Shown here: positions 1-37,622 of the stretch, in pieces
Layout: the number at the start of each line of letters is the position of its first letter
Position numbering within the stretch: position 1 is the first letter of the stretch
Origin: a virus
Length of the DNA: 37,622 nucleotides
Virus record (IMG/VR): IMGVR_UViG_3300001596_000105
Coordinates: 1-37,622 of that record
Direction: 5' to 3' (one strand)
Position numbers and translations under genes: made by a program
The notes under the pieces: model-generated
The model's input: the letters and a program-made list of their open reading frames with translations, nothing else
Told to the model about the DNA's origin: nothing
The model's database searches: none

Positions 1-1209
1 ATGGCAAGACGAAATCGACATTACCTTATTAACGGATGTTCTGTATCAGATCCTTCCGTTTTCCCAAAAAACTGGAAACAAGTTGGCGCATCCACGAAAG
101 TGGATTGGCGTATTCAATATTATTATCATGATCCTGATCATGCAGAAAGGTGGCCAAAAGGCAAACTCTGTATTGTAAAGGGTATGAATGAGTACAAATC
201 TCTTTCTGACAGAAGACTAGCGACCAAAGCAATACTTGAAAATGAATTAGAGCAGCTTTTGGCGGGATGGAATCCCATTAGAAAGGTGCAAATGGTTGAT
301 GAGAGCATTGATTATACCTCTTTAAATCCTGAACTGCCGTTTATTAATGCCTTTCGATTAGCACTGGATAGATTAACTGCAACCGAAAAGCATAAGCGTC
401 AGGTAAGAGTTATTCTTAACAGGATCGAGAAATCTGCTGAAAAACTTCACCTTAGAGCCGTAACCATACAGAATTTAAAGCGTCGTGAATTAAAATCAAT
501 TTTGACGGAGTGTAAGTTTCCTGATAGTTATTTCAATCACGCTAAGGGATATATCTCCTCTTTATTCGTTGAACTCATTGAAGAAGAATGTTGTGATACT
601 AACCTGGCACGTGATATTAGGCGGAAGAAAACCACTTCCAAACCTCGTGAAACTTTGGGCAAAGAGGAATTGAAGACGGTTATGAACTACCTCAAAATTA
701 GGAACTATAATTTTTGGAGGTATGCGGAGATATTCATGTACTCCGGTGCCAGAAGCTCTGAGTTAATTAGTCTTCAGAGAAAGGATGTGGACTTGAAGAA
801 TCAAGAATTTAACGTTATTATTAAAAAAGGGCAGGACTATAAATTAGTTAAGAAAGTCATTTTAAAGCAAGTATATCCATTGTGGGAGGAAGTATGTAAT
901 TCGGCTTTGGATGATGACTATATTTTCTCAACTGGTTTGGAACCGGGTAGTAAAAGAATTAAACCGTATCAAATCACTTTAAGATGGAAACGGCACGTCA
1001 AACAATCAAAAGAGATAATATCGTCAGACGGAAATCTTCTGGAGGTTAGTGCCGACTTCTATTCCTTAAAACATTCTATGCTGGACAGCTTGCCAACCAC
1101 AGTAGCAATGAAGCTTGCTTCACATACAAATATCCGGACAACTAAGATATACCAAGTTAATCAAGAAAAGCGTGACAGAGAAGAACTTAAAAAGCTGAGG
1201 GTAGTTTAG
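1..1209 (+). CDS. int: Tyrosine recombinase (prophage integrase)
   Basis: Site-specific recombinase of the phage integrase family (402 aa), which would join and excise the prophage at att sites. The N-terminal 100 residues resemble an arm-binding domain, residues 110-210 a SAM-like core-binding domain, and the rest the catalytic domain. Visible catalytic positions are R251 in SGARSSEL, a lysine near 275-276, H375 in LASHTN and the nucleophile Y384 in TTKIYQV. The usual HxxR box reads Y354-S-L-K357-H358, so the conserved Arg is Lys and the first His is Tyr. From recall, similar substitutions occur in Bacteroidota integrases, so the enzyme may be active. It is transcribed away from the left edge, so the attachment site is probably upstream of the window. 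The family call is firm; the residue alignment is by eye. Confidence 0.95.
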   Translation: MARRNRHYLINGCSVSDPSVFPKNWKQVGASTKVDWRIQYYYHDPDHAERWPKGKLCIVKGMNEYKSLSDRRLATKAILENELEQLLAGWNPIRKVQMVDESIDYTSLNPELPFINAFRLALDRLTATEKHKRQVRVILNRIEKSAEKLHLRAVTIQNLKRRELKSILTECKFPDSYFNHAKGYISSLFVELIEEECCDTNLARDIRRKKTTSKPRETLGKEELKTVMNYLKIRNYNFWRYAEIFMYSGARSSELISLQRKDVDLKNQEFNVIIKKGQDYKLVKKVILKQVYPLWEEVCNSALDDDYIFSTGLEPGSKRIKPYQITLRWKRHVKQSKEIISSDGNLLEVSADFYSLKHSMLDSLPTTVAMKLASHTNIRTTKIYQVNQEKRDREELKKLRVV

Positions 1210-1210
1210 T

Positions 1211-1225
1211 AGATAATTTTTATCT
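1211..1225 (+). terminator. Short dyad after int
   Basis: AGATAA-TTT-TTATCT is a perfect 6-bp inverted repeat starting one base after the int stop codon. It could be a weak terminator, but the stem is AT-only and no separate T-run follows. Confidence 0.25.
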
Positions 1226-1338
1226 GGTCAATTATGTATTAATGGCCTTAATTTATTATAGTCTTTAGTGCTCATTATCATGGTCTTGTGGGGTTAATTG
1301 ACTTTATTTGCACAATAACCGGAAAATACCTTTTCACA

Positions 1339-1530
1339 ATGGCGGTAGATGAAGAGAGAGAAAAGTTTAAACAATTTGAAAGGATAATTATAGCTCTTGA
1401 AAAGGATAGAGATAGAGAGTTGTCTGAACTCAGCCCTGAAAGATTGAAAGACTTTATTAAGTACGCAAAAACCTCTGGGGAACTGGAGATAGCCACATAT
1501 GCAGAAAATGTATTCTTGAGGAATAAATAG
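1339..1530 (+). CDS. Small charged hypothetical protein
   Basis: A 63-residue protein beginning MAVDEEREKFKQFERIII. It is rich in Glu, Lys and Arg and is probably helical or coiled-coil. I start it at the ATG at 1339; an in-frame GTG at 1288 would add 17 residues, but that extension (GLIDFICTITGKYLF) has a different, hydrophobic character. It lies about 130 bp after int on the same strand. I do not recognise the family. A recombination directionality factor would be a natural small neighbour for an integrase, but no HTH or winged-helix pattern is visible, so no function is assigned. Confidence 0.5.
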   Translation: MAVDEEREKFKQFERIIIALEKDRDRELSELSPERLKDFIKYAKTSGELEIATYAENVFLRNK

Positions 1531-1569
1531 ACTGCAGAACTTTACTAAAGCTTGCCAAATTTTTATCAC

Positions 1570-2028
1570 ATGACAAAGAGAACCTACCTGATTCAACAGC
1601 CTCCTTCGATTCCGAAATATCGAATTATTGTCGATGAAATGAGAAGTAAAAGGAATTATGGGCAAACTTATGATTTAGATAAAATAGCCTATAACCTTAA
1701 GCAATTTGGTCAAGAATTAATTGAAGAAATTAAAATCCAAAATTTATTTACTACCACTGGAGTCACCTTTGTTTTTAATTTAGGACGATTCATCTCAGTT
1801 TTAGGAATGGCAAAGGAAGAAAATGAAGGGAGTATGATTTTTTACGATTTTGATGTTAATATGTCCACTGCTGAAATTCGGGAATTACTGATTCTACGTT
1901 ATTCTGAAAAGATAGTTGAACAGTTTTTAGGCCTACAAAAACAAATGATAGCCAATTTTGATATCAATGATGATAAATTTGATTTGTATGTTCCTAACGA
2001 CGCTGAAATTATTCATTCCCTGAATTAG
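1570..2028 (+). CDS. Hypothetical protein beside the integrase
   Basis: A 152-residue soluble protein starting at the ATG at 1570 (MTKRTYLIQQPP). A TTG 18 bp upstream is the only alternative. It mixes helix- and strand-rich segments, has no signal peptide or TM segment, and ends NDAEIIHSLN. It is the last rightward gene of the integrase side and converges with the lysis cassette, with only four bases between the two stops. I do not recognise a family. Its place between integrase and lysis genes suits a moron or lysogeny accessory gene. Confidence 0.6.
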   Translation: MTKRTYLIQQPPSIPKYRIIVDEMRSKRNYGQTYDLDKIAYNLKQFGQELIEEIKIQNLFTTTGVTFVFNLGRFISVLGMAKEENEGSMIFYDFDVNMSTAEIRELLILRYSEKIVEQFLGLQKQMIANFDINDDKFDLYVPNDAEIIHSLN

Positions 2029-2032
2029 CACT

Positions 2033-2491
2033 TCAGACACTGAATCTCAGCAAAATCCCTAGGAAAAAACCAAACAACAAATAGCCCCACCATGGCACTA
2101 TCTGTGTGAGCTTCTGCCACCAAGTTTTGGTGTCTTTTTCTAATACTATTTCTTTTGATTCCGAGGATGATTTAACTATAGATTCCCGGAGCCTTTCTAT
2201 GACTTGGTCTTTATCATCGCAAACGGCCACAAGGTTCCCATAATTATCCTTCCATAGCTTCAACTCGGCTTCTGTTTCCGGATCAATGATGGTCAGGGTG
2301 TCATGGACTTCCCTTTCAATAATCTCTGGGATTGCGAATTGCGTCCTAATGGTGAAGCCTGGTAAAAGAGTGTCCTTTCTCTCGGTTTCAACTTCGACTA
2401 TTCGTAGAGTCTCTGTATTGGATGATAGCACCTTTTGTTGCCTGCAGCTTAATAGTGACAGGAGTGCTATTAGAATCGCAAAGCGTTTCAT
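2033..2491 (-). CDS. Candidate unimolecular spanin (lipoprotein with C-terminal TM)
   Basis: A 152-residue protein with a lipoprotein signal (MKRFAILIALLSLLSC, lipobox LLSC, lipidated Cys16), a polar periplasmic stretch of roughly 110 residues, and a hydrophobic C-terminal segment (WWGYLLFGFFLGILLRFSV, about 134-152). One polypeptide attached to the outer membrane by lipid and to the inner membrane by a TM helix is the known u-spanin design (phage T1 gp11), which disrupts the outer membrane in the last lysis step. Its start overlaps the holin stop as ATGA, and it is the last gene of the endolysin-holin-spanin run. Topology and context are the evidence; sequence similarity to known spanins was not tested. 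Confidence 0.7.
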   Translation of the reverse strand: MKRFAILIALLSLLSCRQQKVLSSNTETLRIVEVETERKDTLLPGFTIRTQFAIPEIIEREVHDTLTIIDPETEAELKLWKDNYGNLVAVCDDKDQVIERLRESIVKSSSESKEIVLEKDTKTWWQKLTQIVPWWGYLLFGFFLGILLRFSV

Positions 2492-2928
2492 GGTTCTTTG
2501 TCTTTTGATTTGTCTAATGAATTCAGAATCTCTTCACCGGCTTTGGTTTGACGTATGAGGCCCTTGACATATGTCCAGATGTTCAATCCGAAAATCACAT
2601 TGAAATTTTCGAAGATGCTTCTGAGCTCAGTGAGTGCCACGAAGCCACTGACAATATTTAACCACGGTAAAGCCGGTGTAATCTTCACCTCGACTATATG
2701 AGCGGCTAATAAAGTCAGGCTATAGAAAAGGAACTTGTTTAAGGTGTTCCTCATTTTTCTGCTGCTAATTCCTTCTTTCCGTTTGATAGCTGAACCGATT
2801 CCAGTAAAGAAGTCGATAACAATCAATAGCAGTACTGAAAGAAGTATATCGTAAAGGGGTACCATCAAGGCCCCCATCCAGATGCTCAGCTTGGTCAAGG
2901 CTGCGCTGTATGTTTGTGAATCGTTCAT
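2488..2928 (-). CDS. Phage holin (toxin secretion/phage lysis holin type)
   Basis: A 146-residue inner-membrane protein with three or so hydrophobic segments, including MVPLYDILLSVLLLIVIDFF, then the polar loop GIGSAIKRKEGISSRKMRNT and a second hydrophobic region FLFYSLTLLAAHIV. The DFFTGIGSAIKRKEGISS loop is typical of the phage_holin_4 family. It would form the inner-membrane lesion that releases endolysin. I start at the ATG at 2928; a GTG at 2964 would overlap the endolysin stop by four bases and add 12 residues, and is a real alternative. It lies between endolysin and spanin. Confidence 0.85.
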   Translation of the reverse strand: MNDSQTYSAALTKLSIWMGALMVPLYDILLSVLLLIVIDFFTGIGSAIKRKEGISSRKMRNTLNKFLFYSLTLLAAHIVEVKITPALPWLNIVSGFVALTELRSIFENFNVIFGLNIWTYVKGLIRQTKAGEEILNSLDKSKDKEP

Positions 2929-2960
2929 TTGAAGCAGTGTTGCGATTTGTCGACGCACGA

Positions 2961-3464
2961 TCACAAATTTTGGTACTCGGTTTTAGCGTCAAAGCAGGGG
3001 CAGTCTTTCATCCACTCATTGGGCTCAATAATCCCATCCCCATCAAGGTCTGGGCTAAGGTCACGATGCCCAAGTATTTCCAAGGAATCGGACACCTCAA
3101 TTTCAGGATGTCCTTCCAGGCGTTGAAGGTATTTTAGCAAGACTCGCAAAGACTTCTTTTGTGCAGGAGTTCGGGTGTCTTTTGGCTGTCCATTCTCATC
3201 AAGACCCCCGGAATAGCAGATCCCAATGGATTCCTGGTTGAACCCGCGAACATGAGCTCCCGAACGGTCTATAGGCCTACCTACCCAAATGTTTCCATCA
3301 TAATCAATGAAATAATGGTAGCCAATATCACTCCACCCACGTCCTCCTTTGGATTTGGGGTCAGTATGCCACTTTCTGATTTGCTCTACCGTGAGAGTCC
3401 TGCTTAAGGCGGGTTTGGTGGCACTGCAATGGATGACCGCCATCTTTCTAAGTTTCTTTGACAT
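2961..3464 (-). CDS. Endolysin: N-acetylmuramoyl-L-alanine amidase (Amidase_2/T7 lysozyme type)
   Basis: A 167-residue zinc amidase that cleaves the MurNAc-L-Ala bond in peptidoglycan. Likely zinc ligands are H12 (VIHCSAT), H133 (LGHRDLSPD) and C155 (KDCPCFD); Y49 and K153 match the catalytic Tyr and Lys positions of T7 lysozyme. A DLDGDGIIEPNEW segment (140-152) looks like an inserted calcium-binding loop, common in Bacteroidota phage amidases. There is no signal peptide, so export would depend on the holin. It is the second gene of the lysis run, with a motif shared with other phage promoters just upstream. Confidence 0.95.
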   Translation of the reverse strand: MSKKLRKMAVIHCSATKPALSRTLTVEQIRKWHTDPKSKGGRGWSDIGYHYFIDYDGNIWVGRPIDRSGAHVRGFNQESIGICYSGGLDENGQPKDTRTPAQKKSLRVLLKYLQRLEGHPEIEVSDSLEILGHRDLSPDLDGDGIIEPNEWMKDCPCFDAKTEYQNL

Positions 3465-3474
3465 ATTGATGTTT

Positions 3475-3903
3475 TTAATTAGTAATCAAATAGATTAGTG
3501 TTAGGGCCAAAAAAAAGGGGGTCAACTTCCATGCTGCCCGAGCTGGAATGGAGAGGGGATTAAGTAATCGATCAGTGAAAGACCGTCCAGACCGTTCAGC
3601 ATACCAAAACCCAAGTTCTCTTTTGAGGTTAAGCACGCCATCTAGAACAATCCATCGCCAGAAGGCAAGAGCTATTGCAATCAAACCCATAAGCACCAAA
3701 TCCTGATTACCTAGCTGTAGAACTAGTATTACATGAGTCATAAACCAAGTAAGGACGTTCATGATCTTTCGGTCACTATCCTTGCTTCTTTGGCTATAAC
3801 CAGCTGCCTTGTTCACTCCGTAGAAATAGTACTCCCTAACTCCTTCAACAAAGGGGTAGAGAATCATTATCAATATTGCTAAGTAGAAAATGTAGTTTTC
3901 CAT
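3475..3903 (-). CDS. Multi-pass membrane protein upstream of endolysin
   Basis: A 142-residue protein with about four hydrophobic segments: YIFYLAILIMILYPFV near the N-terminus, VLTWFMTHVILVLQL, LVLMGLIAIALAFWRWIVL, and LTPFFLALTLIYLI at the C-terminus, linked by basic loops. Function is unknown. Lying next to the endolysin and transcribed with it, it could be a second holin, an antiholin or an exclusion protein. The start at 3903 is two bases from the stop of the upstream gene. Confidence 0.65.
   Translation of the reverse strand: MENYIFYLAILIMILYPFVEGVREYYFYGVNKAAGYSQRSKDSDRKIMNVLTWFMTHVILVLQLGNQDLVLMGLIAIALAFWRWIVLDGVLNLKRELGFWYAERSGRSFTDRLLNPLSIPARAAWKLTPFFLALTLIYLITN
3481..3496 (-). promoter_or_regulatory. 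Site D: shared phage motif upstream of endolysin
   Basis: Read on the - strand this is AATCTATTTGATTACT, matching the element at 21281-21296 in 15 of 16 bases. It ends 16 bases before the endolysin ATG. It also encodes the IYLITN end of the four-TM protein, so coding constraint could explain part of the match. Confidence 0.4.
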
Positions 3904-3905
3904 AT

Positions 3906-4391
3906 CTAAAAGATTATTCCTCCCCTTATTTTCACCTTATTATTAGTCGACTGACCACGCTGGTAATACTCCGAGAAGCTGTCTAAATTATCTTCGATAT
4001 ACTTCACGGCTTCATCCTTGTAAGCATCGCCCATGGCCATGTGATTTGACCTTAGTTCGCCTATCTGTTTATCTGACGCCGAATTAGAATGTAGGCCATT
4101 AGACCTTTGAGCTCCTAGGTTGCTGACTTGGGTTGACATACCTGGAATAACAAGGTAGGCAACATAGTGAGCCAAAGCCTTCTTAATTATTGCTTTAAGA
4201 GTCACTTCATGCTCTTCCAAACCTCCATCATCTTTATCGAGATGATTGAATAAATCTTCCGTGATAGCTGGCCTGATGTATTTTATCTCGGATACTTCAA
4301 TATGGTTATCCTTGATATACCCTGTCCTGATATCTGCCTTTTCAAAGGCAATATTTATAACCTCTTGAGCTAGAATGAAATTACTGGCCAT
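3906..4391 (-). CDS. Possible head-tail connector or other structural protein
   Basis: A 161-residue soluble protein starting MASNFILAQEVINIAFEKAD at the ATG at 4391, which overlaps the portal stop by 11 bases; upstream Met codons would force a much longer out-of-frame overlap. It is helix-rich, with a Ser/Asn/Gln-rich middle (residues 85-110) and a polar tail. Genes directly after portal often encode connectors or adaptors, which is the basis for the tentative call. I do not recognise a named family. Confidence 0.55.
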   Translation of the reverse strand: MASNFILAQEVINIAFEKADIRTGYIKDNHIEVSEIKYIRPAITEDLFNHLDKDDGGLEEHEVTLKAIIKKALAHYVAYLVIPGMSTQVSNLGAQRSNGLHSNSASDKQIGELRSNHMAMGDAYKDEAVKYIEDNLDSFSEYYQRGQSTNNKVKIRGGIIF

Positions 4392-5628
4392 TGATTGTAA
4401 GATTTGCGGATTTAATATTTGATAAGAACATTTTCTGTTCTGGGTCATCCTCATCATAATCGAGCCCATCTGCTTTACGAGCTTCCCAAACGCGCATGTA
4501 ATCGGGTTTTGCGCTAAGTGGAGGCTTGTTTATGACTTCAAGGTCATCTGTAGGGATTCCTAGAATTTCAGTAATGATTGCTTTAATCTTGCCTAAGAAA
4601 TACTCCTGCCTATCTAGAATTACCTCTTGCAAAGCGATGCTATACTCGTTCAGGATTCGATCGGTATCAAAACCCGTGTTGTCACTAATACCTGAAAGGG
4701 TTCGATACCAGCCGTGGGCTAGAACCAAATCACTGGTACTCTGAGCGTGTAAATCTGACCAGTCGGAATCACTGCCTTGATTAAAAGGAATGAATTCAGT
4801 GCTTTCCCCTCCAGCACCCTTAGCGATGAACATGACCTTCCCGGTTTTACCTTCACCAGTGAACTCCTTCTGAAACTCTGCTTTTAGATCTTCTGCTTCT
4901 TGCTCGTTTTCGAATTCACCTTCTACCAACAGCACACCAGAGCTATTGAAGTTGTTGTCAAGTCGACTGATGTTCCACTTATCGGTTTTATAAGCGATGG
5001 CACTAACTCCCATTCCTGCTATCCATTGAGGAAGGCCGTAATCCACAAATTCGGGTTCGTAGTCTTTGAAGTGCACCATACTGCGAAGGTTTCCATCCCC
5101 TTCGGTATCCTCAAACTCCGGGTAAAGAGGCACCCTTTTAATTTTGTCCCTGCTGCGATGCACTTTAGCCCAGTCACTGTGAAGAAGGACATATCCACGC
5201 TCTTTTTTATTGCCTAGCCTACAAGTAGTGTAGTCATGATGATATAGATTTAGGAATTGACCATTTCGATTGGTCACTACCTCTAGCCAAGCATTCCCAT
5301 TACTCTGATCATCGAAGTTGAGCTTTCTAAATACCTCTCTGAAATCTTCACCTTCTGCGTTGACATTACTGAGTAGGTTCTGTAATTCTGTGTTCTCTGT
5401 AGAAAATCCCTTCCCAGTAATGTATAGCGTCTTTTTGTTTAGGATCCCTCGATGAACATTTGATTTCCGATTAAGGAAAGCTACTGCTTGAGGCCAAAGA
5501 TTATCGCCACCAAAGACTTTCCAGTCATCTAAACCATATTGGTTTTTGGTGTTCTGGTGTGAAGGGCTAATTTCCTCGGAACCGATAGTTCCAAGATTCA
5601 CTATTTTATTTCGCTTCGTTTTTGTCAT
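4381..5628 (-). CDS. Phage portal protein
   Basis: A 415-residue protein that would form the dodecameric ring at the capsid vertex through which DNA enters and leaves. Its N-terminal region, with GGDNLWPQAVAFLNRKSNVH followed by the GILNKKTLYITGKGF segment, and the YDEDDPEQ-type acidic C-terminus are characteristic of Bacteroidota phage portals of the HK97-like superfamily. Its length fits that family. It is the penultimate head gene, about 16 kb downstream of terL in transcription order; in most siphophages portal directly follows terL. Its ATG lies just after a terminator-like hairpin and T-run. Confidence 0.85.
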   Translation of the reverse strand: MTKTKRNKIVNLGTIGSEEISPSHQNTKNQYGLDDWKVFGGDNLWPQAVAFLNRKSNVHRGILNKKTLYITGKGFSTENTELQNLLSNVNAEGEDFREVFRKLNFDDQSNGNAWLEVVTNRNGQFLNLYHHDYTTCRLGNKKERGYVLLHSDWAKVHRSRDKIKRVPLYPEFEDTEGDGNLRSMVHFKDYEPEFVDYGLPQWIAGMGVSAIAYKTDKWNISRLDNNFNSSGVLLVEGEFENEQEAEDLKAEFQKEFTGEGKTGKVMFIAKGAGGESTEFIPFNQGSDSDWSDLHAQSTSDLVLAHGWYRTLSGISDNTGFDTDRILNEYSIALQEVILDRQEYFLGKIKAIITEILGIPTDDLEVINKPPLSAKPDYMRVWEARKADGLDYDEDDPEQKMFLSNIKSANLTINGQ

Positions 5629-5695
5629 GGCAATAAAAAAAGAAAGGGAAGATGCCGACCACCTTCCCCTTCACTATCAATTATCCTAAACCTGA
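5629..5695 (-). terminator. Hairpin with T-run directly before portal ATG
   Basis: On the - strand, GGGAAGG pairs with CTTCCC around a 12-nt loop (+ strand arms 5646-5651 and 5663-5668) and is followed by TTTCTTTTTTT, ending about five bases before the portal ATG. It has the form of an intrinsic terminator or attenuator inside the head operon. The upstream edge begins AATCAGGT, as does the similar structure before terS. Confidence 0.6.
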
Positions 5696-5875
5696 TTACT
5701 CTTCCAATAACCCCTTAGCCTTTAGATATTGTAGCTCTTTTTGACTGCAATTATCTAATTCAAAGCGGCCTGGGTGCTTTTGCTTAAACTTCGGAGGGAC
5801 TGTCCAGATCACTTTACCTAAAAGTCTTTCAGGTACAGTTATTTGAATCTCCTCTTTCTGTATTTTACGTGTCAT
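5696..5875 (-). CDS. Small hypothetical protein between head genes
   Basis: A 59-residue basic protein (MTRKIQKEEIQITVPERLLG) starting at the ATG at 5875; a TTG six bases upstream is less likely. The C-terminal part, DNCSQKELQYLKAKGLLEE, looks like a short helical module. It lies nine bases after the 172-residue gene and before the portal leader. Function unknown; probably an assembly accessory or a head-tail joining protein. Confidence 0.55.
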   Translation of the reverse strand: MTRKIQKEEIQITVPERLLGKVIWTVPPKFKQKHPGRFELDNCSQKELQYLKAKGLLEE

Positions 5876-5884
5876 GGTCAATGA

Positions 5885-6403
5885 TTATACAGGGACCGTA
5901 CCGGTAAATAGTCGGTATTTTTCACCTGAATCACATCCAAGGGTTAAAACATCACCATTGGCATCGGTGAGGCCTTTACCAGAGGTGCCTTCATTGGTTA
6001 ACAATTCTAGTGGACGAGTTTTCCCGTGCTTTTCGGTGTAACCAATTACCCATTTCTTACCATTTGCATCCTCAACGATGGCAATTAAACCGCAGTTGCT
6101 ATTAGCAGCTAGCTCTTCGATTGCATCGCGGGAATCCTCCTGAAGGCCCTTTAGCATTACCTCTAAGGATGCCGTGGATTTAAAGGAGCGATTTTCAAAG
6201 ACATCTGAGAATTTAAGTTCAGCAGTATCGCGTTCGAACTCGTACTTTTTAAAGACGTTTGAAGACTCCATGGTAACGGTATCGTAAAACTTCTCACTTG
6301 TAGCCAAAGTGAAACTTGTCACTTCAGCGGCTAGCGCAATCCAAATCGCTTTGATTGAGCCTGATCGGGACCCGCAAGCGGGCGCATATCCTAATAGTGG
6401 CAT
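5885..6403 (-). CDS. Phage structural protein, possible tail-tube protein
   Basis: A 172-residue protein immediately after the capsid gene (17-base gap). It begins MPLLGYAPACGSRSGSIKAI and is mostly alternating strands; the C-terminal part, with WVIGYTEKHGKTRPLELL and the ANGDVLTLGCDSGEKYRLF region, resembles abundant structural proteins of Bacteroidota phages. A tail-tube or head-decoration role is plausible. If it is the tube protein, it lies in the head block and not with the other tail genes. Function is inferred from position and overall character only. Confidence 0.6.
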   Translation of the reverse strand: MPLLGYAPACGSRSGSIKAIWIALAAEVTSFTLATSEKFYDTVTMESSNVFKKYEFERDTAELKFSDVFENRSFKSTASLEVMLKGLQEDSRDAIEELAANSNCGLIAIVEDANGKKWVIGYTEKHGKTRPLELLTNEGTSGKGLTDANGDVLTLGCDSGEKYRLFTGTVPV

Positions 6404-6420
6404 ACTCTAGATTTTATTGA

Positions 6421-7632
6421 TTAAGCAGATGCGTTCTGTGCAAAAGAGATCAACTCAGGAAGCACATAGCCCGCTCCTAAGTGGAACTGTGTGCGTTGAC
6501 GGTTTTCGTTTTCGTCTGGATTGAACCAGAAACGTGTTTGAGCCCAGCTTCCTGAAACATTCAATACTAATCCAAGATTCATTGGAGTGGTAAGAATGAT
6601 TAAATCGTCAGGGAATGCGGCGGCAAAGTCATTTGCGATGTAGGCGTCGATATTCAATGGTTGAATAGGAATACCATTCCAAGATGGCATTGCGATTCCG
6701 TTTATCGTTTGAAGGCGTGCTGCTTCGGTTCCATCTGCCTCTAAGTCGTCAAGGTATTTGAAGATCACGGAATCGGTTGCATAGAATCTTAGCAACCCAG
6801 CATTCTTGAGGGCCTGAAGCTCTTTTGGAGCATTGCGGAACATGGCCTTAAAGACATCTGCCGCTTCGTCATTCTGAATACCCCCGGCTGTGATTTCATT
6901 TAGAAGGATTTCTTCAGCGGAAGTACTGGGACTCGTAGTTGCCTTCGCACGAATCTGGGTGATAACACCGTCAATCTGATTGTAGAACTTATCGGCGTCG
7001 CCTGAATTAAATGAAGTGCCGTCAGGATAGCTTCCTCCAGCTGTATGAGTCTTGGATTTATCACCTAACCAGACGTTACGATAAACATCGGCGCCCAGGG
7101 CATCCATAAAGACCTTTTGTTCGGCATTCATCACGTCAGTTCCGCTGATATCATTTTGGTTAACCCCGTCATTGTTGACAATTTGTTCTTGGATTAAACC
7201 AGAATAGTCATGCTTGTCGTACGCAGTTTCGGCCTTGAATTCACCTAATTCGATTTTGTTTTGAATTATTGGTGCTCCACCTCCACCTTGGAAGCCTTTG
7301 GCATATGGCATAAGAATCTTACCGAGTTTCCCAAAGAAGGTCATTTTATGGCTATCGGTATTTTTAGTGAATAACTGACGGAATCCAACATCTTCAACCT
7401 TACCGTTAAATCGAGGGCGGAAGAGGATTTCTTCGTTCTCAGTACCGTTATATTCTGATCCAGCAGTAATAATGCTATAACCAAAGGCAGCAGGAATTTG
7501 AATCACATAATTGGTGATCAGGTTTATTCCCGCAGATACACCAAGGGCGACAACCATATCAATAGGGAAAGCCGCAGAAAGAATTACCCCAAGCACGAGG
7601 GTAAATGATAGTAGTTTGAATAGACTTTTCAT
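6421..7632 (-). CDS. Major capsid protein with hydrophobic N-terminus
   Basis: A 403-residue protein called major capsid from its place just after the prohead protease and its body sequence, including EEILFRPRFNGKVEDVGFRQ, LGADVYRNVWLGDKS, LLRFYATDSVIFKYLDDLEA, and the C-terminal FWFNPDENENRQRTQFHLGA region, typical of Bacteroidota HK97-fold capsids. Residues 1-45 are strikingly hydrophobic (MKSLFKLLSFTLVLGVILSA and onward) and look like a signal sequence or TM segment. This part probably acts as a delta-like scaffold removed by the protease. The call is good for position and general pattern; the fold was not tested. Confidence 0.82.
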   Translation of the reverse strand: MKSLFKLLSFTLVLGVILSAAFPIDMVVALGVSAGINLITNYVIQIPAAFGYSIITAGSEYNGTENEEILFRPRFNGKVEDVGFRQLFTKNTDSHKMTFFGKLGKILMPYAKGFQGGGGAPIIQNKIELGEFKAETAYDKHDYSGLIQEQIVNNDGVNQNDISGTDVMNAEQKVFMDALGADVYRNVWLGDKSKTHTAGGSYPDGTSFNSGDADKFYNQIDGVITQIRAKATTSPSTSAEEILLNEITAGGIQNDEAADVFKAMFRNAPKELQALKNAGLLRFYATDSVIFKYLDDLEADGTEAARLQTINGIAMPSWNGIPIQPLNIDAYIANDFAAAFPDDLIILTTPMNLGLVLNVSGSWAQTRFWFNPDENENRQRTQFHLGAGYVLPELISFAQNASA

Positions 7633-7650
7633 TTTTCTAATTTTTAAATC

Positions 7651-8763
7651 TTAAGCTCCGCGTAATGCCTTGGCATTGGCTTCTGCATTTATTTCGTTTT
7701 GAGTTTTTGAAGTTGGACCTCCACTAGGGTTAGGATCACCTCCACCCGCAGGCGTAGTCTTGGTACCTTTAAGCTTGGCTAGCTCAGTCTCCAGGTTGGA
7801 AACCTTGTTCTCTAAGCCAGTTTTCTCGGTAGACCAATTAGCCTTTTCTGTCTCAAGCTCGTTTTTGGCATTAACCACTGCATCATGGTCTTCCTGGGAA
7901 ACCGCATTCTTGATTTGGTCTTCCATTCCCGCGATCATGTTGGTTACTTCTTCGTTATCAAGGATTTTAACCTCGACGGTATTATCGGCACCTTCACCCG
8001 CGTTAGCAGGGCCCTTGCCGATATTTTTGATGGCTTCAAGAACTTCATTCTTGAACTTGCTGAATTTCTCTTCGAGAGTCATATCGGGTGAATTATTAAT
8101 TACTTGTGGAAGAGGAGGGAGGTTCTTTTCGTTTGAATAGAAGTTTTGCACTCGCTCAAGACTAACAGCCTTGTCATTAGGTTCATAGACTTCATCTACT
8201 AATCCGTATTCAAGAGCCTCTGAAGCACTTAGCCAAACGCCATTGCCGTTGTTTTTATCCATTAAGTCACGGAAATCCTGAATTTCCTTGCCGCTTCGGT
8301 TTGAATACAGCTCAGCAAGCTTTTCATCGATGCCCTCCATATCTTCCAAGACTGAACGGATCTCATTGGCATTCCCATAGATGCCGGTCATTCCCTTATG
8401 AATGAGGTAGAAAGCATTGGAGCTCATTCGGCGATTTCCCTTGCTTGCCGCCTGGGCAATAACCGTGGCAGCACTGGCGGTAAAACCCCGAACTACGGTT
8501 ATAACTTTAGCCTTATGCTCAGAAAGTAAATCAAGCATTGACAAGCCATCATTGAGGTAACCTCCCAAAGAGTTGATGTTAACCGTAATGGTTTGTGCGG
8601 AAGATTGAGGGATTTCCGCAAGCTTGCCTTTAAGCGCCTTATAGGTGTTGTCGTAAACAACACGCCATTCAGCCCAATCTACATAAGGACCGATTTCACC
8701 GTCAATATCAATTACGGTTTCATTTTTTGAGGCATTGCGGATGGATAAAAACTTCTTCTCCAT
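7651..8763 (-). CDS. Prohead protease (ClpP/S14-like) fused to scaffold-like coiled coil
   Basis: A 370-residue protein with two parts. Residues 1-200 are a ClpP-fold serine peptidase: oxyanion strand NSLGG (64-68), nucleophile S97 in GFTASAAT and H122 in YLIHKGM. Residues 230-350 are charged and coiled-coil (EKFSKFKNEVLEAIKNIGKG, QEDHDAVVNAKNELETEKAN), followed by a Gly/Pro/Thr-rich tail, as expected of a scaffold. It would organise and then mature the procapsid. I start at the ATG at 8763; a GTG 15 bases upstream would overlap the operator-like repeat. It is the first gene of the head operon, behind a regulatory region shared with other phage operons. Confidence 0.92.
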   Translation of the reverse strand: MEKKFLSIRNASKNETVIDIDGEIGPYVDWAEWRVVYDNTYKALKGKLAEIPQSSAQTITVNINSLGGYLNDGLSMLDLLSEHKAKVITVVRGFTASAATVIAQAASKGNRRMSSNAFYLIHKGMTGIYGNANEIRSVLEDMEGIDEKLAELYSNRSGKEIQDFRDLMDKNNGNGVWLSASEALEYGLVDEVYEPNDKAVSLERVQNFYSNEKNLPPLPQVINNSPDMTLEEKFSKFKNEVLEAIKNIGKGPANAGEGADNTVEVKILDNEEVTNMIAGMEDQIKNAVSQEDHDAVVNAKNELETEKANWSTEKTGLENKVSNLETELAKLKGTKTTPAGGGDPNPSGGPTSKTQNEINAEANAKALRGA

Positions 8764-8852
8764 GCAACAAAAGTGCACTAATAGATTAGTTTTTATTCGT
8801 AAAATGTTGAAATAAAAAGGGTTCGCTTTTCCTTTTTCTTAAATTTGAAATA
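8764..8852. promoter_or_regulatory. Site B: divergent regulatory node between head operon and moron
   Basis: Three elements are visible. GCAACAAAAGTG (8764-8775) directly precedes the protease ATG and is identical to a repeat in the repressor switch at 34701. On the - strand, ATTTCAA, TTTTACGAA, AAAAA and AATCTATT (together 8780-8813) align with the node at 21247-21335. On the + strand, TAAATTTG (8840-8847) is a perfect Bacteroidota -7 box placed so that transcription would begin at or near the moron ATG at 8853. Confidence 0.6.
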
Positions 8853-9140
8853 ATGATTATTGCCCTGCTCGTAATATTATTTGGATTTGGACTCATCGCT
8901 TATGGGATCTGGAATTTCATCAAGTTCCTAACCCAGTCAAACCGAGTTGAGCACCCTGCGCCTGCACAGTACAATCCCTTCATTGAGGCTCATAAAATGG
9001 ATGAGCACAACAAAAGGAATTATGAAGACTACCTGAAATGGGCGCACGAAAACAACAAGACGGTGATCTTCGATTATGAATCCTATCAAGACAAGGTAGA
9101 CAAGAGCCAGGATAAAAAAATAAACCGGCTCTTTCGTTAA
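8853..9140 (+). CDS. Small membrane-anchored moron protein
   Basis: A 95-residue protein with one N-terminal TM segment (MIIALLVILFGFGLIAYGIW) and a polar, Lys/Asp/Asn-rich cytoplasmic tail (about 65 residues). It is encoded against the surrounding lytic genes, has its own promoter-like TAAATTTG six bases before the ATG, and ends two bases from the convergent 91-residue gene. A separately promoted opposite-strand gene between head and tail modules is the pattern of a lysogenic-conversion moron. No family recognised; a superinfection-exclusion role would fit but is speculative. Confidence 0.65.
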   Translation: MIIALLVILFGFGLIAYGIWNFIKFLTQSNRVEHPAPAQYNPFIEAHKMDEHNKRNYEDYLKWAHENNKTVIFDYESYQDKVDKSQDKKINRLFR

Positions 9141-9141
9141 G

Positions 9142-9417
9142 TTAAATTTCAACCTTGGTATAGTAGTAAATGCTCTTTTCCACCTGGCTAGTGCTGATAT
9201 TGAACGAATCGGCGGTTATCTGCTGAGCGTCAATGTTTTTCAAGTCAGGGTTGTCCTTTAGTAGGTCAAAGTAAAATCTTTTAATTAGGGCATATCGACA
9301 TCTTTTGGTATCAATAAGGTCTTTCTTGAAAAGATATTCCACCACTTCAGTGATTCCTGAATCGGCAGGCAGATGCTCTTTAATAGCAAGTATTGTCTCA
9401 TCCTTTAAGTTGACCAT
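9142..9417 (-). CDS. Small putative HTH protein after tape measure
   Basis: A 91-residue protein with helices suggesting a DNA-binding fold: RCRYALIKRFYFDLLKDNPD followed by AQQITADSFNISTSQVEKSI. The second part reads as a helix-turn-helix (ADSFNISTSQVEKSIYYY). Its ATG overlaps the tape measure stop by 13 bases. Similar small proteins are seen in Bacteroidota phages from memory, but I cannot name a family. As the last gene of the tail operon it could regulate late genes. Confidence 0.6.
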   Translation of the reverse strand: MVNLKDETILAIKEHLPADSGITEVVEYLFKKDLIDTKRCRYALIKRFYFDLLKDNPDLKNIDAQQITADSFNISTSQVEKSIYYYTKVEI

Positions 9418-12400
9418 TGTTTTGACTGCTTTACAATTAATACTTCATTATCAAAGTCCTCTCTGTCCCCTTGAACAAGGATTACTTTCTTATCATTAAC
9501 ACCTATTGTGATTCCCTTAATAATTCGATCTGCAATTTGATTCATTTCAATGCCAGTCAGCGCTTTGGAAATGTTTCTAGATTGGCTTATTGGTGGAGCC
9601 GGGTAGGGTACTTGTCCACCCATCCCGAAGGCCTTTCCATATCCTTTGTATGCGTTTATAGCACTTGCAATTTCGTAAGGCGTCCCGGAGAGATTAAGAA
9701 CATCCCTGCTTGCCATTGACCTTTTGTTGATCACTGCTTCACCCCCCTCTGCGACTATAGGTATTCCTCCCCTAGCATGGGAAGGTCCATCAAGCATACC
9801 ACCTAAAGCATATTCTTGAGCTTGAATTTGCGAAATCTGAAAACCGGTAGTCACCCCCACTGTACTAGCATATATCGCTGCACTGATAGGATCCATTGTT
9901 GCGAAAGCCTTAATCACAGCCAATGCTGCATCCATATATGCTCTAGAGATCGATAAACGTTTTTCACGCTCAAAGGCCTGCTCGCGTAGCGCTTCTTCCT
10001 TTTGCGCATACCTTTCATCGATACGCTCCTTCTCATGGCTGAGCTTTGAGTCAAGATGGGCTAATCGTTCATTGTATTCTTCTTGACTAATTTCCCCTTC
10101 ATCAAGCTTTTGCTGTAGTAGTCTTTTTTCCTTTTTATACCTTGCTTGAGTTGCCTCTAAAGCCTTGTTTTGTTGAGCTTCCACCATTTCAAGCTCCTTA
10201 TTCAAGCTTTTCTCAAGCTCCTGTTGTTTCAGCTGAAAAACCCCTTGATAAAGGGATTGCATCAAAGATCCGATTTGATTGACAAGGTTATTATCTGCAT
10301 CAATCCCAAATAGAAGTTTAAAAAGGGATTCACCTGATTTAGGATTGTTGCTTTCTTGAGCCTTGCGGGCTTCATCCCATTTTTTAGTAACCTCCTCTAT
10401 AATAATCTTAACTTCATTGTAGTGTAGTTCCAGCTCATTTAATTGCCCCTCAAGCTGCTGGCGCATTACTTCCGTTCTCTCGTTTTCTTCTTGTTCGAAA
10501 AGATTACCTAGTCTTTCTTGAAGTTCCTCACGTAGGTTAGTTAGTCCTATTAATTCGATTTCCCTTGCTTTCAGTTGCTTTTGGAAGCTCTCCTGTTGAA
10601 TTTCAAAGATTTCATCTTGAGCCTCCTTCTCGGAAATAACTTCATCTCTTAATCGTTTCTGAACTGATAAAATTTGAAGCTGGGTCAGTTGATCAAGTAG
10701 CTCAATCCTTTTTGAGACATGAGTGTCGAGCTGGTCGATATGAGCATCATAAAATTTGGTGGCTGCCTCCAGTATTTTTCTATTGTTCTCCTTTATGAGT
10801 TTTAACCGCTCTCTTTCGGCCTGCTCTTCGATAATGTTGAATTTGTTTCTTAACGTTGTTCGTGCCTCTTGTCTTTCTGTTTCCTTCCGGAATAGCTCAC
10901 CTCGCAATTCCTCGAGTTCTAGCTCATCGCTTCGACTTGTATCATTAAGGCTGTTTTGTTCCTCTTTGAGTCTGATTTTAGCCTGGATGAGCTCTTTATC
11001 TAGCTTCAATACTTTATCATTGGCATCAATTGCCTTTAGTGCAGCATCCGCTCTTTCTTGCTCCGTCTTTTTAGTGTCCTCGGCAATGTCATTATACCTT
11101 TTAACGTCAGCAAGCAGTTTCTCTCTGAGTCTAGCGTTTCGTATTTCAATTTCCTCTATTTGAATCTGTAGTTGATGAATCCGATTCCCCGCTTCAATTG
11201 ACTCGGCGATAAATTCTCCCGACTGCTCAAAAAAGTCCTGTAGTTTTTTAGTGCCTTCCTCTACTCCTGTACCAGCCTGTATAACCGAATCAGCCAATTC
11301 CAAAGCGTTGTCTTTTATACTCTTATTTACCTCGGCCAACTCCTTTTTGGCTTGAGTAGCATCAATGTTTTTTCCAATGATTGGGATATCTGCTAAAAGG
11401 GTTTTGGCTCGAAGCCCAAAGGACTTGAATACATTGGTGGTCAGGCTGAGGGCCGAGGTAAATAGTTTGGGAATTGCTTCAATTCGATTGATGATGTTTT
11501 CTTTAATAGCATTCCCAAAGTCAATTAAAGCTTGCTTTGGGTCACTGATAGCTTTTTTTAATTGGTCGAAAACACCTAAACCAACATTCTGAATCACACC
11601 AAATAGCCGCTGGAAGAACGCAGAGAGAGGCCTGAGTACAGAGTTTACACCGTCCATGCCCCTTTGAGTGGAAACTAGAGCCGCTAAAAGCGACCCAAGC
11701 AAGACGACAATAGCGCCTATACCTGTGGCCATCAATGCAATTCTCAATGCCTTTAAAGCGGTAATTTGACCTTTAGTAACACCCGTTGTTGCCTTAGTTG
11801 AAATTGCTAGCCCTTCCTGGGCAGCCGTCCCGCCTACTGCTGCCGTTGTTGCAGCATCTTGGGCAACTGCCTGACCAAATAGACTTTCTTTAACTACGAT
11901 TAGAACATTGTTAATTTGTTGGTACTGACTTTGTACCTGACCGAGAGTAGGGCTTAACTGGCCGAGCTGAGAACCTAGAGAACCAAATGCGGAGGAATAA
12001 TTCCCAACATTTCTTTGATATTGGCCCATTGAAGCGTCAATTCCTTTAAGCTCGGTATCAAGAGTGTCTATTTTCTGAAGTATCTCTTGACCTCGAGCTG
12101 AGTTCCGCTCCTCTTCGCTCATGTTGCGATATTGCTGACGAAGCTTATTGATTTGAGAGGATAGCTGATTATAGCTTCCTCCTTGCTGATCTAATAATTC
12201 GTTCTCGACATCGATTGACCGTTCAAGTTGTCTCTTAGAATCTCGAAGGGATTTCGTTTTGAGGTTTAGATCGGCGATATTTTGACCATATTCTTCCTCG
12301 GTCAAGGTTCCTTCCTTTACCTTTTTATTCAAATCAGAGCGCTGTTGCGCTATGGCCTTCAACTGAGATTCAACCTTACCTAGGTTGCTCACCTGCTCTT

Positions 12401-12446
12401 CGGTACCTAATACCTTTATCGAAAATCCAAATTCCTTATCAGCCAT
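9405..12446 (-). CDS. Tail tape measure protein
   Basis: A 1013-residue protein that sets tail length and is ejected with the DNA. It shows long Glu/Gln/Lys-rich coiled coils at residues 15-130 and 410-830, a hydrophobic region near 230-265 (ALMATGIGAIVVLLGSLLAA), and a C-terminal Gly/Ala-rich part with the phage-tail pattern GGMLDGPSHARGGIPIVAEG. By the usual rule of about 0.15 nm per residue it predicts a tail near 150 nm, hence siphovirus form. I start at MADKEFG (12446); an ATG six bases upstream is equally possible. It overlaps the 901-residue gene and, unusually, follows it. Confidence 0.95.
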   Translation of the reverse strand: MADKEFGFSIKVLGTEEQVSNLGKVESQLKAIAQQRSDLNKKVKEGTLTEEEYGQNIADLNLKTKSLRDSKRQLERSIDVENELLDQQGGSYNQLSSQINKLRQQYRNMSEEERNSARGQEILQKIDTLDTELKGIDASMGQYQRNVGNYSSAFGSLGSQLGQLSPTLGQVQSQYQQINNVLIVVKESLFGQAVAQDAATTAAVGGTAAQEGLAISTKATTGVTKGQITALKALRIALMATGIGAIVVLLGSLLAALVSTQRGMDGVNSVLRPLSAFFQRLFGVIQNVGLGVFDQLKKAISDPKQALIDFGNAIKENIINRIEAIPKLFTSALSLTTNVFKSFGLRAKTLLADIPIIGKNIDATQAKKELAEVNKSIKDNALELADSVIQAGTGVEEGTKKLQDFFEQSGEFIAESIEAGNRIHQLQIQIEEIEIRNARLREKLLADVKRYNDIAEDTKKTEQERADAALKAIDANDKVLKLDKELIQAKIRLKEEQNSLNDTSRSDELELEELRGELFRKETERQEARTTLRNKFNIIEEQAERERLKLIKENNRKILEAATKFYDAHIDQLDTHVSKRIELLDQLTQLQILSVQKRLRDEVISEKEAQDEIFEIQQESFQKQLKAREIELIGLTNLREELQERLGNLFEQEENERTEVMRQQLEGQLNELELHYNEVKIIIEEVTKKWDEARKAQESNNPKSGESLFKLLFGIDADNNLVNQIGSLMQSLYQGVFQLKQQELEKSLNKELEMVEAQQNKALEATQARYKKEKRLLQQKLDEGEISQEEYNERLAHLDSKLSHEKERIDERYAQKEEALREQAFEREKRLSISRAYMDAALAVIKAFATMDPISAAIYASTVGVTTGFQISQIQAQEYALGGMLDGPSHARGGIPIVAEGGEAVINKRSMASRDVLNLSGTPYEIASAINAYKGYGKAFGMGGQVPYPAPPISQSRNISKALTGIEMNQIADRIIKGITIGVNDKKVILVQGDREDFDNEVLIVKQSKQWST

Positions 12447-15144
12447 GGACATATAGTTTTGATGTGATTTGATCTACCAGTTGGCTGGCCCCTTGGTAGT
12501 CTGAATAGAGGGATAAAGTATAGGTGTAGATTCCAGGATCGGCTAGGGTTACATCAAAGATTTGGGTTTCATCAGTATTGATGGGAAGGCTAAAGGTTGG
12601 TCCAATATCCACATATGGAGGATCAAGGAATTCAAGAGTGACGTAGCAGTTAGAGGTTGAATAAATTCCAGACGAAAGACTCCTTACAAAAGCTGACAGT
12701 TCAAAGCTCTGCCCAGCATTAATTTGGGTGAAGTATCCATAACCACAGAGCCAGACAGGATGGGTGAAGCCATCGCTATAGAAATGCAAGGGCGCTAGGC
12801 CTTGGTAGTTGACACTATGCGGAATTACGTGGGCTACTATATTCGTGTTATCTCGAAGGGAGTCGTCTGCAATATCCCCACTGCCTACCGATTTTATAAG
12901 GGTTTGAAAACCATTGGGCGTGGTCTTGACGGTTACATTGTCCAAACTTTGATAGTGGTCAAATGCGATAGTCGCATACTCAGCAATTCTACCAATTTGC
13001 TCGAATCCTATGGAGTAGCCAATATCTACTGGGTTAGGAAATGAAGCTACTCTATCAATGAAAACACTGGAAATCATCACAAACTTATCCGAAAGAGATA
13101 CTAGATCTGAATGCCCGGTAAGCACCACCGGAAAAACAGCATGAGGAAAGTCTTGGACAAATACTGATTTCGTGCTATTATCCCTAGTTGGGTCGAAATT
13201 TTCAATATCTATTAATCTGAGTTTCCCATGCTCATTAGAATGATATAGTTTTCTAAAGCCATTACTTTCATCCTCAGCAGTATTCTCTAGGTTTGCGATA
13301 TCAAGCTTATTCCAACCAATGTAAGTGGTCAAATGCTTTTGTCGGGATGCGATTCGAGCCTTCAGGGCCGAATAGAACTTTGAGAGAAACCCTTCGGAAT
13401 CGAGGCTTTCAAATTCTATGTCTTCAAAATTTAGGTTTAAAGTATCATCTGAAAAATGTATTTCTGGGATGCTCTCCGTTTGCTCGATGACATTTGGCCC
13501 AGGTTGGTAGGTATAGTCATTGTTGAACCTATAAAGGGTGTGCTTCTCCACGGATTTATTCCCGGAATAGTAGAAAAGGTTGTTGGTTGCTGAACCACTT
13601 AATACTAGTGAACCTTTGTAGTGTAATAAGGCATCTACGAGGTTGGATTTCTTGAAAAAGGATAAGCTTATTTCCTGTGTTTCCGTTGAACCCTCAGGGT
13701 TTTCAATTAGAGCACCATCTTCTGATCCATTGTATTTAAACCAAAGCTTCTTCGCTAACAAGGTGGTTATTTCTCTAACTTCAATCTGCTTGGATCCATC
13801 TATCCTTGAATCTAGATTTTCAGTAACGGTGGAATAGAAGTTCCCTTCAGGTTCTATAAATACTGTTTTGGTGCTTTCATTGGTAATGAATTGAAGGTTC
13901 CAGAGGATGGCACAATCAGATATAAAGGAAAGCTGAGAGATATCGGCTAGGTAGTATTTTGAAATATCAACCCATTCATAATTAGTCAAGTGAGTAAGTC
14001 CTGAAATCTTGAATATGGTGCTGTAAGGGTCGGCATTGTATTGACGTGCAGTAGCCGAACCATAATCATGGGCATAGGTGAGTCTGAAGGTGACTTCTTG
14101 ACCCGTCTTTAGAAAAAGCTCCTCAAAGTCCACAGAAAGGACGGTGTCATTATCCAGGATTGTTTGTTTTTCAACATTCACCTGTTCTTGCAAGAACCCA
14201 TCTACATAGAGGTAAACTGTGGTTATATCGGCAAGTATAGTCCCAGTCCCAAAGCGTAGTTCAAAACTAGCCTGGTAACCTCCATCTTCAGATACAACAT
14301 ATTTCTCATTGATGGTGTCGAAATGATCGCTCGTGTCCTTTAAGCCCGTGTTTATTAGCTCGCTAGAAACGGTTATTTCTGGATCATCTAAATCAAAGGT
14401 AAGTGGCACCTCTATTTCTTGAATGCCGGAACCTGCAGGCGTACTATGGCTTAAGGCATTTTCATTGCCTGCAACTGCATCTTTTTGACTCCAGTATGCA
14501 TCATCTTTAGCTCGATACTCCGGGTGAAACCAAAACCGGCTGCAATAGTCCGAATCTATAAACTGTGAGACCACTTTAAACCCAGCATCTCGGAAGATTT
14601 CTTTGAAAATCCTTCGGACATTTAAAGCCAGGTTGAACTCATTGGGTCGCACACTATCATTTCTTTGAGCTTGAGGATGGGTGTATAGGAATACACTTTG
14701 ACCTAGGTTGGATTGACTCCAGAGAATAGCCTCGGCACTCTGGTAGTGGTTGTAATTGGAGAGGTCAATTTCTGAGAGGAGCTTTTTGGGTAATATCTGG
14801 CTCCAGCTGTTTTGACCAACGATCAAGAAATGATATTCTACTGAATTACTTTTCCTAATGGTCTTAACGGGTTTGTATTGGCCTCGCAGAATGACGAGAC
14901 CTTGATATTCAATATAAGCCTCGGTGCCTTCTTGAATATTAGATTCGGAGATTGCTAAATGAAGGTTTCCGAATAGCCTTCGGTTACTTCTAGATCCTGA
15001 GGCCTTTATCACGTTACTAACGCTGCTACTTCGATTTTGAAGGTTTTCGGCATCAGTAATTGCATGGTCACTTAGGAGTCTATCCAAAGTGTCCTCCACA
15101 AGATCAACTTGCAGGCCAGCGATATAGACAGTCGGTTTTGGCAT
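12439..15144 (-). CDS. Large tail protein, possible tail-tip/hub
   Basis: A 901-residue structural protein beginning MPKPTVYIAGLQVDLVEDTL. The N-terminal 120 residues read like a tail-tip or hub start, with the SNVIKASGSRSNRRLFGNLH region resembling those of other Bacteroidota phage tail proteins; the rest is strand-rich, with Ig-like segments near residues 250-360 and 780-900. It may sit at the baseplate or tail tip. It begins with a TAATG overlap on the 98-residue gene and directly precedes the tape measure in transcription. The tail assignment rests mainly on size, composition and neighbours. Confidence 0.65.
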   Translation of the reverse strand: MPKPTVYIAGLQVDLVEDTLDRLLSDHAITDAENLQNRSSSVSNVIKASGSRSNRRLFGNLHLAISESNIQEGTEAYIEYQGLVILRGQYKPVKTIRKSNSVEYHFLIVGQNSWSQILPKKLLSEIDLSNYNHYQSAEAILWSQSNLGQSVFLYTHPQAQRNDSVRPNEFNLALNVRRIFKEIFRDAGFKVVSQFIDSDYCSRFWFHPEYRAKDDAYWSQKDAVAGNENALSHSTPAGSGIQEIEVPLTFDLDDPEITVSSELINTGLKDTSDHFDTINEKYVVSEDGGYQASFELRFGTGTILADITTVYLYVDGFLQEQVNVEKQTILDNDTVLSVDFEELFLKTGQEVTFRLTYAHDYGSATARQYNADPYSTIFKISGLTHLTNYEWVDISKYYLADISQLSFISDCAILWNLQFITNESTKTVFIEPEGNFYSTVTENLDSRIDGSKQIEVREITTLLAKKLWFKYNGSEDGALIENPEGSTETQEISLSFFKKSNLVDALLHYKGSLVLSGSATNNLFYYSGNKSVEKHTLYRFNNDYTYQPGPNVIEQTESIPEIHFSDDTLNLNFEDIEFESLDSEGFLSKFYSALKARIASRQKHLTTYIGWNKLDIANLENTAEDESNGFRKLYHSNEHGKLRLIDIENFDPTRDNSTKSVFVQDFPHAVFPVVLTGHSDLVSLSDKFVMISSVFIDRVASFPNPVDIGYSIGFEQIGRIAEYATIAFDHYQSLDNVTVKTTPNGFQTLIKSVGSGDIADDSLRDNTNIVAHVIPHSVNYQGLAPLHFYSDGFTHPVWLCGYGYFTQINAGQSFELSAFVRSLSSGIYSTSNCYVTLEFLDPPYVDIGPTFSLPINTDETQIFDVTLADPGIYTYTLSLYSDYQGASQLVDQITSKLYVHG

Positions 15145-15440
15145 TATTCGGTCACCCGAGTCTTAATGTTTGATATGTCAAATCCCTGTGGCAAAACAAG
15201 ATGGCTCACCCAATCACCAAGGACCGGGGCTTTGGTTAGAGTGCTATCTTCGGCGTATTCACCTGGGGAGACCACCTCTTGGCGAGGCTCGGTCACAATG
15301 AAACGATCAAAGGGACCAAAGCTCCGCTCATATCCTTCCGGATAATTAGGGTAAACGGACTCACCGTCCCACATTAGTCCTTTAATATCCGCCTCCACGG
15401 CGACTTTTGTTCCTTTGAGTGTCGTTTTCGTGTAGTTCAT
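15144..15440 (-). CDS. Small hypothetical tail-operon protein
   Basis: A 98-residue protein starting MNYTKTTLKGTKVAVEADIK. It is strand-rich and rich in Pro and Gly, with no TM segment. It has a 12-base gap after the lectin-like gene and a TAATG junction into the 901-residue gene, so it is probably a structural or assembly partner of its neighbours. Family not recognised. Confidence 0.6.
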   Translation of the reverse strand: MNYTKTTLKGTKVAVEADIKGLMWDGESVYPNYPEGYERSFGPFDRFIVTEPRQEVVSPGEYAEDSTLTKAPVLGDWVSHLVLPQGFDISNIKTRVTE

Positions 15441-15452
15441 GAGATTGAGGTT

Positions 15453-16643
15453 TTAAGTGGTTGCGGCGTTGATATCGCCCTCAGAGAGTGCTAGCGGTGC
15501 AAAGGCAGCTGCGTACAGATCAAGGCCCCACCCATTTATCATTTGAGCAAAGAGTTTCGTAATAGCGAGGGAGCCACCCATATCAACATTTAGAGCAATG
15601 GTTGAACCGGCAAGACTCACAGTTGCAAGGTTTCCATTGACAGAAATAGCCAACTTTTTACGAGTAGAAACATCTTGATACCCTCCTAAAAGTGTACCTC
15701 CTGAAATCCATGAGGCACTAGTTCCATTTATTGAGCAAACTAGCTCAAGAAGGTTTGCGTCTGCAACATCTCTAAATCTTATTAGTCGGGACCCATTGAC
15801 CCCGGCATTAGGCGGTAGTTTAAAGTCAAGTAAGAAAGTAAAGGCGCTGGAATCTATAATCCCATTACTCACCAAATTATCAAAGGTGAATTGATTTGCG
15901 GAGCGGGTCACATTGTTGGGTATTGGACTAATCCCCTCATGCCCCGCTTGAATATCTCTTAAGGTGATATTGACCCCTTTATTGACATCACCATCAAAAG
16001 AAGTATTTAAACTTCCATCTAGCACACGCATTAAGAAGCGAATTGATGTTTGGCTTGCACCTGTTGTAATGGGTAGAAAAATTAGAAACTTACCGTTTCC
16101 TTGTTTAACTAGGCTAGCAGATCCGGAAGCTGTTTCGGCTTCAAAGTCGATATTAGTAATTGCCGAAGAGCCTAGGCCTTCTTGCAATCTGAAATTTCTC
16201 CCACCCACCGGCTCCACCTCGATTATCATGGTGTAGTCAGTTGAAGAGCTAAACCCGGAAAAGTCTTGAAAGGCAAAAAACTCCGAAGCCAAAGAGCCAT
16301 CCTCTCGGATTTGAGTGGCGTTTGGGATAGTCACATTAACCTTAGAGGCCGCTGAAATATCAATGGGAGATGTGCAAAGGTTTTGACTTTGAGGCCGCAT
16401 TTTTATAACCGGGCAGCCCCCTCCAATTGGAAAGTCCCAATCCGGCTCATTTTCGGACAGCTCTTGCAAAACCCCATCCTTATCGAATACAGTGGCCCCC
16501 GAAGCGGCCCCCACATTCGGGCGGGAAAATGAAGCCTCTAATATCCTGCCTTGGGGATTACCTGGGGTAGGTTTTTGGTAAAAAGCGAGTGCGCCAACCT
16601 TTGTTTGAAGATCGAGTATTGTTTGAAAGGCTTTTAAGCTCAT
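15453..16643 (-). CDS. Lectin-like tail protein, possible receptor-binding protein
   Basis: A 396-residue protein. Residues 40-95 carry a pattern I know from Bacteroidota phage fibres: FSRPNVGAASGATVFDKDG, then ENEPDWDFPIGGGCPVIKMR, PQSQNL. The middle and C-terminal regions (about 120-380) are beta-rich with repeated hydrophobic strands, resembling carbohydrate-binding (concanavalin/LamG-like) modules, though the fold is not proven. A role in adhesion to a capsule or surface glycan follows. The ATG at 16643 overlaps the upstream stop as ATGA; the TTG six bases earlier is unlikely. Confidence 0.65.
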   Translation of the reverse strand: MSLKAFQTILDLQTKVGALAFYQKPTPGNPQGRILEASFSRPNVGAASGATVFDKDGVLQELSENEPDWDFPIGGGCPVIKMRPQSQNLCTSPIDISAASKVNVTIPNATQIREDGSLASEFFAFQDFSGFSSSTDYTMIIEVEPVGGRNFRLQEGLGSSAITNIDFEAETASGSASLVKQGNGKFLIFLPITTGASQTSIRFLMRVLDGSLNTSFDGDVNKGVNITLRDIQAGHEGISPIPNNVTRSANQFTFDNLVSNGIIDSSAFTFLLDFKLPPNAGVNGSRLIRFRDVADANLLELVCSINGTSASWISGGTLLGGYQDVSTRKKLAISVNGNLATVSLAGSTIALNVDMGGSLAITKLFAQMINGWGLDLYAAAFAPLALSEGDINAATT

Positions 16644-16903
16644 GGCCAAAATGATTTAATGGTTTGATATCTACAGGAATTGTCCAGTGAAACGAATCCG
16701 GAGGCAGAGGCTAAGTCCTCTATTTGAAGGGTTTTAAACCATTCATTGCCATCTTGAAAGGCTTTAAGCGATTCATTTTGACAGCTTGAGTCCAGAACTT
16801 CGAAGCCTTGAATTCTTCCTAGATTTCGAGCATTTCTAGCAAGGAGTCCAACACTACTATGCCGGCTCTGAACTACGGCCTGCCTAATGGTTAAATGATT
16901 CAT
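16640..16903 (-). CDS. Small hypothetical tail-operon protein
   Basis: An 87-residue protein beginning MNHLTIRQAVVQSRHSSVGL, with a TAATG junction to the upstream gene and an ATGA junction to the lectin-like gene. It has two imperfect internal copies of a motif ending in a Ser-Cys pair: GFEVLDSSCQNESLKAF and GFVSLDNSCRYQTIKSF, about 38 residues apart. This suggests a short two-repeat fold. No function recognised. Confidence 0.6.
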   Translation of the reverse strand: MNHLTIRQAVVQSRHSSVGLLARNARNLGRIQGFEVLDSSCQNESLKAFQDGNEWFKTLQIEDLASASGFVSLDNSCRYQTIKSFWP

Positions 16904-17187
16904 TACCAACCAAAGATTAAGTCACCAGCAAAAGTGATGTCGCTACCGTTCTGGTAAATGACATCTATGCGGTCTGAAATCCAAACATCCGTTTCTTGTA
17001 TGATCAAATCCCTTTTAATGTTCGCGTCATCGCCGACATAGTGAACCTTTAAGGTTCCAGAGGATTTACTTTTGACCTTTCCACCATCTCTGTGCGGTGC
17101 TATAAAGTCACCCCCTGAGATATCAACATCCGAGGTTTGTGCTATTTCAAAGATGATGGGCTTTCCCAGGCTATTTTTAATTTTCAT
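16903..17187 (-). CDS. Small beta-rich hypothetical tail-operon protein
   Basis: A 94-residue protein (MKIKNSLGKPIIFEIAQTSD), strand-rich, with the C-terminus ITFAGDLIFGW. It starts two bases after the upstream stop and ends in a TAATG junction. Probably a small virion or assembly protein; I do not recognise it. Confidence 0.6.
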   Translation of the reverse strand: MKIKNSLGKPIIFEIAQTSDVDISGGDFIAPHRDGGKVKSKSSGTLKVHYVGDDANIKRDLIIQETDVWISDRIDVIYQNGSDITFAGDLIFGW

Positions 17188-17189
17188 GA

Positions 17190-17648
17190 CTATTCGATAT
17201 TTCCAATTATTACATATTGATTCGATCCTAAGTGCCTTAGATAGAAGGCCGCTGGACTGGTTCTCACTAAATAAGAGTTGGCTTCAATAAATCCACCATC
17301 ATCACCTTTGAGAAAAACCGTTGATTTGGCGGCAATTGTGATGGACCCAGCACCATTGTTCTCGCCAAATGCAATCCAATTTTCGGGTAAATCAGGTGGT
17401 ATATCTAATTGAAGGTCTTCACTCGAATTATTTGCTAAAAGTTTAAGGTTGTCCGATTCGTTAAAATCTCTGTTCACCGTAAGGCTTAGGGTTTCATCCG
17501 AGAAGAAGTCCGATTGCTGGATGTATTCACCGCTGGAATTGGTGATATACTGTCGATAGCGGTTAAATCCTAGCCTAAGATTGTAATAGGCGTTTGCCTC
17601 AGGGCTCTCCGGTAAAGTGTCGACTTGAAAATGTTTTACTTCCGCCAT
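17190..17648 (-). CDS. Hypothetical structural protein
   Basis: A 152-residue protein starting MAEVKHFQVDTLPESPEANA, the pattern of a fibre or appendage protein N-terminus: the PEAxAYYNLRLG segment is common at the start of phage surface proteins. The rest is strand-rich, with ITIAAKSTVFLKGDDGGFIE and a C-terminal YLRHLGSNQYVIIGNIE. The ATG at 17648 gives a TAATG overlap; the ATG nine bases upstream would overlap more. It probably works with the lectin-like protein. Confidence 0.6.
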   Translation of the reverse strand: MAEVKHFQVDTLPESPEANAYYNLRLGFNRYRQYITNSSGEYIQQSDFFSDETLSLTVNRDFNESDNLKLLANNSSEDLQLDIPPDLPENWIAFGENNGAGSITIAAKSTVFLKGDDGGFIEANSYLVRTSPAAFYLRHLGSNQYVIIGNIE

Positions 17649-18220
17649 TAGCTCCATAGATTATTCCATTCCACGCTACCGGGAGCAGCGGGAATTGAAG
17701 GTTGAACATTCAGTGAGTTTTGATTGAGTCGTTCTACATTCAATTGATAGTCTATTTGAACGTTGATTAGCCGGATGGACTTCTTAGGAAGTGAGGTATT
17801 CAAAACGGATACAGGGAGGTAGTTATAGGCACCATTATCTAAATGCACCAGATATACCACTGGGCTATCGACCAGGCTTGAAAGAAAGTCCAAAGTGTCT
17901 GAGTCTAGGAACTCCGAGGTTAACGAACCGGAAATGGCAGCCTCCATGCCTTCCAGGAATCTCTGACTGTAGGTCAAATCTGATTGCTGCTTCCTGCTAT
18001 AAGTGCGAGCTGCTGCAAGGTCCTCCTCTTGCTTTGGGTTGAATGCATAGCTGTCCCACCCCCCTCTAGCGTTCAGCCACATCAAGGTAACGGGTGTGCA
18101 ATTCTCATTTTCAATGGAAATATTCACCTCTGGGCCGATCTGAGTCGCACCATCCATGAATCTCAAGGTGTAGCTCTCATGCAAAGGAGAGGGGAGTAGT
18201 ATGTAATGCTTCTTTGTCAT
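17648..18220 (-). CDS. Tail-operon structural protein with NARGGWDSY motif
   Basis: A 190-residue protein. Its central motif MWLNARGGWDSYAFNPKQEE (about 47-66) recalls a motif in Bacteroidota phage structural proteins, normally in longer polypeptides. The C-terminal half has a helical segment (RKQQSDLTYSQRFLEGMEAA) and strands. It begins with an ATGA overlap on the 186-residue gene, and the two together look like one functional unit split into two reading frames. Exact role unknown. Confidence 0.65.
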   Translation of the reverse strand: MTKKHYILLPSPLHESYTLRFMDGATQIGPEVNISIENENCTPVTLMWLNARGGWDSYAFNPKQEEDLAAARTYSRKQQSDLTYSQRFLEGMEAAISGSLTSEFLDSDTLDFLSSLVDSPVVYLVHLDNGAYNYLPVSVLNTSLPKKSIRLINVQIDYQLNVERLNQNSLNVQPSIPAAPGSVEWNNLWS

Positions 18221-18777
18221 GGAGAAACTGATAAATCAGGTAATGGGCTAACATGTGTTTCATCATATATGTAGCTTATCACAACCGGCTGAAAAGCCTT
18301 AACCTTAAGGTTTAAATCCCTATCCCCGAGGAACCTTCCGTCTCCAGCTTCAATTATGAAGTCAGAGGGAGTTGCAGTCTCGGTGGATTGAAAAAGGATA
18401 TTCGAGCAGTGAAAGGAGGCGCTTTGAAGGCTATCGCTTTCGCTAAACAAACCATCGGCATCATAGATGAGCTCAATGAAGGCGACCCGGTATTCGATCA
18501 TAGACCCAGTATCACCTATGACCTGCTCATGAGAACCTTGAGGGAAATTGATTTCGATAGCTGCATTCAGGGCCTGGTGAATGTAGCAGTCAAATGATCC
18601 GCTACTATTCTTATCAACGGTAATGTTGGCAAGCAATGTCCAGCTAGAATCAACCAAGTACTCAATGCGGCATTTGATTTTTAGCTCTGCATTAGTCTTA
18701 TCAGAAGAAACGTTGAATAAAATCGGCTGGAACACTGAGCTTAAGCTATTCGGTGATGTGTTGATTGTTACGGCCAT
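18217..18777 (-). CDS. Beta-sandwich-like tail-operon protein
   Basis: A 186-residue strand-rich protein, MAVTINTSPNSLSSVFQPIL, with the N-terminal form of an Ig/FN3-like domain: a proline-rich start, then NAELKIKCRIEYLVDSSWTL and GSFDCYIHQALNAAIEINFP. It has TAATG and ATGA junctions with both neighbours. It is probably a virion component that pairs with the 190-residue protein. No family name can be given. Confidence 0.6.
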   Translation of the reverse strand: MAVTINTSPNSLSSVFQPILFNVSSDKTNAELKIKCRIEYLVDSSWTLLANITVDKNSSGSFDCYIHQALNAAIEINFPQGSHEQVIGDTGSMIEYRVAFIELIYDADGLFSESDSLQSASFHCSNILFQSTETATPSDFIIEAGDGRFLGDRDLNLKVKAFQPVVISYIYDETHVSPLPDLSVSP

Positions 18778-19271
18778 TATGCTGCAATTTCAGTGTCATA
18801 GAAAGCCCTCTGACTTTCTTCAATCATGTTATTGAAAAGGGTAGTCACATAGCTCCCAGCTGCTTCCCTTATCATGGCATCCAGTTCGGTCTCATTGGCA
18901 TCTAGGGTGCCACTCATCCATCTAAGTTTATCTTGATTCCCATCGGTTGGTATTCCTTTTTGGTAGATCGAGGTTTGGATGGCGAAGGCGGTTTGCATTT
19001 CGCTCTTTCCCTCGAATGAAATCCCTTTTACCCTGATCCAATCTAGTAGCGCATCAATAGGAACTCGGGTTACGCCAGCGGCACGTCCGGTATCAACGAA
19101 TTTGCCATAGTACAAGTAGGAACCTTTCAATTCAAAGCCGTTGGTTATCTCTGAAACAGCAACCTCAATGGAGTTACCAAGGTCAGAAGTAGCCACATGG
19201 CCTTGGCGCTCCAATTCATCTTGAAGCTTAAGCTTTAACCATCGCGCGATATGTCGAAGTGCAGACTCCAT
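18777..19271 (-). CDS. Head-tail joining/tail completion-like protein (HK97 gp10-like)
   Basis: A 164-residue protein beginning MESALRHIARWLKLKLQDEL. The pattern YYGKFVDTGRAAGVTRVPID, LLDWIRVKGISF, AFAIQTSIYQKGIPT is typical of the HK97 gp10-like/minor tail family, in which a short conserved loop (Y..FVDTG) is followed by W-I and K-G-I segments. Proteins of this type help join head to tail. It begins with TAATG after the terminator-like gene. The assignment is by recalled pattern. Confidence 0.65.
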   Translation of the reverse strand: MESALRHIARWLKLKLQDELERQGHVATSDLGNSIEVAVSEITNGFELKGSYLYYGKFVDTGRAAGVTRVPIDALLDWIRVKGISFEGKSEMQTAFAIQTSIYQKGIPTDGNQDKLRWMSGTLDANETELDAMIREAAGSYVTTLFNNMIEESQRAFYDTEIAA

Positions 19272-19705
19272 TAACAAGTTTTCTTAGCACGAATTTTATA
19301 GTTGAACTCCATCCAGATGGGGTCGTTGTTGGTCAAGTAGCCTTCGTTGAATTTGAATCTACCTGGCTTTTCTAAAAGGAAGAGATCGGAACTGTCTTCA
19401 ATGGACTGGGCCAATAGCTTCTCGGTAGCTTGCAGGGCGGCCCAAACATCGTCCCTTTCTGAAGGGCTCATACGTTGGCCTGAAGAATTATTCTCTGCGA
19501 TTAAGTAAAGTTTCACCTCATAGGTGGAGCTCCAGTCATCTGCCTTAAGATCTGGAATCTGTGCAGGGGGGGTGAATAGGAGGTAGGGGTAGGTTAAATC
19601 CGATTCTCCATTTTGCTCTTGAACCCAGCCATGTGTAAAAGCATTAATGCCCTCAGTTGCGAGGGCTAAAGTTTGAATGCTATTTCTAAATTCGACGATG
19701 TTCAT
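19271..19705 (-). CDS. Putative tail terminator-like protein
   Basis: A 144-residue protein with a mixed helix/strand pattern: MNIVEFRNSIQTLALATEGI at the start, STYEVKLYLIAENNSSGQRM in the middle and DPIWMEFNYKIRAKKTC at the end. Size, position beside a gp10-like gene, and the central VKLYLI strand suit a tail terminator or tail-completion protein. Its ATG overlaps by three bases (ATGA) the stop of the -1 frame extension of the preceding gene, which supports that frame being used. Confidence 0.5.
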   Translation of the reverse strand: MNIVEFRNSIQTLALATEGINAFTHGWVQEQNGESDLTYPYLLFTPPAQIPDLKADDWSSTYEVKLYLIAENNSSGQRMSPSERDDVWAALQATEKLLAQSIEDSSDLFLLEKPGRFKFNEGYLTNNDPIWMEFNYKIRAKKTC

Positions 19706-20597
19706 TTTCCGTGTTCTGCTAACTGTTGTGCTCGGTGAATTGCGAGGGTGTTCATGAAGTCGTGAGCGTTGGCTTTTTGAACCTCAATGAGACTGCCAAG
19801 AGCGCCCGTTTTCGCCACTTCGACGATGCAGGCATACCAACCGTAGCTTTCCACTTTAAGCTTCTTAGCCGGTCCGCTTCCACCTGGAGAATAGAGAGTA
19901 GGGAGTGTTGTTGCAAAATGATTGTGGACTCGACCAACGAAAAAAAAACCTCCCAGACCACATCCATAGGCAAATCAAGGAATTCTTCGGATCTCCTTCC
20001 GGAAATTACTTCATCATAGGCCTCACCTTCCGGACGACAGATGATAGCAATGATCTTAGCAGCATTGGAAAGCTGACCTTCTTCCATCTTGGCAGCTGCA
20101 ATCTGCAGGTCTGCAATTTCAGTGAATTCCAAGGCAGTTAGGGACACTCCTGGCTTGGTATAGCCAAAAAGCTCTGTAGAGGAGGGGAGTCGATAGGTAG
20201 TGCCTTTGTGCTTAAAGGAAGTGATCCCTTTACTCTCATAGGCAGGCCATACTATTAGACCTAGGACCAAAGGACTCAGGTAGTGATCATACACAACCTT
20301 TCGTTCCGTTGGCGACATACTGGCCAATGTGGGTTCGGATATGTCGGATAGAAGAGAGAGCATATCCCCGTAAAGGGCTGGAAGTTTCTTGAACTGGTCT
20401 TCTGGAGATATCTGTTTGATAAGCTCCTCTACCCGAGATTCATCAGGACTTTCCTTCAGCTTTTCATGGAATAAGTCCTTCACATATTCGGGTAGGCTGA
20501 ATGCAATTTTGCTTAGCTCTAATGCCTCCCTTAAAGAAATGTCTTTCCACTCATCCTTGAGCTTGACCTTGGTATTATGGATTTTGAGATTAACCAT
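19702..20597 (-). CDS. Tail assembly chaperone-like protein with candidate -1 frameshift (G/GT-like)
   Basis: Read without a shift, it is a 281-residue protein stopping at 19752. The -1 frame, open from before the T9 run to 19702, reads like real coding sequence over its last 60 codons (VESYGWYACIVEVAKTGALG, then SLIEVQKANAHDFMNTLAIH and RAQQLAEHGK) and ends in an ATGA overlap with the next gene. It has no usable start codon, while the zero-frame tail there uses unfavourable-looking codons (CGG, TCG, CGA). A -1 slip at T_TTT_TTT gives a 298-residue fusion: 219 common residues and 79 new ones. Frameshifted chaperone pairs before the tape measure are near-universal in siphophages, although here the tape measure is about 7 kb downstream. 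A one-base assembly error in the T9 run gives the same protein without regulation. Confidence 0.7.
19940..19949 (-). other. Slippery sequence GTTTTTTTTT (candidate -1 frameshift site)
   Basis: Codons 217-219 read GTT TTT TTT on the - strand, giving the heptamer T_TTT_TTT with the same base at every slip position. Slipping one base back moves ribosomes into a 79-codon frame that ends at the next gene. A second, weaker site, C_AAA_AAG near 19777, could also shift into that frame. Confidence 0.6.
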
Positions 20598-21246
20598 TTA
20601 CCTGACGACGCAAAGACTTGATTTGACGGTTTAACACCTTGTTCACGCCCACTAATGCTCGGAAGTTCTTTCCGTGCTTTCGTTTGTAGCTAATGGCGTC
20701 TTTGATTTCGTTTTGGGCTTTTTCAATGGCCTTAATGGCTGGTGAGACATGATTGTCTAGCCCATCAATGAATTTTGCCCGCTCCTGCTTGGCGTTTGAT
20801 GCCATTTGATGGCTTATAGCATCCTTGAAGCGGGTTTCAGCTACATGATAGAGTCTTTGAAAATCCTCGAAATCTGCTGCAGCAAGCTCTTCCTTGGCAT
20901 CTTGAAATAGCTTCTCCGCACGATCCTCCCGGAAAGCATTTACAATAGCTTCGATTGTGTTTTCTTCCTCTTCGGCTCTCAGGGCTTCGGAGTCACCTTC
21001 TCCTTCCTCTGACCCTTCTTCCGAACCCTCTTCCGAGTCGTAGTTTTCCTCGGTTGGTGGTGGAGTACTTCCTTGCTCTGGTGGCGTGGGAGCAGGCTCT
21101 TCGCGAACTTGTTTGATATCTCGATACAAAGTGCTGTCACTTAGCTCAAGGTTCAATTCATCTCTGAGGTATTCTTTAATTTCTTGATCCGATTTACCAG
21201 ATTCAACAAGTGTGCGAATAAGATCTAATCGTTCTGACTTTTCCAT
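20590..21246 (-). CDS. HTH plus acidic linker plus coiled-coil protein after terminase
   Basis: A 218-residue protein in three parts. Residues 1-50 have a helix-turn-helix form (KSDQEIKEYLRDELNLELSD, STLYRDIKQVREE). Residues 50-95 are Pro/Glu/Ser-rich and strongly acidic. Residues 95-218 are helical (AEKLFQDAKEELAAADFEDF, QRLYHVAETRFKDAISHQMA) with a basic C-terminus. It is the first gene of the tail operon, immediately downstream of the divergent node. It could be a DNA-packaging partner of terminase, a small-terminase-like protein, or a late regulator. Not assigned to a family. Confidence 0.6.
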   Translation of the reverse strand: MEKSERLDLIRTLVESGKSDQEIKEYLRDELNLELSDSTLYRDIKQVREEPAPTPPEQGSTPPPTEENYDSEEGSEEGSEEGEGDSEALRAEEEENTIEAIVNAFREDRAEKLFQDAKEELAAADFEDFQRLYHVAETRFKDAISHQMASNAKQERAKFIDGLDNHVSPAIKAIEKAQNEIKDAISYKRKHGKNFRALVGVNKVLNRQIKSLRRQVNG

Positions 21247-21358
21247 ATTAGCGGGTCATTATTAATCGTATAGATTACAAAGTAATCGAATAGATTTCAT
21301 TTTTCTTCGTAAAAACTTGAAATTTTCCAATGGACTACCTTCGTATAAAACCAACCAG
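21247..21358. promoter_or_regulatory. Site A: divergent regulatory node between tail operon and moron
   Basis: The - strand holds AATCTATTCGATTACT (+ 21281-21296), then GATTACTTTGTAATC, an inverted repeat shared with the early switch at 34633-34650. Further upstream are ATTTCAA and TTTTACGAA, shared with the node at 8.8 kb. On the + strand, TTG (21317-21319) and TACCTTCG (21336-21343), 16 bases apart, resemble a Bacteroidota promoter for the moron at 21359. Confidence 0.6.
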
Positions 21359-21637
21359 ATGAAATACGAAATCTCCTTTGAAGGGTCCTTTGGTCTAGCG
21401 ATAGAAAGGGCCGCTCAAATTCCTTATGACGCACTTGATAAAGATAATCCTGTACGAGTTTTTAGGAGAGCTAAAGAGATTCTGAATGAATTAGACCATG
21501 GTGGTTCCTATTATGTCCAGTTTTTTCCCTCTGCATTAAAATTTAACGCCCTACCTCGGGATTGTGAAGGTCTGACTAACATGGAGGTCATCAATATCAC
21601 TAACATTTTGAATAGGATTAGGGATAAAATGGACTAG
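21359..21637 (+). CDS. Small opposite-strand moron protein
   Basis: A 92-residue soluble protein starting MKYEISFEGSFGLAIERAAQ at the ATG at 21359; an in-frame TTG at 21317 lies inside the promoter-like sequence and is unlikely. It ends seven bases before the convergent terL stop. It sits against lytic transcription, with its own promoter-like boxes, at the terminase/tail boundary. No TM segment, metal motif or known family seen; a host-takeover or lysogeny function is possible. Confidence 0.6.
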   Translation: MKYEISFEGSFGLAIERAAQIPYDALDKDNPVRVFRRAKEILNELDHGGSYYVQFFPSALKFNALPRDCEGLTNMEVINITNILNRIRDKMD

Positions 21638-21643
21638 TTCTAA

Positions 21644-23095
21644 TCATAAACTCCCCCAACTAGCAATACCTCGTTTAATCCTTAAGTCGAAATGAGCGCG
21701 CATTAACAATAGGTCCCGCCAATCTGGTGAGCGGCCAAGGTCTTTCTTTATCTCCTTTTTTGGTTTGAGATGGACCTTTCGGTCATCATCGGTTTTCCAG
21801 CTTTTTAGCTCGGATAGTTCCTCTCTGATTTCTTGCTTTTCCTCTTCAGTAAAAGGGGATTTCAACCAGAGTTGATGCGAATTGATTTTGTCTACTAGGA
21901 AGTAACCGCATTGAACTTGGTAGTTAGCATAATTGGGCTCTTCCTTGATGCCTTTTGACTTACGGTTAGTGTTCATCTTGACCTTAACCGGTTTTGCGTT
22001 ATTGACAAAGCCTTCGATTCCGCAGTTATCCACTACACCGCCTCCGACACCATCTTGATCAGCAACACAGTTCTTTTTGGGAATTTGGAATTGCTTGCGA
22101 TAGGAGTTGATCTGGATTTGGATATCCGTGGTTAGGGATAAATCAAAGCTTTTGGTGGCTACAACTGTCCAATCTTTCCAAACCGCAATTCTAGCCTTGT
22201 CGGACCCTAAACGTGCTACATCGCAAGTCAGGTAATGATCCTTTCCTTCATTATCTAGGTGGTCATTCTGAAATACAGCTTCAATATCATCAAAGGAGCA
22301 AAGGGCATCTGGACTATCATCATAATCCCAATTTCCCTTAAGTAGCCTTTCCTTTTTCGCCTTATCCTTGGTTCTTTGTAGCCTTTCCAAGTAACCTTTT
22401 TCCCGGAATGGATTATCCTGGACAAAAGCCTGGAGGAACTTCATCATTCTAGGAAGCTTCCCCTGCAAGGCGGGCTTGTAGAATTGCGAATACAGCCAAT
22501 TCTTTTTTGGGTTACAGGTGATAAAGAGCTTCGCGGTTATTCCATAAAGATCATTGTAATGCCGCCCTATCCGAGTTCTTAAGGTATCGTAGGCCCCGAA
22601 GTCAATTTCCCCACCTTCTTCAATCCATCCACCGGTGTATTCAGTGGATCCAAGCCTTTCATACATGGGATCACGCGGTAGATATTTTAATTCGAGTAAA
22701 TCGATTCGACTACCATTGGTGAATTGGATGAAGTTCTTTTGGCCATTATACTTGAAGGAATTGCACCCATAAGCCTTGGCGACCTTAAAGAAGGAAATGA
22801 GAGTAGATTCGGTTATCCTCTTTAACTCTTCACGTCCAATAAACCATCGTGTCTCAGGATAAAGTAGGCACATGAATAGTAGCCAGGTACAGCCAGTCCA
22901 GGACTTAGCCCCTCCGGCTGCTCCTCCGTAAAGAAACTCTTCAGTGACTGAATTAGTTAAGGTAAAGAGGGCTTGTTCTTGTTTTAGGTGACGTTTTCCA
23001 TCTCTTACTGTGACAAAGGAGAATTCATTTCTTCGGAATAGCTCCTTTCTTAACTCAATAGGAGATAGGTTCTCTAATATATTAGCCACTTGCAT
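21644..23095 (-). CDS. terL: Terminase large subunit
   Basis: A 483-residue DNA-packaging ATPase and nuclease. The ATPase has a Walker A-like loop at 57-65 (GGAAGGAKS) and a Walker B region at WIEE (157-160); the TCNPKKNW segment (193-200) is the coupling motif of this family. The RNase H-like nuclease domain has D292 (CDVARLGSDKA), D346 (ADQDGVGGG) and D458/D461 (SPDWRDLLL). It packages concatemeric DNA into proheads. It overlaps the terS stop by 14 bases. Portal is not adjacent, which is unusual. Confidence 0.95.
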   Translation of the reverse strand: MQVANILENLSPIELRKELFRRNEFSFVTVRDGKRHLKQEQALFTLTNSVTEEFLYGGAAGGAKSWTGCTWLLFMCLLYPETRWFIGREELKRITESTLISFFKVAKAYGCNSFKYNGQKNFIQFTNGSRIDLLELKYLPRDPMYERLGSTEYTGGWIEEGGEIDFGAYDTLRTRIGRHYNDLYGITAKLFITCNPKKNWLYSQFYKPALQGKLPRMMKFLQAFVQDNPFREKGYLERLQRTKDKAKKERLLKGNWDYDDSPDALCSFDDIEAVFQNDHLDNEGKDHYLTCDVARLGSDKARIAVWKDWTVVATKSFDLSLTTDIQIQINSYRKQFQIPKKNCVADQDGVGGGVVDNCGIEGFVNNAKPVKVKMNTNRKSKGIKEEPNYANYQVQCGYFLVDKINSHQLWLKSPFTEEEKQEIREELSELKSWKTDDDRKVHLKPKKEIKKDLGRSPDWRDLLLMRAHFDLRIKRGIASWGSL

Positions 23096-23618
23096 TTAGT
23101 AGGTCTTGCAGAGTCTTTGTGCTGAGCTTAGCAGGATCAATCTCCCCCTGCCTTTGCTTGTTGTCAAGCTCATAAAAACCGATATGCCGGTTAATCATCT
23201 CAATGGCTCGTTCTTTGGAAACAAAGTGAAGCTCCACGACCTCTTCAGATATACCTTCACTTATAAATCGCTTGGTATGCTTGAACTTGGTGATCAGCTG
23301 GCGCACCTCGAGAGGCAGTTCCTTGATTTGGGAGGGGGAGAGGTTGATAGTTTCAGTAATGTCACTTTCCACCCAGGACTTCAATCGCTTAAGAACATCT
23401 TGATGCGAATACTCGATTTGTTGAGCGGCTTTAGCTTTAAGCACTGAAATGCGGGAAGCAATATGCTCCTTTCCTAGGACTTCATTCCCAATTTGCCTTG
23501 CGTTTTTCTCTGAATAGCCCGCACGAATCGCTGCCTGAGTGGCATTGAGGTCTACCATGTATTCCTGGCAGAAGCGAGATTCTTTGCTGGTGAAATGATT
23601 CTGGGCTTTGTCACTCAT
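23082..23618 (-). CDS. terS: Terminase small subunit
   Basis: A 178-residue protein of the Terminase_2 family, with the diagnostic N-terminal HTH region SKESRFCQEYMVDLNATQAA, IRAGYSEKNARQIGNEVL. It recognises pac/cos sequence and controls TerL. Its ATG follows within ten bases a hairpin and T-run, so its expression is probably subject to attenuation or readthrough, or uses a promoter between 23660 and 23734. Confidence 0.92.
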   Translation of the reverse strand: MSDKAQNHFTSKESRFCQEYMVDLNATQAAIRAGYSEKNARQIGNEVLGKEHIASRISVLKAKAAQQIEYSHQDVLKRLKSWVESDITETINLSPSQIKELPLEVRQLITKFKHTKRFISEGISEEVVELHFVSKERAIEMINRHIGFYELDNKQRQGEIDPAKLSTKTLQDLLNASG

Positions 23619-23660
23619 AAGAAAAAAGGAGGGAGGTCTTAGCCGTCCCTCCAGACCTGA
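23619..23660 (-). terminator. Terminator or attenuator with alternative pairing before terS
   Basis: On the - strand, four adjacent segments read AGGTCT, GGAGGG, AGACCT and CCCTCC, followed by TTTTTT and then the terS ATG. Segments 1:3 and 2:4 pair perfectly (six bases each) and are mutually exclusive as simple hairpins, although they could form a pseudoknot. The 2:4 hairpin plus T6 is terminator-like. It may end the T9SS operon upstream, or act as an attenuator for terS. Confidence 0.65.
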
Positions 23661-23677
23661 TTATGATAAAAGGTAAA

Positions 23678-23694
23678 TGTAATAAAATATATTA
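23678..23694. repeat. Dyad upstream of terS
   Basis: GTAATA-AAATA-TATTAC is a perfect 6-5-6 inverted repeat between the T9SS gene and terS. Its arm-spacer-arm geometry resembles AGATTA-nAAAG-TAATC at the other phage nodes, but the bases differ. It may mark a terS promoter/operator. Confidence 0.35.
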
Positions 23695-23734
23695 CAATTA
23701 CTATTGAAGTTAAATGTACATGAATGGAAGATTC

Positions 23735-25237
23735 CTATTTTTTCAGCATTATCTTGGAAACAGGTGCAGTATTGGTTAGGGTGATTACGAAGTAGTAAAG
23801 CCCAGCCGGGAGATCTTCCACAGGTAAGGAAGAAGTATACGGATACTTGAACTCTTTGATTAACTGTCCACCCGTATTGTAAATGGAAACCCCTTCTAAA
23901 TTGGAAGGGTCTTCAAGGTTAAAAAACACTTGGTTTTCAAAGGGGTTTGGATAGAGGCTAATTGGATTCGTAAATAATTCTTGAGATTCAACTTTCAAAG
24001 GGCTTATTCCATCTTTATTAAAGTTAACATAGCCAATAGCAGCAGCAAACCCAGTTCTAGATGAGCGGAAGGCCACAGTGGCGGTGGAATCTGGTCTTAA
24101 AGTAAAATAGGATTGGCCACTGTATTGAGCTAAATCGCTTCTAGAATTGAAGGCTCTTAAATTAAATGCTTCGGTACTATTAATCAGATCTCCCGAAGCA
24201 TTATAAAATTGAAACCTTCTACCGCCTTGTGATTCTGGTCGACCATTATGCAGGCCGTCCCTGTTAATATCCGAATCAATAACATAGGATCCATCAAAAC
24301 CACGCACTAATCTTATTCTAGGTTCCGTCCAAGTGCTATCTACACCTTTAGTTGCTGGTAGAATGAGGTCCTCACTAATTATAGTGTCCGAATTGAAATT
24401 GAACATGCGGATGGAAGCATTCACAATTGAATCTCCCAATTGGTGATTTAGGTCATAAGAAATATAGAAAGGCTGTTCAAGCCCTCTTTGAATGCCTACT
24501 GGCCCGAAACGGGGGAATTCGAAATCATCTGTTATACAGGCACATGATTTTTCATATTTGGCATGGACCAAATTAAGGTCCCCATTTGGTTTTGGAACAA
24601 ATCCCCTGAAATATTGAATCGAATCATTTCCAGCGATCCTGGAGATTTCAAAAACGGAGTCGAGTTGACTATAAGATCCAACCAGCTTACTCATCGAATC
24701 AGCACTAAAGGTATTTAGAACTGCCCCAGTATTCTTGTCTAGAAAAACGTAGTCTCCCGTAGTACTTGATCGACAAAAAATGTCTGAGTAAGTGTCTTCG
24801 TAGTCACTCACGCAGTCGACTAAGCGGAAGTTCTTCTTGGACCACTGTACATTTTTTGTTTTTAGATTCACGCATTCAATAATCTCCTCCTGCTGCCAAC
24901 GAGTATAAAAGGTGTGAATCGCAAGGTGGTCTGAAGTGAAAAGAAATTGGTCATCGATACTTTTATCTTTATCTTCAATCGTTGGGGTTATATAGTAATC
25001 AAGTAGTTGCCCATCTTTCCCATGGAGTACAACATAGTTCCTTTTGTTCTTGGCTGCTCCATATTGATAATTTACCATCCCAAAAATAGAGTCCTGACTA
25101 ACCTTAAATCCAGTAAAGCTTATTCGGTCAATTAGGCTTGGGGTATTGGGAATATCGGGAAGATAAGTAAGCCAGCCCTGGGCAGAAAGCCCAAAGCTGG
25201 ATAATAAAAAAAATATTATTACTGAGACTAACCTCAT
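23735..25237 (-). CDS. Secreted protein with T9SS type A sorting domain
   Basis: A 500-residue protein with a signal peptide (MRLVSVIIFFLLSSFGLSAQ) and a C-terminal type IX sorting domain: YPNPFENQVFFNLEDPSNLE, VSIYNTGGQLIKEFKYP, LPAGLYYFVI and a final KIMLKK. The middle is beta-rich, of unknown function, with no catalytic motif seen. It would be exported across the outer membrane and either anchored or released. T9SS substrates belong to Bacteroidota chromosomes and are not phage structural proteins, so this is probably captured host cargo. Its ATG overlaps the upstream stop (ATGA). Confidence 0.8.
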   Translation of the reverse strand: MRLVSVIIFFLLSSFGLSAQGWLTYLPDIPNTPSLIDRISFTGFKVSQDSIFGMVNYQYGAAKNKRNYVVLHGKDGQLLDYYITPTIEDKDKSIDDQFLFTSDHLAIHTFYTRWQQEEIIECVNLKTKNVQWSKKNFRLVDCVSDYEDTYSDIFCRSSTTGDYVFLDKNTGAVLNTFSADSMSKLVGSYSQLDSVFEISRIAGNDSIQYFRGFVPKPNGDLNLVHAKYEKSCACITDDFEFPRFGPVGIQRGLEQPFYISYDLNHQLGDSIVNASIRMFNFNSDTIISEDLILPATKGVDSTWTEPRIRLVRGFDGSYVIDSDINRDGLHNGRPESQGGRRFQFYNASGDLINSTEAFNLRAFNSRSDLAQYSGQSYFTLRPDSTATVAFRSSRTGFAAAIGYVNFNKDGISPLKVESQELFTNPISLYPNPFENQVFFNLEDPSNLEGVSIYNTGGQLIKEFKYPYTSSLPVEDLPAGLYYFVITLTNTAPVSKIMLKK

Positions 25238-25587
25238 GATTTGATCAGTTTATATGCTTGTTCATCAACCTTCACGATGTAGGTGCCAGGTGCTAAAGAC
25301 TCAATGTTGATTTCGATTTGATTAGCGTTTGCCTGCGTTGAATATACAATTCTTCCATTTAAATCAAATACGGTGATATTTGGGTATTCTCCTTTGTTAA
25401 AGCGCGTACCAAAATCCACTTGGAATCTTTCCGTAGCTGGGTTGGGGAATATTGAAATCTGATTTTGAGAATTCTCAGTTTCCACATTTATTACATGTGA
25501 TCCAGTTCCATTACAAAAGGATGGCATTTTGAATTCCATGACGAAAGTGGAGATGCTTATGGATGTACTACCTTTCGGAATGGCCAT
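25234..25587 (-). CDS. Stand-alone T9SS sorting domain, probably a truncated remnant
   Basis: A 117-residue protein starting MAIPKGSTSISISTFVMEFK at the ATG at 25587 (a GTG three bases upstream is possible). Residues 35-117 form an almost complete sorting domain: SIFPNPATERFQVDFG, ITVFDLNGRIVYS, LAPGTYIVKVDEQAYKLIKS. There is no signal peptide and almost no cargo domain, so it is probably the 3' remnant of a larger secreted protein cut at the 25.6 kb junction. It nevertheless keeps an ATGA overlap with the next gene, so it is not clearly dead. Confidence 0.6.
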   Translation of the reverse strand: MAIPKGSTSISISTFVMEFKMPSFCNGTGSHVINVETENSQNQISIFPNPATERFQVDFGTRFNKGEYPNITVFDLNGRIVYSTQANANQIEINIESLAPGTYIVKVDEQAYKLIKS

Positions 25588-25714
25588 CACTATATTGAGT
25601 ACAACTCAGATCACCCAACAATTATTGGTGTATCCTAATCCTCCTGATTAGTCAACTGAACTCCCAAGGAACTGGTTTAGCCGTGCCTTGGGAGTTCCTT
25701 ATAATAGTTTTAAT
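25588..25714. repeat. Divergent intergenic region with two strong dyads
   Basis: Between the leftward T9SS genes and the rightward HNH-like gene lie CTAATC-CTCCT-GATTAG (25635-25651, perfect) and a 12-bp perfect inverted repeat, GAACTCCCAAGG (25658-25669) with CCTTGGGAGTTC (25686-25697), 16-nt loop. A weaker CACCCAA/TTGGTG pair is at 25612-25630. No T-run follows the large hairpin on either strand. Divergent operators, RNA hairpins or a recombination junction are possible. Confidence 0.55.
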
Positions 25715-26398
25715 ATGGATTTCTCGAATCAATCTATAAATCCTGCAATTGTGCTTAGTGAGAACAAATCGGTTAAAATAGAATCGACTTTCGCTACTGT
25801 AGTATATCCTCCTTCAACACTTTACAACGTTCAGGGAAGTACTTACGATCCTAAGCACATTCCTGGAGCTTCAGGGTATTCTTGGAAGCAGCTACTGATC
25901 TATTATGGAATTGGTGTTCCTGGGAATGCTGATGATTGTTGCTTTGCTATATCCCCTCCAGCTCCGGGTGGTTCCACCCATCCTCAATTTTTAGTTGGTG
26001 GACACATGACCACCAGTAGTAATGGCGTAGTTCCGGTTGGGGGTATTTGTTATTTAATGCCACTATGCAAGTGGCATAATAGCACGAACAGGGATGGTAT
26101 CCCTTTCACTCCATTGCATAAACCAATACTGGAGCTATATGGATACATGCAAGCTGAGCCTGCTGCCTTATTTAAAATGCGTTTACCCAGCGAAGAGCGC
26201 TTTGCAGTTATCAGAATTAAGGATGGCTCTTGGATTTCAGAGAACCTTTCTGAAAATAGTATGAATCTATTCGAAGCTAGGTCAAAGAACAAGGCCGCAG
26301 ATGCTGATGATCACTATTTCTTATTTGAAAGGGATAAAGAAGATAATTCTTTGACTCTAGTTAACCAGGGAGGGGTAAAGGACTTATCAGAATTGTAA
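25715..26398 (+). CDS. HNH-like (treble-clef) protein of unknown function
   Basis: A 227-residue protein starting MDFSNQSINPAIVLSENKSV at the ATG at 25715; a TTG at 25688 falls in a hairpin. The central part carries HPQFLVGGHMTTSSNGVVPV followed by CYLMPLCKWHNSTNRDGIPF, a H...LC..HN arrangement like the second half of HNH nucleases, with a CC pair just before it. The C-terminal 90 residues are Asp/Glu/Lys-rich. I recall similar GGHM/PLCxWHN proteins in Bacteroidota but know no function. No signal peptide is visible. It may be a nuclease or toxin-like effector, but that is inference. Confidence 0.55.
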   Translation: MDFSNQSINPAIVLSENKSVKIESTFATVVYPPSTLYNVQGSTYDPKHIPGASGYSWKQLLIYYGIGVPGNADDCCFAISPPAPGGSTHPQFLVGGHMTTSSNGVVPVGGICYLMPLCKWHNSTNRDGIPFTPLHKPILELYGYMQAEPAALFKMRLPSEERFAVIRIKDGSWISENLSENSMNLFEARSKNKAADADDHYFLFERDKEDNSLTLVNQGGVKDLSEL

Positions 26399-26648
26399 TC
26401 TCTTCTTTGTAAAGCCTTGTTTTTTGGTGTTATAATTTCTTGTGTCAATGGGTTTAAGTCACTGATTTACAAAAATTAATATTCACTTTATTTCTAGTAA
26501 AAGGAAATGGCGACTAACCAGTTCTTGATGAAAATGAAAGTTAATTAATCGGCTAACCAACTTGTTGTGAGTGGATTTAAAATAAGTGGATTTTAATTTT
26601 ATTAAATTGCAATAATTAGAAGTCAGAAAAAAAATTAAGACCTGAGAT
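26399..26648. other. AT-rich intergenic region
   Basis: A 250-base AT-rich gap. It holds a short repeated AGTGGATTT and two copies of CTAACCA 39 bases apart. No clear promoter, hairpin or RNA gene was identified, and the sequence is compatible with decayed DNA ahead of a broken kinase gene. Confidence 0.4.
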
Positions 26649-26981
26649 TTGAAGGATTTATTGTTGGAGAGCCTTAATGCTGGAAGTTGGGAATGGGATA
26701 TTCAAACCGGCGATGAAGAGTGGAGCGATCTATTTTATGAGATCCTTGGTTACAGTAGGGGGGATTTAAAACCTACCTATGAGACCTTCATTAATTTCTT
26801 GGTAGAGCCTTCTCATAAAAATATGGTTGAATCTGCAGTGGAAGACCATTTGAATAAGAAGACTCCGTATGACGTAAAGATTCTGATGCTAACCAAAACG
26901 GAAGGTTATCAATGGTTTAGGTCGATTGGAAAGGCCCTTTTTGAGGATGGAAACCCAGTTTATATGATTGGAGCTTATTAA
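26649..26981 (+). pseudogene. PAS-domain fragment of a broken sensor kinase
   Basis: A 110-residue PAS domain (ESLNAGSWEWDIQTGDEEWS through GNPVYMIGAY) that has no ATG and begins immediately after an in-frame TGA (TTG is the only start). Its end, VYMIGAY, is where a PAC motif would continue as a D-I segment; the base sequence stops there with TAA, but the following frame reads KIHSEMESELKNTQ, as expected from one continuous PAS-PAS kinase. One substitution (CAA to TAA) plus a one-base deletion would explain this. The downstream kinase gene is intact from its own ATG. Confidence 0.6.
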
Positions 26982-26995
26982 AAATCCATAGCGAA

Positions 26996-28108
26996 ATGGA
27001 ATCTGAACTCAAAAATACTCAGCTTTCGCTTTTGATGGATGAAATGGCGGATATGGCAAATATAGGCGCCTGGGAGGTGGACCTTAGAGTGAACAAGCCA
27101 ATATGGTCGAAGGAAGTCTATAAAATACACGAAGTTGAATATGGGACGGAAGTCGGAATGGACCAAGCTTTCTCATTCTACACAACAGAGAGTCAAGAAT
27201 TGCTTCAGGCAAAATTCAGTAATACAATAACCACAGGGGAGCCCTATGACCTTGAGCTTGAAATTATAACGGCCAAGGGCAACCGTAAATGGGTCAGATC
27301 TATTTGTCGCCCAATTATTGGAGAGAATAGCGTTATTCATTTACTAAGAGGGTCATTCCAGGACATCACAAGGCAGGTAGAGGAAAAGGACCTTAAGAGT
27401 AAAGCCCAGGCGCTGATTGAGGATCAGAATAGTCGATTGGTCAATTTTGCGCATATCATTTCTCATAACTTGAGAAGCCATGTTGGCAATTTGAAAATGT
27501 TAACCAATCTTATCAAGGATCCTGAAATCACAGATCAAAATTTTAAGCTCGACTTAATTGACAATGTTGAGACCGTCACAGAGAATCTGGATACCACTTT
27601 AAGTGATTTGAATGAAGCCGTCAAGATTCAAACGACCATTCATCATCAGAGGGAACTTGTTAACCTAGAGCTAATATTAATTTCCGTTGAGCAAATTCTT
27701 TCTAGGTCGTTGCTTGAAAAATCTGCTAAAATTTCTACTGATTTTAAAGTGGCGGATGTTAATTATGTCGGTCAATATTTGGAGAGCATCTTTCTTAATT
27801 TAATCAGCAATTCATTAAAGTATTCTCATCCTGATCGTGCCCCTCAAGTAAAAATATCGAGCGGAAAAACTGAAGCAGGGGAGGTCTATTTGCAGTTTGA
27901 AGACAATGGTGTAGGAATTGATTTAGAGCTTAATAAGGACAAAGTATTTGGACTTTATAAAACCTTCCATAAGAACAAGGATTCAAGGGGAGTTGGTCTT
28001 TTCCTTGTGAAGAGCCAGATTGAAACATTGGGGGGAACAATAACGGTGGAAAGTGAGGTGAATCGGGGAACCACATTTAAAATTATCCTCAATGTCAAGA
28101 AAGGCTGA
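26996..28108 (+). CDS. PAS-domain sensor histidine kinase (probably shortened)
   Basis: A 370-residue cytoplasmic kinase. Residues 20-125 are a PAS domain (NIGAWEVDLRVNKPIWSKEV); the phosphoacceptor is probably H157 in AHIISHNLRSHVGNL; the ATPase domain has an N box (NLISNSLKYSHPDRAP), a G1 box (EDNGVGID) and a G2 box (GVGLFLVKSQIETLGGTI). It would pass phosphate to the response regulator whose ATG overlaps its end by 17 bases. Its likely upstream PAS domain is split off in another frame. This type is common in Bacteroidota chromosomes, suggesting cargo and not a phage function. Confidence 0.85.
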   Translation: MESELKNTQLSLLMDEMADMANIGAWEVDLRVNKPIWSKEVYKIHEVEYGTEVGMDQAFSFYTTESQELLQAKFSNTITTGEPYDLELEIITAKGNRKWVRSICRPIIGENSVIHLLRGSFQDITRQVEEKDLKSKAQALIEDQNSRLVNFAHIISHNLRSHVGNLKMLTNLIKDPEITDQNFKLDLIDNVETVTENLDTTLSDLNEAVKIQTTIHHQRELVNLELILISVEQILSRSLLEKSAKISTDFKVADVNYVGQYLESIFLNLISNSLKYSHPDRAPQVKISSGKTEAGEVYLQFEDNGVGIDLELNKDKVFGLYKTFHKNKDSRGVGLFLVKSQIETLGGTITVESEVNRGTTFKIILNVKKG

Positions 28109-28496
28109 GTTTGCATTCATAATCGATGATGACAATCTTTTTACGACCATGTTAACCAGGTTGATAAAGATTAAAAATGCTTGTCAAAAACTGATGATTT
28201 TTGAGAATGGCAAAATTGCGATTGAATATCTGGAGAAAACAATTAACAGCGGTGTTGAACTTCCGGAGGTTATAATTTTGGATATCAATATGCCTGTTAT
28301 GGATGGGTTTCAGTTTATGGAGAATTTTGTGGCCCTTAAAAATGATAACTTGAAGGACATAACTATTTACATGGTTACAAGTTCTATTGACGCCAGAGAT
28401 CGAGAGCGTGCAAAGGAATTTAATGAGATTCATGATTTTATCGTTAAGCCGATAACAGCGGATCAAATTGACACCCTTTTTCAGGTTCCAGCATAA
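28092..28496 (+). CDS. Single-domain response regulator
   Basis: A 134-residue receiver domain without output domain. It shows the acidic triad IIDDD (10-14), phosphoacceptor D64 in IILDINMPVMDGFQF, T95/S96-type switch residues (VTSS) and K119 (FIVKPI). It could act by protein contact. It overlaps the kinase gene, so the two form a probable pair, and ends 93 bases before the convergent dnaB. Confidence 0.9.
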   Translation: MSRKAEFAFIIDDDNLFTTMLTRLIKIKNACQKLMIFENGKIAIEYLEKTINSGVELPEVIILDINMPVMDGFQFMENFVALKNDNLKDITIYMVTSSIDARDRERAKEFNEIHDFIVKPITADQIDTLFQVPA

Positions 28497-28555
28497 GACT
28501 GGTTTAGTCTATTGTTGAGAGCGGGGTTTCTCTTGTGATTAGTAAATTTCGTTAT

Positions 28556-28583
28556 TCAAAAGAAAAAGACTTATTTGTCAAGT
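28556..28583 (-). terminator. Weak terminator-like hairpin after dnaB
   Basis: On the - strand a four-base stem (ACTT/AAGT) or GAC/GTC pair is followed by CTTTTTCTTTT just after the dnaB stop. Small and AT-rich; suggestive only. Confidence 0.3.
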
Positions 28584-28588
28584 TTTGC

Positions 28589-30043
28589 CTAGTCCAAATA
28601 ATCATTTTCAGGTCCTATGCTGAACGGAAAGTCGTCTTGTGATACTGGGAATTGGTTTGAGCCGTTGAAGTCGTCTAAGTCGCTGAAAAGAGCATATTCT
28701 TTCTCGAATCTCACACGGCTGCGAATCAGTCCACCGTTTCTGTTTTTGGCAACAATGTATTCGGCTTGACCTTGGGTGTTTGCGTCCAGGTAGTCTTCAC
28801 CCCAGTGGAGGATGTCATAGTATTCCGGACGGTAAAGGAACATCACCATGTCGGCATCTTGTTCTAGGGCACCTGATTCTCGCAGATGGGAAAGGCCTGG
28901 TCTTTTGTGGCCTCCTTGAGACTCGATGGATCTGTTGAGCTGGGAAAGGGCAATTATTGGGATGTCTAGTTCCTTTGCGATAAGCTTAAGGCCTCGGGAG
29001 ATTTTAGATATTTCTTGCTCACGATTCCCGGAGCGTCCTTTGGAGCCCATGAGCTGGAGGTAGTCAATGATTATCAGTTGAATGTTGTGACTGGACTTGA
29101 GCTGCTTGGCTTTGATTTTTAAGTCTTCGATGGTGATTCTTGGAGTGTCATCGATGATGAAGGGAAGCTTTTTGAGGCTTTCGGATTCCTTGGCTACTCG
29201 ATGGGCCTCTTCTTCCGTTAGACCGGTCAGGTTGAATTTAGAGCCTGGGGTTTTGGATTCCGAGGAAATTATTCTCGCTGCTATTTGGTCCTTGCTCATC
29301 TCCAGGTTGAACAGAGCTGAGGGGTAGCCGAGACGAGCGGCATGGGTTCCGAGCTTCATGGCGAATGCCGTTTTCCCCATGGCAGGACGAGCGGCTAAGA
29401 TGATGAATTCGCTTTTTCTAAAACCTCCAACGTTTGCATTGAATTTCTCAAAGGGGGTGGGGATTCCCGGTTTGATTTCTCCCTTTCCAATCTTCACTGC
29501 CTTTTGAATCTGTGGGTCGATTAGTTCAGCGAGGAGGGATTCTTCCGATTTTACGGTGAGTTCACTGACTTGCTCGATTTGGGTGTAGGTTTGGTCAATG
29601 AGCTCGAAGATGTCCGTGGTATCGTCGAAGCTTTTGTCGATGATTTCGGATCCTACTCGGATGAATTCTCGGGCGGTGTACTTCTGAAGTAGGATTTTGG
29701 CATGGTAATCCGTATGTGCTGAAGAGGAAACTTTGTTGGTGAGCTCGATGATGTAAGCTGGCCCACCGGCTTGTTCAAGCAGAGCGTTTTCCTTCAGGTG
29801 GTTGCTAACGGTGAGCAAATCAATCTGCTTGCTTTCGTGGAAAAGCTCGTGAATGCCTTTGAAGATGATCTGGTGCTGCGAATTGTAGAACACTTCAGGC
29901 CTTAGCTGCCCAAGCATGTCATCAATGACCTTGCTGTCGATTAGCATTGCTCCTAGCACTGCTTCTTCGAAGGGAACGGCTTGCGGCGGTATTCTACCTT
30001 GGTCCAGGGGTACCGCAATGGGTTGTGAATCGGTTTTTTTCAT
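28589..30043 (-). CDS. dnaB: Replicative DNA helicase DnaB
   Basis: A 484-residue phage or phage-acquired hexameric helicase. The N-terminal domain (residues 18-120: PPQAVPFEEAVLGAMLID) precedes a RecA-like core with Walker A RPAMGKT (219-225), Walker B LIIID (323-327), and DnaB motifs SQLNRSIE and RESGALEQDADMV (388-400). It unwinds DNA at the phage fork. Its ATG overlaps the stop of the DUF6291-like gene as TGATG. It is the last early gene before the accessory block. Confidence 0.97.
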   Translation of the reverse strand: MKKTDSQPIAVPLDQGRIPPQAVPFEEAVLGAMLIDSKVIDDMLGQLRPEVFYNSQHQIIFKGIHELFHESKQIDLLTVSNHLKENALLEQAGGPAYIIELTNKVSSSAHTDYHAKILLQKYTAREFIRVGSEIIDKSFDDTTDIFELIDQTYTQIEQVSELTVKSEESLLAELIDPQIQKAVKIGKGEIKPGIPTPFEKFNANVGGFRKSEFIILAARPAMGKTAFAMKLGTHAARLGYPSALFNLEMSKDQIAARIISSESKTPGSKFNLTGLTEEEAHRVAKESESLKKLPFIIDDTPRITIEDLKIKAKQLKSSHNIQLIIIDYLQLMGSKGRSGNREQEISKISRGLKLIAKELDIPIIALSQLNRSIESQGGHKRPGLSHLRESGALEQDADMVMFLYRPEYYDILHWGEDYLDANTQGQAEYIVAKNRNGGLIRSRVRFEKEYALFSDLDDFNGSNQFPVSQDDFPFSIGPENDYLD

Positions 30044-30684
30044 CAGACGGTTCGAATGCTGGAGGTTGTTGTTTGCGTTGCTTGGGGCTTTTCCTTCTTC
30101 TGAATTTCTATCCAGTTTCTAGCGAAGGTTCGTAACCTAGCGATGAGCTTTTTGGGTTCAAAGGGGATTTCTTCGAAGTCAACTTTGTCGTTGAAGGAAT
30201 CGATGAATCTGGGTAGGTCTCGAATTTGTTTTTTGAAGGGAATGGAGAATTCCTGTTCGAGTCTGAGTTTAGACTTGTTTTCTAAAAATTGAAAAGCGCG
30301 CGTATTTACACTCTCTTTTACATTAACATTTACACTATCACTTACACTAACTCTTACAGTTGACGTTCGTGAGTTTTCGTTGACGACTGTTGGCTTTTGT
30401 TTCTTTTCGTTAACGAGCGTTGATTTTCCCTTACGGGACGCGGCACTCGCCTTGCCTGCCTCGCTTCGTTGACGACGTAAATTGTCCCATTTGTCGAGAT
30501 CCCTCTTTAGGGTAGTTTTGATTTGAGCGAATAATGCTCGTACCAATAAACTGTCCGTTTCTGGGTTTTCATCGTTCACATATCGGAAAATATGCTTGAT
30601 GAGTTTACCCGCATCTTCATCTGGGAGCTCTTCAAACATCTCCTTCCAATCGGTATACGCAACAAATGACTTTTTTCCTTTCAT
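30043..30684 (-). CDS. DUF6291-like replication protein
   Basis: A 213-residue protein whose N-terminus (KSFVAYTDWKEMFEELPDED, AGKLIKHIFRYVNDENP and DKWDNLRRQRSEAGKASAAS) matches from memory the DUF6291 family, found before dnaB in many phages and thought to act in replication initiation or helicase loading. Residues 85-130 form a low-complexity region with repeated Val/Ser/Asn; the encoding DNA holds tandem 12-mers and a 30-bp repeat. The C-terminus is basic and probably binds DNA or helicase. It overlaps the dnaB start. Confidence 0.7.
   Translation of the reverse strand: MKGKKSFVAYTDWKEMFEELPDEDAGKLIKHIFRYVNDENPETDSLLVRALFAQIKTTLKRDLDKWDNLRRQRSEAGKASAASRKGKSTLVNEKKQKPTVVNENSRTSTVRVSVSDSVNVNVKESVNTRAFQFLENKSKLRLEQEFSIPFKKQIRDLPRFIDSFNDKVDFEEIPFEPKKLIARLRTFARNWIEIQKKEKPQATQTTTSSIRTV
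30305..30427. repeat. Iteron-like repeats inside the replication gene (candidate origin)
   Basis: Five tandem 12-mers run from 30305 to 30364: TTTACACTCTCT, TTTACATTAACA, TTTACACTATCA, CTTACACTAACT, CTTACAGTTGAC (consensus YTTACAnTnnCn). They are followed by two 24-base copies 30 bases apart, TTTTCGTTRACGANYGTTG plus TTT-rich ends, starting at 30374 and 30404. Iterons inside an initiator gene, as in lambda O, are a known origin design. They also encode a low-complexity protein region. Confidence 0.6.
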
Positions 30685-30690
30685 CGAGGA

Positions 30691-30876
30691 TTATGCGCTT
30701 TTACTTGAATTACTAAATAGGTTGACTTGCTCTGGCTCTTCCGGAGCGGTCAACTCTTGAAGTGAGTTTGCGAAATGCATCTTTCCGTCCTCAGTCTTGA
30801 ATCGGTACATCCGTTTTTTCTTGTCGAACCCTTGGAATACGGCTCGCTGACCTTGGTAAATAATTGGAATTTTCAT
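30691..30876 (-). CDS. Small hypothetical protein (SH3-like pattern)
   Basis: A 61-residue protein starting MKIPIIYQGQRAVFQGFDKK. Alternating short strands with basic turns (KKRMYRFKTEDGKMHFANSL) suggest a small barrel-like fold, followed by a polar tail. It lies six bases before the replication gene in the early operon. No family recognised. Confidence 0.55.
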   Translation of the reverse strand: MKIPIIYQGQRAVFQGFDKKKRMYRFKTEDGKMHFANSLQELTAPEEPEQVNLFSNSSKSA

Positions 30877-30917
30877 TGAGGAAAATGACTTAACTTTGCC
30901 GCAGTTTGTAAGTTGTT

Positions 30918-30953
30918 GGAGAGGCCGCTGGCCTCGCTGTTAGCGGCCTCTCC
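30918..30953 (-). repeat. Perfect 12-bp GC-rich hairpin
   Basis: GGAGAGGCCGCT (30918-30929) and AGCGGCCTCTCC (30942-30953) enclose a 12-base loop, GGCCTCGCTGTT. No T-run follows on either strand, so it is not a standard terminator. It lies 42 bases before the ATG of the 61-residue gene and 16 bases after the 68-residue gene, in a region otherwise near or below 45% GC by eye. Confidence 0.7.
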
Positions 30954-30968
30954 TCAATGATTTTAGGA

Positions 30969-31175
30969 CTATCTCCAGATTGATTTAAATAGCTCCCAAG
31001 CAAACACTTGCCTGGTCTTTTCAATAGCTTCTTCATCGGTTTGAAAGTACATGGCTGACCAAGGGTTATTCTCCTTGGATATTAGAGGTTTCCATTGCCA
31101 AAGAACTTTTCTTTCCACCAGCCACCCTTGCTGTGTCTTGCGGACTCTTACTTTTAAATTGATGAGTTGACTCAT
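30969..31175 (-). CDS. Small basic hypothetical protein
   Basis: A 68-residue protein starting MSQLINLKVRVRKTQQGWLV at the ATG at 31175. The pattern KVLWQWKPLISKENNPWSAM, YFQTDEEAIEKTRQVF is a type I know from Bacteroidota prophages, without function. It overlaps the preceding gene by 110 bases in a different frame; an A7 run (about 31188-31194) lies just upstream of the ATG. Confidence 0.6.
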   Translation of the reverse strand: MSQLINLKVRVRKTQQGWLVERKVLWQWKPLISKENNPWSAMYFQTDEEAIEKTRQVFAWELFKSIWR

Positions 31176-31377
31176 GTTGATTTTTTTGAGGGTTTCGTTT
31201 GATTTGAATGATATCATCGGAGTTCAGATTAGTCCAGATTTCTCTGTTGTCCCAATCCATGGCCTGGAATTGGTCTTGTCCTTGAGGGGATACCCAGGTT
31301 ACCTGAACTTTGGTGTCCCTATCATAGACTAGGACCACCCAGTCTCCTTCTTCGATATCGTTAATAGTGTAGATCAA
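31066..31377 (-). CDS. Small hypothetical protein with TTG start
   Basis: A 103-residue protein starting with TTG (MIYTINDIEEGDWVVLVYDR). The TTG overlaps the stop of the 58-residue gene as TTGA, and no ATG occurs until residue 40, so this start is likely. Residues 1-60 look real (SH3/Tudor-like), but residues 66-103 overlap another gene out of frame and have low plausibility. A one-base indel in the A7 run would explain this. Confidence 0.55.
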   Translation of the reverse strand: MIYTINDIEEGDWVVLVYDRDTKVQVTWVSPQGQDQFQAMDWDNREIWTNLNSDDIIQIKRNPQKNQHESTHQFKSKSPQDTARVAGGKKSSLAMETSNIQGE

Positions 31378-31550
31378 ATCCCAAGGTTGTTTTCAGGATC
31401 AAAGAAGTCTTCGTCGTCTTGCTTCGATACCAAATGAAGACCAAGGAACATTCCAGAAACACCCAAGGCTAGAGCTCCGAAGAGGAGTCCTAAGCGCATA
31501 GCCAGCTGCAGGGTTTCTGATTCTACTAGGAAAATGTGGAAATAGTTCAT
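31374..31550 (-). CDS. Small single-TM membrane protein
   Basis: A 58-residue protein, MNYFHIFLVESETLQLAMRL followed by GLLFGALALGVSGMFLGLHL, with a C-terminal acidic tail VSKQDDEDFFDPENNLGI. The ATG overlaps the stop of the exonuclease gene (ATGA) and its own stop overlaps the next gene (TTGA), which is the pattern of a true operon member. The TM segment is residues 20-40. Possible early-lysis or membrane-acting accessory; unknown. Confidence 0.65.
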   Translation of the reverse strand: MNYFHIFLVESETLQLAMRLGLLFGALALGVSGMFLGLHLVSKQDDEDFFDPENNLGI

Positions 31551-32464
31551 GCTGCGAATTCTTCAGGGTTGATGCTTTTTGAAAGACCATTTAAGTGAGC
31601 TCTAGCATTTCCAATTTGGTCATATAATGCCTCGAGCATTTCGGGGCTGCGTTGAGTGTGGAAAATCTTCACCCTGAGGTCAGCAGGTATTTCCGTGAAG
31701 TCTTCAAACCATTCCAAATGGACATTTGCGGAGAGTTGACAGTAGTTTTCCAGACCATCTCTTGTGAAGATATGATTACCTACAAGCTCTACCACAAGTG
31801 GAATATTCTCTTCTCGAATAGATCCGTCAAAAGTGAGTAGGTCTGTCTTCCATCCAAGTCTTCTGATTTCATCATCAATGAGTGGAGCAGGGGTGTCCAC
31901 CAGACAGTAGATGAGCTCAGCTTCATCCATATCCCAGAGGTCCATATATCCTTGCAATTGCCATTCATAATCTGAATTGGTGATACCAACCTCATACAAT
32001 GGGAAGGTGCTTAGACTCCATGATGATTTCAGGTCCCGAATCTTTTTAAAGGCATTGTCCGCAGTTCCTTTGATGAATTGGTTTTGGCGATGCTCCTTAT
32101 TCTTGAAAATGGGACGTCCGGTTACTTCGCTATACAGGGAGGCGGATAAATGTTCGACTTGAAGGCCTTTGTCCAAATACTTGGCGGCAATATGATTCGT
32201 GCGACCAAGGGCTTCATGCTGATGAATCTCATTTAGGTAGGTCTTGGAGGTGCTCGAAAGCTCTGGCTTGGCACTTCGTTTGGCACCCAAGTCAAAGAAG
32301 GTCTGCTCTTGCTTTTCAGTCAGGGCCCGTCCTTCTCCTTGAAACCTTTTCATGAGGTCTTGGAAGGTCTCTTCTTGCTTCGGGGTAAGGCCCACTTTTA
32401 CGCCGGTCATTAATTTACCTAAGGCATGGCATCTGAATAGATAGTCGGTGAAGTCAGTTCTCAT
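31547..32464 (-). CDS. Phage exonuclease (PD-(D/E)XK, RecE/YqaJ-like)
   Basis: A 305-residue nuclease that would resect DNA ends for RecT. The candidate active site is E104 (QVEHLSASLYSEVTG), D136 (KGTADNAFKK), D144-L-K146 (RDLKSSW) and the Q-x-x-G-Y motif (WQLQGYMDL, near 169-173). Its ATG overlaps the recT stop as ATGA, as in RecET-type recombination pairs. The C-terminal 60 residues are helical. Function is strong from pairing and motifs; the RecE versus YqaJ subfamily was not resolved. Confidence 0.85.
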   Translation of the reverse strand: MRTDFTDYLFRCHALGKLMTGVKVGLTPKQEETFQDLMKRFQGEGRALTEKQEQTFFDLGAKRSAKPELSSTSKTYLNEIHQHEALGRTNHIAAKYLDKGLQVEHLSASLYSEVTGRPIFKNKEHRQNQFIKGTADNAFKKIRDLKSSWSLSTFPLYEVGITNSDYEWQLQGYMDLWDMDEAELIYCLVDTPAPLIDDEIRRLGWKTDLLTFDGSIREENIPLVVELVGNHIFTRDGLENYCQLSANVHLEWFEDFTEIPADLRVKIFHTQRSPEMLEALYDQIGNARAHLNGLSKSINPEEFAA

Positions 32465-33357
32465 GATGTTTTAGTTTTAAGAGATTCTTTTTTCTGCTCA
32501 AGCTCATTTCGCACTGAATCCGGCATATCGGGATAGCCTTCTTCTATCATTTCGAGGTCATCAATGGATTCTGCTTTATGAATGAATTCAAGAGCTCTAT
32601 CGTTTTCCTCTGATGCTTCCTGAGCTTCAATGTCTACGGTGTTGTCAGGGTAGTTGTAATCTCCCTCTGAGGGTTGAGTAGATTGATCCGCATTCTGAGC
32701 GGTTTGCATTTCAATACTCAGAATGCCCCATTTCGATAGAGTGTTTTTCAAGACTGTTTTCTTCGCCATGGCGTCGAACTGGTCTTTATCACTCCAAGGA
32801 GAATGTCCCCTTCCATAAGACTGGGAGTACTTTTTGGCGTGCTTAATGACTTTGTCCTTAGACCAATAGCAGGTTTTTTCAAAGCCGTTGTTTAATCTGA
32901 AGTAGGCGGCATATCCAACGATATTTCCGTCACCATCCATGGTGAAGTCAGCATCTAATTCTTCCGTCATGGCGTTGAAGGATTTGAATTGATTGCCGTG
33001 AATCTCTACCACATTAATGCTTTGATATTGTCCAGTGCGTTGAGCTAACTGCACATATCCCTTCCATCCCATTTGGAATTGAGCCTGTCCTTTGTAGGGG
33101 ACAATCCATGCGTAGCCAAGATTCTGATTAATTGGAAGATCTAAAGCTGCAGCTGTAGCAGCTGCCGTCATTACCGTTTGAGGGTCGGCCTTGGACAGAA
33201 TCTTATTGCTATTTACTACTTGGAGAACCGAGGTGATAAAACCGGGTGCTTTCTTGCCTAGCAGCTCTTGAAATCGCTTTTGGATGCTGTCTTTCTGAAA
33301 GAGGCCTTTTATGGTAAGTGGACCACTTTGGCCTTTGGTTGCTAATTCGTTGTTCAT
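32461..33357 (-). CDS. recT: RecT single-strand annealing protein
   Basis: A 298-residue recombinase that anneals complementary strands during phage recombination and replication. The RecT core is clear: TVMTAAATAAALDLPINQNL, GYAWIVPYKGQAQFQMGWKG, YVQLAQRTGQYQSINVVEIH and the AKKTVLKNTLSKWG region. The C-terminal 80 residues are acidic and variable, as is usual. It is coupled to the exonuclease gene and belongs to the early operon. Confidence 0.97.
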   Translation of the reverse strand: MNNELATKGQSGPLTIKGLFQKDSIQKRFQELLGKKAPGFITSVLQVVNSNKILSKADPQTVMTAAATAAALDLPINQNLGYAWIVPYKGQAQFQMGWKGYVQLAQRTGQYQSINVVEIHGNQFKSFNAMTEELDADFTMDGDGNIVGYAAYFRLNNGFEKTCYWSKDKVIKHAKKYSQSYGRGHSPWSDKDQFDAMAKKTVLKNTLSKWGILSIEMQTAQNADQSTQPSEGDYNYPDNTVDIEAQEASEENDRALEFIHKAESIDDLEMIEEGYPDMPDSVRNELEQKKESLKTKTS

Positions 33358-33359
33358 GT

Positions 33360-33764
33360 TTAAGGGTTTTCGATATAAACAGTTGAGTTAAGGTGCTCGA
33401 CAATTAGAGATTCAAGCACTTTGATTTGGTTCTTGGTGAAGTTGAAGGGCTCCCAGTTTTCGGAAATCTCAGTAATCTTAATGCCCCAGCTCACAGCGTT
33501 GATTTCTGTGAAATATTCATGGTTGTGATACTGATCACTTCCTCCGGCACGTCGTGTGGCCGAGAAGGCTACATCATATTCCAAGTCGATGAAAAGACCA
33601 TCGGTATTCAGTTCAAACTCCAAAGCTCCATTTGGATAGGTGATATTCAGGGTTGGCAGCTGCTTGTTGTATTCGGGATCCTTTAAGGCACTTTCCAAGA
33701 TACTTCTAACCCTATGAAAGTCTTTTAATTGAATAGCGATGGATGTCGAAGGATTGATGGTCAT
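33360..33764 (-). CDS. Hypothetical early protein before recT
   Basis: A 134-residue protein starting MTINPSTSIAIQLKDFHRVR at the ATG at 33764, since the longer ATG would overlap the upstream gene by 56 bases. It is mixed helix/strand, with FNFTKNQIKVLESLIVEHLN near the C-terminus. It ends two bases before recT. It may be a recombination or replication accessory protein; no family is recognised. Confidence 0.55.
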   Translation of the reverse strand: MTINPSTSIAIQLKDFHRVRSILESALKDPEYNKQLPTLNITYPNGALEFELNTDGLFIDLEYDVAFSATRRAGGSDQYHNHEYFTEINAVSWGIKITEISENWEPFNFTKNQIKVLESLIVEHLNSTVYIENP

Positions 33765-33774
33765 AGCTTTCGAT

Positions 33775-33990
33775 TTACGGAGTGTTTCTTCTTTCTCTTC
33801 TTTTGGCGATAAAATGATTGGTCTTCTCAATTACCTGGTTGCGTTTAGTGGAACTAGCAGGCGCACCACTGCCCGCTAGCTCCTTCTCCAGCACTGCCAA
33901 AGTGTTGTTCATGGACTCGTTTTGAGCTTTAATTCGGTCATTTTGAGCTCTTAGGATTTTCAGTTGTTTAATGATGCTGGCCTTGGTCAT
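33775..33990 (-). CDS. Small coiled-coil protein
   Basis: A 71-residue basic protein with a long helix (KILRAQNDRIKAQNESMNNT, LAVLEKELAG) and an Arg-rich C-terminus (IAKRRERRNTP). It starts with ATGA overlap. Possible nucleic-acid-binding or replication accessory; unknown. Confidence 0.55.
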   Translation of the reverse strand: MTKASIIKQLKILRAQNDRIKAQNESMNNTLAVLEKELAGSGAPASSTKRNQVIEKTNHFIAKRRERRNTP

Positions 33991-34271
33991 GATTCAATGA
34001 GGTTTTTCATATAGCCTTCTGCGTCATGTGCCTGTTTCTCAGCCTTCCTGCAGTTCTCAATAGCAATGCGAACCAGGGCTACCAATGCGGGATAGGTGTT
34101 GTCGGTTACATTGCGCCTTCTGCTGACAATAGCATGAAGAGTTTCTCCGCTTATGCCCATTCTTTGCCCAAGTTCTTGCCGGTCGGTCATGGAGGTGAAT
34201 TGGCGCAGATAGTTAGAGAGGTCACTGCCAATAATGGCTCCAATGGTTTTATCTTTTACTTCGGAGCTCAT
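33987..34271 (-). CDS. Small helix-turn-helix protein
   Basis: A 94-residue protein. Residues 17-60 give a Cro/XRE-like HTH: LSNYLRQFTSMTDRQELGQR, MGISGETLHAIVSRRRNVTD. It begins with ATGA overlap on the LuxR-type gene and could be the Cro-like or replication-related DNA-binding protein of the early operon. Confidence 0.65.
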   Translation of the reverse strand: MSSEVKDKTIGAIIGSDLSNYLRQFTSMTDRQELGQRMGISGETLHAIVSRRRNVTDNTYPALVALVRIAIENCRKAEKQAHDAEGYMKNLIES

Positions 34272-34615
34272 GCTTCATTTCTGGTTTTAATTCTGGTGAT
34301 TCTAGTTGTGGTAGGTCGGCGTAAATCTAATTGTGGGGTTTCAAGAGTTGCATGGGCCTGCACACTCAAGAAGAAAAGAGCGATGAAGAATTTCTTCGGA
34401 TCGGGAAGGGATAAGATGAATAGCCGAGCAACATCCACTGCACTGCGAGCTCCAATCTTCTTTCTGATGTTTCGGGTATGATTATGAACCGTGGCAGGGC
34501 TGATGTGAAGCCTTGCCGAGATTTCATCTTCGCTGAAGCCTTTTGCAACATGTGCAGAAATCTCCTTCTGCCTCCTTGTGAGATCTAGCTGGCAAGATTC
34601 AATCAGTTCATTCAT
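34268..34615 (-). CDS. LuxR/GerE-type HTH regulator at the cro position
   Basis: A 115-residue protein with a full GerE HTH (residues 10-67: LDLTRRQKEISAHVAKGFSE, DEISARLHISPATVHNHTRN, IRKKIGARSAVDVARLF), then a short hydrophobic stretch FFIALFFLSVQAHA and a basic tail. It is the first leftward lytic gene, divergent from the repressor, where lambda has cro. A family normally used for bacterial activators would be the phage's early/late switch regulator. The hydrophobic stretch might place it at the membrane. No other sensor domain. Confidence 0.75.
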   Translation of the reverse strand: MNELIESCQLDLTRRQKEISAHVAKGFSEDEISARLHISPATVHNHTRNIRKKIGARSAVDVARLFILSLPDPKKFFIALFFLSVQAHATLETPQLDLRRPTTTRITRIKTRNEA

Positions 34616-34762
34616 GGTATTTAGGTGTCAATTAGATTAGAAAGTAATCTGATATGTTACTTGGTTTCGTTACTTTGTCCTAGTTGTTGGTACAAATATA
34701 GCAACAAAAGTGCAACAGTTGCGTCAAAGTTTACCACATTTTTGCAATAAAAGTGTAATAAG
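34616..34762. promoter_or_regulatory. Genetic switch: divergent promoters and operators
   Basis: Leftward: TATATTTG (+ 34693-34700) is a perfect -7 box for the early operon. Rightward: CATTTTTG (34736-34743) with TTG near 34719 suits the repressor. Operators: GCAACAAAAGTG (34701-34712), GCAATAAAAGTG (34744-34755), and the dyad GCAACAGTTGC (34712-34722). The early leader also carries GATTACTTTCTAATC, an inverted repeat shared with the 21.3-kb node, and two GTTACT direct repeats 13 bases apart. Confidence 0.75.
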
Positions 34763-35482
34763 TTGAAGGTCAGTGCGGAAGAAATAAGAAATATTAGGTT
34801 CAGGCTTAACCTTAATCAAGATAAATTTGCTGAGTTGCTGGGGGTGAGTAAGCGCTCTGTAGTAAACTATGAAAGCGGTGATACAACGCCAAGAGCTGAT
34901 ATTATCATGCGAATTCTTGATGTTGCTAAGGAGGCCCGGAACAGGGAAATGGCATTAAGAAGGCAACTTCATGGCATTAGTGAAGAAAAAGTGCAGGTAG
35001 TGAAAGAACCCGACGCGCACTGGGCTGGAGTGCCTAATACGATGATGGTCCCAATGATCTCTCACCGCGCTCAAGCAGGATTCTTAGCTGGATGGGCTGA
35101 TGAAACTACAACCTTGGAGGACTATCCAAAGATTCCGTGGGAGGTAGATCGCGAATACAAAGGCAAATACGTCTGTTTTGAGGTTACGGGAGATAGTATG
35201 AATAATGGGAGCCTTGAATCACTTATAGACGGAGATGTGATTTTATGCCGAGAGGTGATGCAGCAACATTGGACTAACAAGCTCCACATCAATCAATGGG
35301 ATTTTGTAATCGCTCATAAAGAGCGTGGAATAGTTGTAAAGCGCATTATTGAGCATGAGGTTGAAACCGGAAGGCTAGTTCTGCATAGTCTCAATGATAT
35401 GTACGACGACTATGAAGTTTACTTGCAGGATTGTATCGCGATTTTCAATGTAGTCGATGTTAAACGATCTAGACGTCGCTAG
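34763..35482 (+). CDS. CI/LexA-like repressor with S24 peptidase domain
   Basis: A 239-residue repressor. Residues 5-55 are an XRE HTH (IRFRLNLNQDKFAELLGVSK, RSVVNYESGDTTP). Residues 95-235 are the S24 autoprotease: probable cleavage bond A105-G106 (HRAQAGFLAG), nucleophile S145 (GDSMNNGS) and general base K193 (VVKRI). It should maintain lysogeny and self-cleave on RecA activation. TTG is the only sensible start: an in-frame stop lies 15 bases upstream and the first ATG is at residue 49. Its promoter region contains its probable operators. Confidence 0.92.
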   Translation: MKVSAEEIRNIRFRLNLNQDKFAELLGVSKRSVVNYESGDTTPRADIIMRILDVAKEARNREMALRRQLHGISEEKVQVVKEPDAHWAGVPNTMMVPMISHRAQAGFLAGWADETTTLEDYPKIPWEVDREYKGKYVCFEVTGDSMNNGSLESLIDGDVILCREVMQQHWTNKLHINQWDFVIAHKERGIVVKRIIEHEVETGRLVLHSLNDMYDDYEVYLQDCIAIFNVVDVKRSRRR

Positions 35483-35483
35483 C

Positions 35484-35723
35484 ATGTTTACCGATAAGAA
35501 AATGCTAGAACTCATAGGAATCCTTAAGGGTTCCGGGAAAATTCGGTTTGAAAAGGAGTTTTGCAACGCCATTGGCTTAAAGCAACAGAACCTCAGTCGA
35601 GTTCGAAAAGGAGAGCGGCATTTTACCCCTGAACAGATAAGGCTCGCATGCAAGGAGTACGGTGTAGATGCCAATTGGATAGTTGGGGAGGAAGAAAATA
35701 CGTTTAGAAAGAAAAAGGTTTAA
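35484..35723 (+). CDS. Small HTH protein in repressor operon
   Basis: A 79-residue protein starting MFTDKKMLELIGILKGSGKI at the ATG at 35484, one base after the repressor stop; an ATG 27 bases upstream would overlap it. The HTH region is EKEFCNAIGLKQQNLSRVRK, GERHFTPEQIRLACKEYGVD, ANWIVGEEEN, as in Bacteroidota XRE proteins. It could adjust repressor or exclusion-gene expression. Confidence 0.75.
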   Translation: MFTDKKMLELIGILKGSGKIRFEKEFCNAIGLKQQNLSRVRKGERHFTPEQIRLACKEYGVDANWIVGEEENTFRKKKV

Positions 35724-35739
35724 GTGGTAATAAGGAGCG

Positions 35740-36984
35740 ATGAGGAATATATCACTTGACGAAGCGTTAAGGCTTCCTGTCGGGCAAAGGGACCATTTAG
35801 ATATCCGACAAAAATCCAATCATGAGGGGCCTCTCATTCTTTCCGGATTTAAGCGGTGCAGAGTAATACTAGGGGGTGAAATCTCAGGAGATATAACCGT
35901 AATTGATTCAAGACTTGAGCAAATAATTCTTGATGGGTTAATGGTTCATGGATCATTTTCCATACGTGAGCGATGTGATGTTGACCACTTTATTATCAAT
36001 GAAGTGATTCTTTCTGACCACCTATACTTAATGGGGCTTAGTTTCCCTTTGAATTCCAGTATATCTATATCCTCCCTCAAGGCTGAATCGATAGGTTTAA
36101 CTCTAGGTACTCACTTCCAGGCAGAGATATCCATATATAATTTGGAGGTCCAAAAGCCCTTGGATATTATCAGGGTTCAGTTTAAAAATAGGCTTGACCT
36201 AGGGGGTTCCTCATTTCAGTTTCCTGTCCTTTTTGAAGATTGCGGATTTGAGAGAAAGGTCAGATTTGAGAATTTAATTTTTTCGGAAAACCTCTTGTTA
36301 GAAGAATGTTCATTTGAAGAGTCCTTTGAAATGGATTCTTTAAGTTTTAAGAAAGGTATTAACATTAGTTCGAGCCTATTCAAGTCCGGGTTGGTATCAA
36401 GAGGTGTTGAACTGAGTTTCTTCAAGGTCGATCTCGATAATGATTTTCTAGAATTTGGAAGAGATATAACCCCAACAGATAGAATTAGCACTTATAGAAA
36501 ATTAAAGGGTTTTGCGTTAGAAAATCAGAATTACACGGAGTATTCTCTTTACCGATCTCTAGAGTATAGAAACAGAATAAGTGATTTAACAAGTCTAATC
36601 TTTAAGAACGGTGGTGTATCACTCTGGAAAAAAGCGAATTACTTCCAAGATTTGATCGTACACCTTTTAAATTGGAGCAGTAACGGTTTTGGAACCTCAC
36701 CTGGTCGAGCCCTCCTATTTACCTTAATTTGTACCCTCATTGGCTTCTATGGGGTTGCAGAAGCAGGGACCTCAGGTGGTCCTTTACAATCCTTTAATAT
36801 TATGTGGGAACATCCGGAGGTCTTTCTAAAAATGCTCAATCCTGTTCATCGCCTCAACATTTACGAAGTAATATCCGGAGAAATCACTGACAGGTTTTGG
36901 GTGGTGTTTTGGGACCTTTTCTGCCGCATCTTTGTAGGTTATGGCTACTATCAGTTTGTCCAGGCGTTTAGGAGGTTTAAATAG
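35740..36984 (+). CDS. Pentapeptide/beta-helix-like protein with C-terminal TM segments
   Basis: A 414-residue protein. Residues 1-230 have repeating short strands and turns (GGEISGDITVIDSRLEQIIL, FENLIFSENLLLEECSFEES) like a right-handed beta-helix. A helical region with TYRKLKGFALENQNYTEYSL and YRSLEYRNRIS follows, then two hydrophobic segments: ALLFTLICTLIGFYGVAEAG (about 326-345) and FWVVFWDLFCRIFVGYGYYQ (about 386-405). This resembles Bacteroidota pentapeptide-repeat membrane proteins, some described as channel-like. In the lysogeny operon, it is a candidate superinfection-exclusion or defence effector. Confidence 0.7.
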   Translation: MRNISLDEALRLPVGQRDHLDIRQKSNHEGPLILSGFKRCRVILGGEISGDITVIDSRLEQIILDGLMVHGSFSIRERCDVDHFIINEVILSDHLYLMGLSFPLNSSISISSLKAESIGLTLGTHFQAEISIYNLEVQKPLDIIRVQFKNRLDLGGSSFQFPVLFEDCGFERKVRFENLIFSENLLLEECSFEESFEMDSLSFKKGINISSSLFKSGLVSRGVELSFFKVDLDNDFLEFGRDITPTDRISTYRKLKGFALENQNYTEYSLYRSLEYRNRISDLTSLIFKNGGVSLWKKANYFQDLIVHLLNWSSNGFGTSPGRALLFTLICTLIGFYGVAEAGTSGGPLQSFNIMWEHPEVFLKMLNPVHRLNIYEVISGEITDRFWVVFWDLFCRIFVGYGYYQFVQAFRRFK

Positions 36985-37018
36985 AGGGATTTCCTTGAGA
37001 AAAAGGGGGATTTCCCTC
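36984..37018 (+). terminator. Weak hairpin after the lysogeny operon
   Basis: GAGGGA (36984-36989) and TCCCTC (37013-37018) form a 6-bp stem around a 23-base loop that also contains a repeated GGGATTTCC. No T-run follows. Weak terminator candidate only. Confidence 0.3.
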
Positions 37019-37151
37019 ATCGAATGGAAGGAATTGAACTTTACTTTTGATCTTTTCGGAGTTTCAGGGTAAAGATTTTTTTCATTCCAATTTCGTTGTT
37101 TTCCCTTCAGTTGAATACATTCTTCTAAAGCAAAAAAATACCTCATTTCAT

Positions 37152-37622
37152 ATGAAAAGCACCATCGGACTTAGAGCACACCCAAAATTTGTCGCGTTTT
37201 GCGTAATTCAAAGTAAGGGTGATGTAATTGAAATCAGGCTGATTGATAGGGTGAATATCCCTAAAGCCCTTAAAAGACCGGAGCAATTGAAGTATTTACG
37301 AAATACTTTTTCCGACATTATCAATGAAAACAATGTTCAGTACGCCTGTATTAGGGTGACGGAGTCTGCAGCCCAAACCACAAATGTCTCGCGACTATAT
37401 ATAGAGGGTGTAATGCAGGAGTTGATAGCTAGTTCCACCATCGTCTCTTACTATATAGGCCAAATCGCAAGTATAAGTGCAAAGCTTGGAATTGAGCGCG
37501 AAAACTTTAAGACTCTTGCGGGAGGTTCTATGATTTTCAAGGATATTGAATCTTGGAAAAAATACAAGATAGAGGAAAGGGAAAGTATAATGGCCGCTTT
37601 TAGCGCTTTAAAAATTAAATAA
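37152..37622 (+). CDS. RNase H/RuvC-like conserved protein
   Basis: A 156-residue protein starting MKSTIGLRAHPKFVAFCVIQ at the ATG at 37152. The initial strand, the IINENNVQYACIRVTES motif and RLYIEGVMQELIASS (a possible second acidic position, E at IEGV) resemble RuvC-like or DUF3010-like RNase H folds. Clear D/E-D-D catalytic residues are not all identifiable, so nuclease activity is uncertain. A long 5' leader separates it from the lysogeny operon, with TTG and TACATTCT boxes near 37100-37120. It may be chromosomal flank. Confidence 0.55.
   Translation: MKSTIGLRAHPKFVAFCVIQSKGDVIEIRLIDRVNIPKALKRPEQLKYLRNTFSDIINENNVQYACIRVTESAAQTTNVSRLYIEGVMQELIASSTIVSYYIGQIASISAKLGIERENFKTLAGGSMIFKDIESWKKYKIEERESIMAAFSALKIK

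Follow-up and report, generated by a model that had tools for sequence, protein, structure and literature searches.

Tail assembly chaperones made as two products through a -1 frame change are well known, and the design with a short and a long product is typical of tail chaperones, whose known families diverge strongly. In lambda G/GT-type units the two products are kept at a fixed ratio, with the N part binding the tape measure protein and the extension binding the tail tube protein. Lambda-type G/GT frameshifting is ribosomal where tested, and its sites may do without a stimulator; in gene E/E+E' of phage P2 the frameshift site is T_TTT_TTG. In Thermus dnaX, slippage at a run of nine A's sets the ratio of two products. 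Slippage is also proven in the Shigella genes mxiE and spa13, which are bacterial type III secretion genes and in which slippage at a homopolymer leads to a longer functional product (PMC5009743, PMC1088944). The long mxiE product comes from an inserted U at a U run (PMC1088944), and the spa13 extension overlaps the next gene (PMC5009743, PMC1088944).

Here we describe a recoded gene in IMG/VR record IMGVR_UViG_3300001596_000105, which was analyzed over its entire length of 37,622 bases (the window). Like lambda gpG/gpGT, the gene would use one start for a short and a long product, with a -1 change near the end of the first frame and an extension that overlaps this end; the phage, too, is long-tailed and encodes a tape measure protein. 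Unlike the lambda and HK97 chaperones, it is without sequence similarity to known families. Unlike lambda G/GT, it lies near the terminase gene and about 7 kb from the tape measure gene, and nine or more T's always mark its junction, where none of 146 homologues has another heptamer. As in mxiE and spa13, slippage at a homopolymer would give a longer functional product, and as in spa13 the extension overlaps the next gene; slippage is proven in those genes, whereas in the phage it is predicted from sequence. The likeness to Thermus dnaX is that a homopolymer of nine would set the ratio, with the differences that the dnaX run is made of A's and that slippage there makes the shorter product.

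New elements are the family, a junction that strictly has nine or more T's, a location near the terminase gene, and a possible transcriptional frame change. In the open-access literature that we searched, which excludes most subscription papers, we found neither polymerase slippage in a phage tail chaperone nor this T9 family described. The analysis identifies a recoded gene, probably the missing tail chaperone, for a broad set of Bacteroidota phages, most of them uncultured. In these phages the protein is truncated by standard gene callers, and the sequence signature now allows its annotation. We propose, with slightly less than even confidence, that a large Bacteroidota phage family sets its ratio of short to long chaperone by RNA polymerase slippage at a run of at least nine T's. 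If this is true, the regulatory logic of lambda G/GT has been shifted from translation to transcription, and the cultured Nonlabens phage P12024S offers a testable case of whether the G/GT ratio is set by polymerase or ribosome.

Layout of the gene and coding in both frames

The recoded gene is on the minus strand of the window and has the following parts.

20597-19752, minus strand: zero frame, ATG start, 281 aa
19941-20597, minus strand: N part, common to the short and long products, 219 aa; candidate G-like domain of a tail assembly chaperone
19948-19940, minus strand: T9 slippage run, including the in-phase T_TTT_TTT at 19947-19941
19702-19941, minus strand: -1 frame extension, 79 codons plus TGA (19704-19702); T-like domain
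19752-19940, minus strand: 62-aa tail of the zero frame beyond the slip point; overlaps the extension and is dual-coded

A first-pass annotation of the window had placed the zero-frame stop at 19752, a -1 frame open across T9 down to 19702, and an ATGA overlap with the next gene, and all of these coordinates are correct. Codons 217 to 220 are GTT TTT TTT TCG, which sets the register G_TT TTT TTT T_CG. The -1 frame is stop-free from about 11 codons 5' of the slip point down to the TGA at 19704-19702, and this stop overlaps the ATG of the next gene (start 19705). Across the whole window, T9 is the only run of at least nine A's or T's. The extension is predicted to be helical and carries the motif YGWYACIVEVA...DFMNTLAIHRA. 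The first ATG, GTG, or TTG of the -1 frame is a GTG at extension codon 30; the earlier statement that the extension has no start codon of its own thus applies to its junction-proximal part.

We counted substitutions by codon position in 94 pairs of related sequences, which were pooled and are therefore not independent. In the region read only in the -1 frame, positions 1, 2, and 3 had 639, 364, and 2156 substitutions, an ordinary protein-coding pattern, and the N part read in its own frame gave a similar one (1051/713/2896 in the same pooled pairs). In the overlap, the -1 positions had 426, 201, and 392 substitutions in these pooled pairs. If the overlap were read in the zero frame alone, about 62% of substitutions would be expected at the third position of that frame, equivalent to -1 position 1; this position is no longer dominant there, and the third position of the -1 frame is freed. 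Judged by codon-position counts, the extension clearly codes for protein and the overlap is constrained in both frames. The hidden 79-codon extension of the first-pass annotation is thus real, with a protein-like substitution pattern and conservation in homologues.

Constraint on both frames in the overlap favors a fusion over an extension that is started separately. It is very unlikely that no frame change takes place and that the extension is a separate protein from an internal start. Such starts are available in most relatives, with candidates in the GTG at codon 30 of the window extension, an ATG in P12024S gp39 (which is annotated as an internally started gene), and, in many relatives, a TTG that precedes the slip by five codons. 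This TTG is absent from the window, the constrained -1 overlap (426/201/392) sits upstream of most internal starts, and a separate start would leave the strictly kept run of at least nine T's unexplained.

The T run and the change of frame

Homologues were gathered by protein-pattern scans of IMG/VR in which the T run was not used as a criterion. The set holds 146 distinct sequences, which fall into 47 clusters when grouped at 70% identity and 25 when grouped at 50%, and most of these relatives are about 25 to 45% identical to the query used. At least nine T's were present at the same junction in all 146 (T9 in 129, T10 in 15, and T11 in 2), while T7, T8, or any other X_XXY_YYZ heptamer was found there in none. 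Elsewhere in the N part, the longest T run was at most seven in all 104 genes of the first set. In homologues on long enough contigs, the zero-frame tail has 20 to 84 codons and the -1 extension has 73 to 110 codons. A GW motif is nearly always present in the extension, and a helical motif like DFM..L...A in most cases. Shorter extensions were seen in L133 and L205, and 30 codons in both frames in L096; these three loci are near contig ends.

The junction occurs in two registers. Class A, which includes the window, reads GTT TTT TTT T and then C, G, or A, and class B reads xxT TTT TTT TTG (TTA once). An in-phase T_TTT_TTT is present in the window and all homologues. Class B junctions also offer an in-phase T_TTT_TTG and in this resemble P2 E/E+E', whereas class A junctions are without it and the run here has 9 to 11 T's.

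A sequencing error in T9, which the first-pass annotation had named as the main alternative, can be dismissed on these counts. Homopolymers are error-prone, the record comes from a contig collection, and a true run of T8 or T10 would turn the gene into one continuous frame. Against this, at least nine T's and the same frame relation recur in independent assemblies from many samples and in the isolate P12024S, every sufficiently long homologue has both the zero-frame tail and the extension, and the overlap shows constraint in both frames by its substitutions. No single-frame homologue was found among the relatives from the protein-pattern scans. A sequencing or assembly error is therefore extremely improbable. 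The T9 junction together with its open -1 frame is far beyond chance, and we regard conserved programmed recoding of the lambda G/GT type as almost certainly real.

In the mechanism that we propose, one start would yield a short product, the 219 shared residues followed by the 62-residue zero-frame tail, and the same start would yield a long product, in which the 219 residues are joined to the 79-residue -1 frame domain. The frame would switch at the T9 run, where RNA polymerase would add one U while copying T9, and a fraction of the mRNA would then read straight into the extension. The short and long products would act like lambda G and GT, as tail assembly chaperones of a long-tailed temperate Bacteroidota phage. 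This whole account, a two-product chaperone unit with polymerase slippage at T9, is tentative, and we would give it not quite an even chance. Given real recoding, the sequence comparisons tilt modestly toward polymerase rather than the ribosome as the agent of the frame change.

Any run of at least nine T's holds an in-phase T_TTT_TTT, so the junction alone cannot separate polymerase from ribosome. We therefore used 1067 other open reading frames (ORFs) of these phages, with expectations from synonymous-codon shuffling over related genomes, which are approximate. In-phase T_TTT_TTT occurred 95 times in these ORFs versus 135 expected (ratio, 0.71), and out-of-phase T7 or T8 occurred 46 times versus 63 expected (ratio, 0.73). 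Phase-specific avoidance of T_TTT_TTT was thus not detected in the 1067 ORFs (Fisher P = 0.9). Runs of at least nine T's were absent from them, versus 9.8 expected, and the coding share of A/T runs dropped sharply, from 0.63 for runs of eight to 0.35 for runs of nine. Folding upstream and downstream of the junction gave a mean z of about 0 in 43 representatives, in a test that covered structures other than pseudoknots. From the ORF counts, the coding share, and the lack of a structure signal, it is the run length and not the heptamer that stands out, which favors polymerase slippage. Many bacterial genomes show selection against slippage-prone runs from length nine on (PMC1088944). In vivo, polymerase slips efficiently at nine A's or T's (PMC5009743), and insertions during transcription prevail in A/T runs (PMC5574713). 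The avoidance of long T runs elsewhere may also be due to replication slippage, and dual-frame coding can account for the T's that flank the heptamer.

The same two-product unit could also be ribosomal, with a -1 slip of two Phe-tRNAs at T_TTT_TTT, the route of lambda G/GT and of many other phages, a reading that we consider a serious possibility of lesser probability. The heptamer is in phase in every homologue, with T_TTT_TTG in addition in class B; long-tailed phages widely conserve G/GT frameshifting, which in lambda takes place on the ribosome (PMC5009743); and a ribosomal route would not require a stimulator, as the efficiency needed is low. What argues against the ribosome is that none of the 146 sequences has a shorter T run or a different heptamer, that other genes of these phages often contain an in-phase T_TTT_TTT and show no special avoidance of it, that the 43 representatives have no RNA structure signal near the junction, and that ribosomes shift weakly on U_UUU_UUU in E. 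coli (PMC5009743). The first-pass annotation had called T_TTT_TTT an ideal slippery heptamer; it is indeed in phase at a site of programmed -1 recoding, and it is doubtful that the heptamer is what matters, as it is ordinary in other genes. The sequence GGGAGG directly before T9 was considered as a Shine-Dalgarno-type stimulator and was rejected because its spacing is wrong and it follows from conserved Trp-Glu-Val codons.

Function and neighborhood of the recoded gene

We searched Pfam, PHROG, and PDB sequences with the N part and the extension and found no match. The AlphaFold2 model of the N part had a pLDDT of 89 and a pTM of 0.84. Its top-ranked match among solved structures was the HK97 chaperone 2OB9 (VIA-align; Z of 3.5, by itself too weak to establish a chaperone fold), spanning 74 residues within model residues 126 to 219, in the C-terminal half of the N part. 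Foldseek against the PDB returned nothing significant, and the extension model (pLDDT, 74) compared with eight PDB chains gave no match with a Z of at least 2. From the two-product design, the siphophage neighborhood, in which tape measure, head protease, portal, and terminase genes share one module, and the weak 2OB9 match, the recoded gene is probably a G/GT-type tail assembly chaperone. Counting against this role are the lack of a family match, the weak Z score of 2OB9, and a tape measure gene that is not adjacent. The earlier label "chaperone-like" is thus plausible, favored by the top-ranked fold match and disfavored by the missing Pfam, PHROG, and PDB sequence matches.

The following neighbors bear on the role of the gene.

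19271-19705, minus strand: next gene, candidate tail terminator; ATGA overlap; phrog_78 tail terminator, E value of 0.09
18777-19277, minus strand: HK97 gp10-like neck/connector candidate, by pattern only; phrog_21534, no function
21644-23095, minus strand: terminase large subunit; phrog_979, E value of 5e-20, and Pfam Terminase_6N; conserved upstream neighbor
9405-12452, minus strand: tail tape measure protein; phrog_3336, E value of 5e-13

The first-pass annotation had described a G/GT-like design with the chaperone-like gene far from its tape measure gene, which is borne out by the two coding frames and by a tape measure gene about 7.2 kb downstream. Its description of the next gene as terminator-like is plausible, with a weak PHROG match to a tail terminator. 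G/GT-type genes have the major tail protein gene on one side and the tape measure gene on the other, which is not so in the window, and relatives are similar. Throughout the family the recoded gene comes right after the terminase gene or one gene on, the latter in the window. As far as contigs reach, relatives keep the order terminase, recoded gene, terminator-like gene, neck-like gene, and later tape measure, protease, and capsid. Homologues of the next gene are in the same position in some relatives; most class A loci, and several of class B, have a homologue of the neck-like gene downstream of the recoded one.

It is unlikely, in our judgment, that the recoded protein is real and serves head-tail joining or packaging instead of tail assembly. 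Such a role would suit its position near terminase and neck genes across the family and the lack of any family match. The short/long design is typical of tail chaperones instead, 2OB9 ranks first among the fold matches, and the downstream genes are terminator- and neck-like, all of which speak for the chaperone.

The window phage is a temperate long-tailed phage, in which we recognized an integrase, small and large terminase subunits, a portal, a head protease, a capsid candidate, a tape measure protein, an amidase, and a holin. Scans of GTDB genomes found no relative, and hosts were therefore inferred from the terminase, which is similar to those of Bacteroides, Polaribacter, Flavobacterium, and Cellulophaga phages and is the basis for assigning Bacteroidota hosts.

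The structural module (4381-23095) has an unusual order, in which terminase, recoded, and neck-like genes come first and the tape measure gene late, followed by protease and capsid and with the portal last. The gene at 5885-6403 is a candidate for the tail tube protein, guessed from where it lies and matching no family. Outside this module, two secreted-looking proteins (23735-25237 and 25234-25590, minus strand) have type IX-like C-terminal sorting tails, as judged by eye. Beside this pair are PAS/histidine-kinase-like and response-regulator-like genes (26649-28496, plus strand; also by eye). The stretch from 23735 to 28496, recognized by eye only, looks like host-like cargo within the phage record.

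Phage P12024S and other named phages

INPHARED protein searches with the genes of the window and of loci L025 and L007 gave no match, and P12024S was reached through a fold search of viral models. The loci of this phage and of three others are as follows.

L128 (NC_018271), 23136-23830: Nonlabens phage P12024S gp38/gp39, T9 at 23578
L126 (PQ571276), 13305-13841: Bacteroides phage BS-TP3, single-frame 178-aa gene
L127 (NC_021867), 10047-10927: Flavobacterium phage 6H gp10, weak fold match to the N part
L125 (KC821618), 23855-24554: Cellulophaga phage phi10:1, unannotated chaperone-like frame

As in the window family, P12024S gp38 carries T9, in the class A register, together with a homologous -1 extension, and it comes directly after the terminase gene. 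The extension matches the family profile (hhalign; E value of 8e-7). Unlike the window gene, gp38 and gp39 are annotated as two separate, unrelated hypothetical proteins, with gp39, the last part of the -1 extension, as a gene of its own. Together, gp38 and gp39 appear to be one recoded gene. The N part of P12024S can no longer be aligned by sequence and is similar by predicted fold only (BFVD; E value of 1.2e-3). An arrangement that is shared while the N parts are unalignable implies that the arrangement is old. In phage P12024L, gp38 is 99% identical to that of P12024S.

BS-TP3 gp55 was considered as a single-frame homologue and was rejected, as a profile comparison gave no support. The 178-aa gene of BS-TP3 has the same place after terminase and before terminator-like and gp10-like genes, and it is a possible functional counterpart without a frame change. 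Phage 6H gp10 was likewise rejected as a member because it has a fold match only, a run of T6, and a -1 frame blocked by TAG. The unannotated frame after it has a motif like that of the extension (GLGMKGVLLSMAESGVYG...LWEILIRMY), and another route of expression would be needed for this frame. The chaperone-like frame of phi10:1 has an A8 run at 24216 and lies in the usual place next to tail genes, between tail protein gene gp084 and gp086, which suggests an overlooked frame change beside the tail genes of this phage.
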